From Ischnura elegans (lineage: Eukaryota; Arthropoda; Insecta; Odonata; Coenagrionidae), in NCBI RefSeq assembly GCF_921293095.1, contig NC_060253.1:95249073-95313072 (forward strand): a DNA stretch of 64,000 bases, read 5' to 3'. The translations under genes were made by a program, and so were the position numbers. The notes under the pieces were generated by a model. It was not told the origin of the DNA, searched no databases, and saw only the letters and a program-made list of their open reading frames with translations. The stretch's first letter is position 1; every line of letters begins with the position of its first letter. Shown one piece after another: positions 1-64,000 of this stretch.

Positions 1-285
1 GGTATGAATATTGAAGAATCTTTATTCAAAGCAGCTATAGAACAAGCTAAACTAATGCAATTGAAGGTAGCAATGACTATGAGTACAAACCATAGTGAAC
101 AGGAATTGGCTAAGAGACTTGGTATGGTAGAATTAGTAAAGCAGAATTATAAAGAATGGGATGAAGATAGTATTATTAGTAAAAATTCTAGAGAAGATAC
201 CCAAGCTGCCTTGATGGTAAAAACCTTCGAGGCTGAATCAGGCCTTGATGATGAAACAGAGACTCTATCGGTTCAACTAATTTAA
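1..285 (+). CDS. Possible terminal exon of an unrecognised gene (partial at window edge)
   Basis: An open frame enters from the left edge and stops with TAA at 283-285; the first ATG is at 4-6. The roughly 94 residues are hydrophilic and helix-prone, rich in Glu, Lys and Gln, with an acidic tail ending LSVQLI. The composition looks like real protein (few Cys or His, charged helices) rather than a shadow frame, and no frame on the other strand competes. I do not recognise the family. It could be the last coding exon of a gene whose body lies to the left, or a chance open frame; no acceptor site can be seen because the window begins here. No clear AATAAA follows within 150 bp. Confidence 0.35.
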   Translation, partial: GMNIEESLFKAAIEQAKLMQLKVAMTMSTNHSEQELAKRLGMVELVKQNYKEWDEDSIISKNSREDTQAALMVKTFEAESGLDDETETLSVQLI

Positions 286-1385
286 TTATTACGGTTATAC
301 TTCGTAAATTTAGGATATTGTTCTAAAACAAAATCTTCATGTGTTTTTCTTGGCATTGCAAGACCTTAACACTAACTTATCATAACCTGATAACATATAT
401 GAGTAAATAACTAAAAGCAAAGTAAAATTTCATCCCCAAGGATTGCACGTCATGAAAATCTTCTCCAAATGATAAAGATGAAATCTAACCTCAGATAGAA
501 TTTTCTTGTGATTACAGGACATAATAATAATAATAATGCATATATTCGTAATTGAATCTTTCGTTGCCCATTAATGTATTAGAGACTGGATAAAGTTGCT
601 TGAACACCAAAATAGATACTAATACTATTGGCAGAGCAGCCTTCAATATGGTTTTCAAACTAGGAGTTTTATAAGACATATTATAACTTTTAGTTTTTAC
701 CATGTGAAATCAAATTATAACTCTACAACCATTTCACCGAATAGGTCTTGCAGACAATGTCAGCAAATTTAAACTTTGGTAATTTAATTATATGAGCCAT
801 AAATGTCTGAGACATTTATATCTTATCCATAGCAGGTATCATAAGAAATTAAACAAAGTTTACTCACCTAGGTCAGCAGTGAATGATAGGAAAATAGCCT
901 CGCCAGGTTACGTACTGATTGAATTTATGTAACCATTGTTATTTAAATGACCTTTCACGTGACCTTTAATATCTGGCCATGCTTTTAGTCAATAAATATG
1001 TACTACCCGTTTTAGTCATAGGTTTTAGTGCCTAGAAGAGCGTTAAAATATTACGCGGCCGTTGGTTAGTGTATGATTGATAATGAAATAAAACAATTCA
1101 ATAAGCAAAAATTAGCATGGAAAATGGCCCGAGAAAAAAGCTTAAACGGAAAATCATCCACTCACAACTTTCGAATATTAAAAAGATCGCAAATCCCTCA
1201 CATTTAAAATGTTTAAACGCCCCGAACCCGAACAAAATAGTGTAGAAATTGCGCATCATTCTTAGACAATGGAATAGCTGAAACCGTCCATTTAGTAAAA
1301 AGAAATACATAAAAACCTTCAAAACTGAGAGACCACGCCGAAAGAAGTAAGCTATTGGATATTAAAAGTATAACTCAAAGGTACG
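286..1385. other. Intergenic stretch, no gene recognised
   Basis: AT-rich DNA with only short frames lacking recognisable domains. A short ATT/ATA microsatellite lies near 523-537. The last 200 bp before 1386 should hold the PDCD5 promoter and 5' UTR, but I see no TATA box or other decisive signal. Confidence 0.5.
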
Positions 1386-2207
1386 ATGTCCGACCCCGAG
1401 TTAGAAGAGATTAGAGCGCAGAGGTTAGCCCAGCTGCAGTCCCAGTACAAGGTAAGAATCTTTGCCACCTCCAATTGGATACTTGTTTTTCTTCTCCATG
1501 CTAAAAGATTTACAAAACTTGTACTTTTTAAAGGGAAATCCAGATGCTAATCAAAAGTCAGCCGAAGAAAGAAAAAGAGAGGCAGATGAAATGAGAAATG
1601 GCATTTTGTCACAGGTCTTGACACAATCTGCCAGAGCCCGATGTAAGTTAAGTTTGTATTGCATGTAAGAAGCTATTAGTACCAGTTGCGCTAAAGATTG
1701 ACTTAATTTCATGGTAATTTCCAGCCATTTTACGTTAAGTAGGTGACTTAATTTCATGGTAATTTCCAGCCATTTTACGTTAAGTAGGAGTCTCCTTGTT
1801 TTTAGAATGTATTGTCCCTTGTAAACGCTACCTACGACAAGCCCTCTATCATGACTATTTATGTTGCATAGTAAAATAAACTATATGATCATGACAGTGA
1901 ATACCTTGCTCGTGGGGAAACCTGAGAAGGGTCGCCTGGTCGAGAACATGTTGCTTAATATGGCGAGGAGTGGACAATTAATGGGAAAACTAGGCGAAGA
2001 AGAGTTAATTGGTATTCTTGAAAAAGTTAGTGAGCAGACGCGATCTCAGTGTTCGGTGAAGGTAAGTTGTTATGCTTATTAAATGAAAATTTTAAAATGC
2101 ATCCAATTTAAACTTTTATCAACTAATTATTCTATCCTTCATTCCTTCCTTTTTCCTAGTTCGACCGCCGACGAGCTGCCTTGGATGATTCAGATGAAGA
2201 TTTATGA
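1386..2207 (+). CDS. PDCD5: Programmed cell death protein 5 (4 exons, complete)
   Basis: Exons 1386-1451, 1534-1642, 1898-2061 and 2160-2207 join in phase through GT-AG introns to give 128 residues (human PDCD5 has 125). The protein starts MSDPELEEIRAQRLAQLQSQ. It has the family core EMRNGILSQVLTQSARARLN (about residues 40-60), followed by KPEKGRLVENMLLNMARSGQ, a GILEKVSEQT helix, and the characteristic KFDRRRAALDDSDEDL end with its acidic tail. PDCD5 is a small helical-bundle protein of nucleus and cytosol linked to apoptosis and to the TIP60 and CCT chaperonin complexes; that role is family knowledge. The start is the only ATG that gives the conserved N-terminus. Intron 2 carries a perfect 45-bp tandem duplication. 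The gene looks intact. Confidence 0.96.
1699..1788 (+). repeat. Perfect 45-bp tandem duplication in PDCD5 intron 2
   Basis: Positions 1699-1743 are repeated exactly at 1744-1788; the unit starts TGACTTAATTTCATGG. The lack of any mismatch suggests a recent slippage or duplication event, or copy-number polymorphism. Confidence 0.93.
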
Positions 2208-2304
2208 ATCATACTCACTGAATAACGTACAAGCCCTCAATTTTTATTATACTGCGGAATGGAATATACTAACATGGAGATCCTGAAATGTGCCAGGGCT
2301 AACA

Positions 2305-2346
2305 CCACGAAGAATAAATATAATCTCCAACCCTTATTCTTCGTGG
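2305..2346 (+). promoter_or_regulatory. 3'-UTR hairpin overlapping a poly(A) signal of PDCD5
   Basis: CCACGAAGAATAA (2305-2317) and TTATTCTTCGTGG (2334-2346) are perfect 13-bp inverted repeats with a 16-nt loop. A poly(A) signal AATAAA (2313-2318) lies inside the 5' arm and would be masked if the RNA folds. A second AATAAA, outside the stem, is at 2460-2465. Confidence 0.6.
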
Positions 2347-2459
2347 ATACTACTCATAATGCTGAAGCCCCCACTAATGTTTAAGACGCTTGGAAAGGAA
2401 AGCTATCAACTGAACTTGACTTATCACGATTTTTTTCCCTGAAGATAAGATGAGTGAGA

Positions 2460-2465
2460 AATAAA
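2460..2465 (+). terminator. Candidate distal poly(A) signal of PDCD5
   Basis: AATAAA lies 253 nt after the PDCD5 stop codon, outside the hairpin that covers the proximal signal. Confidence 0.4.
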
Positions 2466-4221
2466 AGAATATGTGAAATGAACTTCTTCTGCAAGTTAAA
2501 TCCAGACCATGACATCAATATTTTCAACCCAATATGCTGCATTGAGCTCCAGATTCCCGTGTGGTGACAATTATCTCGTCTTTTTGAAATTAAATTGCCT
2601 AATTGTTGGTAAATTCATTCTGGACAATTGCAAAAATGAACTGTTCTCAGAATTATGTCGTCTTCTGAGGACAATTTATGTGTAGTGACACTAAGGCTTT
2701 CATTGCCCTCAAGTGGCTGAAAAATGTATGAGGACTTAACTATCCTGATACATTCTTTTTTAATTTTCTTATCGCATGGACTTAATTTTCACCAGATTAT
2801 AATTTTAGGCCTTTGAATGTTAATAACATTAAGGGATTCATGCTTTACAGAAGGAATGCATCGAGGCATCTTATTTAATGGTTTCAAAAGTGAACCTTTC
2901 ATAATGATATGAATGTTATTTGCGATGTTGCTGTGCTTTGTGACTTTCCCTTCTCACTGTACTTATGTAAGGTACATCCTTGGCAGCTCATATGCTTGAT
3001 TTCACTTCCTTCATGTCCTTTCTTTGATAACCTTTCCATTGTGCACATTACTCAAGCTCAAATTTAAGATTCTGAAGAATTTCTTTTGTCAAAATTCCTG
3101 TCCAATGAAGCATATGATTTGCGGTGTTGTCTCACAATATTTACAGCTTCCTTTCATAGTGTTAAGAGAATGTGTAAACACAAGTTGCCTTGAAAATTGA
3201 GTGGGAAACAATCAGATCACTCTGTTGAACTATTGGTCATTTTGTGATTTTAATTTATGCATTAAAGGATAACATTACTTGGTAAAGAGAAAGTGCTTAT
3301 AAATTAAGTAACCTAGCTATTAGGGTTCTCTAAGCTGCACCAAACTATTTCTGTCACTGTTGATGCTGTTTCATCAAGTGGGAGGGGAATTACGGGGGGA
3401 GGTTTTAGAAAAATTTAGCTTTCCTGTCCAGTATACTGAACCAATAGATTCACTCTCCAGTATCCCTAATTCGAGGAATTCTATTGTCATTCATGTGGTA
3501 GGTTTGAAGTATCAATAGTGGCACCCATGTGCAGCTGAAGTGCTGTTATGAGCACTGGCTGTCTTCTTAGAGGTGCTTTCTCCCAAATATCATCTTCATA
3601 GATCTCAGAGGCATGATATGTGGTGAAATTAACCTCTGTCACATTAGCATGCCAATTAATCCACTTGATCCAGAGCAAAACTCATGAGCTTATCCCTAAA
3701 ACTGAAGGTAGAGAGCCTTGAACATTTGAAAGAGACTATGACCAAGCATATGAGGTGGTACATCATGACTGAAAATGGTCAGCTTGCTGACTGAGTTAGA
3801 TTTGCGGTGAATGGAAAGATAATGTCCTCCGTTCGATTACTAGTCTATGTGAATAATATCAATGCAATTAAACACAGACCAAGGACTGGTTGAAGGTAAA
3901 AGGAAAAAAGACGTAGTTATGCAAGATAAACTTAGAATTATATTTATGAGCTTAAAAAATTGAACCGCTTTTTAAAATTCCAAATTACTATGTAATGCAA
4001 CACAAACAAAGTTTTGATTGTTTGGCATCATCATGTTATTCTTTAACAGTGTAGTGTGGTTTTTGTAACATTCCATATCAACAAGAGAATAGAATGGAAA
4101 TCCGAGGAGTTTCCGAAGAAGACCAGATTTACGAAAAATCGATGGCTAAAGGTAAGCAATTTTGGCCCTGGGGCTACCGGTAGAAAATGGAGAACAACAA
4201 ACCTACATTCGATGCATGTGC
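2466..4221. other. Intergenic stretch, nothing recognised
   Basis: AT-rich, with no convincing coding frame, RNA gene or terminal inverted repeat that I can see. The short frames here have no recognisable motifs. Confidence 0.5.
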
Positions 4222-5226
4222 CAACTTAGAATAGGCTTTTGAGAATATGGGTTGGAATGAAATTCTCGGTCCTGGAAATTGGTGTTTTAAAAGGACCAAT
4301 AATAAATCAAGAAGCTGAGATTAAATCTGGGCCCAGCTGGGAAGTTAGAATAAGGAAAGGAGTGAGGCAAGGGTGTCTTCCATTCTAGGTGATTTTCGAT
4401 CTATTCATGAAGACAGCTAACAAATCAAATAATATGCTCGAGGAGTTAAAATCCAATGCAATTCCATTACACAACAGAGACCTGAAGACAATTTTTGCCA
4501 TCTTTAGGAGGTGAAGAAGTTCTACTACGTGGGTAGCAGATTCACTCTTGATTGGCAAATCAAGATGGAAATAGTGAGTAGAATAGCCCAATCAAAGAGG
4601 GAATTCCTCAAAAAAAGGAGTCTACAGTTGGGAACATATGTATGTGCTGAAGTAAAGGAGCAAGTCATTTAGATTTCTTGGAGCATGGTGAGGTTTAGAC
4701 AAAAGCAGCCGAGAAATCAAGATTTGAAGCTTTTGACAAGCTACAGAACATTGGTGAACACAAGTGCCGTAACTAGGACTATGCTTTGGGGGTAATGGGA
4801 TAGCCTGGGGTGGCGATATCCCATCCCCATTGGGGTAAATTTTTGAAAAATAACATGCCTGGAAATACATTTCACATCATTTTCGCACTAAAAAATTAAC
4901 TAAGCAGGTGCAGTTATAATATACCAAAACTAGACATTAGTTTTAATGCACTGAATTGTTGAGGCCTTTACTTTGTAGAATTCCATATTTAATGTTTGGA
5001 AGGAAATTTCTTAGCTTTTCTACAAAAAACACACTTTATTGCCGACTAGTTTCGGTTACACTGTACCATTTTCAAGACTAGTGATACACATCAGAATTTG
5101 CCGGTATATATACTCTGTGGTCGGGTGATTGGAGGGGAAGGGGAGAGGTAAGTGACGGGAATGGTGAAGGAGGGAAGGGATAGGGGAAAAACCAGAGGTA
5201 GTTACAAAGAAGAGCGTGGGTTGGCG

Positions 5227-5583
5227 TCACAAGGATTTTTTGGGGTGTAATAGTGGAATGTCTAGGAGGGGGGAGTGGAAAGGGAAAAGGTGGTCATTAG
5301 CAATGGGTTCTTTCCTCTTTACAATTTTTAAAATTTCCAACTGTTCTCTGATGTCCAGCTGTGTTCCTTTTTTGACTCGGTGCAGCAATTCCGGGGTAAA
5401 ATCCGCTTGGTGGCCTTCCTCCCGAAGATGGGTAGCGAATTGGGACATCCCAGTGTTGTTGTAGTAATCGCGCCGGTGTTCCTCCACTCGTACGGTCAGA
5501 CTTCTTCCTGTTTGTCCTATGTATTTGGAGTCACAATCACCACACCTTAATTGGTAGACCCCGCTCTTGAGGGCTGAGTCAGT
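5227..5583 (-). pseudogene. Penelope GIY-YIG endonuclease C-terminus (left arm)
   Basis: The minus-strand frame reads VYQLRCGDCDSKYIGQTGR and then RVEEHRRDYYNN: the GIY-like VYQL, the YIG motif, the Cys-x2-Cys pair and the EH of the GIY-YIG nuclease domain of Penelope-like retroelements. The domain would nick target DNA for reverse transcription. It ends HPKKSL before a shared 3' UTR. The reverse-transcriptase part is missing because the copy is 5'-truncated. It is about 20 residues longer at its N-side than the right arm. Confidence 0.85.
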
Positions 5584-5585
5584 GG

Positions 5586-5905
5586 GGTGTGGTGATTGTG
5601 ACTCCAAATACATAGGACAAACAGGAAGAAGTCTGACCGTACGAGTGGAGGAACACCGGCGCGATTACTACAACAACACTGGGATGTCCCAATTCGCTAC
5701 CCATCTTCGGGAGGAAGGCCACCAAGCGGATTTTACCCCGGAATTGCTGCACCGAGTCAAAAAAGGAACACAGCTGGACATCAGAGAACAGTTGGAAATT
5801 TTAAAAATTGTAAAGAGGAAAGAACCCATTGCTAATGACCACCTTTTCCCTTTCCACTCCCCCCTCCTAGACATTCCACTATTACACCCCAAAAAATCCT
5901 TGTGA
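5586..5905 (+). pseudogene. Penelope GIY-YIG endonuclease C-terminus (right arm)
   Basis: Mirror copy of the left arm, beginning at the CGDCDSKYIGQTGR block and ending HPKKSL. The reading frame is open throughout and the residues match the left arm, so the two arms are either very young or kept identical by gene conversion. It lacks the VYQL start of the nuclease and all of the RT domain, so it cannot be an autonomous protein. Confidence 0.85.
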
Positions 5906-6450
5906 CGCCAACCCACGCTCTTCTTTGTAACTACCTCTGGTTTTTCCCCTATCCCTTCCCTCCTTCACCATTCCCGTCACTTACCTCTCCCCTTCCCCTC
6001 CAATCACCCGACCACAGAGTATATATACCGGCAAATTCTGATGTGTATCACTAGTCTTGAAAATGGTACAGTGTAACCGAAACTAGTCGGCAATAAAGTG
6101 TGTGTTTTTTGTAGAAAAGCTAAGAAATTTCCTTCCAAACATTAAATATTAGTTTTAATATTTTTTTTTATTTCTCTGAAGCTTTGGGGGGGGGGGGGAG
6201 CTATCCCCATGGTTAAGCCACTAGTGAACACCAAATGGATAGATCATGGGAGTAATGTGGAAGCTCTAAGAAAAGAAGGAGAGAAGAATAGTCTTTTGAA
6301 TACCTTGGTTAGAGGGCAGAACATCTAGAGTCCGGCGAATCTTTTACTTAACCTTCTCAATCGAAATCACTTGGCTTCTTGAGAGTCATCTCCCATTCCA
6401 TGTTTTTGATGGAGAAATGGTCGAAGAGCTCATGATTGTCTACATCAGAT

Positions 6451-7412
6451 CATCAATGTCTTGTGTGTTTTGATGAGTATTAGTGGGTTCCTCACCGGAA
6501 GAATGCACAGTCAACGCTTCTGCGCATCTGCTGTATCCTCTTCATATGCGTCCTCTGGCAAATCAGTCATCATTTCAATGATCTCGTCAGGCGTTAACTC
6601 TCATCTGCGAACATTACTGGAGTGGTTGCCATTCCAATTCAATATTATAGTAGTTAACAATAGCTCTGGCTGCTATTCATTAAATTTCTTAGGAAGAGGA
6701 CCCTCACCAGGTTGGGAATGAGGCTCATGAGCCACTTTGTGCACTGGTATTGAATGATAGCATATACTGATACATTGAATAAATTAAAAGTGACGTTCGA
6801 AGAATCCTTATGAGAATGAACGTATACCTAAATTTTATCTACAACAAGGAAAATGCCAAAGAGTAGTCAACACTGCTATGAATAACTTAGTATGAGATGG
6901 AAAAGTCATTTTTCGGAATAAATAGCTGCTTACTTTTAGCTTGTACTGCCTCATAAAAAAATAGGCAGGGTTGAATGCTACGAAGGCAAAATCATAGAGC
7001 AGTAAACTCAAAGTTGCTAAGTTGTCTTGATTGCTCTTACTTACCCAAGACAAATAAACATGAATTCTGCCGCTGTTACATCTGTAAAAATTGCGTTATA
7101 GGTTTTAGAACAAGGAAAATAAATGTGTTAAATATTCCACCGAAAAATTGAAAAAATTATGCAATTAGCAATGACATGTTCAGGTCCTAAATATAGTAGT
7201 GGTCATTTTGACCGGTTGGCGGTTCAGGGAGGAATGATAAAAATTTCTTAAATCCAGAGTCACCGGTGAAAGAAAAATTTTCTGGTAGTTTCCTTTCATA
7301 AAGTAGGAAAAGTCATAAAATGACTTACTTTTATTTGTGCTTATACTTAATCAGAAACTGTTGAAAGTGTTGACAGCAGTCACACTGACCGCTGTGGTGG
7401 TTCTAGTGTTAA
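6451..7412 (-). mobile_element. Possible remnant of a TTAA (piggyBac-like) element
   Basis: The sequence ends at 7393-7412 with GGTGGTTCTAGTG followed by TTAA, matching the CACTAGAACC-type termini of the TTAA element at 12822-13446. At 6460-6640 the minus strand reads ELTPDEIIEMMTDLPEDAYEEDTADAQ, an acidic stretch reminiscent of piggyBac transposase N-termini. I find no opposite terminus, so extent and identity are uncertain. Confidence 0.3.
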
Positions 7413-9146
7413 TGCAAAAATGTATTTCAGCAAACGGAAAAGTCAAACATAAAGTGTTTAACTATGTTATATCCACTATATATTTTGCTATTAAATTACT
7501 CATATAGGAATTAACTTTTAACTGGGTTAATCTGTATTTTACCGATACAGATATTGTCCTGCACACGGATAACCAAGTAAAGGCCCGGGACAGAATTTGC
7601 TTGAAATTACAATGGCAAGCTTCACAAACTATTTGATACCACACTAAGCTCTCATTTTCTTTAAACATGTGTTAAACAGTATTTTCTACCTGAATGACCC
7701 TGACTGCTTGCCATGAACAGATATTTTGAACAGTTCTTTTTACTCAACAGGTTCAAAGTGGACAGTTCATCAAAATGAACAGTTTAACCCACCTCTAAAA
7801 GATATCCCCCAGAGGGAGCAGGTCTTTAAAGGGGGAGTGCGAGGGGAGAACAAAATTTCCATTTGTTCTTAGTATACAACCTCGGCCCTTTGTCTCCTAC
7901 GTGCCGGATATCCAGTTCAATATCAGTTAGGTATATTTCTTTTAATTAATGTTTGAGGAAGAGAGACAATGGGTCTTTATTTCCAGTGCACAATGCATGT
8001 TCTTTAATGCGCTCTCCAAAATAATATCCTGGCCAATTTAGGTTGTTCACATTTTAATTCATTAACTAAACTTCTTTCAAAAGCAGTTTTTATAATTGGA
8101 ATTCATAAATTATAGTCAAAAAAGGTGACTCCCCTTTTTCTTGCAGCGTCCTGTAAAGGAGCTCAGTTTATTTTTCTTGGGATACAGTTGTTTCAAAATT
8201 CAAAATACTACCATTGCTGTCACTATCTACTGCTACAACATCAGAAAGCTCATTTCTAAACCTGGAGTGTTTCTGTTCTTCCTCCCTACATGGCTGGCAT
8301 GTTTTCATTCCTGGCACTAATTTCCGAAGAGTCGGGATTTTTCAGGCCTTTTCTGCAAATTCAAGACTTACATTTCTCAGTAATTTTGATATTTTCTTCT
8401 TATGGTTCTTAAAAGGATCAAGACATATTTGGTAGGTTTCACACTTTTTCAGATATTATATTCAGTGATGTTTGCAGACATTGGATAGCACTTCACCAGG
8501 TACCCCACTTCTGAGAAGTAATAGCTGTTTTTCAAGCGTACTCACAGTCTCAATTTTGTTCAGTCGCACCACTTGTGTGTAGCTTTTTTGTGGCCATCAG
8601 ATCCAGTTTCTTTTCCAATGCTGCACAATTCAACAATTTGCTCATTTTAAAACCTAGTGGAGACACTAATCTTTTTTAATTTCAAAGTTCACAATGAGCA
8701 GCTTCGCCAAACTCATAGCACACACGATTTATGTTCAGGTAAAAATCCACTGATCGTACACACACAATAAACTTGGATACCTATGGAGCACCTTCATGCA
8801 AGAAGACTTGGCAGAAGTCTAAAAGTGGTACCCTAGAATCTATTTTGATTAATCATGCCTTCACTGTGATGCATTGTAACAGTTTATTCTTCCTAATGTG
8901 GAGGTTGACACCTACAATGCACTTAATTCTGTTATTCCTCTGGGGGATGGAATAACACTGAAAAGTGAGCCTGAATAGGTGGGATTGTACTACCTTCTCA
9001 AGTTTGCCATGTGATACAATGCATATGTGAGGCAGGGGAGAAAACAACGTAGCACATGTCAGCATTATCTCTCCCAGTGAAATAGAAATTTAATACTCCA
9101 GTGATCATCAGGGAATGTGGGAATTGGTGATAATCTGCTGTATATG
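7413..9146. other. Intergenic stretch, nothing secure
   Basis: Only short frames with no recognisable domain. The minus strand around 8214-8435 has a Cys-rich patch (MKTCQPCREEEQ) that might be a transposon remnant, but it is too little to name. Confidence 0.4.
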
Positions 9147-9149
9147 CAG

Positions 9150-9590
9150 AAGTAATGCCATTTGCTCTGTCAGCCCTCCTATCACCAAGGGTCTGGAAGA
9201 ATGTACTTCTTCTGTGAAAGTGAGGCTGACTGTGTATGACAACACCAGTTCAGCGGGACTCATTTCATCACTTTTTCACAAATCTTAACAAACTCATACA
9301 TTGTATGTACTTATGATGATCACTGGTTTTTTAGGATTAGTGATTTCTAAACACGAGGAAGAACATGATGTGAAGGTGAAATTTATGCACCCTTATGGCC
9401 CTGCCAGATCATTACACTGGCCTTCACAGGAGAGAGAGAAGACGTCTGTTACATACCCATAAGTAACATCATTTGTTCTGTCAGCCCTCCCATCACCATA
9501 GGTTCTAGAAGAATGTACTTCTTCAGTGAAAGTGAGGCTGACTTTGTACAACACCAGTTCAGCCGGACTCATTTCACCACTCTTTGAAAG
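9150..9590 (+). repeat. Direct repeat pair of about 130 bp, offset 311 bp
   Basis: The block beginning near CTGTCAGCCCTCCTATCACC (9167) recurs at 9478 as CTGTCAGCCCTCCCATCACC. Similarity runs through GAATGTACTTCTTC, GTGAAAGTGAGGCTGACT and GGACTCATTTCA. Roughly 10% divergence. No coding content is visible. Confidence 0.8.
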
Positions 9591-10124
9591 TAAGCTTTAT
9601 GACTGAAGTGTAATATTTAAAAAAAGTGTTTCCATTTCTCCTCTAATGCACAGTAAGAGTCTAATGTATGTTGATATCATTTTTTCCATAAACTAAACAC
9701 TTGAAAATAGGTAAATTCCTGGAAAATAGCATCATTTCAGTTTCCTAGCCATTTAGGCTCTTTTCCCCTCAGCTGCCACAAGCCAAGAATTTTTCTAAAA
9801 ATTTTACGAACAAGAGCCACATTTGCTAAAGCTGCATATTTGGTCTTAGATTTACTGAACATTTTTACAAATATATCCTCATAAAGGCATGGATAAACTG
9901 ATACAGTATACATATATCCAAAAACCCCCTCTCGGAGACGGAAAAAGAAAGTAAAACCGGAAATACTCATTGTGGTAGTCAAAACACCACCATTTTTATT
10001 TCAGTGTATTGGAGCACATATTCACCTTAATTTTAAAAAAAATGGATGAGTTAACAACTCTGCCTTTGGGCAATAATTCTGAAAATATGAAGTTATATTT
10101 CTGAGTTAAAAAATTAGGTTAAAA

Positions 10125-12160
10125 TTAACTCCAAAAATCCTGCCCAAACAAGTATACCCTTCGCTCATTCAAAGACCTGTGTCGCTACTCAAAGGTCTTC
10201 ATTCAACGCAACTATGCTGAGTTCACCCAAAATGTCACCTCATCCATTACCATCAACCCAAGAAAATTTTGGTCCTTTGTAAAACACCACCGCAGTAAAC
10301 CTAGAATCCCTGAAATAGTTTCTTACGCTAATGCTAATGCTGTTGGAGAAAACAGAGCAATCCTCTTTCTCAAATTCTTCTCTGAATGCATGACGCCCCT
10401 CTCTTCCCCACCATTCACCCATGATCACTTCCCTGCACCCATTTCCAGTAACTGCCTCTCTGAAATCCGAACAGACCCGCTTGAAGTTCTTAAATATTTA
10501 CACAAAATTCCCCTTCAACGTTCACCAGGCCCTGATGGCCTGATCCGATTTGTTCGCAATTGGGCTGAATCACTCTCCATTCCTTTAACTTTGCTTTTAA
10601 ACCGCTGCTTTTCCCTTGGTATTTTTCCACCATACTGGAAAACTGCTAATTCTTCATTCATAATTCCGGGCCAAAAAATATTGCATCAAACTATATATCC
10701 ATCTCCTTACTTCCAGTTCTCTCTTATGTTTGTGAAAGAATAATCTTAAATCGACTCTACTACTTCACCTCCCCTCATCTCTCTGATAATCAACATGGTT
10801 TTCTTACGGACCGCTCATGCATGACCAACTTATCCATTTTTCAGCATAATGCCATAAACTCCATGAATAATAAATCACAGTTAGACACCATTTTCCTGGA
10901 TTTTTCCAAAGCTTTTGGCTCTATCAATCATAGCCTCCTCCTATACAAATTAGGTGAATAATTTAAGATTTCTAGTAATTTCAAGTCTCCTGTTTACCTT
11001 CCTCAGCAACGAACTCAAAGTGTTATTCTATCTGGTTTATCATCTCCTTGGTCTCCTCTGACATTTGGGGTTCCTCAGGGGAGTGTCCTTGGTCCTTACC
11101 TCTTTAACTTGTAAATTGATGATCTTGCCTCTCTGCTACCTTCTTCCCAAGCTCAAACTCTCCTTTATGCTGATGATTGTAAACTGTTCAACGAAATTCA
11201 AAAACCTTCCGATTGCCATGACCTACAAGATGCTTTATGTCAGACATTGAATTGGTGTAATGTCTGGAAACTTAAATTAAAGGCAGATAAATGTAGTTGA
11301 TGTTTATTTCCCTAAAAAAGATCACACATCAATTTGACTACACTGTTTTTAATCACTCTCTGAAACGTGTGTCAACATCTAAGGACCTAGGCATTATCAC
11401 TGGCGATAAATTAAATTTTTCTACGCACATACAATCCATCAAGTCCAAAGCAATGTCCCTCTTAGGCCTCCAGTACCGTTTTACTGAAATTAAAGACCCC
11501 CAAGCACTTAGAACTTTTTTTCCTCTATCATTCTTCCAATTCTTACCTACTCTTGTCCCATCTGGTCTATCTCTTCACAAACCAACCTCTCATCCCTGGA
11601 CTGTGTCAGCAATTTCTTTGCCAAAATAGTAAAAATAGATTACCACATTTACGCAACATGTCCACTAATGCTATTCTCTCCTCCCTCTTCATCCCTAATC
11701 TCACTACCCATAAGCTCACAGCTGATTTAAAACTTATTTATAAGATTCTCAATTCCACCATCAACTGCCCTGCATTGCTCTCTTTTATCAATTTTAAAGT
11801 TCCACCCCGCCCTACCCGTTCTTATCCCCTAATCCATATGCCCATTCTGAGACTTTCACTTACTTAACGTTTGTTTTTCTACCGCATTACTTCTGTGTTG
11901 AACTCACTCCCTCCACACGTCGACCCCTTTGCACTTCCATTAAAATCCTTCATAATCCTTTCCTTATCCCATCTATCACCGAAGTAGGCTGTGCCTGCAG
12001 ATTATTGTTGTCCTTTTGTTTTTGTAGATGTAATTATTGTTTTCTACTTGTTATATTGTCTCTTTGTCCTCTAAGTTAAGCATTGTAAACTGGCTACTAT
12101 AAAATGGCAACTATATGCTGTATGTGGTTCTCTTTCTTTATAATATTTTTTTTTTTTAAT
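10125..12160 (+). mobile_element. Jockey/CR1-group LINE, degraded
   Basis: Frames on the plus strand carry ordered reverse-transcriptase landmarks: SPGPDGLI (about 10525), [19 protein letters not shown] (about 10600), NQHGFLTDRSCMTNL (about 10790), DTIFLDFSKAF (about 10890), GVPQGSVLGP (about 11070), the catalytic box YADDCKLF (about 11170), and the thumb/C-terminal KDLGIITGDKLNFSTHI (about 11385). Several frameshifts and stops make it inactive. The end is near a T-run at 12150. A copy of the same family lies inverted in CSTF1 intron 6. Confidence 0.88.
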
Positions 12161-12821
12161 TGTTGACATTATTTTGGCTAGCATAGCAATGCAGGGGGGA
12201 TAAAAGACATTACCATGGAAACTATGTACTTGGGTAGACAAGGGGTCAAAATTTCATTGAAATATATGTAGTGGTTTCTGAGCTATGAATTTTTACCTTG
12301 CACCCTGCACTCTGGAATCCCACCACAACCACTTCTGAGCAAACATCTCTAACTTCAACCCCTCATATCTTGCAAACTATGAGAGTGAGGGAGGAAATAT
12401 TTTTCAAGGGTCATTAGGCAGGTGATAGCAGCTAATGACAAAAATTACCATTGAAATCTAAATCAGTGGGTGTCATTTTGAAAATTTCTGGGTGATTTGA
12501 CGTGGAATAACCGTAAACCAAAGAATTCATTTAGACCACTCCTCCACAGGCTTTAATACCTTTTTTTTAAACTAGTTGGAATGTGGAGGTTATATTGAGA
12601 AGAAGAACTTCAATGTTGTCAGCTTTTGTGAATCATTGCATTTCTTGATGTACTGGCCCTTTTCTATAACAAACTTCTGCTATCTTTGCCAGCTTTTTGA
12701 ATGATCACATCTTTGGAAGCTTAAGTACATTTAAGAACTGTAAAAACAATTAGTTAACAATAATTTTAATAAATATGTACATTTCAAAGGCATGTTTTCA
12801 GAGGAATGTTTTCCAATTGCC

Positions 12822-13446
12822 TTAACACTAGAACCGCTGAACTTTCCAACCCCACCAAAACCGCAGCATGGGACTTTTTCGTCCCATTGACAAAATACGT
12901 TGATCCTGTCATGTTTGAGTACAATTGACGGTTTTTTTGTGGTTTGAGTGAAAAAAACACGTTTTAAGTAATGTTTAATGTTTAAATGTGCTGCAAGGCG
13001 AAGCATGTTGGTTGCAAGCTCAGACCTGCAGACGTGCCGGGCAGAGGTGACGCGGCCGGCACTGCGTGAGTAGGCGGCCGGCGTAATGCACAGATTATTC
13101 CCTTCTGCGCTTCTAACTCGCAGAATAACGATATCTGTGCATCGATCGCCTTTGAAATAAACTGTTATTATGCTAAGTACAAAATAAGTGTACAAAAAAA
13201 ACTGAAATTGTATGTTTTCCCCATATGGGACAAAAAAGTCCCATCCCGTAGTTCTAGGTAAATCGTCGTTTTTCTTGCGAACCAAACATCGTAGAATATT
13301 TTCGATATGACCAATTGAAAGAGCATAAAAAATGAGTGGAAGTCAATAAATTTCAAAGGCATCAAACCACTAGTACATGAATGGCAAACATTTGCACTAG
13401 AACCGCAGATGGGACAAAAAAGACCCATCTGCAGTTCTAGTGTTAA
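12822..13446. mobile_element. TTAA (piggyBac-like) MITE with a terminal hairpin
   Basis: TTAA at 12822-12825 and 13443-13446 flank CACTAGAACCGC on the left and its inverse GCAGTTCTAGTG on the right, as expected for piggyBac-type insertion. Near the right end CACTAGAACCGCAGATGGG (13394-13412) and its inverse (13424-13442, one mismatch) form a 19-bp hairpin. Internal GGGAC-T-run-GTCCC motifs repeat (near 12867, 13226, 13412). No transposase is present; the long minus-strand frame here is a composition artefact. Confidence 0.85.
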
Positions 13447-13547
13447 CCTATTTATTCATCCTTTATACCATAAGTTATTCACCAAGACAAATTAAAAATT
13501 CTAACATTCTATTTTTTCAATGAAATTAGAGTGTGAGTGATATTGGG

Positions 13548-14417
13548 CAACCTGACAAGTAATACAATAGGGTGGTTTCCTATTATTTTTTTATTGCCTA
13601 AATCGAAAGATTATTACTCCTGGAGTACGTATTTCACGCTTTTAGATTTTTAAATGATGATATCTATTTTTCGCGATTAAATGAATAGTGAAAATTTTCA
13701 AGCGCGCGAAAACGCGACGCGTAAGTATGAATGCCGGGAAATCTCCCCGTGTGACGTATTTCTGGTTCCCGCTGCCGCCCTGTGAGGTGACCTTGAGGCG
13801 AGTTGAGCGCTGATACGACACAGGCTGCTAGCGGGTAGCTGAGTACCCTGCTGGCTGGTAGCGCTTGGCTTAAATAAGGATTATTAATACTTTATCAAAT
13901 GAAGAAAACTTTCCGACCTTAGCCAGTTTTCTGATTTGTGAATGAAAAACTTTGCTGTTTCTACAATTTGGAACTTTATTTTCCTGACTAGTTTCGATAG
14001 TCAGGAAAATAAAGTTCCAAATTGTAGAAACAGCAAAGTTTTTCATTCAAAAATCAGTAAGATGGATTTCTACAACGTGAAGGCCTCTACTATTCAGTGC
14101 ATTAGCCAGTTTTAATAAGTGATTATTAAGACATGTTTCCCTGAGCTCTGCGCCTCATGCATGCATTGGTAACCTCGAACGATGTATAACTCCTATCTTC
14201 TCGTATAGAAACTAGGTCCCTGTGACGTCACGTGGAGTGGCATCGCATGGGCGCCAATCTGGCCCTTTTCAAATGAGGATAAAAATGGACCATTGCCATT
14301 CGTCTAAACCGGTATTTCTAAAACGAAATAATTTGTACATTATGAATACAGTAATGGTGGGTAACGAATCACAATCAATGCCTTTCATTTTCTTTGATGA
14401 AGGAAACTACCCTATTA
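13548..14417 (+). mobile_element. Short TIR element (copy 1), interrupted by a Penelope palindrome
   Basis: Termini AATAGGGTGGTTTCCT and, inverted, AATAGGGTAGTTTCCT. The whole body matches 50735-51400 on the other strand, where the same element splits a Harbinger transposase. It contains a short frame (14222-14410; MTSRG...GRQSG then VGNESQSMPF) shared by both copies. A 171-bp palindrome with 12-bp flanking repeats is inserted at 13931-14101. The target duplication is unclear, so the superfamily is not assigned. Confidence 0.75.
13931..14101. mobile_element. Small palindromic Penelope-like remnant with 12-bp target duplication
   Basis: TTAGCCAGTTTT flanks both sides (13919-13930, 14102-14113); the undisturbed site is seen once in copy 2 near 51030-51045. 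The arms, containing AATAAAGTTCCAAATTGTAG and its inverse, meet at CTGACTAGTTTCGATAGTCAG. The right end, read in reverse, starts TGCACTGAATAGTAGAGGCC, matching the left end of the larger palindrome at 4948. Only the 3' UTR part of the parent element remains. Confidence 0.85.
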
Positions 14418-15531
14418 TCACTTTCAGAAGCAAGAAATCAGGTGACATATTGATGGAAGACAACTAGATTGTGACAGTGATGTTCACTCATGATTAATAT
14501 TTTTTTCTTCAATCCTTCCTATTATGTCCGTTTTCTTTAGTTGTTCACAATCATAAAAGTTAAGCATGAGGCAAATATGAAATTACTGTGATGTCACATC
14601 ACCCATGATGCAATTTTGTTGTGTATTTGTGGCTGATAGAATAGTAGGTGATTTTACATTGTGCTTGTAGTTTGCAGTTTTCTTTCCTTCACTATAATAT
14701 TTTTAAAAGCATTTAAAGACACTCTTGACTTTTTAGGTAAAGACTTGAAGTTTCTATTTTTTTGTAATATAATTGCACACCTGAAAATATACCCTGCGTG
14801 CACCTACAAATGGATTGAGATTAAGCCCATACCTACCTAAATAGCAGTCTTATTTACTCACAATTACTGGCTAAATGTCCAGTAGATGGAGTAAAACAGT
14901 GTTTTCACGACGTTCAATCATTTGTGAAACATTTTGATAGCACTAAATTATTTTCAATGGAGAATTATCAAATTTTCTACAGCATGACACACGTGAAAGA
15001 GACATAAATTTGATGAATCAAGCTCTATTACATTAGTCTTAACGAAACTTGAATATCACTGTTTCAATTAGCCCTCGCTTTTGATGGAACAAATTAGGAG
15101 CGTTAATTGCGGAGTGGGTGTACACAAATCCTCTTGGCACTCTAATTAGAAACTTTAAGGAAAAAATTTACATCAACTCATTTTCCTCAGAACAGATTAG
15201 TACAGAGATATTTTTGCAACCGAATGTTGATGCACTATTGATATCATTAAATCTTTCAAACACCTAATAGTGTTCTTATGGCATTCTTTCAAATTGCACA
15301 TACCAACAACTGGACAGTTAGACGAGGAAATAAATAACTCAGTGCTGATATTTTAGCGATATTAATTTCCTCCAATCCCTGAAGTACCATTTCCCACCCA
15401 CACATTATGGTTCTTAAAATCCCTAAGTGGAAAATATCTCTTGTGTAACACCAATTGCCCATAGCCAAATACGAAGGCATTTTATGAAAAAATATTTTGT
15501 CGGCATAAATTAGAACTTCATTAAGAAGGAA
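14418..15531. other. Intergenic stretch, nothing recognised
   Basis: AT-rich sequence between the TIR element and the 3' end of PFDN4, with only short unrecognised frames. Confidence 0.5.
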
Positions 15532-15537
15532 TTTATT
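15532..15537 (-). terminator. Poly(A) signal of PFDN4
   Basis: AATAAA on the minus strand, 52 nt beyond the PFDN4 stop codon. Confidence 0.6.
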
Positions 15538-15588
15538 AAAAATTTAAATAAAATTCAATATTAACGCACTTTTCAATAAACAAACAAA

Positions 15589-16262
15589 TTAATCTTCGTC
15601 AGCCTCAAGATTGATATGACTCCCAAATTTACCATACAGCTGTGATTTCAAATCAGACATGACATCTTTAAGCTTGCTGCAGTCTTCCTCGAGTTGCTCA
15701 ATTGTTGATTTGAAGTTTGTCTTGGCTTCTTCCAACGTATTCTAGAAATTAGTTTAACTTAAATTAGCCATTTGTGTCTTTCGTCAACCAATTTCATTCG
15801 CCAAAAAAATGAACAGCATGGAAACGAACCTTAGTGCTCTCCAAGTCTTGATAAACAAACACCTCTCCGACAAGGTAAGCAATCTTCTCATCATCATCCA
15901 TCAGCTCAAGTTCTTCACATGCATCCTCCAAGTTCTTGAGTTCATTCTGAAGAGAATTACCAACATTATAGCAAACCTTCCCGTCAATGTAACTTGAACT
16001 TAGGAAACGTCATTCGGAACTAATCATCCCACCTGTTTTGACTTCAATTCCTCCTTCAAATACTCTAACTTCGCGTTGTGTCGGGCGAACTTGTTAATTT
16101 TTTGCTGATCCTCGTACGTTATGTGGACATCGGAATCCTGAAACATAGGTTTCATATACAGAACACTGAAGGTCTCTAACTGTAATCATTTGAAATATTA
16201 TACACGTGTATGGTTACCGGTTGAAATGATCCTTTTGATAATGTTGCTCCTGCTGCTGCCAT
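15589..16262 (-). CDS. PFDN4: Prefoldin subunit 4 (4 exons, complete)
   Basis: Exons in transcription order 16262-16218, 16137-16033, 15946-15830 and 15741-15589 join in phase to 139 residues (human 134). The protein starts MAAAGATLSKGSFQP and continues DVHITYEDQQKINKFARHN (N-terminal coiled coil). It then has NLEDACEELELMDDDEKIAY and VGEVFVYQDLE (the beta-hairpin zone), and the second coiled coil ending QLYGKFGSHINLEADED, the family signature end. Prefoldin 4 is a beta-type subunit of the hexameric co-chaperone that hands unfolded actin and tubulin to the CCT chaperonin in the cytosol (family knowledge). The donor of intron 3 is GTTCGT, weaker than the usual GTAAGT. The gene is divergent from TMX3 across a 472-bp spacer. 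Confidence 0.96.
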
Positions 16263-16734
16263 TTCCAGGTAATTTGCGCGATTATTTCTTTATTATAATC
16301 GAAATTTAACAGCGTTGTTTCAAACCTTATTTGGCTGCACTTCCCGTGTGGGCTGGTGTGGGCGATTGAAGCGGCGAGTGAAAGGAATTTTATATCGTCG
16401 CTTTGTTGTTTTGAAATTGAACAACGAAATCCGCTTGTTTGGTCTGTTTGTTTTGATGATCGATAAAGGGGATAATTCATTTAAGTTTCCTTTAATTCAT
16501 TTTTGGATTATGCTTGTGAATATGTGAAATAATTTTTTAGTACTGTCACCACTAAGTATCCAATTCGAGGTTATTAGTACCGTCGAAGTGCTAATCAATT
16601 AAATTATCGACCTGTCATGAAGTTGCCCTACACATTCTATTCAAGATTTTGGTGCACAGTGGAGACGTATTCACTCATAATTTTTACTTATAAATACCCA
16701 TGTGTGTCTGGGTAATGTTAGCAGTGAGTTAGAA
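16263..16734. promoter_or_regulatory. Divergent promoter region between PFDN4 and TMX3
   Basis: Only 472 bp separate the two start codons, which point away from each other, so the promoters must share this spacer. On the TMX3 side TATAAATA lies at 16689-16696, about 30 bp before a GCAGTG initiator-like site (16721), leaving a 5' UTR of roughly 15 nt. I see no TATA on the PFDN4 side. Confidence 0.55.
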
Positions 16735-19700
16735 ATGGCATATGTGTGGAATCTAATTTTTGGCCTCGCCCTGTTGAATGGTAATTTCAAATTGCTCATG
16801 TTGCATGGTTAAATGAGCCGATATCTGTTCTTACAAGTGCAAATTCATGCTAAAATCCACTCAGTTTTTTTATGTAAGTTTCTTAAAAATTTTATTTTGC
16901 AGTATTCACAGATGCAGTTTTGGGATCAAGGGTTTTGGAGTTGAGTGACAGGTAAGCCTTTCTAAGTCCATTAATAAACTTTAATGTATTATGTTATATT
17001 TTATATTAATGAGGTGAATGAAATGGTTATGTGGAATATTAAAGTCTTTAGCCTGAAATTATTGTGGAATGAAAGCCATAAAATCTCAATTCCTCTTAGG
17101 ATATTGTATGGGATGAAGGCATGTAAGGTATCTTTGACTGATAAAAATCGAATGTAGAAAATATCTCCCAAAATTTATCTCTTACAGTTAAAGATACAGC
17201 TGCAGTTGACCTAGTCATTGAGAGTAGCTATAGCTCTGCGAGCCGCATAAATTTTCTCAGCGTTCTCTTTTTCAAGATAAATATAGCCCCAACATTTATA
17301 TATTATTTAGTTATTATTTCTTTTCTATAAAAAGTGTTGAATTCATTTTATATCTACTTCTTGTTCATTCTCTACCATGAAGCCTTCTATCTTCTTTACA
17401 GATTTCTGGAAATACGGAAGGATGGGCAGTGGCTTGTTATGGTAAATATCTTAGTCTTATGGTTTCTTCATGTGATCTGCATTGATTGATTTGGTTAGAT
17501 CAATTTCTAATGTCTTCGTGCTTGTGTTATATTTCTTTCCTTTTATCTTTTCCCCCTGCAGTTTTATGCACCTTGGTGTGCTCATTGTAAGAGATTGGAG
17601 CCCATTTGGGCTCATGTCGCTCAATCATTGCATAATACCAACATCAGGGTTGGAAGAGTGGATTGTACAAGGTTCACCAGTATGGCATCTGAGTTTGGTG
17701 TATCAGGATTTCCCACCATTATGTTGTAAGTTCTATACTTCAGTCAATATTTTCCATTGAAAGCTCATTACCTGGCTAACTATTAATGAAACTCACATTT
17801 TCCATGCACCTGTATCATATACCAAGTTCTATGCTAATTACTAAAAATTATTTAGCTGTGCCCCAGGCATTGTAAATATTTTTGCTGTAGTATTGATGCA
17901 TCTGTCTCGATTCTAATACATTTTATATTCTTTATTTTAACCCTTAATTTTTAGCCTCAAAGGTGAGCGGAAGTATGTCTTCAAGGCTGACCGAACCAAA
18001 GAAGAAATTGTTAATTTTGCCATAAGGATGTCAGGACCACCAGTTCAACAAATCACACGCCCAGAAAGCATTGATAATTTGAAAGCCTCCAATCCCTTGT
18101 TTTTTGTTTATGTAGGTAATCCACATGGACCTTTATGGGTAAGTAATTTGCAAACTTATTATATTTACATGTTGTGATAAACTTATTGGGATTTTAAGCA
18201 TTTCCTGTTAAAATAATGATAAATGGAGATTGAATGAGTATTTACTAATGGTCTTAGAATTTCATTCATTACTTTATTTTTTGTTATTTTGAAATTTGAG
18301 TTATCTCCATATAATCATGGCAATCCAATAGCTATATACCAACTAAAACTGGCTCTTTTCCAATTAGCATTTTGTGTGTATTTTCCCTTGCAGCTTTCCT
18401 CCCCTCCTTACCTTATTTCCCTTAAGTGTAAGTCAGGTTCGTTTTGTCTGCTTTGTTTCCTGGCTGAAGTTACATGTTTGGATGCCGGCAAACAAAATCT
18501 AAAGGCCTGTTTACACCATACGATAACACGTATGAGTTAATGTACGTTTGCGTGAATGATTTTTGTGGACCGGAAGGGAACATGTACGAATGCATGAACC
18601 AAATTAGAACAGGTTCTATTTTCTGTGCATGCAATCGCACAAGTTGGGTGGTGACACGGTGCATTTTGGCGTTCATTCTCGCGTTCATACATTTAGACAT
18701 TAACCCGTATGTGTTAATGTACCGTGTAAACAGGCCTTAATGATTTACTGCACCTTCCATTAACTTAGCTAATGAATGCATGTTCATGTTAGGATAATGA
18801 AATACATTGTGGTTCCACATAAATTTATTCCTGTAAGACCCAGGTTTCATTGTGGCACATCATTGTCAAAGGACGAGTAAAATAAATGTATTTGATGAGG
18901 GAGGTTTTCATACTAAAAAAGTTGGAAAGGTTGGTTGGAAAAGTTGAAAAGGAGGTTGGAAATATTTGAGTTCTGATGAGGTTAGAGGATTTAGGACAGA
19001 AATTATGAAATGTAACTGTAGAAAAAAATGGAGTGTCAGAAGATAGGTGCCCATAGGCTAGTTAATGGTCTACTTTGCAGATGTGTGGTGGATAGTTGCC
19101 TCATGGGAAAAAAATTGGTAGGGGGACGGCTGAAGCCCCCAAGCTACCTGGTCATGTATCTAGCGGGTGAAATGCATTCCTGCACTATGGATTGAGATGG
19201 TGAAATGGCAAGTTAAGATCAGTAATGGGAAATATTAGGTTTGATAACACAACTTGTAGACTCAAGAATTTAATGTGACCTTAATCTGAGAGGCTCTTTG
19301 GGGCTCAGCTATATGTTGTCATCTGAGTGTTTATAGGAAAGTCGCATTCTGAGGAACTTTAACTCCCCTCACCCTCACTTGCTATGGCCCCACCCCTCAC
19401 CCTCTACTGAGTAAAGAAGGGCTTGTAACTGCTGATCAGAAGCTCTCATAGTGTGTGAAATTTTGAGAAAATTAACGGAGCAATCAGGCTCTGATGGATT
19501 TCCATCATACCATTCATCCATTCCAACTTATTTTGTGAGGTACATGGCAACAATGAATAACCTTCCACAATTCGAAATGATGGGAAAGCCTGCGATCATT
19601 CTTCAATGAAATACCTTGCTCTTGTGTGCATAATTTCTTGCTCTGAAATCCAGCCAGTGTGTTTCCAACAGTTCCCTGGATGAGTTGATTTGTAGAACAT

Positions 19701-22700
19701 GCATGTAGTTGCTGGACCATTGGGGACTGTAGTTCTCCCCTATGGTTAAGTCTTGTTTTCTAATCAAATGTATTAATGTGAGTCCCATCGTCTGTCCTCA
19801 ATAATTGCTTCCATTCCAATGTTTGATGGTAAAATTCTCTTGATTGGTGTTTCTTGAAAGTATAAGTAATCGTTCTAGATTTAAAGTTGTGGAATTTTGT
19901 TTTATTCTTAAGAAAAGAACTTTTTTCGAGCCACTCTCATAATTTATAAATAATAAGTTTATCGGTCAATTTACAAAAGTATAGATTTCAACTTTTTCCT
20001 AAGTTTTTTTTTAGTATGAGTGTGATGGAAAATGACACTAAAATTAACACTTGTAGATGTCTGAAGGCAAGAAATTCCAAATGTCTATTGCAATACAAAA
20101 GATTAATGTCTCAGAAATCAGTTTTTCAGTTGACATAGGCAATACTCTATGGTAGAATAAGTGTTAACTCGTCATGTACATATTAACTGTTTTTCTGTAC
20201 CGTTAAGGGCCTAGAAATTTGAAAATGTGGGTTTTACGGCTGAAAGGTTGCACTTCCTGACAAAGTGATGAAGGTCCATTGAAAGGAGAGTTGTTTAGGC
20301 TATTTTTTTTTGTCCTCTCATTATAAACCTTCATTGTTTACAGGCCTTAGCTATGGCTCAACGGGTAGTTTGATGCGGGAAGTTGCTTTAGTTTCTCTTT
20401 TTGTGATTTATTACCTCCATTTCACAAACCCTCAACAATTGCCCACCGAATCAAATCCACTCATCTAGTAGCCTTAGTAGTACTAGATGAGTGGATTTTA
20501 TTCGGTGGGCAATTGTTGAGTGTTTGTGCAGTGGAGGTATCCATATACTAAAATTTAGTGCTCCTTCGGAGCAGTTGGACATTCCTTTTAAAATCACTGA
20601 TTAAAAAATAAGTGTGGGAGTAACTAAAATAATATTACTAATGTTTAACTTATTGTTAGTTGAAGCATGGAATCAAACATATGCTATTAATGTATTTACC
20701 AATGTGCAAAATGAGTTATTTCTCTCTATTAAATTCTTTTTTAGGAATCTTTCTATTCTGTAGCAGAAAAATTCCAGCCTTATGGCTTTTTCTATGCAGT
20801 TTCCGAGGAAATAGCCAGAAAGGTAATCAATCATTTCTTCTCATGTAACTTTATTTCCAATTTCCTGGGTACAATGTTTTTTAAGTAATTTCTTAGAATC
20901 ATGCTGTTAACTCTGCTGGACTACAGGTACATGTTAGTGAATAAATGGGATTTAAATGAACTCAGATATTTATTGTGATAAAATCACCAATATGAGCACT
21001 GATTGCACTCACTGATGATCGGAAAAAATGCAGGGGGTTTAATGGGCCTTCTCAGCTGAAAGGTGGTGTGTGCAAGTGCTATGATCTATTTCAAATATCT
21101 TTGCGATGTGCATTTCGTGCAAGCTCGGAATGTTTCAAGCGGCATCGAAGAAGGAGGTGGGACGAGCAACTCTATGGATGTGCAATGAGTAGGGGTGGCA
21201 TTAGAAACTAAACAAAAGTCAAAAACAGTAAAATTTCAATACTTTTGTTCCCGGAAGCGAAATGTAGGAACAAAACGAAATGGATTTAAACCCGGGGAGC
21301 TAAACTCAGGGTCGGTCCAAAGGGACCACGCGCTTCACCTTCGAAGAGTTTAGTTTCGACCCACACACCGAGTATGAAGTATGGTTGAATAAAGTAGAGG
21401 TTCAGCCTACCGCCATTATATGCATGGGACACTCATATTCTTACCACTATCAGGAGAACGGTCAATGCAAACTGGCCAATATATTTTTAAGCTCAATGTT
21501 TTAACCTCTCTACACGTATGTCAAACATAATGGGTCGAAAATATTCCCTCTTATCCCTCTCCACTCAACTTCTGGGATTGAAACTTAACTATGAGCAGCA
21601 GAGTTTCGATTAATTTAGTTTCATTCCTGGGAGTAAAGTGTCGTCCCAGGTCGAAACTAAACTCCTAGGTGATTTTAATTTCATGTAAACATTTTCGTTT
21701 TTTTTTTTTTCGTTTCACTTGCCATCCCTGGCAATGGGGAGAGAGAGGCAGGCATCGCTGTGTTACAAACATGCACCTATAGCACTTTTTGTCAATTGTC
21801 CTCTTCATCATTATGGCATCTCTTGTACCCCTTCTTTGTGTGATGCCAAATTTTTCCTTACCTACGTTCTTTGTCAGTACTATTTGAAGTCTCAGGTTCA
21901 GAATTCTCAACAATATTTTATCCACAGGCAAAACCAGACTGATTATTCTGGGCTCCTCTTTCTTTCTGGTGCCTTCCTTTTTCAGAATTGAATTCATTAT
22001 TGTCTTTGCAAAGTCTGGTGGCATCATATATTTTGTTACTTAACTCTACTTTTTTGCCCCTCCTCTTATTAGACCTCAAAAATTCAAAAGGAAGCTCTTT
22101 TTTTCCAATTCTTTTCCATTGTTCATGTTTTTCATTGCTTTTTTATCACATATTTCAGAATTTTGGGTCCTTTCATGTTCTGCTTCCTCCAACTCAATAT
22201 CGCTATTGAATAAATCCATCTTCACTCTTGTCTCACACTGGTCTTCCGTTCACTCTCTCCATCTTTCCCTTATTTCTTAGTCCGAACAGATGTGTTTTCT
22301 ACATCTGCTCTTAATCAAACTCATTTTACTTTTTCCCTTAATTATCTTGTGTATTTGCATATTATACCAATTAATTTTTTATTGCAGCATGTTAAACTTA
22401 AAAGTGCCCCTGTGGTGTTCGTCTACAAGGAAAATATGTTCTACTTTTTTGATGGTAAGCTTCATTCTTTGTTATTTCCTAGCATAAGATTTAGCTTTTC
22501 TTCAAATTTTTCTCATTAGCCATCTATATATTAAATGTCGCTGGATATGATACAATATGCATATTTGTTGCCCTTACTTAAAAGACGTTTTTAATTGGAC
22601 TCATGTCAAAAGTAAACTCTTTTGTAACAAATTAGCTGTTGGAATTATAATTCAGTTGGCCTCGGGTAGTTCATGTTTATTGGCTTTTTTCTTCATAAGT

Positions 22701-25330
22701 TTCTGTTTTTACCCCTTTATTGTACCTCAGGAGATGATTTTAAATTGAGTAGAGTTGCTAGAGGTTTGGAAGATAAATCAAGTTCCGGAGAAAATGAAGA
22801 GGAATTAAAAGGGGACAGCTTATTGAACAACACTCTACATGAATGGGTCAACAAGGAGAGATTTGAAACATTTTTGAAAGTTACAAGAGGTAACATCAAT
22901 CAAGTATTGCAGACTGGGAAATATCTTGTTTTGGCTGTCCTCCAAGAAAATAAACTTCAAGATATTCCTTCGGATATGATACAGTATGTATGTTTTCATC
23001 TTTCTGCAATGTGAGCTTTGAGCTGCTAACTAACTAGTTCTTACAATGAAATGAATATGAATTGTAAATGAAAATTATACTTTGGTATCATGCCAGGGTG
23101 GGTCGGTTCCAATTCTGTTTTTTTACGAGAAATGGTTCTCCATCCCAGTAATGGGTTCAGTCTCTTAATCAAGAATTTCATTTTTATTGTTTTATTTTCA
23201 AAATCTACCTATAATGTTCTTGTTGGTATTTTGGAAAGTATTTTTATGAATGTATATTTAGCTATTGCACTAGTGACTGGTTCCATAGCATCATTCTGTT
23301 TAACATGGTTTTTTTTTTAAATTATACTCAAGAAAAGTTTTCATACTGGATCATTGGAAAATAATGTCTGTTCCTATTATTTTTGCCTTCAGTTCAGATT
23401 GTTGTTATAAGCTTTAGGTCCAGACAAACGGAGAACCAAGGAAATAAAGAAACCCACCTTTACTAAGTTCTTAAAATATTACACATATTATATTTCATGG
23501 AATACCTAAGTGTCATAGATCTTAAAACATCTTGAAATTCAAATTACTTATTGTAACATATTTTATTTTGACTGTCATCCAATTGCCATACTCTGTCAGT
23601 GTAATCCACTCTTAACTTTCAGGTTTCGTGACATGGTAGAGTCAGTAATCAGAGAAAACAGGGATAGATATCACGAGTAAGTTTTGTTGGTATTTTGATA
23701 TTAGGACAAATACCTTCTTATCTTGTATGATAGAGTTGAAATTGTGCCTTTTATTTTAATTCCTTTTGGTTATTTTTACACAGATTCTATAAATGTTACT
23801 TCACTCCAAGTTATATATTTTGTTGGTAAAGTAGTGAAGTTTCATCATGTATTTATCATCTATTTACAGAACATTCCAGTTTGGCTGGGTTGGAAGTCCT
23901 GATCTGGCTAATTCCATTGCAATGACAGTCTTGCCTTTGCCAAATCTTTTGGTTATAAACTCAACGACAAATCATCATCACCTACCTAGTGTGGAGGCTT
24001 CATCTCTTTCTCCAGAATCACTGGCTGCCTTTTTAGATGAAATTCTCAATCACTCAGTACCGGTTAGTAATATACTATCATGTAACAATGCATGTGTAGT
24101 TTATTATCACCGGAACTAGATGTGAAAATTTATTTTATTAGTCTTTTGACTGGTGATAGATGCGTTTTGGGAAATATTCTAACAATTTCCTCGTAAACTA
24201 GAATCATTGTAGGCCAAAGAATTGAAACTTTTTATTTATTGCAAAACCATACCATTACCATCTTTTATCATGCTGTAAAATACAAAGATACGTATGAACC
24301 ATAGAGATATGTTTTAAATTATTGCTAAAAATGTCTCAATCAAGTTTTAATCAGTTTCTAGCTTCATCAATAGGATTATGTATATTTTTTTCCCTATTTT
24401 TACTTCTGTATAGCAAAACATTTTTTTAAACTTTTTCATGTATGCAATGTTATATACATACTTTTCAATGCTGTCTCAATGATAGCTATTATGGTTTGTT
24501 ATGTGCAAATATCCATTGAATCTCATGTGGGTGCACGATCACCTCAATCTTCAATGAGTAATTTCTCATTTACATTTGATCAGTTTGAATGCTATTAATT
24601 TATTATTTATTGAATGAAGTCATACTGTTGCTATGCTATTCTTGGTTGGAATTTATGTCTTGAATGAAATTAATCCTGCATATTTATGCCGCAAATGTAG
24701 ACACGGGATTGATTGTTGATGAAAGACAGTGCTACAAATAGATGATTCCTCCACCTCAAGCAAGTTAATTTTCTTGGCTGTATATGTCTGTGCAGCCTTT
24801 GCACCATTTGCACAATAAGCTGTGTGTAAATGGAATTTTATAGTTCCTGTAGATTCCTCATTGGCAGGGTACTCGTTGCCATTCTGAGCTGGATGGCTGG
24901 AGATCATGAGAGGGGGTTGTCAACAGTCCCATGTCTGCATTCGTGATTTATGATTAATTGTCATTTTTTTAAATTGGAGCTAAGTTGAATTTGAACATTA
25001 TCTTTAGGCTTATGGAGGAAACACACTTCCAACAAGGCTGTATCGAACTTACTTTGAAGCACGTACCTCTCTTGCTGAAATGTGGCAAGGTAATCCTGTG
25101 TTAACAGCTGTGTTGTTTGGCCTTCCACTTGGTTTCCTCAGCCTTATTTGCTACTCAGTTTGCTGTGCTGACATTATGGATGCAAACGAAGAAGAGGAAG
25201 AAGAGGAGGACGGTTAGTAATGCTTTGTGTTCAAGTCACTGGAATAGCTAATATGTATTTGATTCCTATCAAATGTGTGACCATAATTTTTATCTTTTTT
25301 TCAGAAGGATCTCATGAAAAGAGAGAGTGA
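16735..25330 (+). CDS. TMX3: Thioredoxin-related transmembrane protein 3 (12 exons, complete)
   Basis: Exons 16735-16780, 16903-16951, 17402-17441, 17562-17725, 17955-18138, 20745-20822, 22388-22454, 22731-22983, 23623-23676, 23870-24062, 25008-25212 and 25305-25330 join in phase to 452 residues (human 454). A signal peptide (MAYVWNLIFGLALLNGVFTDA) is followed by a thioredoxin fold with FYAPWCAHCKRLEP (active-site C51-A-H-C54) and SEFGVSGFPTIM (cis-Pro loop). Two redox-inactive thioredoxin-like regions follow, then DWxN-like WVNKERFE, one membrane segment (about 407-428, VLTAVLFGLPLGFLSLICYS) and a poly-Glu cytosolic tail. It should be an ER membrane disulfide oxidoreductase (family knowledge). 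The active site is CAHC rather than the usual CGHC. The tail ends HEKRE, only a partial dilysine signal. Intron 11 retention would stop at once (TAG 25215-25217). Confidence 0.95.
18502..18738. mobile_element. 237-bp MITE in TMX3 intron 5
   Basis: The left end AAGGCCTGTTTACACCATAC and the inverted right end AAGGCCTGTTTACACGGTAC are terminal inverted repeats continuing imperfectly for about 40 bp. No convincing target duplication and no coding capacity. Opposite-strand frames across it are mirror artefacts. Confidence 0.8.
20414..20537. repeat. Foldback palindrome in TMX3 intron 5
   Basis: Arms 20414-20470 and 20481-20537 are inverted copies with only a few mismatches around a 10-bp loop (GCCTTAGTAG); TCAACAATTGCCCACCGAAT and its inverse lie at the core. 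It would form a long intronic RNA hairpin. Origin unknown. Confidence 0.88.
21190..21730. mobile_element. hAT-type non-autonomous element in TMX3 intron 6
   Basis: Termini TAGGGGTGGCA and, inverted, CAGGGATGGCA flanked by GCAATGAG (21182-21189) and GCAATGGG (21731-21738), an 8-bp target duplication with one mismatch. The body is 541 bp and contains several GTTTCGAC/GAAACTAAACT-type subterminal motifs. No transposase. Confidence 0.82.
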
Positions 25331-25777
25331 TTTGAGGATATAGCTGTTGTGTTGTATCATGCATCCTCATTCATAATGAACTATATTGTGTATTAAAAAC
25401 TTGTTTATGAAATTATAAATTTTAAGAAAATATTGCATTTTGCGTTATGATATCTAGTTGTATGTAAATAATTTGCCTCAGTCATTTGTTAGCCTTAACA
25501 ATGTTCCAGAGTCTTAAAATATTAAATTTTGTTAATTGTCTGAGTGTGAATGGTGTATACATTGTGCTAAATTTTAGACCTCTACTCTTGAATTCCAAAG
25601 CTGAATTAAACTCTGTTTGGAGCTTTAATTTCTAGTCAATCATGTCCATTTGTGTGCTTAGATGTTTAATTTATCAAATTTATCTAGAGGTAAGTACGTA
25701 ATTGATAGATGTGTATGTTGTTATTGATATTTAATTTTATATTTACTAGACATGATATGAAAATTTTGCATTTCATG

Positions 25778-25783
25778 AATAAA
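25778..25783 (+). terminator. Candidate poly(A) signal of TMX3
   Basis: AATAAA 448 nt after the TMX3 stop codon. An earlier weaker ATTAAA lies near 25392, so the 3' UTR could be shorter. Confidence 0.45.
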
Positions 25784-26099
25784 ATGGGCTATGCAAAAGT
25801 TGATAAATTAATTGCTTTCATTTTGTTTAATGCTAACTTTGCACTCAAGATGAAAAAATGATTTCACTCTTATGGTGTAACATATTTCCACCATTGGGAG
25901 AAACTTACTTTTTGTTATGCATGAGGTTAGCCCCTTATACGATTTTGATTTGCCATTTCCTTTTTAAATTACTTTAACTGTGCATTGGACTTTTGAATTT
26001 TGAGGAAGAGAAAGTGGCCATTCTGATTTGTGCTTGGAAATTTTCTGTAATGACTTAAATTACCTTTGTATACTCTACAAACATCATTACATATAAAGC

Positions 26100-26645
26100 A
26101 CGTAAGTTTAGCTGGAATGGGTGAGTTTGGGGAGTGTTGGCTTCCCACACCTGACACACATGGGTGAGCTTGGGGTCAAATCCCAACCGTGGCAGAGAAT
26201 TTTCAGAGACTGCCCAATCCTTACTTGAATGATGTTTAGAGTTAGACCGTTCAAGTGCAACATCCCATCCGTCAGATGGGACGTTAAGCCATGGTCTTCT
26301 TGGCACCTTTCATTAACATGTTTCGAACGGATGGCGAGTATTCTCGTCATTTTTTTCCCAAATGTTCCGGATGGATGACGAAGATTCTCTTCATTTAGGC
26401 GCGTCAACCTAAACAATTTTAAAGCGTACAATTCGTATTCGTTAGTATGTTTTCAGTTGTTGTTCATTATTCATAATGAATTGATGAATCATAACGTTTG
26501 ATTGGGTAAAGTTATATTCTAAACATTAGCTTACCCAGGTACGCAATGTGTTAAGAGCAGGCTAATTCCGATGCCGGATTTCTCTCCACCCTTCCCTCCC
26601 TACCCTTCCCTGATGGTGCAAATAACCTCAGCTGTCTGTCGCCTG
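26100..26645 (+). mobile_element. SINE copy A, split by a TTAA MITE
   Basis: An RNA polymerase III B-box-like GGGGTCAAATCCC (about 26170) is followed by CATCCCATCCGTCAGATGGG and GTTAAGCCATGGTC. After the TTAA insertion at 26317-26550 the family sequence resumes as AAGAGCAGGCTAATTCCGATG and ends GCCTGCTCCAAATACCAT. Copy B follows directly. Confidence 0.65.
26317..26550. mobile_element. TTAA (piggyBac-like) MITE inside the SINE
   Basis: TTAA at 26313-26316 and 26551-26554. The ends CATGTTTCGAAC and, inverted, CACATTGCGTAC are weakly similar. Removing 234 bp plus one TTAA restores a continuous SINE reading CACCTTTCATTAAGAGCAGG. No coding content. Confidence 0.7.
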
Positions 26646-27250
26646 CTCCAAATACCATATCATGGGTGAGTTTATATATTCAAGGCCAGGTTTTGTATTC
26701 TGACAGTCTGCTTTCAAATTCCAGCTTTGGCTGAAATTAATCTTAGTTATGAAATCAACTGAAGTTTGTGGAACTGTACTTAATTTATCTTTTTGTCCTA
26801 TGATTATCTTAATAAGTTCAATACCTACTTGGTATTTATATGGATAATGCTTAAAATGCAATATTCCATCTGTCAGATAAGATGCTTGGCCATGGTCCCC
26901 TTTGCGCTCCAGAAGACACACAGGGCTTGATCCAGGATATTTTTCAGTAGGGGCTGAAGGGTCTGGCAGGCAAACAATCTTTTCAGACCTGAGATCAAAA
27001 ACAAGATGTGTACAACAATACTGTACAAAATATTCTCTTTATTTTAATATGAAAGTCATTAATATGAAATTAAATGATTGTATCTCTGTAATACACGAAA
27101 CAAACCAACGAAATGATAACCTTGTAAAAAATTTGTCTTATTTAAGCATGTGGGGGGGGGGGGGAAACCACCAATGCCGACACAGGGTTTTCTCCTCTCT
27201 TCCCTCTCCATGCCTTTCTTACGGTGCAAATGATCCCTGGTTCCTAAGAA
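26646..27250 (+). mobile_element. SINE copy B (diverged), interrupted
   Basis: Repeats the order of copy A: CATGGGTGAGTTT, CTTTCAAATTCCAGC (decayed B box), ATTCCATCTGTCAGAT, TTGGCCATGGTCCCC. After an unrelated segment (about 26916-27164, starting CAGGGCTTGATCCAGGATAT, perhaps another hAT MITE) it resumes as AATGCCGACACAGGGTTTTC and TACGGTGCAAATGATCCC. Confidence 0.55.
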
Positions 27251-27329
27251 ACACTATCGATGGCTGCGAAATGCATTATAGTATGAGTTGCCTTTATGGG
27301 AGCTCTATGCTCCTGGATACCAAATATTG

Positions 27330-27600
27330 GATATGAATTGGGGTGCAATTGTGCTGTGGATCCGGGAACCGCATCATGGCGCAGTGGCCTTCACAGACAG
27401 CTTGTGCAAGACAACAGATTGGCCAGGTGTCTGGCAGTGAAATTTCCAATGTCACAGAGTGGTTTAATTCGTCCTTTCAAATCATTTCCCCTGAGCCATT
27501 ATGTTTCCCCCTCTCAACGTACTTCACCATCTGCAGTGAACTCTACTCTCCTCTATCTAAACCAAGCTTCAACCGGTATAACAACTGAGTGAGTGTGGAT
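27330..27600 (+). mobile_element. SINE-like fragment with GAGT tail
   Basis: Its 3' part, CTCTATCTAAACC through AACTGAGTGAGTG (ending about 27595), matches the end of the tRNA-derived SINE at 30315-30562, including the GAGT-repeat tail. Confidence 0.5.
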
Positions 27601-28692
27601 TTGATGGCAGAAGGACTGAGCCACATACTCAACTAAAAATTTTACTTTCTATTACTTTTAAAAGGACATCACGTAGTTTCCTGCATTCATTAAATTTTAA
27701 TTATTCTTTTTTAATAATTGGCACAGTCATGAGCAATTGGCATGTAAAAAAGAACCTAGTTTGGGAAATGTGAGCGGTAGTCAAAGTTGGGATACAGTAG
27801 AGAAGATATTCTTGTGTAGAGCAGAGTTCACGAGCCGTCAGTAGATATGAAAGCCTTTTGACCCTATGCTCTTTGAGCCATGTCTACAAGGTAATGGCCT
27901 TTTATACTTTGAACTTCAAAAATGGTTTTGGCATTTGTATAGAATTAAGAAACGTAGGTCTCGCTGAGATGAGCAGGATGAATCCCATACATTAGAGATT
28001 GGCTTGGAGAAGAGGAACTCTTGGTACTGCCATATGAATGTTGAGAGAGCTATACCTACCCATTGTGGTAACACCTGGAATGTTATACTCATAAGGAAAA
28101 TAATACAAAGATTATTGATTTTCCATTTTGTATTGATATCACTGAGAGGTGGAAGGAAATCACCACTAAAACCAGTTGACAATCATATAGCTCGATAGGA
28201 GAAGTTCAATGGAAGAGGTGGACTATAGAAGGAAACGACCATTCAACCAAATCTACGAGCAGCTGTTAATAAAATTTAATGTTAATGATAAATACCTGAT
28301 TTTCAATGCTGCATTTGTTGCAAAAAAAAGTTTCTCAATAGTACTTAATTTTTGAAATTTACTTTTTTGAAAAATGGAACGCGCCATATCGAACCTTCAC
28401 AGTCGACAGTCCCATAGGTCATGGATACCCTAAAATAAATGAACTTCACAAATAATTCCTTCATTAAAATATAAATTCTTGACCCTGAATAATATTTTGA
28501 AAGCGCACGAGTTATATTTGCATCAAGATGCATAATTTGAGCGCGATGTACCATCACAGGGAATACGAGGAGATATATATCGATTGATCGAAATGGTACA
28601 TATATTGACATTAACGATATTTCATGTAAACAAAGTTGTATACAACTGGAAAGGAATAAACGTGAGCTGAATATTTCGAACATTCTTGAAAA
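27601..28692. other. Intergenic stretch upstream of CSTF1, nothing recognised
   Basis: AT-rich with short unrecognised frames. The last few hundred bases must hold the CSTF1 promoter, but no core element is obvious. Confidence 0.45.
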
Positions 28693-31600
28693 ATGAAGGA
28701 AAGTGAAACTGTTGATCCTAAGAATGTCCTTAAAAATAGGGAATTACTGTATAGATTAATGGTTAGGTAAGGAAGTGTCCTCACATTTATCATTGTCCTA
28801 AATAGTATAATGTTTTCGTTGATTTATTACTTTATAACCAATCTTGTGCATTGCGACTTCTGCTTAGCTTTCCATCGTCTGTGTTTCCTTTTCTTTTTTC
28901 AGTCAATTATTTTATGATGGGCACCAAACTTTGGCTGTCAGTTTGTCCACCGCAGTTCAAGCTGATCCTCCTTGCCCGCCGTCGGACAGGCTATTGCACA
29001 TTGTGCTGACTGGGTTACAACATGAACCCGGTATTTATTGATTTTTGGTGAAGATTTGAGCCCTCATGTCAAATAAGGGAACTGCTGTATAAAACCTAAG
29101 CATAAAACCGGTGATATTCATCTTTCTTGTACGCAGTGGTCAGACCCCTTATCTTGTTTTTAACGTTTCAGAGATACAGAAACCACAAACAAGAGCTGAA
29201 GCATTGTTGGGTCCGGGTCTCGATTTAGAATTTGAGACTGATATGCAGACTACGGCTCCTGAACCTGCTCTGTATGAGACTGCATATGTTACGTCCCACA
29301 AAGGCAATTGCAGAGCTGGGGCTTTCAGTAATGACGGTCAGCTGGTAGCTACCGGCAGCGTTGATGCTTCAATTAAGGTACGTAATGATGTACATGTTGT
29401 GAAAATTTTTAACCTTCCTTTAATCTTATAGGAATCACTTAATATTAACGTTTTTAAGTTTGAAAGACTTTTGTAACATTTGCTTGAATTTCATCGCGCA
29501 TCCTCGAAGTTATTTTATCGCACTATTTTGGCAGCAAAATTTACTCTTAACTCATTTTGTTCATCCACGTATAGATTGTAATGAAGAAATGAAGTCACGA
29601 AAACGTGAATCTTTTTGAAGACTCATTTACACTCGAAGTATGAATTCACTTATGCTGTTTTGTTTGCCACATGATTTTGGATTAACTTTATCTGTGCTGA
29701 AATTCCTGGTGGGATTATTTGGCCTGTGGGATTCTGTGAGCATGTCTTGTGGGTTAGTTGATTGGTCCTCTAGCAGTGTAAGAGTTAATAGACGTATGCA
29801 CTTCCATTTATTGGTCTTCTGGACTGATGATATTCCTATCTCTATCATCATAACTTGCATCCTCACACCATAAGTCCTTTGTTATGAACATTTTTTACTG
29901 GCAGTCCCCAAGTTATGTTTGTCACAATTTATGTGTCTCTGCACTGGCCTAAGTGGCCTTCATTGATATCGGAACACAATCATTCTTCCATCTTCTTAGA
30001 CTTTCATATTGAAAATAATTTAAATATTTCAAGAATATTGACGAAAACTGGATGAAAGTTTTCCATGAATACGCCTTGCATTTCTTTCAATCTATCAAAA
30101 TCTCTGGAGTTCTGACTTACCCAGAATTTTTTACTCAACTTATTAAGTTATTACTACTTTGTCGGGATAGGCAAGTTCAGTTGTCAGTTTCACCTGCTCT
30201 AGAACTTAGGGCTGGAATTGGAACCAAATGCAAAAAGTATCAGCACCGAAATTATTTGTGTAAAACCAAAATTTGAAAGATTCTTGAGCACCATTTATAT
30301 AACATACTCATAGTTAGGGGGAGCGTGGTAGGCTAGAGTGCTTGGCTGCTGATTTAAGGGTCCTGGGTTCAAATGCATACTGGGTAAAACCTTTGAAGAC
30401 CCCTAACATAACCCCCAAAAAGCAAGGTGGCCTGGGGATAGGAACTGGCCCCTCTGCCCTTAATGCATGAAAGTCCCATTCCTGTGGCTTAGTTTTGGTT
30501 GAGCTCTATCCTCATCTATATGAACCAACCTTTGGTTAGAATCACTGAGTGAGTGATTCATTATAGAGTGATGTTTTGTATCAAGTCAATGGGGCCATAC
30601 ATTATTGTGTTGTAATGGGCAGTTTTCACAACAGCCTAATGACTAATATACATATAAAATTGCGAAATCGATTGATTTGGCTTTTACTTTTGTGAAAATA
30701 CATTCTGAACGAATGAGAGTACTCGAGAATGACGCCTCAGCATCGAAACACGATTACCATTAAAAAATTTCTGTGGAAATTATTAAGGTTGTTTTTATGT
30801 ATTCATTAATTGCTTTTGAAAATTATTCATTGTTAACAAAAAAGTTCATTTAAAATCGGAACCAAGAACCTGAGGTGATAGACTTGCAAATAGTTTGTAG
30901 GGTGTACCTTGTTATTGAGTATAGGTACTAGTAATTGTAAAATTCTTAATTTATATTCAAAATATATTATCATAAACATAAAATATTTAGAGCATCTAAA
31001 TCATCAACTACCATATCAAAGTAGTAATATTAATTTTTTTTAGTATTAAGATTTGGATACAAATTACATGATATATTAGTTATCCTGAAACATTGTGCCA
31101 ACATTTATGACTGTAGTAGTGAGAAAATTCTTGTATTTGCTCGTTGTTCATTACAGATATTGGATGTGGATCGTATGCTGGCTAAATCAGCCCCAGATGC
31201 TGTGGAACCAAGTGGTGGAGATCAACAAGGACACCCAGTAATACGAACATTATATGACCATTTAGAGGAAGTTACATGTCTTGAGTTTCATCCAAGGGAG
31301 CCAATTTTAGTGTCTGGTTCAAGAGACTTTACTATAAAGCTGTTTGACTATAGTAAAGCTTCTGTGAAGAAGGCATTCAAAACAATTACAGTAAGTGTCC
31401 ATATGTGTACTGTGAATGAGAAGTGTATAAAATGAATTTGCTTAATTTGACATGGATAGGCTCATAGAAAAAAAGGTTGTCATCATCTTTTCGGGGATTA
31501 ACCAGAGCTCATAGAAATTTTTAACTTAAATCCATTTTACTTAATTGCATTAATATTACTTATAGAATAGTGTAAGGATTTATAAAATATCCCTCAGAAA

Positions 31601-34600
31601 GCCATAAAACTCACTATTTATCCTAAAATTTTTCTGGGGAGGGCCCCACACCTCCCACTTACCGTGGCAGTTATTCCATACCCCCAGACACCCTAGTATT
31701 AGTTGTGTCTAAAACCCCTCCTAGCCTCAAGTCCTAGCTTCCCACCTGGTCATCAGATTGAAAACATTTGCCAGCTAACTATCACTTCTAATGAAAGAGC
31801 AGGTTGTATTCTTATGCCACCATATCTGGACTGTAAGGTGTGTACAAGGGCGCCGACTTATAAAAAATATTGGGGGGGGGCCCATATCGGAGGTCTTGCC
31901 CAAGGAAGAGGTTAAATTGAAAGTTTGTCGCAGCACTGAAACACTACCATGATTCACACCACTTGATTCAGCTGACAACTAGTTAACCTGCTTAACCTTA
32001 AAATTATTTGTTTCAACACTCATTGTTGAATTTATTTTAAAAGGTAACTATCGTCAAGCATGGGAAATAAAAATCACCAATACATTTTTGTGATTTCACA
32101 AAGCATAATATAACTTAATTATTTTCTTGAATTATTGAGGGGGCTCCGCCCCCCCAAACGAATCTTTGAGGGGGCTCGGGCACCCTCAGGCCCCATGGAG
32201 TCAGCGCCACTGGGTGTGTGATTGACTTGATCCCACTGAAACTGGTAAATGTTGTTTTGTATTTCAGCAGCTTCATTAGGCTGAGCATTCTCATGAAATA
32301 ACATGATTCCTTTGCTAAGCTTCCCCTTAATTGTGTTCTGCATTGCATGTGGAAGGTTTCTCAATATCTCACATTATCTTGTGCATTTATTTTTTCTCTT
32401 TTGGGTTGAAGTTCAACTAATGGAACCCCTTTTCTATCCCAAAGATCACATGATTTTTCTGGACTGAAATTATTGTTTTGAACTTTTTATTTTTAGATTG
32501 AGTGCAGCTCCACTCAATTACTTGTTTTGTTTCTGATGTGACATGAAGAACCGAGGTTTCATCTTTATTTATGATTTTGTTTAAGTAGTTTTCTCCCTCA
32601 TCACTCTACCACCAAATGTCTAAGCACTGCCAAGTTGTTTTGTTTTGTGGACATCAGTGAGCATGTTGGGAACAAAGTTTGCTGTAAGGTCGGAGACAAT
32701 TTCATCTAAATGAAACCTTGAAATTTGAGGAAAATTCTTCAGAAATCATTTTCATCTTGAAATGTCTGTTCACACGCACATGCATTTTTTTCATTATCTC
32801 TCTTGGTGAGATCATCACTGTCCACAAAAGGGCAAACAGTCCGAGCCTCATCGTGTGGACATTTGTTTGTCCTTCATTAAACTTTATTGCCCACTTTCTC
32901 ACTATTCCATCATTCATTGCATTTTCACCATAAACTTTGTGAATTTGATGATTAATTTTACCTGGCTTTGTGTGCTTTGGGTTCAAAGACCAAATCACAA
33001 AATGATTCTTATGGTTGGTGGATTTAGGAAATGTTTTAAGCATTTTAAATGCACATGGGCAACAAAATGCATTGGCAACAGTATAGGTCAACCCAGTCCC
33101 AAGCCATAATAATAATAATATTTTTTATTTGTCCAGAGATCTGTAGGTTGTACACAAAATACAAATATAGGACATGTCAATTTATATACATAAATTGGAA
33201 TATACAGATAAAATGTTACAAATACAGAAAATCATTAACCGAATAAAATAGATTTCTTTTTCAGAAACTTCAGAAGTTTCTTCTTAAAGGCCGAGGTCCT
33301 ACTCTCATTTTTCACCTCTGGAGGCAACCCATTAAAAATCTTCAGGCCCATAGGTTTAGGACCTGGGGCTGTATTTTGAGTCCTGATAAAGTTTTGATGC
33401 AGGTCTTTACAAGTTCTTGTTTTGTGGCCGTGGTATAGGTCATTTGATGTGTACTGAAGAATGTTATTTTTTACATGCATACTAATGACATAGATATATA
33501 TGCATGAAAGTGGCAGGATACACAGTTTTTTAAAAAGTGGAAGACAAGGTGCATCATAGGGGGCATTGCTCATCAGCCTTGTAATGCACTTCTGAATTTT
33601 GAAGATTTCAGTAGCATGGGGAGAGGAACCCCAAAACAGGATACTGAAAATAATGTGAGAATAAAATTCTCTGTAGTTAATAGACAATAATACATCATTA
33701 TTTATGGTGTTCCTGATGCTTTTTATAAGAAAGCATGTTGAACTAAGCTTGTTGCACAATTTACTGATGTGCTCGACCCATGTTATATTTTTGTTCAGGG
33801 TAACTCCTAGGAACTGTGAACTAGAAATTTGTGGGAGTTGTTTCCCCTTTACAACAATTGGTATTGCTTCAGATGCTTTATTTATGCTGGCCTTATTTAT
33901 TTTTGTTCCAAAAATAAATAAGGCCAGACTTGTCAAGGTTCAGTTTAAGAAAATTATTTTGACACCATTCATGTAAGAGTTTAGTGGCAGTGACAGCTGT
34001 AAGGGACTAGCTATTAAATGATGGGGCTGATACAATAACATTAGTATCATCAGCGTAGAGTATAGGTTTGACACCTGTGACAGATTTAAGATACCTGGTA
34101 GATCATTTATATACTGCAAAAATAGAACTGGGCCCATACATAATTATGTGAATTCCATCTTTTGTCAGAGGGATGTAGTTAGGGAGTGTATGAAGGTTTT
34201 ACAGAAATTTTAAATTGGTACCTATTTGATTTTTGAGCTAACACTGTGCCCACTAGTGTGCTGTGATGCAATGTAAGGAGGAGGATTATTACAGCAGATT
34301 CACCCCTGTTGAAAAAAAATCTACTGAGCAGTATTAGCCAACAATATTAGTGAGTTTATGCTATCTTAATTAAAGATTAGATTTGTAAAGGGAATGGTTC
34401 ATATAAATCATTTATACACTCCTACTGGAATTAATTTAATGTATTTGATTTTGTAAAGAGATTTTGATAATGTTGAAAGAGAAAGAGGCTACTCAGGATG
34501 ATGATAAGAAACAAATTTTTAGGTTTTAGTCTATCAATGGGTTAGTGTGTGGTAACTTGGATGTTCTCATTTGTCCCAGATTAGTCTCATCTTAAAGGGA

Positions 34601-37600
34601 AAATTTAGGTGTGCACAAAGTAAAGGAGAAATTAATACCATGAAGATATAGGAGTCCAGAAGTAATTAGAGATTTTGGCATTTTTGCACTTCAAGCTCAA
34701 AAATTTTGTCATCGTTGGTCCTGGAGGAATGTCACTTATTGCATAGTGATGCACTAATCAATGCCGATTATATTTTAGAAGCATCCTTATTTGTTGGATC
34801 CTTCACTATAAAACATTGTAAAATAAATGGGTACTATACATTTATTGTCAAAGCCATTGAATCATGCTCTGAAAAGTGTGTTCATTCAGTATAGTTTTAC
34901 CCTTATTCCCACAGGATGCAGATCAAATTCGGTGTATGGCTTTCCATCCAACTGGTGATTATTTAGTTGTCGGCACCAACCACCCTGTCATGCGAGTGTA
35001 TGATGTTAACACAGCACAATGTTATGTGTGTAGTATTCCTAGTCACCAGCATGTCGCCGGACTTACATCCATAAAGTAAGCACTTATTAAGGTATTTCAT
35101 TAGATAATGATCCATACTTTTACTAAGTCTCTCTTATTAAAATGATGTTTCGATTTTTTTGTTACAACTTAAAAATGGTAACTGGTTTTGATTACTGTGT
35201 CATAATCTGTTTATCAGCACATTTCGTGGGCCAGTCAATAAATATTCAGTTTCTCATTCTTTTGTTGGCAATAATGCTGTTTACATTTGTAGTATATTTC
35301 ACTTATCTTAATTGGTATGTGAAGAATTATGTCGTTGTTTAACCATTAATGCTTATGCCTATTTTCTGCTAGGTATTCTCCAGATGCGAAAGTGTATGCT
35401 TCAGCTGGTCGTGATGGGAGTGTAAAAGTATGGGATGGTGTATCAAATCGGTGTGTCAATACTTTTTTAAAGGCTCATGATGGTGCTGAAGTTTGCTCAA
35501 TTACATTTTCAAGGAATGGGAAGGTAATTTGGAATACTGCTGCTACCTGTTTTAAATCTTGATCAAATTTATTTATTTAGAATTAGTCAAGGTATGATTT
35601 AATTTATATCCTCTATGATTAAACTTTGAAATTTCTGTGTGTGGTTAGACAGGATGCATTGTGCATCTGATAGTGCATTGTGCTCTATTTTGCTCTTTTA
35701 TATATGTACACTGTGTTTCTATTATAAACTCTTTCCTCTTGTTAGGCACCTCTTTGCCTAAAATATTGACCTTGATATTTATTCTGCTGTGGCTGTTTTC
35801 CTATGAAAAAATGTTCAAATAATTGTATTAATCCATCTGCTGTGGTATATGTCCGTCTACCTTTATATATGTAATCACATATCCATGTTGGCATATTTAT
35901 TTATTTATCAAGTTGTCCACGTACAGCATATTTGCCAGTTTACATAGCACAGTATAACAGGTATAAAGAGTACTAGCACAATTAAACATAATAAATTTAA
36001 ATAAATAACAATGCATTGAATGTAATTATATTGACCTTAAGGGTTTCTAGTAAGATAAGAAAGAGCGTGGTTTGTAAAAGTGTGGTTAGGAAAAGAGAAC
36101 GGGTCACTGTGGTCTGAAGAGAATTTATGAGGGAAGAGAGGCGAAAGAGGAGGGATCGTATGGTCAGTGACAATCTGGGAATGGGCATGTGGAGGAGAGA
36201 AAGTGTGCGTGTGGGTCTTCATGGAACTTTAAAGGTTAAATTGGAGATGAGATTGGGACAGTCTACGGCTGAGTTTAGAACGCATTAGTTTTAAATCTGA
36301 ATTGAGAATTAAATTTGGAATTTTAGGTATATACCTATAGCTATATAGAGAGTTTAGGCAAAACAGTATCAGCTGGCATATCAGAAAGATGAGGAACAAT
36401 GCACTTAACTATTTCAGTGAACAAATTGATCACACTCTTTAGGGCCAAAATATTGGATGGGGCTGAAATGGTCCAAATGGGGGAGCAATACATTATAAGG
36501 GGAATGACAATAGTTGAAAAACATATGCGTAGTGCAAGCAGGTCTGTAATTTCTTAGAAGTGGTAGGAGGGACATAGCTTTGTTTTTACTTTTTTTAATA
36601 TGCTCACAGTAATTCAATTTTTGATCCATTAAAACACCTAAGTCTTTGATGGTGAAGACTCAACTGAGAAAAAGGGAGTTTAAACTGTACCTGAAATCAT
36701 AAGGGGACTTTTTTTTTTAGCAAGAAGGAAATTATGTTGCATTTATTAGTGTTTGGGTGGAGTTTCCAGGTGTTGCACCACTCTGATACCTTGTTCAATG
36801 CAGCCTGTAGGTCATAGACATTGTTAATTTGCTTAAAAATTTTGCTGTCATCAGCGTAAAAAAGGGTGTGAGCTTGAGAGGGATGGACAAGGAAGGCCAG
36901 ATCATCAATAAAAAGATTAAATAGATATGGCCTGAGAACACTTCCCTTTGGTACACCAGATGTTGTGGGTGACCAATGGGATGAGCAGCCAGGAAGTATT
37001 ACCCGCTATAATCTATTGCTGAGGAAAGAGTCTACTAGGTTTAGAAAATTGCCATGCAATTTAAAGCGATGAGAGAGTTTATGAAGGAGAAGAGTGTGGC
37101 ATAGAGAGTCGAAGCCTTTTGAGAAATCTAAGAATATTGCATCAAGTTAAGCTTTATTGGAGATGGAAACAACTGCATGGTGCTGAAAAAGAGCTAAGTT
37201 GGTGAGGCAGGAGCGTCCTGGAAGGAAGCCATGCTGATTATTTGATAAAAAAGGAGTAGTGCAGCCTGTTGAGAATGATCCTTTCACAAACTGAAGATAG
37301 TATCGGAAGTAATGATATTGGGCAGTTTGAGCGTTCATCTTTAGGACCATTTTTATGTATGGGAATGATATTGGCAATTTTCCATTGGGAAGGGAAGGTG
37401 CCTAAGGAAAAGCAACGGTTCAGGAGGAGGCTCAATAGAAGAGAGAGGGAGGAGGCACAGTGTCTAATGAGTTTGGGGCTCATACCATCGGGACCAGGCC
37501 ACAATGGAGAGGGATTTTGCAGAGATATTCAAATACTTCTCTAGGATATGTGATAAAGTTAGATGGACAATGGTCACGAATTGGCACGGGGAAGTGTTCA

Positions 37601-40600
37601 ATGGTATTAGAGAGATTAGATGAATGGGCTTAGCAATCTGTAAAGAATTTATTAATAAGTTTGGTCTATCTGGGCTCCCAGCCTTAATATTGCTATAAGT
37701 CACTTTAATGGGGATGCGTGGAGAGGGTATCCATGAGGGTGTGCAATTATGTTGTATAGTGGAATAATTGACCTATCCCTGATCTTACAGTGTGAATATT
37801 TTCTTCTGTCAATAGGAAGTAGCTGAATGGGGGAGAGAATATTATTTAACTTGAAATAACATTACTGGCTAGTTTTTTTCCACACCTCAAAGCAGAAAAG
37901 CATCATAACATTTTTTCTTAATACTGATGAGGGCTGCAGAAAAATATTGGAGTATTAGGTTAAAGGCATCATTTATTATCAGTGCTTGCAGGAAGTTCTT
38001 TTGTCTTTGTATCAAGCATAGCAGAATATTACTTCTAAAAATGCTGAGTGGTTTTCGTGGGGTTAAATATTGTGCCTTCCTTGAAATTAGTTTTTTATGA
38101 ACACCTTCCACCTATGAGTGGAAAATGTATGCCCTGTTTCTTAATATAATCCATGTCTACCATAGCTGTACTGATGATAAACTTTTTTTTTCTGTTCAGT
38201 ATTTACTTTCTTCAGGGAAGGACTCATTAGTAAAGTTATGGGAGCTTTCTACCAGCAGGTGTCTTATTGCATACACTGGTGCTGGAACCACTGGTAAGGA
38301 AATCACAAACGAATGCAGTTGACTTCTTTATCACTGATCATTTTGATTAATTTAAGTTGACTTATGCTTGACTGCATATTTTAATCCTTATTTACTGAGG
38401 AAATTGTTATTAATTAAAAAAATAATCATTATTTTATATAGTGTAACAATGTTTTTGTTGACTTAAATTCATTTGCATTAAAGATGCTATGTTTTTTGCC
38501 TAGGTAAACAAGAGCATAAAGCTCAGGCTGCCTTTAATCATACAGAGGACTATGTGATGTTCCCTGATGAAGCAACCACTAGTCTTTGTTGCTGGAATTC
38601 AAGAAATGCATCTAGAAAACAACTACTCTCATTAGGTGTGTAATTTACATTAGTAAATTTTGATTCCATGATTACCTCAGTATGCTTATCCTCTCTTAGT
38701 ATTTTTAGTGATATGTTTTATATAAGATTATATGAATTTTAGTCTACATATGCTCAGATAACCAGAGCTTCTCTAGTGGAAAATTATCACTGAAGATGAG
38801 TGCATAATTCTTTGCTGGTAACCAGTTATTTATTGCTCTGAATTAATTACTTGCAATCGGTTATGACGTTTAGAGTGTCACTTATTTTCTGACTTCTTCC
38901 AAAAACTTCTGAGCTCTTCCCCCCAATTTTGCTCAAATGCCTGTAAAACATTTGTTTGAAAAAGTTTAATGAGATCGAAGCATTCCCACTTGTATTGAAT
39001 CAAATGCAAAGTTGTAGTTGCATAACATAGTTTCTATTAAATACTATAACATGCCTCTTCTACACATTTTGACAAAAGCAAGAAAAGCACATTTCTAGTT
39101 GTGACTTAAGTACGTACTTGGAATGGCATCTCAGTCAATCAAAACTCAGGGAAAGAAATTTAATACAGCCCAAATACTGCAAATGGCATTGATAGTGAGA
39201 ATTGAGAGGAAGCATATCAGTAAGTTAAGCAACTCAAGTAAAGATATAATGAAAACAATGGGGTATGGTCCTGGAGTACTACTCCAAATTTAATGGGCAG
39301 CGCTTCAATTAAAAAATAATATCCTCCCTTATCCTTAAGTTTCTGCCAAATACACAACTTAAGAAAATTATTTCAGCATAACGGTGACAGAATATTCTCT
39401 GTTAATTGCGGTCAAGTTTAATGAACTTTGCGTTTGATGAATTTGCAGTAAGTAAAATTGTGCCACCCTTGAAATAGGGTTTTCTTGATTACTGTGGTAA
39501 TTTCAAAACAGTACTGAAGTATATGTGTATCACCATAGAGTAAGTATATTCTAGAGGGCTCACGGCATAGGAGGAAATCGTATCGACTGTTTTAATTCTC
39601 AAACAGCCGATAGATGGCCCCTGAAGTGGCGAGCTAGGGCCGAGAGAGTCAGGTTTCAAGGTTCCCAGCTTCTCCCCTTTCCTTCCCGCCCTCCCCTCTG
39701 CCTTGACTCTCCCGCAGTCTCCCTAGCATCGAAGGAAGGGAAGACGATGTTTACATCGAGCTGAGAGAATTGGCTCCTATAGGGGATTTTTTTCTCGCCT
39801 GGTGAGCTGCGTCTTCCACGATCCTTCCCTCTGCTTGGCTTTCCTCATTCCAACTGAAAACAGTTTTACAACATGCAGCTGTAAGTAAGTGTTTAAACTG
39901 TCTCATGCACTTCAAAGATTGCTGTCCGAAAGTCAAGCAGGAGAGAGAGGGATTTTTCAGGGGGGTCCCGGGCCCTATAAATATATATATTCGCAAAACT
40001 AAACGAATAGGCTATCAGTTAGATAGGGTTGTGGAAGTATTCACTCCACCACCACAGATTTTGATGAAATTGTGAGAGGAGATATGCTCGAATATCGAAT
40101 GATACTACCACTACTACTAGCCACTTTGTGAAACTTTCTGCACTCCAGTTAATACGGCAAGGAAATATTACCCGTGAATTAGTTCCACGGTGAAAAATTG
40201 GTGCAAAAGCGGAGAAACATTTATGATAATAGGAATTGTTGGTTTGGAGATTCTTATTTCAGGAATAAAGGACATATAAAACGTAAAAGTTATCGAACAA
40301 CAACATGCGAATAAATATACAAAAGATTTCACATTTATTTAAATACAAGCTGGTAGCAATTTTTCACAACATTTTAATGCGTACGATGCGTTTCGGCTCA
40401 CAGACCCATCATCTGGTACAATTTATTTATTTCATCCAAGTTTATTTCTGTGTCCATAATATATATTTTTATTAATTAAAATGCTCATTTGCAAACTTTG
40501 TTGTATTCCACACAGTATGCATTAAAAATCCAACCGGTTTCCTTCTTTTCAGGTCTTTAGCGTTATCGTAAACCTCTAGTTAAAGACCTGAAAATATCGA

Positions 40601-43600
40601 AACCGGTTGAGTTTTTTCATTAGTACTGTAATGAATACTAAATGGTTTAGTTTTTAATTTATAATGTCACCATACCGCAAAGTGAAATCACAAAACATTA
40701 TTTCAAATATATTTATACGTTCGTGATCATCTATTTCATCGCCTGGTGTGGTCTTAAAAGTAAAAATGAGCAAAAATTGGTCACGATAGGCGATGGAAAC
40801 TCTCAACTAGGAAATACGTAATAATGAGTTGATCTTTAATAAGAAGGAAGCGATCTTTAGAATCGCAATACAAGGAGGGATGTTTTGGAAATAATAAAAG
40901 ATTTACTTAAGGTATCGAGACCGAATTGTACAGGTTATCTTTGTGTCTGGTATGCAATCCGAGCGAGCGAGCAGCTGGAGAAATGACAAATATGAAATGA
41001 CGATTTTTCCTGTGAAACACTACAGCTGCCCGTTTCTATCACTATTATTATAGGATAAGGACCTAATTTTAGCAACTGCTAGATTAGGAGAGAAAAAATG
41101 TGATTTAAATGCACGTTTACAGCACTATTCATAACATCTTCTCAACCACAATGTCCATCATTTATCAATAATATTTTCACCGCGGGAATAAACTGCCTCA
41201 CGTTTGTATCCTGCCGTTTTATTCTACCCTCAGCCTTGCTGATAAGGGACATGAAAATATCCTCACTTATCGTCAATTATTATCGATAATATACGGGAAC
41301 ATCGGCGACCAACTCCTTCTCCATCATGTTTAGCATGCTTATTCCAACGCTTTCATACCCCCTTTTCAGCCAAGGCCAAGTTCAGCATTCCTTCTGTTTT
41401 CTTTTTTTCGCCTCTTTAATGTTCAAGAGGCCTGTTCAGACAATTTCGCCTGCTAAAAAAGACAGAATCCTACACTTCCATAAGCTTCCAAATTTTTGAA
41501 ATTTGCTTCCAAAAATGCTACTGCTGATGCATACCTCTTTTTGTTCGTTTGCAGCTGCGCGCTCAAGAATTCATAACCAAATACTTTTAAGCTTTAGTTA
41601 CCAACTGTGGTGAAGAGGCTATGACCGTTAGCGAAAGGCAAGCAGTGCACTGTTTTTCAGTGTAGAGAGCCAATCTCGCATTCCTATTTTATTGTAATAT
41701 TCCGGCTCTTGGTGTTGTCAATAACATTTACACCTCACCAAAAAGAGGTATTTCCGAACTGAAGTTCTGAAGCATACTACGCGAAATGTATTTCATTTGA
41801 TACATTGATCGTTCAACGAAGCGATGAACATCAATAAGATTTATATTGTCTCTTGAAGCGAAAAAACCTTCCCTCGCGGAAAATCTCTTCCTCGTCAAAA
41901 CAACAGCTCATCTCGCCAACCTATCTGATGGCAATGCGATCTCCTTGCGAGGCGGGAGCTTTCAACGTAGACCCAGGCCAGTAAGGAAAGCCTGACGAGG
42001 TGCGTTCATTAAAAATTCATAACTCCCCTTGTAATCGAGATAAAGTTACAATTCTTTCACCAAAAATAAATTTATAGTTTTGTCCAAATTTCATACGCAG
42101 CATATATGGACCTATATCGTAAGATACGAAAGTTAGCAGGCGATTGATTTTTACCCTGCAAAATTCCAGATTTTTCGTCCGAAAGATATATAAACACATA
42201 TAACAACGTTGAAACTGAGTTATGAACAAATTAAAGTTTACCAGTACGGAAAAATCTGCAATAAACATTTCCTGCAAGTTTCAACTTTATACTAAGAACA
42301 GTCTGCCGGAAAATGGATTAGGAATATAAACTCGGAAAAGTCAAGTAACTAGCCGAAATTCTAGAAAATATTTTTTATAACATTTGTTATAAACAAAATC
42401 GAATAATTAATGTCTCCACTAAACGTAGCAACCCTTTCTGCTTCAGAATATATTTTTAGACTTGTGGAACGAGCAACTTAAAAAAATTGCCAAAATTGTT
42501 CATAGCCATCTGGTTAATTGTTCTAGAACTACACCAAAAACGTATACGATTTTTGTAAGTGTGGTGAGCTCTCTATATATACTTACTCTATGGTATCACT
42601 CATAGCTCATGAGAGACTTACCTGCAAATGGGTTAAGGCCAGTGATTTTTCATCACTAATAGTTCGAGAAGTAGGCAATAAATAAAAAAATGGAAAAATG
42701 TGTCTTTTAATTTTTCTATTTGTATCACAATTGGCTACAAAAAATAATGAAAAATTCCATTAATTGGTGCATTTTTCTTAAAGGGTTTTAGTAGAGTATT
42801 CTAACCATAACATTTGGAATTGCATTCTTGATCTAATGGTGGCTTTCCTAAAAGTGGTATTTCTTGCTAAATAGACCTTACTCGAATGGTGGCTGGTTGC
42901 CTGAGTTACTATGGGCCAAAAAGATTTCCTAACTAATGAAGTTGTGCATTGTATTCTCTTGGACTACATTTGACTTTGTCTATTTTTTAATGTGATTTTC
43001 AAAGATCTGAATTTGAACACCTTAATTTTACCTGCTTGGCGAGGTCTGGCACATGGCACAACAGCTTTTTGTGCAGTGCAACTTTGGAATGTGCAGTGAA
43101 GTTTTCTCGGGTTTTGCACTGGGTCAGGTCCAAGGATTCAGGAATCCAAGATTGGATTCCTGAATCCCTGAAGATGATGGGAGAGTTGTCCATCGAAATG
43201 TTGGAAGGAGAAATGAAGGACCTGGCCTGGTGTGAAACCCGAGAAAACTTCACTGCCATTGTTCGCCGGGAAAAAACCAAAAATTATGTAACTTTGGAAT
43301 GTATATGGGCTTCAAAGTAAGCTTACCATTTGCTGTGTAGTACTCAGATTAAAGTCAAGAAGGAGTTTCATGGTCTCAAGGAAACTTTGGGAATGCATAT
43401 ATAGTGAATTAATATGGATAGGGTTGAGCATTTGGAATAACCCAAAGTTTTGCTGCTGTTCATAAAGCTGGAAAATTAACATGGAACTGCAGTAAAGAAA
43501 ACCAAGTAATGAAAACCACTTCTAAAATTAATAAACCTTTTTATCTGCGTGGTGATTTTTGGATTTTGAACGTTAATAAGAATGAACTTCATAGTTAAAA

Positions 43601-45048
43601 GTCGTTAAAACTATAGTGGCTTCTTAAATGTTTAGTTTTGGTGGAACTTCTAGTTTTTTGTTATGTGACTTGGTAACTAACAATTGTTAGCGAGGAGAGT
43701 CGGTGGCCAGGAAACTACATATATCATTTGCTGTTGCGTCAAATCATCAGATACTCGTGGAAAGGAAGTTTATAATTCATGTAACATGCTGCCAACTTCA
43801 CTATTTTGTCTCATTGAAATCCATGTTTGGGGCAAAACTTTAAATTTTATGGGTCAAGGATTTGGGATAATTGTTAAATAAAGGTATTGATTAAGATTTA
43901 TGTTTTGAACAATGAAGGAATAGGTCGAGTAGGTATGGAAACTGATTTCATCAATATCTTGTATGATGTTGGGCACGAAAATGTAAGTTGGCATCAACTT
44001 TCATTATCAGCTGTGAAGCAAGTGATTTTTTTACTAAAAGCTCATTCCTGCTTAATTATGACCCCCAGAAGGTTTCCAATGAGTTAGTCATGCATCTGGA
44101 TAATGTGGTTACAATTTATTTAATCAGAGAATATAGTTTGGAGAATGCATGTTCTCATCTATCTTGCTTGATTGCCTAGTAAAAATTAAATTGTATATTA
44201 ATTTTATCCTTCACCTTGCTATCTTTGAATTCTGGAGTAAGAACTACCCTCTGGTTAATTACATCCCAGGTGCTAGGCAGATAGGCCTTGGAGTAACTTG
44301 TAGCACAGAGAAGTCAAATTTCATCTAAAAGCATATGCACCACTCAACTTTTTGGGAACTTTTTTGACCCATATTACTGTTTAGTGATTAAATTAAGAAA
44401 GAAGAACTTTGTACTTTCACTGTTTAGTGCCTAAAATTCAGAAAATGTAACAATTACACAGGTAAAACTCCCCTGATCCTGGGCTACCCATAGCAGATTT
44501 TTTAGCGATTATGTGATCAAAAATTTTGGTTTAGTTTTATCTAGATTGTCATATAAGTATTAATGTTTTAAGTGCTTGCCATGGGATATGCATCTACTTT
44601 TAGATAAGTATGTCTTTGCTGTAGGTCATTCGAACAGGCATTTCCTGAATTGGAAACAGCAAGAAAAACGGTGTACATGAAAACAACTTCACCACAAGGA
44701 AACACCATATCATACCCATTTAAAATGGAAAAATAGCCCAAGCATATCTAACCTCCTTGCTCAAACAATGTCGAGTTTTATTGACTGTGGGATTCAGAAT
44801 CTGGGGCCAAATGCTGTAATTAGGATTGGAAAAAATTCATGAAAATCATGTGAATGTTTAGAATATTCAGTACATATCTTATTTTTTAAATGATGTTCAT
44901 AATTCTTTATTAACCAGTTTCCTTTTAATTTTCAGGGCATAATGGTCCAGTCAGATATTTAGTTCATTCTCCTAATGCACCTGCATTCCTAACATGCTCG
45001 GATGATTTCCGTGCTAGATTTTGGTATCGAAGGACACCAACTCATTAA
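28693..45048 (+). CDS. CSTF1: Cleavage stimulation factor subunit 1, CstF-50 (9 exons, complete)
   Basis: Exons 28693-28766, 28903-29030, 29172-29377, 31157-31390, 34915-35075, 35373-35523, 38200-38293, 38504-38635 and 44936-45048 join in phase to 430 residues (human 431). The N-terminal homodimerisation region reads [20 protein letters not shown]40 repeats follow, with landmarks [20 protein letters not shown] (about 104-123), [96 protein letters not shown] and [14 protein letters not shown] near the C-terminus. CstF-50 is the nuclear CstF subunit that, with CstF-64 and CstF-77, binds the GU-rich element for pre-mRNA 3'-end cleavage (family knowledge). Introns 3, 4, 6 and 8 are swollen by transposons; the reading frame is intact. 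Confidence 0.97.
30315..30562 (+). mobile_element. tRNA-derived SINE in CSTF1 intron 3
   Basis: The head GCGTGGTAGGCTAGAGTGCT (A-box-like) and GGGTCCTGGGTTCAAATGCA (B-box-like) are spaced as in a tRNA gene, followed by an unrelated body and a GAGTGAGTGATT tail. It is not a functional tRNA, since no acceptor stem closes. Confidence 0.7.
31735..33100 (-). mobile_element. Mariner-family transposon, degraded, in CSTF1 intron 4
   Basis: Minus-strand frames give ordered mariner transposase pieces: [20 protein letters not shown] and FNEGQTNVH (the helix-turn-helix end), [34 protein letters not shown] (with the first catalytic Asp context DET), [44 protein letters not shown], and after the inserted [12 protein letters not shown] and [13 protein letters not shown]. 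Many frameshifts and stops. Terminal repeats are not clear. Confidence 0.85.
31845..32212. mobile_element. hAT-type MITE inserted in the mariner copy
   Basis: Ends CAAGGGCGCCGAC and, inverted, CAGTGGCGCTGAC, with 8-bp flanks GGTGTGTA (31837-31844) and GGTGTGTG (32213-32220). Removing the element joins mariner NHTP to YSPD across the duplicated target. G/C-rich subterminal runs; no coding. Confidence 0.88.
33105..34145 (-). mobile_element. 5'-truncated Jockey-like LINE 3' end in CSTF1 intron 4
   Basis: Minus-strand [16 protein letters not shown] (RT motif) leads, after a frame break, into a 233-residue open frame (33936-33235) reading [20 protein letters not shown], then [13 protein letters not shown] and [12 protein letters not shown], the usual C-terminal thumb region of insect jockey-type polyproteins. 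The 3' end carries a TTA-repeat tail (33107-33121). Only the last quarter of the element is present. Confidence 0.85.
35897..37830 (-). mobile_element. Jockey/CR1-group LINE, inverted copy in CSTF1 intron 6
   Basis: Minus-strand frames contain [77 protein letters not shown] and [10 protein letters not shown], in the same order and with the same wording as the element at 10125-12160. The 3' end has a TAAA-type tail (near 35897-35910) and a shared GTAAACTGGC motif. Broken by several stops and shifts. Confidence 0.85.
40340..40640. mobile_element. Penelope-type 3'-end remnants, one folded back
   Basis: A minus-strand segment has the GATGATGGGTCTGTGAGCC-GAAACGC motif (40381-40420). At about 40525-40605 CAACCGGTTTC and TTTTCAGGTCTTTA face TAAAGACCTGAAAATATCGA and AACCGGTTGAG, a head-to-head pair like those at 4948 and 13931. 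Family identity of this last pair is inferred from the motif and geometry only. Confidence 0.5.
40381..40420 (-). ncRNA. Hammerhead-ribozyme-like motif in a retroelement remnant
   Basis: On the minus strand GTAC is followed by CAGATGA (canonical core CTGATGA, one change), a GGGTC/GAGCC stem with one mismatch and a TGT loop, GAAAC, GC, then ATC (an NUH cleavage triplet) and a second GTAC able to pair with the first. Penelope-like elements are known to carry hammerhead motifs. Activity is doubtful given the core change. Confidence 0.4.
43093..43256. repeat. Two-level foldback hairpin in CSTF1 intron 8
   Basis: The outer arms GCAGTGAAGTTTTCTCGGG (43093-) and its inverse (to 43256) extend imperfectly for about 39 bp. 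The inner arms GGATTCAGGAATCCAA (43134-43149) and the exact inverse (43152-43167) are separated by only two bases. Confidence 0.85.
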
Positions 45049-45184
45049 AATAGGTTTTTAATTGTGTAAGGTGTGTATCTTGATTACGCATCAGTATGTG
45101 TATTGATGTATTTTTGTTTGAAGTTTTCTATGTCATGAACTGGAAAGTGATATTTCTCTATGTCTTTGTGGACTTAACTGTTGG

Positions 45185-45190
45185 AATAAA
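45185..45190 (+). terminator. Poly(A) signal of CSTF1
   Basis: AATAAA 137 nt after the CSTF1 stop codon; the following T-rich sequence fits a cleavage region. Confidence 0.65.
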
Positions 45191-45299
45191 TGAAATATCT
45201 GTACTTTCTTATTTTAATTGACATTTCTTGGTGTATAGGGAAACCAGACTCCTTGGCATCCCCATTATCTATGCATGCTCCAAGAGAACCATTGTACAG

Positions 45300-46580
45300 C
45301 CTTTTGTCGGAGGTTAAATCTTTGTTAATTAACTCCCACATCAAGGTCTAACATTTGATGGGGAACTAGTGTTTGAGTCGTATGTGCCTGGTATCGCTGT
45401 TGGTCTTGGAGGTAGCCATGAGGGGCGCTGATGCACTGATCTTCCGAGACAGGCAGTGATGCGTTGACCAGACACTTGATCAGGAGCTATCATTCAGCCA
45501 GGCAGGCATTAAGTGAGTCACCAGTCACCTGGGAGCCCCATCTCTTTGCCAGTCTTTGTAAATTAAACTTTATTTCAAAGAAAATAAACGTTTAAGTTAT
45601 TCCAAAGAAGTCTTTTCGGTAATGATATCCTGTGTGAGGTTCATGGAGCAGAATCGTCCGAACAATATTTGGTAGCAATGCTACGGTTCGAGTCTACGCA
45701 CGAGGGTGCAAGTCTCCAGCGTGCTCTTCATTTGGTTGCTGTCTTCTGGCATGAGAGAAGATTCGTCACTACTAACCGCAGCAAATTAATGAAGATGAAG
45801 TCTACGCATCAACCGGCGAAATTCTGAGTGGTGCTAGCGGCCCACATCACCAGGACGTCGAGTTCCAGTCGTTCATTTGACCGACGGCCTGGAGGAGTCG
45901 GGGTTGAGTTCCACTGTCCTCGACACGACGCACACCTGCTCGTGGATCGCCAAGGAGAGAATCAGCTGTTCTCTCAACACACCCGGAATTCCAGAAATCA
46001 AAGACTGATATGTATTAATAATTTCTTTCTTTCTTGTCATAGTCTCTCACTGGGTCAGAATGATTGTATTTTCTCTCTCCATTTATCGGAGTCTAGTCGT
46101 TTCACGATAACTTGGCTATTAATGGACAAATTTCTTTTCCTAATTGAATTCACTTACGTAAGTAGTAATTATTCTCACAGTGATGGCCAACGGGCAATCT
46201 TTGTTGCGAAAGCAGAAAGCAACTGCAAATCAAATCCTAAGTTTCAGAAAGAATACGAAGGGGAAGAAATTGCTAAAGATTCAGACGGAATTTTACTTCC
46301 AAAGTCAATTAGGATTACTCAAAAATTATTGGAAAGAGTTCTATACCTGGCAATATGAACTGATTGAATTTGAGGAATCATTAAACGAAGATGATTATTT
46401 TAAATTTGATTCATACAATGCAATCGAAGATGAATACTTGTGTGCGAAAGCCGTATTGATGGCCGATATGCATCAGTGCAAAGTAGTCGAGGGTTCTGGC
46501 TCACACTCGCATAACCAAGCATCTGAGGTTCAAGTTGAAAATTATGATTTAACACATTGTGGTCCGTTCACGTAAAAGTA
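45300..46580 (+). mobile_element. Fossil LTR-element fragment, probably BEL/Pao-like (5' part)
   Basis: A stretch reading TTGGTAGCAATGCTACGG (about 45668) resembles the leader that follows the 5' LTR in BEL/Pao elements. It is followed by a frame (46180-46575) with helical, charged sequence like the N-terminal part of a BEL/Pao gag. Only the 5' part is seen, with no pol region and no second LTR; the LTR start is not resolved. It is a broken relic; age cannot be judged. Confidence 0.35.
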
Positions 46581-46985
46581 CATGTTTCCTCATCCATTAG
46601 TAGTTGTCCGGTCACATATTTTTACGTGTTTTTGTATTATGATTTGTCACTCCCCTCTATGGAATTAATTTGGACTGTTTGACCAAATTATTTTCTTGCA
46701 AAAAATAAATTAACACATAAAATGAAATATACATTAAATACAATAATAATAAAAATGCATTAACCCTCATATGGATTATCTGCGCCTTAGCGGCGCTCGT
46801 GGTTTTAAAAGTGGTGTAAAAATTTTCCATTCCAATGGATCATTTTGAAATTTTCAGTAGTCAATTTTTTGCGCCTTTTTTGTCTACATATAAAATTTTG
46901 TTTGCATAGTGTTAATAGTTTACATTTTATTGGCCTCTAATGAAAAAAGTTACGTCGTTGGATTTACGGCGCCGCTGCGGCGCTC

Positions 46986-47621
46986 AGTATTTCCTCGTCG
47001 CTACGTCGGGGACTGCACTCTCAGTGTTAATTTCAAAGCAATTATGTTTCGTATAAAATGCTATAATCTATTTACAATATTATTATTTAATTTTCTAAAC
47101 TTTATAAACAAAATTAAATTGTTAAACAAAAGGAAAATATAACTATACCAATTTTGCTTTCTATTTTCGCTAGGAATCATAATGTTTGCCTCGATATAAT
47201 GTTCATTGACAAAACTTCATCTTTTCAAAACAATAATTCATAGAATCTCATGGCTAGCCAAAGTTGTTTTTTCCTGGGCCTCCTACTTAGTGTTGCTTGG
47301 GCCGAGAATTTCCTCGTCGCTACGTCAGGGACGGCACTCTGAACGCTAATGTCAAAGCAATTATGTTTCGTATGAAATGCTTTAATCTATTTACAATATT
47401 ATTATTTAATTTTTTTAAACTTATAAACCAAGTGAAATTGTTTAACAAAAGGAAAATGTTACAATATCAATTATGCTTTCTCTTTTAGCTAAGAATCATT
47501 ATGTTTACCTTGTTATAATGTTCATTGACAAAACTTCATCTTTTTGCAAGAATTATTCATTGAAACTCATGGCTAAGCTAGGTTGTTTGTTCCATGGCTT
47601 CCGTCTTAGTTTTCTTGGGCA
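46986..47621 (+). repeat. Tandem duplication of about 315 bp inside the composite element
   Basis: TTTCCTCGTCGCTACGTC at about 46989 recurs at about 47307. Similarity continues through AAGCAATTATGTTTCGTAT, ATCTATTTACAATATTATTA and TAATGTTCATTGACAAAACT to the TTGGGC end of each unit. Roughly 15% divergence, so an old duplication. Confidence 0.88.
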
Positions 47622-48835
47622 CCTTCTCCGCTCCGCGTCCACGTAACTGCCGTGGTCATAGTCACCTTTGAGTAAATCCCAGTGTTAGTCTGTTTAGAAT
47701 TACACCAAGCAGCAATTCTAAGAAAATTTTAACACAATGCATTATCCGAATTCGTAGAATAATGCTTCCTCACCGTCGTGTGAATATTTCTCGTTGAATG
47801 AGCAACTGTAACTTGCCAGGAGATTCAGAGGTTTCACCGACTACCGTGAAGAACACATTGCATGGTCACTGTTACATGTCTTGTACCTCTAATTCGAAAA
47901 TATTCCTTTGCGCCTACGATAGTCAATGCAAAATTGCTGACGTTTATATAATTACCGATGACGCGACAGTTTACCATTGGGGTGAAATCAAGATTACTAC
48001 CCAACTAATTGTGTGATAGAAAATAATTTCTTTTTCCTGACCATTAGTTCAGTATTTACATGGTAAAAATCGTTTCATGATGAATAGGAGAATAGACAAT
48101 TTACCGTGAAGCGAAAATTTGTAATTCTCGTTTCTTTGTGTACTCAAATGCACAGATATTTTATTCATTGGGATTTTACTAACGTGAAGGGGTGAGTGAG
48201 GAAGAGAAAGGAGAAGGAATGCCAGGTTGGTTGTTTTGAGGTGAAGGGGTGGTAGTGTGTCGACTGCCAAGGATCAGGGAATACCCAGATCGTTAGGCCA
48301 GGTAAGAGTAGAAAACCTTTATCGCGAAAAAGGTTGGGAGTGCAAGGAGACAATTAGATACAATAGCCTGCTTTTTCTTTATCTTTCCATCGCTGCATGA
48401 GGGACAGGGAACCAAAGCCTTGTCAAAACGCCTCGCGGTGGCCCTCCCTTCATTCCAAGAAGGTCCAGCTCGGGTGGGTCATTAGGGTGGAGAGAAGTTC
48501 AATCAACTTTTGTGGGCGGGGGGAAGAAGGCGGTGAATGACGAATAAGGAAGCTTAGTGGGAAGGTATGGATGGATAGTCTCAATGGTCTCAATGTTTGG
48601 GTCAGTGAAACGCTACGGAAAGAAAAGGTGAGGGAAGTCCTCCCAGCTTGAAGGTATTTTTTTCACCCCAGAACATTCTTCCTTCAGTCCCTCACGTAGA
48701 GCTGGACGAAAGAAAATAGGCGCCTGTTTCTTCTTTCCTACCACCTATAACCCATACTTCTATTATTTTCTTGGATTTCCCAACAATCCAGGAGTAAAAC
48801 CTCGTCTGGTACACTCCCAATCACATTTAAGGCCG

Positions 48836-49037
48836 GGACACACATGACCGCACCGAGCCCGCGCCGACACACGGCCGAGTGTTGGACGTGATACGGCGAG
48901 AAAGGAAAACAATGCATTCAAACGCGTAGGGACACACACCACCGCACCGTGCCCGCACCGTCACCGTGCTTGGAGACCGCGCCGTCACCGACTAGTTCAG
49001 TTTACTTTTTGACGGTGACGGTGCGGGCTCGTGCAAC
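48836..49037 (+). promoter_or_regulatory. GC-rich repeat block before the MADF gene, probable Harbinger terminus
   Basis: GGCCGGGACACACATGACCG begins a GC-rich block in AT-rich surroundings, like a Harbinger terminal repeat after a TTTAA flank. CACCGCACCG and CCGTCACCG motifs repeat. GCCCGCACCGTCACCGT (48951-48967) and its exact inverse (49012-49028) form a 17-bp hairpin ending 9 nt before the MADF ATG. These could be binding sites for the element's own proteins. A matching right terminus was not found. Confidence 0.5.
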
Positions 49038-51874
49038 ATGGAGAGCGAGAAACTTATTGAAGAAGTGCGGAAATTCCCAGTTCTGTATGACCAAACTGTG
49101 GATAATTATCGGAATGTCGAGTACAAGGAAAGGGTGTGGAAAATGATTTCCGAGAAACTGAAAGTATCAGGTATGTCACATTTTTATATTCTTTCATTTC
49201 GTTATACAGAGTGTTTATTTACCGTGTATAGTGCATGTACAAGTTTGCAACAGTTTCTACATTGGTCAAACATCTCAGTACTTAATGAATAGGAATTCAC
49301 AACTCAAATCATCAATAAAAAATAAAACACAGTTATGTGCCCTTGCACAACCCAGATTATTCAATAGCCATTATTTCGACTTTAGTAATACCAAAATTTT
49401 AGAAAATGAATTAATTTTAGCGAAGCGGTTGATAAAAGAAATTATATATATTTCAAAAAAATGAAAATTGTTGTAATAAAAGATCGGATATTGATAATTT
49501 GAGTATAATTTATTTTTACTTTATTGATTTTCTCTGAATGTAACCATGGTCTACAAAATAATCATTGTTACCATAAACAAACAAACACCACAAATTAAGT
49601 CACGTTGAACTCCTGTGTATCCCTTTTCTCAATTACTTAATACTGAATTTGTCGTTTTATTTTATTATAAACTAAAAACAGTATTGTAACTTTATATATT
49701 TATGATTCCAAATTTTACTATCATATCATATTTAATTCATCCATATGTTTATCTCATTTTCTTTTTCATAACTAAGCCCTTTAGAAGATATACAATTATA
49801 TCGAAGCGTTGGCTAAATTTGGTTTTTATTTATTTCGACCTAAACTCCAAGAACTCACAAAAATATACATAAATAAGTTTAAGAAGAGGTCAAGAAAAAA
49901 TAAAAATTTAACAATAATAATTAACGCACTAACACAGTTGAATTTCCAAAGTTGAAAGTTGTAGTTCAAAATAATATCGCTACTTGTACGTTAAAGTCCA
50001 ATGTCATTTGGCGGTAAATCTTGGGCGTCTTATATTCCCAGTGCAGCCCTCACTTGCCACTCTACACTTCCAACTGGAGAGTTAAAGAAATCCTTGAGTT
50101 TTTCTCGAACAGCAAACGCTTCTCCTGTTGACCCTCCTCGTAGACGGGGTAGGTCTTGAAAATTGCAGGCCCTGCTAGGGAGGCTGGTGCTCTCAGTCCC
50201 ATCTTTGCTTTCATTTAATGCTGACATGTTAATTCCTTCATTATGTCGTATGAAATTGTGGAGGACGCAAGCAGCTAGTACTAAAGTCGTAATGTTTTCA
50301 GGATTTCCTTGCAACCGTCGGGAGAAAATGCGAAACTTCTGTACCAAAATTCCAAACGCATTTTCAGAAATCCTCCTAGCTCGGCTTAGACGGTAGTTAA
50401 ATATCCTTTTGTCATCTGTCAAACCTTTTCCAGGATAAGGTCTCATCATATATCTTTTAAGAGGAAAGGCTTCATCACCTACAATGACCATTGGCAGTTA
50501 GAAATTTGTTCCAGGTAGTGCTCCACCCCTTGGAACATTGAGCTGGCCATGCTCCAGAGCTCTTCCAAAATTCGAGTTTAAAAAAATACCTCCATCCGAG
50601 TTTTTCCCGTAAGCTCCGACGTCTACCACAATGAAGTTGTAGCATGGGTCAACTAAGGCTAGAAGTACAATGGAGTATGAGTGTTTGTAATTCCAGTATA
50701 GACTGCCTGATAACTTCGGAGCTTGAATAGGGTAGTTTCCTTCATCAAAGAAAACGAAAGGCATTGATTGCGATTCGTTACCCACCATTAGTGTAATCAT
50801 AATACACAAATTATTTGGTTTTTGAAATACCGGTTTAGACGAATGGCAAGGGTCAAATTTTATCCTCATTTGAAAAAGGCCAGATTGGCGCCCATGCGAT
50901 TCCACTCCACGTGACGTCACAGGGACCTAGTTTCTACACGAGAGGATAGGAGTTACACATCGTCTGAGGTTACCAATGCATGCATGAGGCACAGAGCTCA
51001 GGGAAACATGTCTTAATAATCACCTACTAAAACTGGCTAAGGTCGGAAAGTTTTCGTCGTTTGATAAGGTATTAATAAACCTTTTTTAAGCCAAGCGCTA
51101 CCTTTCAGCAAGGTACTCAGCTACCCGCTGGCAGCCTGCGACGTATCAGCGCTAAGCCTCGCCTCAAGGTCACCTCACCGGGCGGGAGGGGGAACCAGAA
51201 ATACGGCGTACGGAGATATTTCCCGGCATTCATACTTGAGCGTCGCGTTTTCGCGCGCTTGAAAATTTTCACTTTTCATTTAATCGCGAAAAATAGATAT
51301 TGTCATTTTAAAATCTTAAAGCGTGAAATACGTACTCCAGGAGTAATAATCTTTCGATTAAGGCAATAAAAAATAATAGGAAACCACCCTATTGTAACAT
51401 GCTTCCCATCCAAGGCTCCAATACAGTTGGGGAACTGCCACTTTTCCCAAAACTCAGATGCCACAGTGTTCCATTTTGCTTCATCTGGCACAGGCATGAC
51501 CTCCTTTTGAATAACGTCCACTATTGCTTTACATGTACTGTGAATGATAGCAGCTACAGTCGATCTGCCCAGCCTATAGCTGAATGAAATTGTCTTGAAA
51601 GTATCCCCAGTTGCAAGGAACCTGAAAAAAGATATTTTGATAGATTTTAACATAAAATTATTATTCTAAAAGAATATTTTTTTTAGGAGGGCCGGAAGAG
51701 TGCAGGAAAAGGTGGGCCTCGTTTCGAGATCAGTTCCGTCGAACTCTACAAAAGAGGAAGACAAAATCGGGACAAGCTGCTGCCAAAAAAAATAAGTACA
51801 AGTACGAAGACATTTTGGAATTTTTACTGCATATCAGAAAAAATATTTCAAACAACCATTACACACAAAATTAA
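49038..51874 (+). CDS. MADF-domain DNA-binding protein (2 exons), likely Harbinger accessory gene
   Basis: Exon 1 (49038-49170) ends at GTATGTC and exon 2 (51687-51874) follows a T-run and AG; they join in phase to 106 residues. The protein reads SEKLIEEVRKFPVLYDQTVD, YKERVWKMISEKLKVSG, then across the splice GPEECRKRWASFRDQFRRTL and YKYEDILEFLLHIRKN: a full MADF (Myb/SANT-like in Adf-1) fold with its conserved Trp, CRKRW and FL-HL positions. Such proteins partner Harbinger transposases in binding element ends (family knowledge). The frame is intact although the 2.5-kb intron contains an antisense transposase. It could instead be a domesticated host gene. Splicing is inferred. Confidence 0.75.
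50030..51621 (-). pseudogene. Harbinger (PIF/HARBI1-type) DDE transposase, split by a MITE
   Basis: Minus strand. 51621-51400 reads RFLATGDTFKTISFSYRLGR through FPNCIGALDGKHV (first catalytic Asp). After an insertion the frame resumes at about 50735 as IQAPKLSGSLYWNYKHSYSI, ALVDPCYNFIVVDVGAYGKN-SDGGIF (second Asp region), GDEAFPLKRYMMRPYP (catalytic Glu) and FGILVQKFRIFSRRLQ, and ends QVRAALGI. One in-frame stop (50498-50500) lies just before GDEAF. An acceptor TTTTTTCAG precedes RFLATG, so a first exon is expected upstream but was not found. Inactive. Confidence 0.9.
50735..51400 (-). mobile_element. Short TIR element (copy 2) inside the Harbinger transposase
   Basis: Same element as 13548-14417, opposite strand, without the Penelope palindrome. 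Ends AATAGGGTGGTTTCCT and, inverted, AATAGGGTAGTTTCC. It separates transposase residues GKHV from IQAPK. Confidence 0.8.
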
Positions 51875-52489
51875 AACTTTCATTCGAAAATAACAGACAA
51901 AGGGATCAGAAATAGAAAGCATTACGGCAAAAAATGGAAAAGAATGCAGCGTTCAAGATTTTTTGTTATAACTTCCACAAGAATGGGTTTAATCTAGCAA
52001 AGCGTGGTGAGAAATAAAGATAGTAGATGTATTTACCATTATCAATCAGAAAATTTGTAAATTCAGGCTAACTTTGAAAGATAATAGCAAAAAATGACGC
52101 GGCGCCGCTGCGGCGCCGAAAATCCAACGACGTAACTAAATTTGTAAATCCATATGAGGGTTAATTTGTTCGGCATTTAATTGCTTGTCGGCATTAATTT
52201 GTTGTCGGCATTTAATTATTTGTCGGCATTTATTTGTTGTCGGCATTAATTTATTGTCGGCATTAATTTGTTGACGGCATTAATTTGTTGTCAGCATTAA
52301 TTTGTTGTCGGAATTTAATTCTTTGTCGGCATTTATTTCATGTCGGCATTTAATTTGTGGTCGGCATTAATTTGTGGCAGGCATTTAATTTGTTGTCGGC
52401 ATTAAATTTTTTGTCGGAATTAATTTGTTGACGGCATTTAATTTGTTGTCGGCATTTAATTTGTTGTCGGCATTTTTTTGTTGTCGGCA

Positions 52490-53121
52490 TTTAATTTGTT
52501 GTCGGCATTAATTTGTTGTAGGCATTTAATTTGTTGTCGTAATTTAATTTGTTGTCGGCATTTAATTTGTTGTCGGCATAGATTTGTTGTCGCCATTCAT
52601 TTTTTGTCGGCATATAATTATTTGTCGGCATTCAATTGGTTGTCGGCATTTAATTTGTTGTAAGAATAATTTTGTTGTCGGCATTAATTTGTTGTCGGCA
52701 TTAATTTTTTGTCGTCATTTAATTTGTTGTCGGCATTAAATTTAATGTCGACATTTAATTTGTTGTTGGCATTAATTTGTTGTTGACATTTATTTGTTGT
52801 CGTCATTTAATTTGTTGTCGGCATTAATTTGTTGTAGGCATTTAATTTGTTGTCGTAATTTAATTTGTTGTCGGCATTTAATTTGTTGTCGGCATAGATT
52901 TGTTGTCGCCATTCATTTTTTGTCGGCATATAATTATTTGTCGGCATTCAATTGGTTGTCGGCATTTAATTTGTTGTAAGAATAATTTTGTTGTCGGCAT
53001 TAATTTGTTGTCGGCATTAATTTTTTGTCGTCATTTAATTTGTTGTCGGCATTTAATTTAATGTCGGCATTTAATTTGTTGTTGGCATTAATTTGTTGTT
53101 GATATTAATTTGTTGTCGTCA
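52490..53121 (+). repeat. 316-bp duplication within the array
   Basis: A variant-unit pattern including GCATAGATTTGTTGTCGCC, GCATATAATTATTTG and GTAAGAATAATTTTG is repeated with an exact offset of 316 bp (52490-52805 and 52806-53121), with a few base changes. Confidence 0.88.
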
Positions 53122-53520
53122 TTTAATTTGTTGTAGGCATTAATTTGTTGTAGGCATTAATTTGTTGTCGGCATTAATTTGTTGTCGGCATTAATTTGTT
53201 ATCGGCATTAATTTGTTGACGGCATTTATTTGTTGTCTGCATGTATTTGATGTAGTCATTTAATTTGATGCCGGCATTTAATTATTTGTCGGCATTTATT
53301 TTGTTGACGTCATTTAATTTGTTGTCGGCATTTAGTTTTTTTTCGGCATTTAATTTGTTGTCGTCATTTAATTTGTTGTCCGCATTTAATTATTTGTCGG
53401 CATTTAATTTATTGTCGGCATTAATTTGTTGTCGGCATTTCATTTGTGATCGGCATTAGTTTGTTGTCGGCATTTAATTTGTTGTCGGCATAAATTTGTT
53501 GTAGGCATTTAATTTGTTGT

Positions 53521-56500
53521 CGGCATTAAATTTGTTGCCGGCATTAATTTGTTGTAGGCATTAATTTGCTGTCGGATTTATTTTATTGTCGGCATTTAAT
53601 TTGTTGTTGGCATTAATTTGTTGTAGGCATTTAATTTGTTGTCGGCATTTAATTTGTTATCGGCATTTAATTTGTTGTCGGCATTAATTTGCTGTAGGCA
53701 TTAATTTGTGTTCGGCATTAATTTATTTTCGGCATTAATTTGTTGTCGGCATTAATTTGTACGTCATTTAATTTGTTGTCGTCATTTAATTTGTTGTCGT
53801 CATTTAATTTGTTGTCCGGCATTTAATTATTTGTCGGCATTTAATTTGTTGTCGGCATTAATTTGTTGTCGGCATTTAATTTGATGTCGGCATTAATTTG
53901 TTGTAGGCATTAATTTGCTGTCGTCATTTAATTTGTTGTCTTTATTTAATTTTTTGTCGTCATTTAATTTTTTGTCGTCATTTAATTTGTTGTCGGCATT
54001 AATTTGATGTTGACATTAATTTGTTATCGTCATTTATTTTGTTGACGGCATTTAATTATTTGTCGGCATTTAATTTATTGTCGGCATTAATTTGTTGTAG
54101 GCATTAATTTGCTGACGGCATAAATTTCTTGTCGGCATTTATTTGTTGTCCTCATTTAATTTGTTGTCGGCATTTAATTTAATGTCGGCATTTAATTTGT
54201 TGTTGGTATTATTTTGTTGTTGACATAAATTTGTTGTCGTCATTTAATTTGTGTTCGGCATTTAATTATTTGTCGACATTTAATTTGTTGTCGGCATTAA
54301 TTTTTTGTAGGCATTAATTTGCTGTCGGCATTTAATTTGTTGTCGGCATTAATTTGTTGTCGTTATTAATTTGTTGTCGGCATTTAATTAGTTGTCGGCA
54401 TTAATTTGTTGTCGGCATTTAATTTACTGCCGGCATTAATTTGTTGTAGGCTTTATTTTGTTGTCGGCATTTAATTTGTTGTCGGCATTTAATTTGTTGT
54501 CGGCATTAATTTGTTGTAGGCATTAATTTGCTGTCGTCGTTAATTTGTTGTCGGAATTAATTTGTTGTCGCCATTCATTTATTGTCGTCATTTAATTTGT
54601 TGACGGCATTTAATTTTATGTCGGCATTTAATTTGTTGTCGGCATAAATTTGTTGTTCACATTAATTTGTCGTCGTCATTTAATTTGTAGTAGGCATTTA
54701 ATTATTTGTCGGCTTTTAATTTGTTGTCGGCATTAATTTGCTGTAGGCATTAATATGCTGTCGGCATTAATTTCTTGTCGGCATCAATTTGTTGTCGTCA
54801 TTTAATTTGTTATTGGCATTTACTTTAATGTCGGAATTTAATTTGTTTCCGGCATTAATTTGTTCTTGACATTAATTTGTCGTCATTTAATTTGTTGTCG
54901 TCATTTAATTTGTTGTCGGCATTTAATTATTTTTCGGCATTTAATTTGTTGTCGGCATTAATTTGTTGAAGGCATTAATTTGTTGTAGGCATTTAATTTG
55001 TTGTCGGCATTTAATTTTTTGTCGGCATTTAATTTGTTGTCGTCATTTAATTTGCTTCTGCATTTAATTTAATGTCGGCATTTAATTTGTTGTCGGCGTT
55101 AATTTGTTGTTGACATTAATTTGTTGTCGTCATTTAATTTGTTGTTGGCATTTAATTATTTGTCGGCATTTAATTTGTTGTCGGCATTAATTTGTTGTAG
55201 GCATTAATTTGCTGTCGGCATTAATTTGTTGTCGGCATTAATTTGTTGTCGTCATTTAATTTGTTGTCGGCATTTAATTTAATGTCGACATTTAATTTGT
55301 TGTTGGCATTAATTTGTTGTTGACATTTATTTGTTGTCGACATTCAATTTGTTGTCGGCATTCAATTATTTGTCGGCATTTAATTTGTTGTCGGCATTAA
55401 TTTATTGTAGGCATTAATTTCCTGTCGGCATTAATTTGATGTCGGCATTAATTTGTTGTCGGCATTAATTTGTTGTCGGCATTTAATTTGTTGTCGGCAT
55501 TTAATTTGTTGTCGGCTTTTATTTGTTGTGGGCATTTAAAATATTGCCAGCATTTAATTTTTTGATGGCATTAAATTTGTTGTCGGCATTAATTTGTTGT
55601 CGTCATTTAATTTGTTGTTGGCATTCAATTTAATGTCGGCATTTAATTTGTTGTCGGCATTAATTTGTTGTAGACATTAATTTGTTGTCGGCATTTAATT
55701 TGTTGTAGGCATTAATTTCCTGTCGGCATTAATTTGTTGTCGGCATTAATTTGTTGTCGGCATTAATTTTTTGTCGGCATTAAATTTGTTGTCGTAATTT
55801 AATTTGCTGTCGGCATTAATTTCTTGTCGTCATTTAATTTGTTGTTGGCATTTAATTTTTTTGTCGGCTTTAATTTGTTGTCGGCATTTAATTTGTTGCC
55901 GGCATTAAATTTGTTGTCTTCATTTTATTTGCTGTCGGCATTAATTTGTTGTCGTCATTTAATTTGGTGTCGGCATTAATTTGTTGTCGGAATTAATTTG
56001 TTGTCGGCATTAATTTGTTGTCGGCATTTAATTTGTTGTGGGCATTAATTTGTTGTAGGCATTTAATTTGCTGTAGGCATTTAATTTGTTGTCGGCATTA
56101 AATTTGTTGTCGTCATTTTATTTGCTGTCGGCATTAATTTGTTGTCGTCATTTAATTTGGTGTCGGCATTAATTTGTTGTCGGCATTAATTTGTTGTCGG
56201 CATTTAATTTGTTGTGGGCATTAATTTGTTGTAGGCTTTTAATTTGCTGTCGGCATTAATTTGTTGTCGGCATTTAATTTGTTGTCGGTATTAATTATTG
56301 TTGACATTAATTTGTTGTCGGCATTAATTTGTTCGGAATAAAATTGCTTGTCGGCATTAATTTGGTGTCGGCATTTAATTATTTGTCGGCCTTTATTTGT
56401 TGTCGGCATTAATTTATTGTCGGCATTAATTTGTTGATGGCATTAATTTGTTGTCAGCATTAATTTGTTTTGGGCATTTAATTCCTTGTCGGCATTTATT

Positions 56501-57588
56501 TGATGTTGGCAATTAATTTGTGGTCGGCATTAATTTGTGTCCGGCATTTAATTTGTTGTCGGCATTAAATTTTTTTGTCGGCATTAATTTGTGTCCAGCT
56601 TTTAATTTCTTGTCGGCATTAATTTTTGTCCGGCATTTAATTTGTTGTCGACATTAAATTTTTTTGTTGGCATTAATTTGCTGTCGGCATTTAATTTGTT
56701 GTTGGCATTAATTGGTGTCGGCATAAAATTTGTTGTCGTCATTTAATTTGGTGTCGACATTAATTTGTTGTCGTCATTTAATTTGCTGTCGGCATTAATT
56801 TGTTGTCGGCATTTAATTTGTTGTCGGCATTAATTTGTTGTCGGCATTAATTTTTTGTAGGCATTAATTTGTTGTCGGCATTTAATTTCCTGTCGGCATT
56901 AATTTGTTGTCGGCATTAATTTGTGTTCGGCATTTAATTTGTTGTCGGCATTAATTTGTTGTTGACAATAATTTTCTTTCGGCATTATTTGTTCGGCATA
57001 TAATTTGTTTTCGGCATTAATTTGTTCGGCATTTAATTATTTGTCGGCATTTATTTGTTGTTGGCATTAATTTTTTGTCGGCATTAATTTGTTGACGGCA
57101 TTAATTTGTTTTCAGCATTAATTTGTTGTCGGCATTTAATTCGTTGTCGGCATTTAATTTTTGTTCCGCATAAATTTGCTGTCGGCATTTATTTGTTGTC
57201 GGCATTTAATTTGTTGTCGGCATTTATTTGTGTCCGGCATTTAATTTGTTGTCGGCATTGAATTTTTTTGTCGGCATTAATTTGTTGTCGGCATTTAATT
57301 TGTTGTCGGCATTAATTTGTGTCCGGTATTTAATTTGTTGTCGGCATTAAATTTTTATGTCGGCATTTATTTGTTGTCGGCATTAATTTATTGTCGGCAT
57401 TAATTTGTGTCCGGCATTTAATTTGTTGTCGGCATTTAATTTTTTTGTCGGCATTAATTTGTTGTCGGCATTTAATTTGTTTTCGGCATTAATTTGTTGT
57501 CGGCATAAAATTTGTTGTCGTCATTTAATTTGCTGTCGGCATTAATTTGTTGTCGTCATTTAATTTGTTGTCGGCATTAATTTGTTGT
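53521..57588 (+). repeat. Higher-order copy A of the array (about 4.07 kb)
   Basis: Begins with the rare variant TTTGTTGCCGGC. Landmarks (TTGTCTTTATTTAA at 53936, CGGAATAAAATTGCTTG at 56334, GTCCGGTATTTAATTTG at 57321) recur in copy B at offsets of 4068, then 4085 bp. Confidence 0.9.
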
Positions 57589-60500
57589 CGGCATTAAATT
57601 TGTTGCCGGCATTAATTTGTTGTAGGCATTAATTTGCTGTCGGATTTATTTTATTGTCGGCATTTAATTTGTTGTTGGCATTAATTTGTTGTAGGCATTT
57701 AATTTGTTGTCGGCATTTAATTTGTTATCGGCATTTAATTTGTTGTCGGCATTAATTTGCTGTAGGCATTAATTTGTGTTCGGCATTAATTTATTTTCGG
57801 CATTAATTTGTTGTCGGCATTAATTTGTACGTCATTTAATTTGTTGTCGTCATTTAATTTGTTGTCGTCATTTAATTTGTTGTCCGGCATTTAATTATTT
57901 GTCGGCATTTAATTTGTTGTCGGCATTAATTTGTTGTCGGCATTTAATTTGATGTCGGCATTAATTTGTTGTAGGCATTAATTTGCTGTCGTCATTTAAT
58001 TTGTTGTCTTTATTTAATTTTTTGTCGTCATTTAATTTTTTGTCGTCATTTAATTTGTTGTCGGCATTAATTTGATGTTGACATTAATTTGTTATCGTCA
58101 TTTATTTTGTTGACGGCATTTAATTATTTGTCGGCATTTAATTTATTGTCGGCATTAATTTGTTGTAGGCATTAATTTGCTGACGGCATAAATTTCTTGT
58201 CGGCATTTATTTGTTGTCCTCATTTAATTTGTTGTCGGCATTTAATTTAATGTCGGCATTTAATTTGTTGTTGGTATTATTTTGTTGTTGACATAAATTT
58301 GTTGTCGTCATTTAATTTGTGTTCGGCATTTAATTATTTGTCGACATTTAATTTGTTGTCGGCATTAATTTTTTGTAGGCATTAATTTGCTGTCGGCATT
58401 TAATTTGTTGTCGGCATTAATTTGTTGTCGTTATTAATTTGTTGTCGGCATTTAATTAGTTGTCGGCATTAATTTGTTGTCGGCATTTAATTTACTGCCG
58501 GCATTAATTTGTTGTAGGCTTTATTTTGTTGTCGGCATTTAATTTGTTGTCGGCATTTAATTTGTTGTCGGCATTAATTTGTTGTAGGCATTAATTTGCT
58601 GTCGTCATTAATTTGTTGTCGGAATTAATTTGTTGTCGCCATTCATTTATTGTCGTCATTTAATTTGTTGACGGCATTTAATTTTATGTCGGCATTTAAT
58701 TTGTTGTCGGCATAAATTTGTTGTTCACATTAATTTGTCGTCGTCATTTAATTTGTAGTAGGCATTTAATTATTTGTCGGCTTTTAATTTGTTGTCGGCA
58801 TTAATTTGCTGTAGGCATTAATATGCTGTCGGCATTAATTTCTTGTCGGCATCAATTTGTTGTCGTCATTTAATTTGTTATTGGCATTTTCTTTAATGTC
58901 GGAATTTAATTTGTTTCCGGCATTAATTTGTTCTTGACATTAATTTGTCGTCATTTAATTTGTTGTCGTCATTTAATTTGTTGTCGGCATTTAATTATTT
59001 TTCGGCATTTAATTTGTTGTCGGCATTAATTTGTTGAAGGCATTAATTTGTTGTAGGCATTTAATTTGTTGTCGGCATTTAATTTTTTGTCGGCATTTAA
59101 TTTGTTGTCGTCATTTAATTTGCTTCTGCATTTAATTTAATGTCGGCATTTAATTTGTTGTCGGCGTTAATTTGTTGTTGACATTAATTTGTTGTCGTCA
59201 TTTAATTTGTTGTTGGCATTTAATTATTTGTCGGCATTTAATTTGTTGTCGGCATTAATTTGTTGTAGGCATTAATTTGCTGTCGGCATTAATTTGTTGT
59301 CGGCATTAATTTGTTGTCGTCATTTAATTTGTTGTCGGCATTTAATTTAATGTCGACATTTAATTTGTTGTTGGCATTAATTTGTTGTTGACATTTATTT
59401 GTTGTCGACATTCAATTTGTTGTCGGCATTCAATTATTTGTCGGCATTTAATTTGTTGTCGGCATTAATTTATTGTAGGCATTAATTTCCTGTCGGCATT
59501 AATTTGATGTCGGCATTAATTTGTTGTCGGCATTAATTTGTTGTCGGCATTTAATTTGTTGTCGGCATTTAATTTGTTGTCGGCTTTTATTTGTTGTGGG
59601 CATTTAAAATATTGCCAGCATTTAATTTTTTGATGGCATTTAATTTGTTGTCGGCATTAATTTGTTGTCGTCATTTAATTTGTTGTTGGCATTCAATTTA
59701 ATGTCGGCATTTAATTTGTTGTCGGCATTAATTTGTTGTAGACATTAATTTGTTGTCGGCATTTAATTTGTTGTAGGCATTAATTTGCTGTCGGCATTAA
59801 TTTGTTGTCGGCATTAATTTGTTGACGGCATTAATTTTTTGTCGGCATTAAATTTGTTGTCGTAATTTAATTTGCTGTCGGCATTAATTTCTTGTCGTCA
59901 TTTAATTTGTTGTTGGCATTTAATTTTTTTGTCGGCTTTAATTTGTTGTCGGCATTTAATTTGTTGTCGGCATTAAATTTGTTGTCTTCATTTTATTTGC
60001 TGTCGGCATTAATTTGTTGTCGTCATTTAATTTGGTGTCGGCATTAATTTGTTGTCGGAATTAATTTGTTGTCGGCATTAATTTGTTGTCGGCATTTAAT
60101 TTGTTGTGGGCATTAATTTGTTGTAGGCATTTAATTTGCTGTCGGCATTAATATGTTGTCGGCATTTTATTTGTTGTCGGCATTAAATTTGTTGTCGTCA
60201 TTTTATTTGCTGTCGGCATTAATTTGTTGTCGTCATTTAATTTGGTGTCGGCATTAATTTGTTGTCGGCATTAATTTGTTGTCGGCATTTAATTTGTTGT
60301 GGGCATTAATTTGTTGTAGGCATTTAATTTGCTGTCGGCATTAATTTGTTGTCGGCATTCAATTTGTTGTCGGTATTAATTATTGTTGACATTAATTTGT
60401 TGTCGGCATTAATTTGTTCGGAATAAAATTGCTTGTCGGCATTAATTTGGTGTCGGCATTTAATTATTTGTCGGCCTTTATTTGTTGTCGGCATTAATTT

Positions 60501-61690
60501 ATTGTCGGCATTAATTTGTTGATGGCATTAATTTGTTGTCAGCATTAATTTGTTTTGGGCATTTAATTCCTTGTCGGCATTTATTTGATGTTGGCATTTA
60601 ATTTGTGGTCGGCATTAATTTGTGTCCGGCATTTAATTTGTTGTCGGCATTAAATTTTTTTGTCGGCATTAATTTGTGTCCAGCTTTTAATTTCTTGTCG
60701 GCATTAATTTTTGTCCGGCATTTAATTTGTTGTCGACATTAAATTTTTTTGTTGGCATTAATTTGCTGTCGGCATTTAATTTGTTGTTGGCATTAATTGG
60801 TGTCGGCATAAAATTTGTTGTCGTCATTTAATTTGGTGTCGACATTAATTTGTTGTCGTCATTTAATTTGCTGTCGGCATTAATTTGTTGTCGGCATTTA
60901 ATTTGTTGTCGGCATTAATTTGTTGTCGGCATTAATTTTTTGTAGGCATTAATTTGTTGTCGGCATTTAATTTCCTGTCGGCATTAATTTGTTGTCGGCA
61001 TTAATTTGTTGTCGGCATTTAATTTGTTGTCGGCATTAATTTGTTGTTGACAATAATTTTCTTTCGGCATTATTTGTTCGGCATATAATTTGTTTTCGGC
61101 ATTAATTTGTTCGGCATTTAATTATTTGTCGGCATTTATTTGTTGTTGGCATTAATTTTTTGTCGGCATTAATTTGTTGACGGCATTAATTTGTTTTCAG
61201 CATTAATTTGTTGTCGGCATTTAATTCCTTGTCGGCATTTAATTTTTGTTCCGCATAAATTTGCTGTCGGCATTTATTTGTTGTCGGCATTTAATTTGTT
61301 GTCGGCATTTATTTGTGTCCGGCATTTAATTTGTTGTCGGCATTGAATTTTTTTGTCGGCATTAATTTGTTGTCGGCATTTAATTTGTTGTCGGCATTAA
61401 TTTGTGTCCGGTATTTAATTTGTTGTCGGCATTAAATTTTTTTGTCGGCATTTATTTGTTGTCGGCATTAATTTATTGTCGGCATTAATTTGTGTCCGGC
61501 ATTTAATTTGTAGTCGGCATTTAATTTTTTTGTCGGCATTAATTTGTTGTCGGCATTTAATTTGTTTTCGGCATTAATTTGTTGTCGGCATTAAATTTGT
61601 TGTCGTCATTTAATTTGCTGTCGGCATTAATTTGTTGTCGTCATTTAATTTGTTGTCGGCATTAATTTGTTGTCGGCATTAAATTTGTTT
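57589..61690 (+). repeat. Higher-order copy B of the array (about 4.09 kb)
   Basis: Nearly identical to copy A unit by unit. The offset rises from 4068 to 4085, meaning one extra 17-bp unit was gained (or lost in A) between about 58000 and 60400. Near 59800 an additional GACGGCATTAATTT unit is visible. Confidence 0.9.
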
Positions 61691-61820
61691 TCGTCATTTA
61701 ATTTCCTGTCGGCATTAATTTGTTCTCCTCATTTAATTTGTTGTCGGCATTAATTTGTTGTCGGCATTAATTTGTTGTCGGCATTAAATTTATTGTCGTC
61801 ATTAAATTTGTTGTCGGCAT

Positions 61821-62378
61821 TAATCTATAAAAATATTGATATTTGTGAATGACTGACTCCCACCCCACTATATACCATTGTATTTTTTTATGGCCTCATA
61901 GTTTGTGCCATAAACATCACATGTACTTTGTTGGTAATTGCGTTAAAGGAAAATGCGGTACTGTGACAGAAAACCGATTTCAAAGCATTAGGAAAACAAA
62001 ATTAGGAGGTAGCTACAAAGAGACTTATTCCTGATTGTTATTATTAATATTTTCGAGAAAGTATTTCAAAAATTAATCTATTTGTGAGTTCTAACACTGC
62101 CGTTATAATCGTGGAAATAAATACATTCTGAATCTGTCTGATCTACAGTCTATCTCTCTAAAAAAAGACCGAATTGTATCCGAAAAAACATATTTTTTAT
62201 GAAGTAAATATTATATATGGGCATTAAATGAATACGCCAGAGCTAACGAATGCTGCGTTGCCACGTCTTGCGCTCTAAACTTTGCTTCCCGGTAACCAGC
62301 GCAGGCCGGGCCCCGTTTGGCAACATGGCATTGATAGAAGTTGTTGACATTCACAAATATCAATATTTTTACAGATTA
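61821..62378. mobile_element. 558-bp sequence bounded by 31-bp inverted repeats, at the array end
   Basis: Left TAATCTATAAAAATATTG (continuing to 61851) and the inverse of the right end (62348-62378) agree at 30 of 31 positions. No coding and no clear target duplication; the outer base context GCAT on the left belongs to the minisatellite. Probably a MITE. Confidence 0.7.
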
Positions 62379-64000
62379 TGTATCATAGAGAAATGGCAAA
62401 TAAATTAAGAAGTGTTTCTATCAATTTTATTTATTCTTTCGGGGTAAACTGTAGGACTACATAGTGTTCAAACATTTTCGTTATTTTACAACAAAATATG
62501 CGTTATAAAAATACGCAAAAGCCATTTCATTAATTTAAATTAATTTTTGTAACTTATTGTGGAAGATGAATGTTGCAGACGAGGTAGTTCTCCCTAGGTT
62601 GGGTGGCAAAGTTTATGAGGTTGACAAAACGGCTAATTTTTCGGTGCGCGGAGTCATTTATTGCACTGGCGTGTCCACATTTTTGAATTTTTCATAAAGA
62701 GAAAAATAAATTAGAATTTAAAATAAAATTTCCTTTAAAATGACGATGTATTAATTATTATGGCATGCACTGAAGTCCAGATGAAAATTTGCAAAGTACA
62801 GCGGCACATCATTTTGATGCAGACAGTAATTGTAAGGGAAAAAGTTCGTGTGGGCAGTGGTACTTTAATGTTCAGAATCTCAGAGCGTCAGAAAAAGTGA
62901 TCATAAAAGAAATGAGGCCTTCGAGACGTGGTGATGGATGCTGAAAATGAAACGGACGGACAGGGTGAGAATTACATTGAAGAATAGGAGGAGAACGGAC
63001 ACTAAGGGTCACTGTACATCAAAGAAGAAGAAGAAGAGGGTGGAATGGCCTAATATACAAACACAGAAATCATATGGGAAATATAATGGAAGGAAAAATT
63101 GGTGGGAAAGTCGCAAGGGACGAGTAGCCAAGGCAGATCAAGAGGAATGCCGAAGAGACTCAGGGTGGTGAAAGTAGTGGCTTGGGGTGGAAAGAAATGG
63201 AGGACTGCAGTATGTAGTTCGAATATTAGGATAGCAATAGTATGCATGTGTGTAAGTGGCAACCACATGTGGTGCCATCATATTTTGTATTGTTGCCATG
63301 GAGGCCTCGATGTTTATGTGTCTTAGTCAGAGACTGGGATCGTCTGAAAGGGCTCCAACGATATGATCGTTGGATTTTTCTCTTTTATAGAAAAATCTTC
63401 CAAAATCGTTGGCACAACGAATTATGGCCGCTTTCATAGTGGCGAAGGTTTTTCTCTATCCCACCCTTCCTACCCCACTCCTTGAAGGCGTCGTTGGCCT
63501 CCTATCGCGGCGGCGCACAGTGGGCTGAAATCGAAAAAAGCTGGACAAAACCTCGAAAATGGTTTTTTTGAGTATGGAAATTGAAACTTTGCACAGTTGT
63601 TGCCAACACATTAGTGCATTTTTTGACGCAAAATATTTTTCTTAGGCTAATTTTTTATATAAAATACATAGCCTCAAAATTGAACAAATTTGGCGGAAAT
63701 TGCCCGCTTTGAATTTTTTTCGATATTCAGCATGTTTAAACTAATGTCACACCTTTAGTAGTAATTCAATAGCAACAAAAATTTATAAATTTGTTAAACG
63801 GTTTGTTATCATCGATTACCATCAACTTTCATGACTTAGTTGTTGTATTTGTGACCAATACGATACAAAATGGCGGACCCTGTTTTTCGTCAAATTTTTG
63901 TGTTTATGTAGGATTTTAAAAAAAGGATCACCGAGTTACCTCGAGATATTTACACCACATATACAACAAAGTATATAGATTATGATAATCGGAAGTACAG
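62379..64000. other. Right flank, no gene recognised
   Basis: AT-rich. A purine-rich low-complexity stretch (about 62880-63180) produces short frames. From about 63528 CAGTGGGCTGAAATCG may open another transposon running off the window, but no second end can be seen. Confidence 0.4.

Follow-up and report, generated by a model that had tools for sequence, protein, structure and literature searches.

The array and its surroundings

The window, a 64,000-nucleotide stretch of chromosome 8 of Ischnura elegans (C8:95249073-95313072), contains a long minisatellite array bounded on the left by a transposon and on the right by a block of DNA that recurs elsewhere on the same chromosome. The array and the features around it are:

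44929..45045, forward strand: last coding exon of a CstF1-like WD40 gene, with the array starting 7.1 kb downstream
46764..52160, unstranded: TTAA-flanked transposon with 14-bp inverted ends (CCCTCATATGGATT), abutting the first array unit
52161..61824, forward strand: the whole minisatellite array, from Tandem Repeats Finder, unit decomposition, and null tests
61821..61851, forward strand: junction piece at the right edge of the array, an inverted copy of 62348-62378 (30/31 identical)
61853..63516, forward strand: flanking block X, found in full or part at C8:9.00, 8.68, 8.96, and 9.06 Mb with 90-98% identity

Tandem Repeats Finder places the start of the array at 52161 and its end at 61821 or 61824, for a length of 9.66 kb, in agreement with the initial annotation, which had recognised a 9.66-kb array at 52163-61820 and two unit lengths differing by one T. 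Decomposing the array into units yields 552 of them between 52172 and 61815 with the consensus GGCATT(T)AATTTGTTGTC, and the two lengths are indeed both represented: 251 units measure 17 bp and 247 measure 18 bp, while the remaining 54 are of 14-16 or 19 bp. There are 161 distinct unit types, of which 39 occur once and the most frequent are GGCATTAATTTGTTGTC (65 times) and GGCATTTAATTTGTTGTC (54 times), and the units lie at a mean distance of 1.44 edits from the consensus. At 17 bp the base autocorrelation of the array is 0.600, and at 4068 bp it reaches 0.716; 100 simulations of a first-order Markov null never exceeded 0.349 for lags 10-39 or 0.357 for lags 3900-4199. The unit identity for units lying 233 apart is 0.442, whereas 200 unit shuffles gave at most 0.073 at any lag from 1 to 299. 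Because both the autocorrelation and the unit identity exceed the maxima of their nulls, a chance origin of the periodicity is excluded, and the 9.66-kb array of about 552 17/18-bp units, as read from one assembly, is real.

Minisatellites have units of roughly 10-60 bp. With its 17/18-bp unit in a 9.66-kb tandem array, the locus belongs to this class, whose tandem arrays measure about 0.5-30 kb according to a published account (PMC8122249). A register of 35-bp dimers was rejected, as the four kinds of succession of 17s and 18s have near-equal raw counts (125/118/114/113). The composition of the array is strongly asymmetric between the strands. A coding array was also rejected, as it contains no stop-to-stop frame of at least 85 aa, and so was a structured RNA, as the window has no Rfam match at the gathering threshold. 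The presence of a seed unit outside the array was rejected too, as a search by substitutions found none in the window with up to 3 of them.

At the left edge, the right end of the transposon has relatives of which all seven fetched likewise stop at TTAA. Its interior (48830-51825) carries Harbinger-type genes with DDE_Tnp_4 and MADF matches; relatives of the transposon have about 450 other bases in place of this segment, and the Harbinger-type stretch is hence not a simple insertion. The left neighbor of the transposon ends in GCA before TTAA, such that an empty site would continue into the first array unit, and these three bases faintly suggest that the transposon may have landed in that unit. 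Farther upstream, two pieces match cleavage stimulation factor subunit 1, namely 31034-31432 (residues 55-142 of a 358-residue chain) and 44929-45045 (residues 322-357), with two more WD40-like pieces between them. Designed and coatomer propellers also score high in this comparison, as WD40 repeats do. A THOC3 identity for these exons was rejected, given that the genome's best matches to the THOC3 model are on C2 and that two pieces in the window match CstF1. With the last CstF1-like exon ending at 45045, the array looks intergenic.

At the right edge, the forward junction piece is found, within 5 substitutions, only in loci overlapping 61821-61851 itself. The inner copy at 62348-62378 is present in other X-bearing loci and absent from the 9.0-Mb one (L030, L047), and the short inverted copy was not found in the other fetched copies of block X. 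A junction piece templated in this manner, apparently copied from DNA 0.5 kb away, would fit replication-based repair.

A family of arrays on chromosome 8

The genome searched comprises 1,722,721,009 bases in 110 contigs, with C6, C8, and C12 of 126002890, 118119564, and 94743817 bases; the published assembly has 110 scaffolds and 1,723 Mb, with chromosomes 6, 8, and 12 of 126.00, 118.12, and 94.74 Mb (PMC9975421). The possibility of a dispersed satellite had been raised in the initial annotation, and searching the genome for the unit recovers several arrays on the same chromosome along with a likely 21-bp relative on others. Further arrays of the 17/18-bp unit, in the same strand orientation as this one, occupy C8:8.96-9.00 Mb and C8:95.52-95.555 Mb; the family occupies two C8 clusters 86 Mb apart, with flanking DNA in common. 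A double-unit pattern has 159 forward and 0 reverse matches genome-wide, and the 100 of these 159 that were listed, sorted by contig, all fall on C8 (78 of them at 8.961-8.998 Mb and 22 in the window); a separate count gives 38 in the window and 24 at 95.518-95.540 Mb, about 19 of the 159 not being individually placed. All 18 matches of a three-unit pattern are on the forward strand of C8, those at 95.550-95.555 Mb included, and a 36-base pattern with 3 mismatches has 358 forward and 0 reverse matches, the 100 matches listed being all on C8. The arrays found are neither telomeric nor subtelomeric, their distances from the ends of C8 (118.12 Mb) being about 9 and 22.6-22.8 Mb.

A non-LTR retrotransposon with an (AAT)n tail stands between the array pieces at 95.518 and 95.534 Mb; one of its open frames has 540 codons, truncated where the stretch begins, and the other 1179. 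Its two joints both show ATTTAATTTGTT, as expected of a target duplication, though every standard unit holds nearly the same letters as this motif; the two pieces were probably once a single array.

The flanks of the arrays are shared in a patchwork manner. Full-length X is found only on C8 among the scored matches and is 96.4% identical to a stretch that lies to the right of the 9.0-Mb array (L030), beyond 1.2 kb of unrelated sequence. The 8.961-Mb array begins inside X at a shared AATTTAA, through which three other copies of X read on (L030, L031, and the one in the window). A second block, Y, flanks the 95.518-Mb array on the left and recurs at 8.955 Mb, some 5 kb before the 8.961-Mb array begins, and both blocks hold high-copy dispersed sequence. 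Such recurrence of X and Y near several arrays, coupled with their dispersed sequence, would be in line with the array sitting as a tandem repeat inside a mobile element (Helitron- or MITE-like) whose spread carried it along chromosome 8. However, X from 62074 on is also present at 8.677 and 9.064 Mb, where the roughly 1.5 kb of flank fetched holds no array; the four left edges that were compared are unlike each other, one being a retrotransposon tail; X at the 8.96-Mb array is cut at 62715 and lies on the left side; and no common pair of ends surrounds the arrays compared, from which the 95.55-Mb array was left out. Spread by such an element is therefore very improbable in our estimation. A transposon-borne tandem repeat was rejected for want of ends common to both sides of the arrays compared, X being on the right of only two arrays. 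The reading we prefer for the two clusters is movement by segmental duplication, although the shared flanks could themselves stem from duplications unrelated to the movement of the satellite.

Block duplications within the arrays

Repetition in the array also occurs at scales above that of the unit:

52488..53119, forward strand: 316-bp tandem duplication (52488-52803 and 52804-53119), left of and outside the 4.07-kb block
53509..57576, forward strand: first copy of the 4.07-kb block, at an offset of 4068 bp or 233 units
55920..56236, forward strand: exact repeats of 69-71 bp at offsets of 193 and 176, inside the first 4-kb copy
57577..61661, forward strand: second copy of the 4.07-kb block, one 17-bp unit longer, with the gap near 60140-60156
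59988..60345: counterparts of the exact repeats at offsets of 210 and 193, inside the second 4-kb copy

The initial annotation had described the unit, a 316-bp block, and a block of about 4.07 kb as nested scales, with variant units acting as bar codes from which the order of amplification could be read, namely point variants at first and 316-bp and 4-kb duplications afterwards. The largest block is borne out as two copies. Segments 53509-56074 and 57577-60142 match at an offset of 4068 with 6 mismatches in 2566, and 56084-57604 and 60169-61689 at an offset of 4085 with 9 mismatches in 1521, the close similarity of the second copy extending to about 61689. Aligned globally, 53509-57576 and 57577-61689 differ by 17 substitutions over 4068 aligned bases; the 45 gap columns comprise one 17-bp insertion, i.e., one extra unit, and 28 unpartnered end bases. 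Beyond the borders of the block, similarity at the same offset drops to the background of the array, about 88% of aligned bases on the left and 85% on the right; 1.35 kb of the array on the left and about 0.14 kb on the right lie outside the two copies. Multi-unit blocks are thus much more alike (17 substitutions in 4068) than single units (1.44 edits per unit), and neither block is repeated many times, the 4.07-kb and 316-bp blocks being present in 2 copies each.

The 316-bp block likewise holds up as one tandem duplication, whose halves differ at 4 of 316 positions (6 of 316 or 7 of 334 when other registers are taken) and share an exact core of 250 bp. It ends at 53119, before the 4.07-kb block starts at 53509; because the two are adjacent rather than nested, an order of the 316-bp event before the 4-kb one is unreadable from their arrangement. 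Their divergence, 4-6 of 316 vs 17 of 4068, weakly hints that the 316-bp event may be the older. The variant units do serve as bar codes, and the first step of the proposed order stands, as point variants common to both 4-kb copies are older than the duplication of these copies. The exact repeats at offsets of 176-210 bp also predate the 4-kb event, since they are located inside both copies; the exact runs at matching places in the two measure 69-93 bp, and no other repeats inside both were found in a scan of offsets of 150-400 bp and runs of at least 60 bp.

We measured homogenisation as the best match identity of 360-bp pieces across four array pieces. The within-array medians are 0.994 for this array (52 pieces), 0.965 for the partial 9-Mb array (46), 0.964 for A3a (49), and 0.900 for A3b (31), whereas the between-array medians are 0.869-0.892 over all comparisons and 0.883-0.889 for pieces of this array vs the other three. 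Within-array similarity is clearly above between-array similarity in three of the four; in A3b it is hardly so (0.900 vs 0.878-0.892, 31 pieces), and homogenisation is therefore uneven. The commonest block offsets vary among the arrays, at 4068/4085, 1759/1793, 1505/1558, and 1190, with the 9-Mb array covered in part only (8.6 kb) and the 1190 signal being weak.

These blocks bear on whether the 4.07-kb duplication might be an assembly artefact, i.e., a false haplotype duplication or a wrong join. Tandem arrays are difficult to assemble, and a divergence of 0.42% over 4 kb would lie within the allelic range. Yet the junction of the copies keeps the register, and 17 substitutions and one unit set them apart, which argues against a trivial artefact, and the other arrays of the family also have kb-scale blocks. 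Further, PacBio Sequel II data underlie the assembly, whose contig N50 is 13.1 Mb (PMC9975421), and we hold an artefact to be very unlikely. The block resembles the higher-order-repeat satellites with concerted evolution described in PMC8122249, in that the Ischnura blocks (99.6% over aligned bases) are far more alike than their inner units and that homogenisation is seen inside most of the arrays compared. Unlike those satellites, the long block is present in two copies only, reflecting a single duplication and not a homogenised higher-order array.

Probable relatives and the growth of the array

Arrays of a 21-bp unit with the consensus ATTTAAATTGTTGTCGTTGTC are found on C12 (about 53 kb) and C6 (matches across about 110 kb), with further matches on C1, C3, C4, C7, C8, and C10; this locus list is incomplete, being drawn from the 100 listed of 192 matches (40 of 40 for a stricter pattern). 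The alignment of the 18- and 21-bp consensus sequences scores 13, a value attained by 0/4000 shuffles and 2/4000 Markov sequences; the 17-bp form scores 11 against the 21-bp consensus, and shuffles attained 12 with the 18-bp form. As the pair came out of a search, these scores make kinship of the two units no more than probable. By relative end-to-middle distance, 9/10 of the listed 21-bp loci are in the outer 37% and one is near the middle (KS p 0.0035, on 10 loci whose closeness to the ends was noticed before testing). A strictly outer position of the 21-bp family was rejected on account of the locus at C12:43.3 Mb.

This tendency toward chromosome ends, the strand asymmetry in composition, and the lack of reverse matches in the genome-wide searches are features that a role of the array might explain, for instance if it were transcribed into a repeat RNA or provided a site for structure or pairing in a chromosome that has no point centromere. 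Such a role nevertheless strikes us as highly unlikely, considering the lack of an Rfam match in the window, the mid-chromosome position of one of the ten 21-bp loci in an incomplete list, and the small number of independent arrays, given which a single orientation can be due to chance. We give the least credence to the broader proposal that the 17/18-bp arrays and their probable 21-bp relatives constitute one satellite family with few, mostly outer sites per chromosome and one orientation on chromosome 8, whose members would provide pairing or structural sites for chromosomes that lack a typical centromere.

We instead consider it highly probable that the locus is a chromosome-8 minisatellite, apparently intergenic, that grew through homology-dependent unequal copying and changed place by segmental duplication, with no function needed. 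All 552 units measure 14-19 bp though the decomposition permitted 11-24, and thus no out-of-phase joint is seen; the changes are in whole-unit steps, with the 4.07-kb offset being 233 units and the indel between its copies one 17-bp unit. As all joints in the array keep the unit phase, we infer that the copying was homology-dependent and that growth was probably by in-register duplication. The sequence itself shows that the 17/18-bp units differ by point changes and that blocks of whole units were copied in tandem, with the repeats at an offset of about 193 bp arising before the 4.07-kb event and with a 316-bp event besides. The copying might proceed via unequal exchange between sister chromatids or homologues, repair synthesis, or slippage by whole-unit steps, and the spread between clusters via segmental duplication or replication-based template switching. 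The in-phase joints are alike compatible with unequal crossover, gene conversion, and slippage, and the data choose none of these.

A search of an open-access library found, among the papers listed and judging by title and abstract opening, none on Ischnura satellites. A close comparison is with variable minisatellites with variant-repeat maps, in which duplication history has been inferred from unit types (PMC2897807). These share with the Ischnura array a short unit, a kilobase-scale array, mappable variant units, and multi-unit duplications; the Ischnura array differs from them in being known from one assembly, in having a unit found on one chromosome only, and in its blocks of up to 4 kb. 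The arrays form a genuine minisatellite family with duplicated blocks, of an ordinary kind and changing no general view. It offers a clean, partly orderable record of the block-wise growth of a short-unit array and of how one array family came to occupy two places on one chromosome, and lends itself to use as a marker and as a test case in the study of how arrays evolve.

Repeats and coding remnants within the window

The TTAA-flanked transposon that abuts the left end of the main minisatellite contains two tandem copies of a 319-bp unit (window 46989-47620, 85% match), and elsewhere in the window a fragment of a reverse transcriptase is recognized on the minus strand by its RVT_1 match (36700-37005).

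Surroundings of the related satellite arrays on C8

The two pieces of the 17/18-bp satellite at 95.518 and 95.534 Mb on C8 are separated by a non-LTR retrotransposon (C8:95528001-95533900) with two long open frames and an (AAT)n tail. The 95.518-Mb array is adjoined by a tandem repeat with a period of 173 bp (C8:95514724-95517198), to which related DNA is found at 8.95 Mb on the same chromosome.

The 21-bp family across the genome

The 21-bp minisatellite, a probable relative of the 17/18-bp unit, forms very long arrays on C6, where its matches span about 110 kb (C6:102.93-103.04 Mb), and on C12, where the array covers about 53 kb (C12:85353040-85406672) and switches strand near 85356235 and near 85406475. 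Adjoining the C6 array is a different array, 5 kb long (C6:102928598-102933550), whose repeat unit measures about 8 bp (AAAAAGGA). Among the matches listed, the 21-bp family occurs on C1, C3, C4, C6, C7, C8 (21.67 Mb), C10, and C12, with one or two sites per chromosome, and nine of the ten sites lie in the outer parts of the chromosomes.
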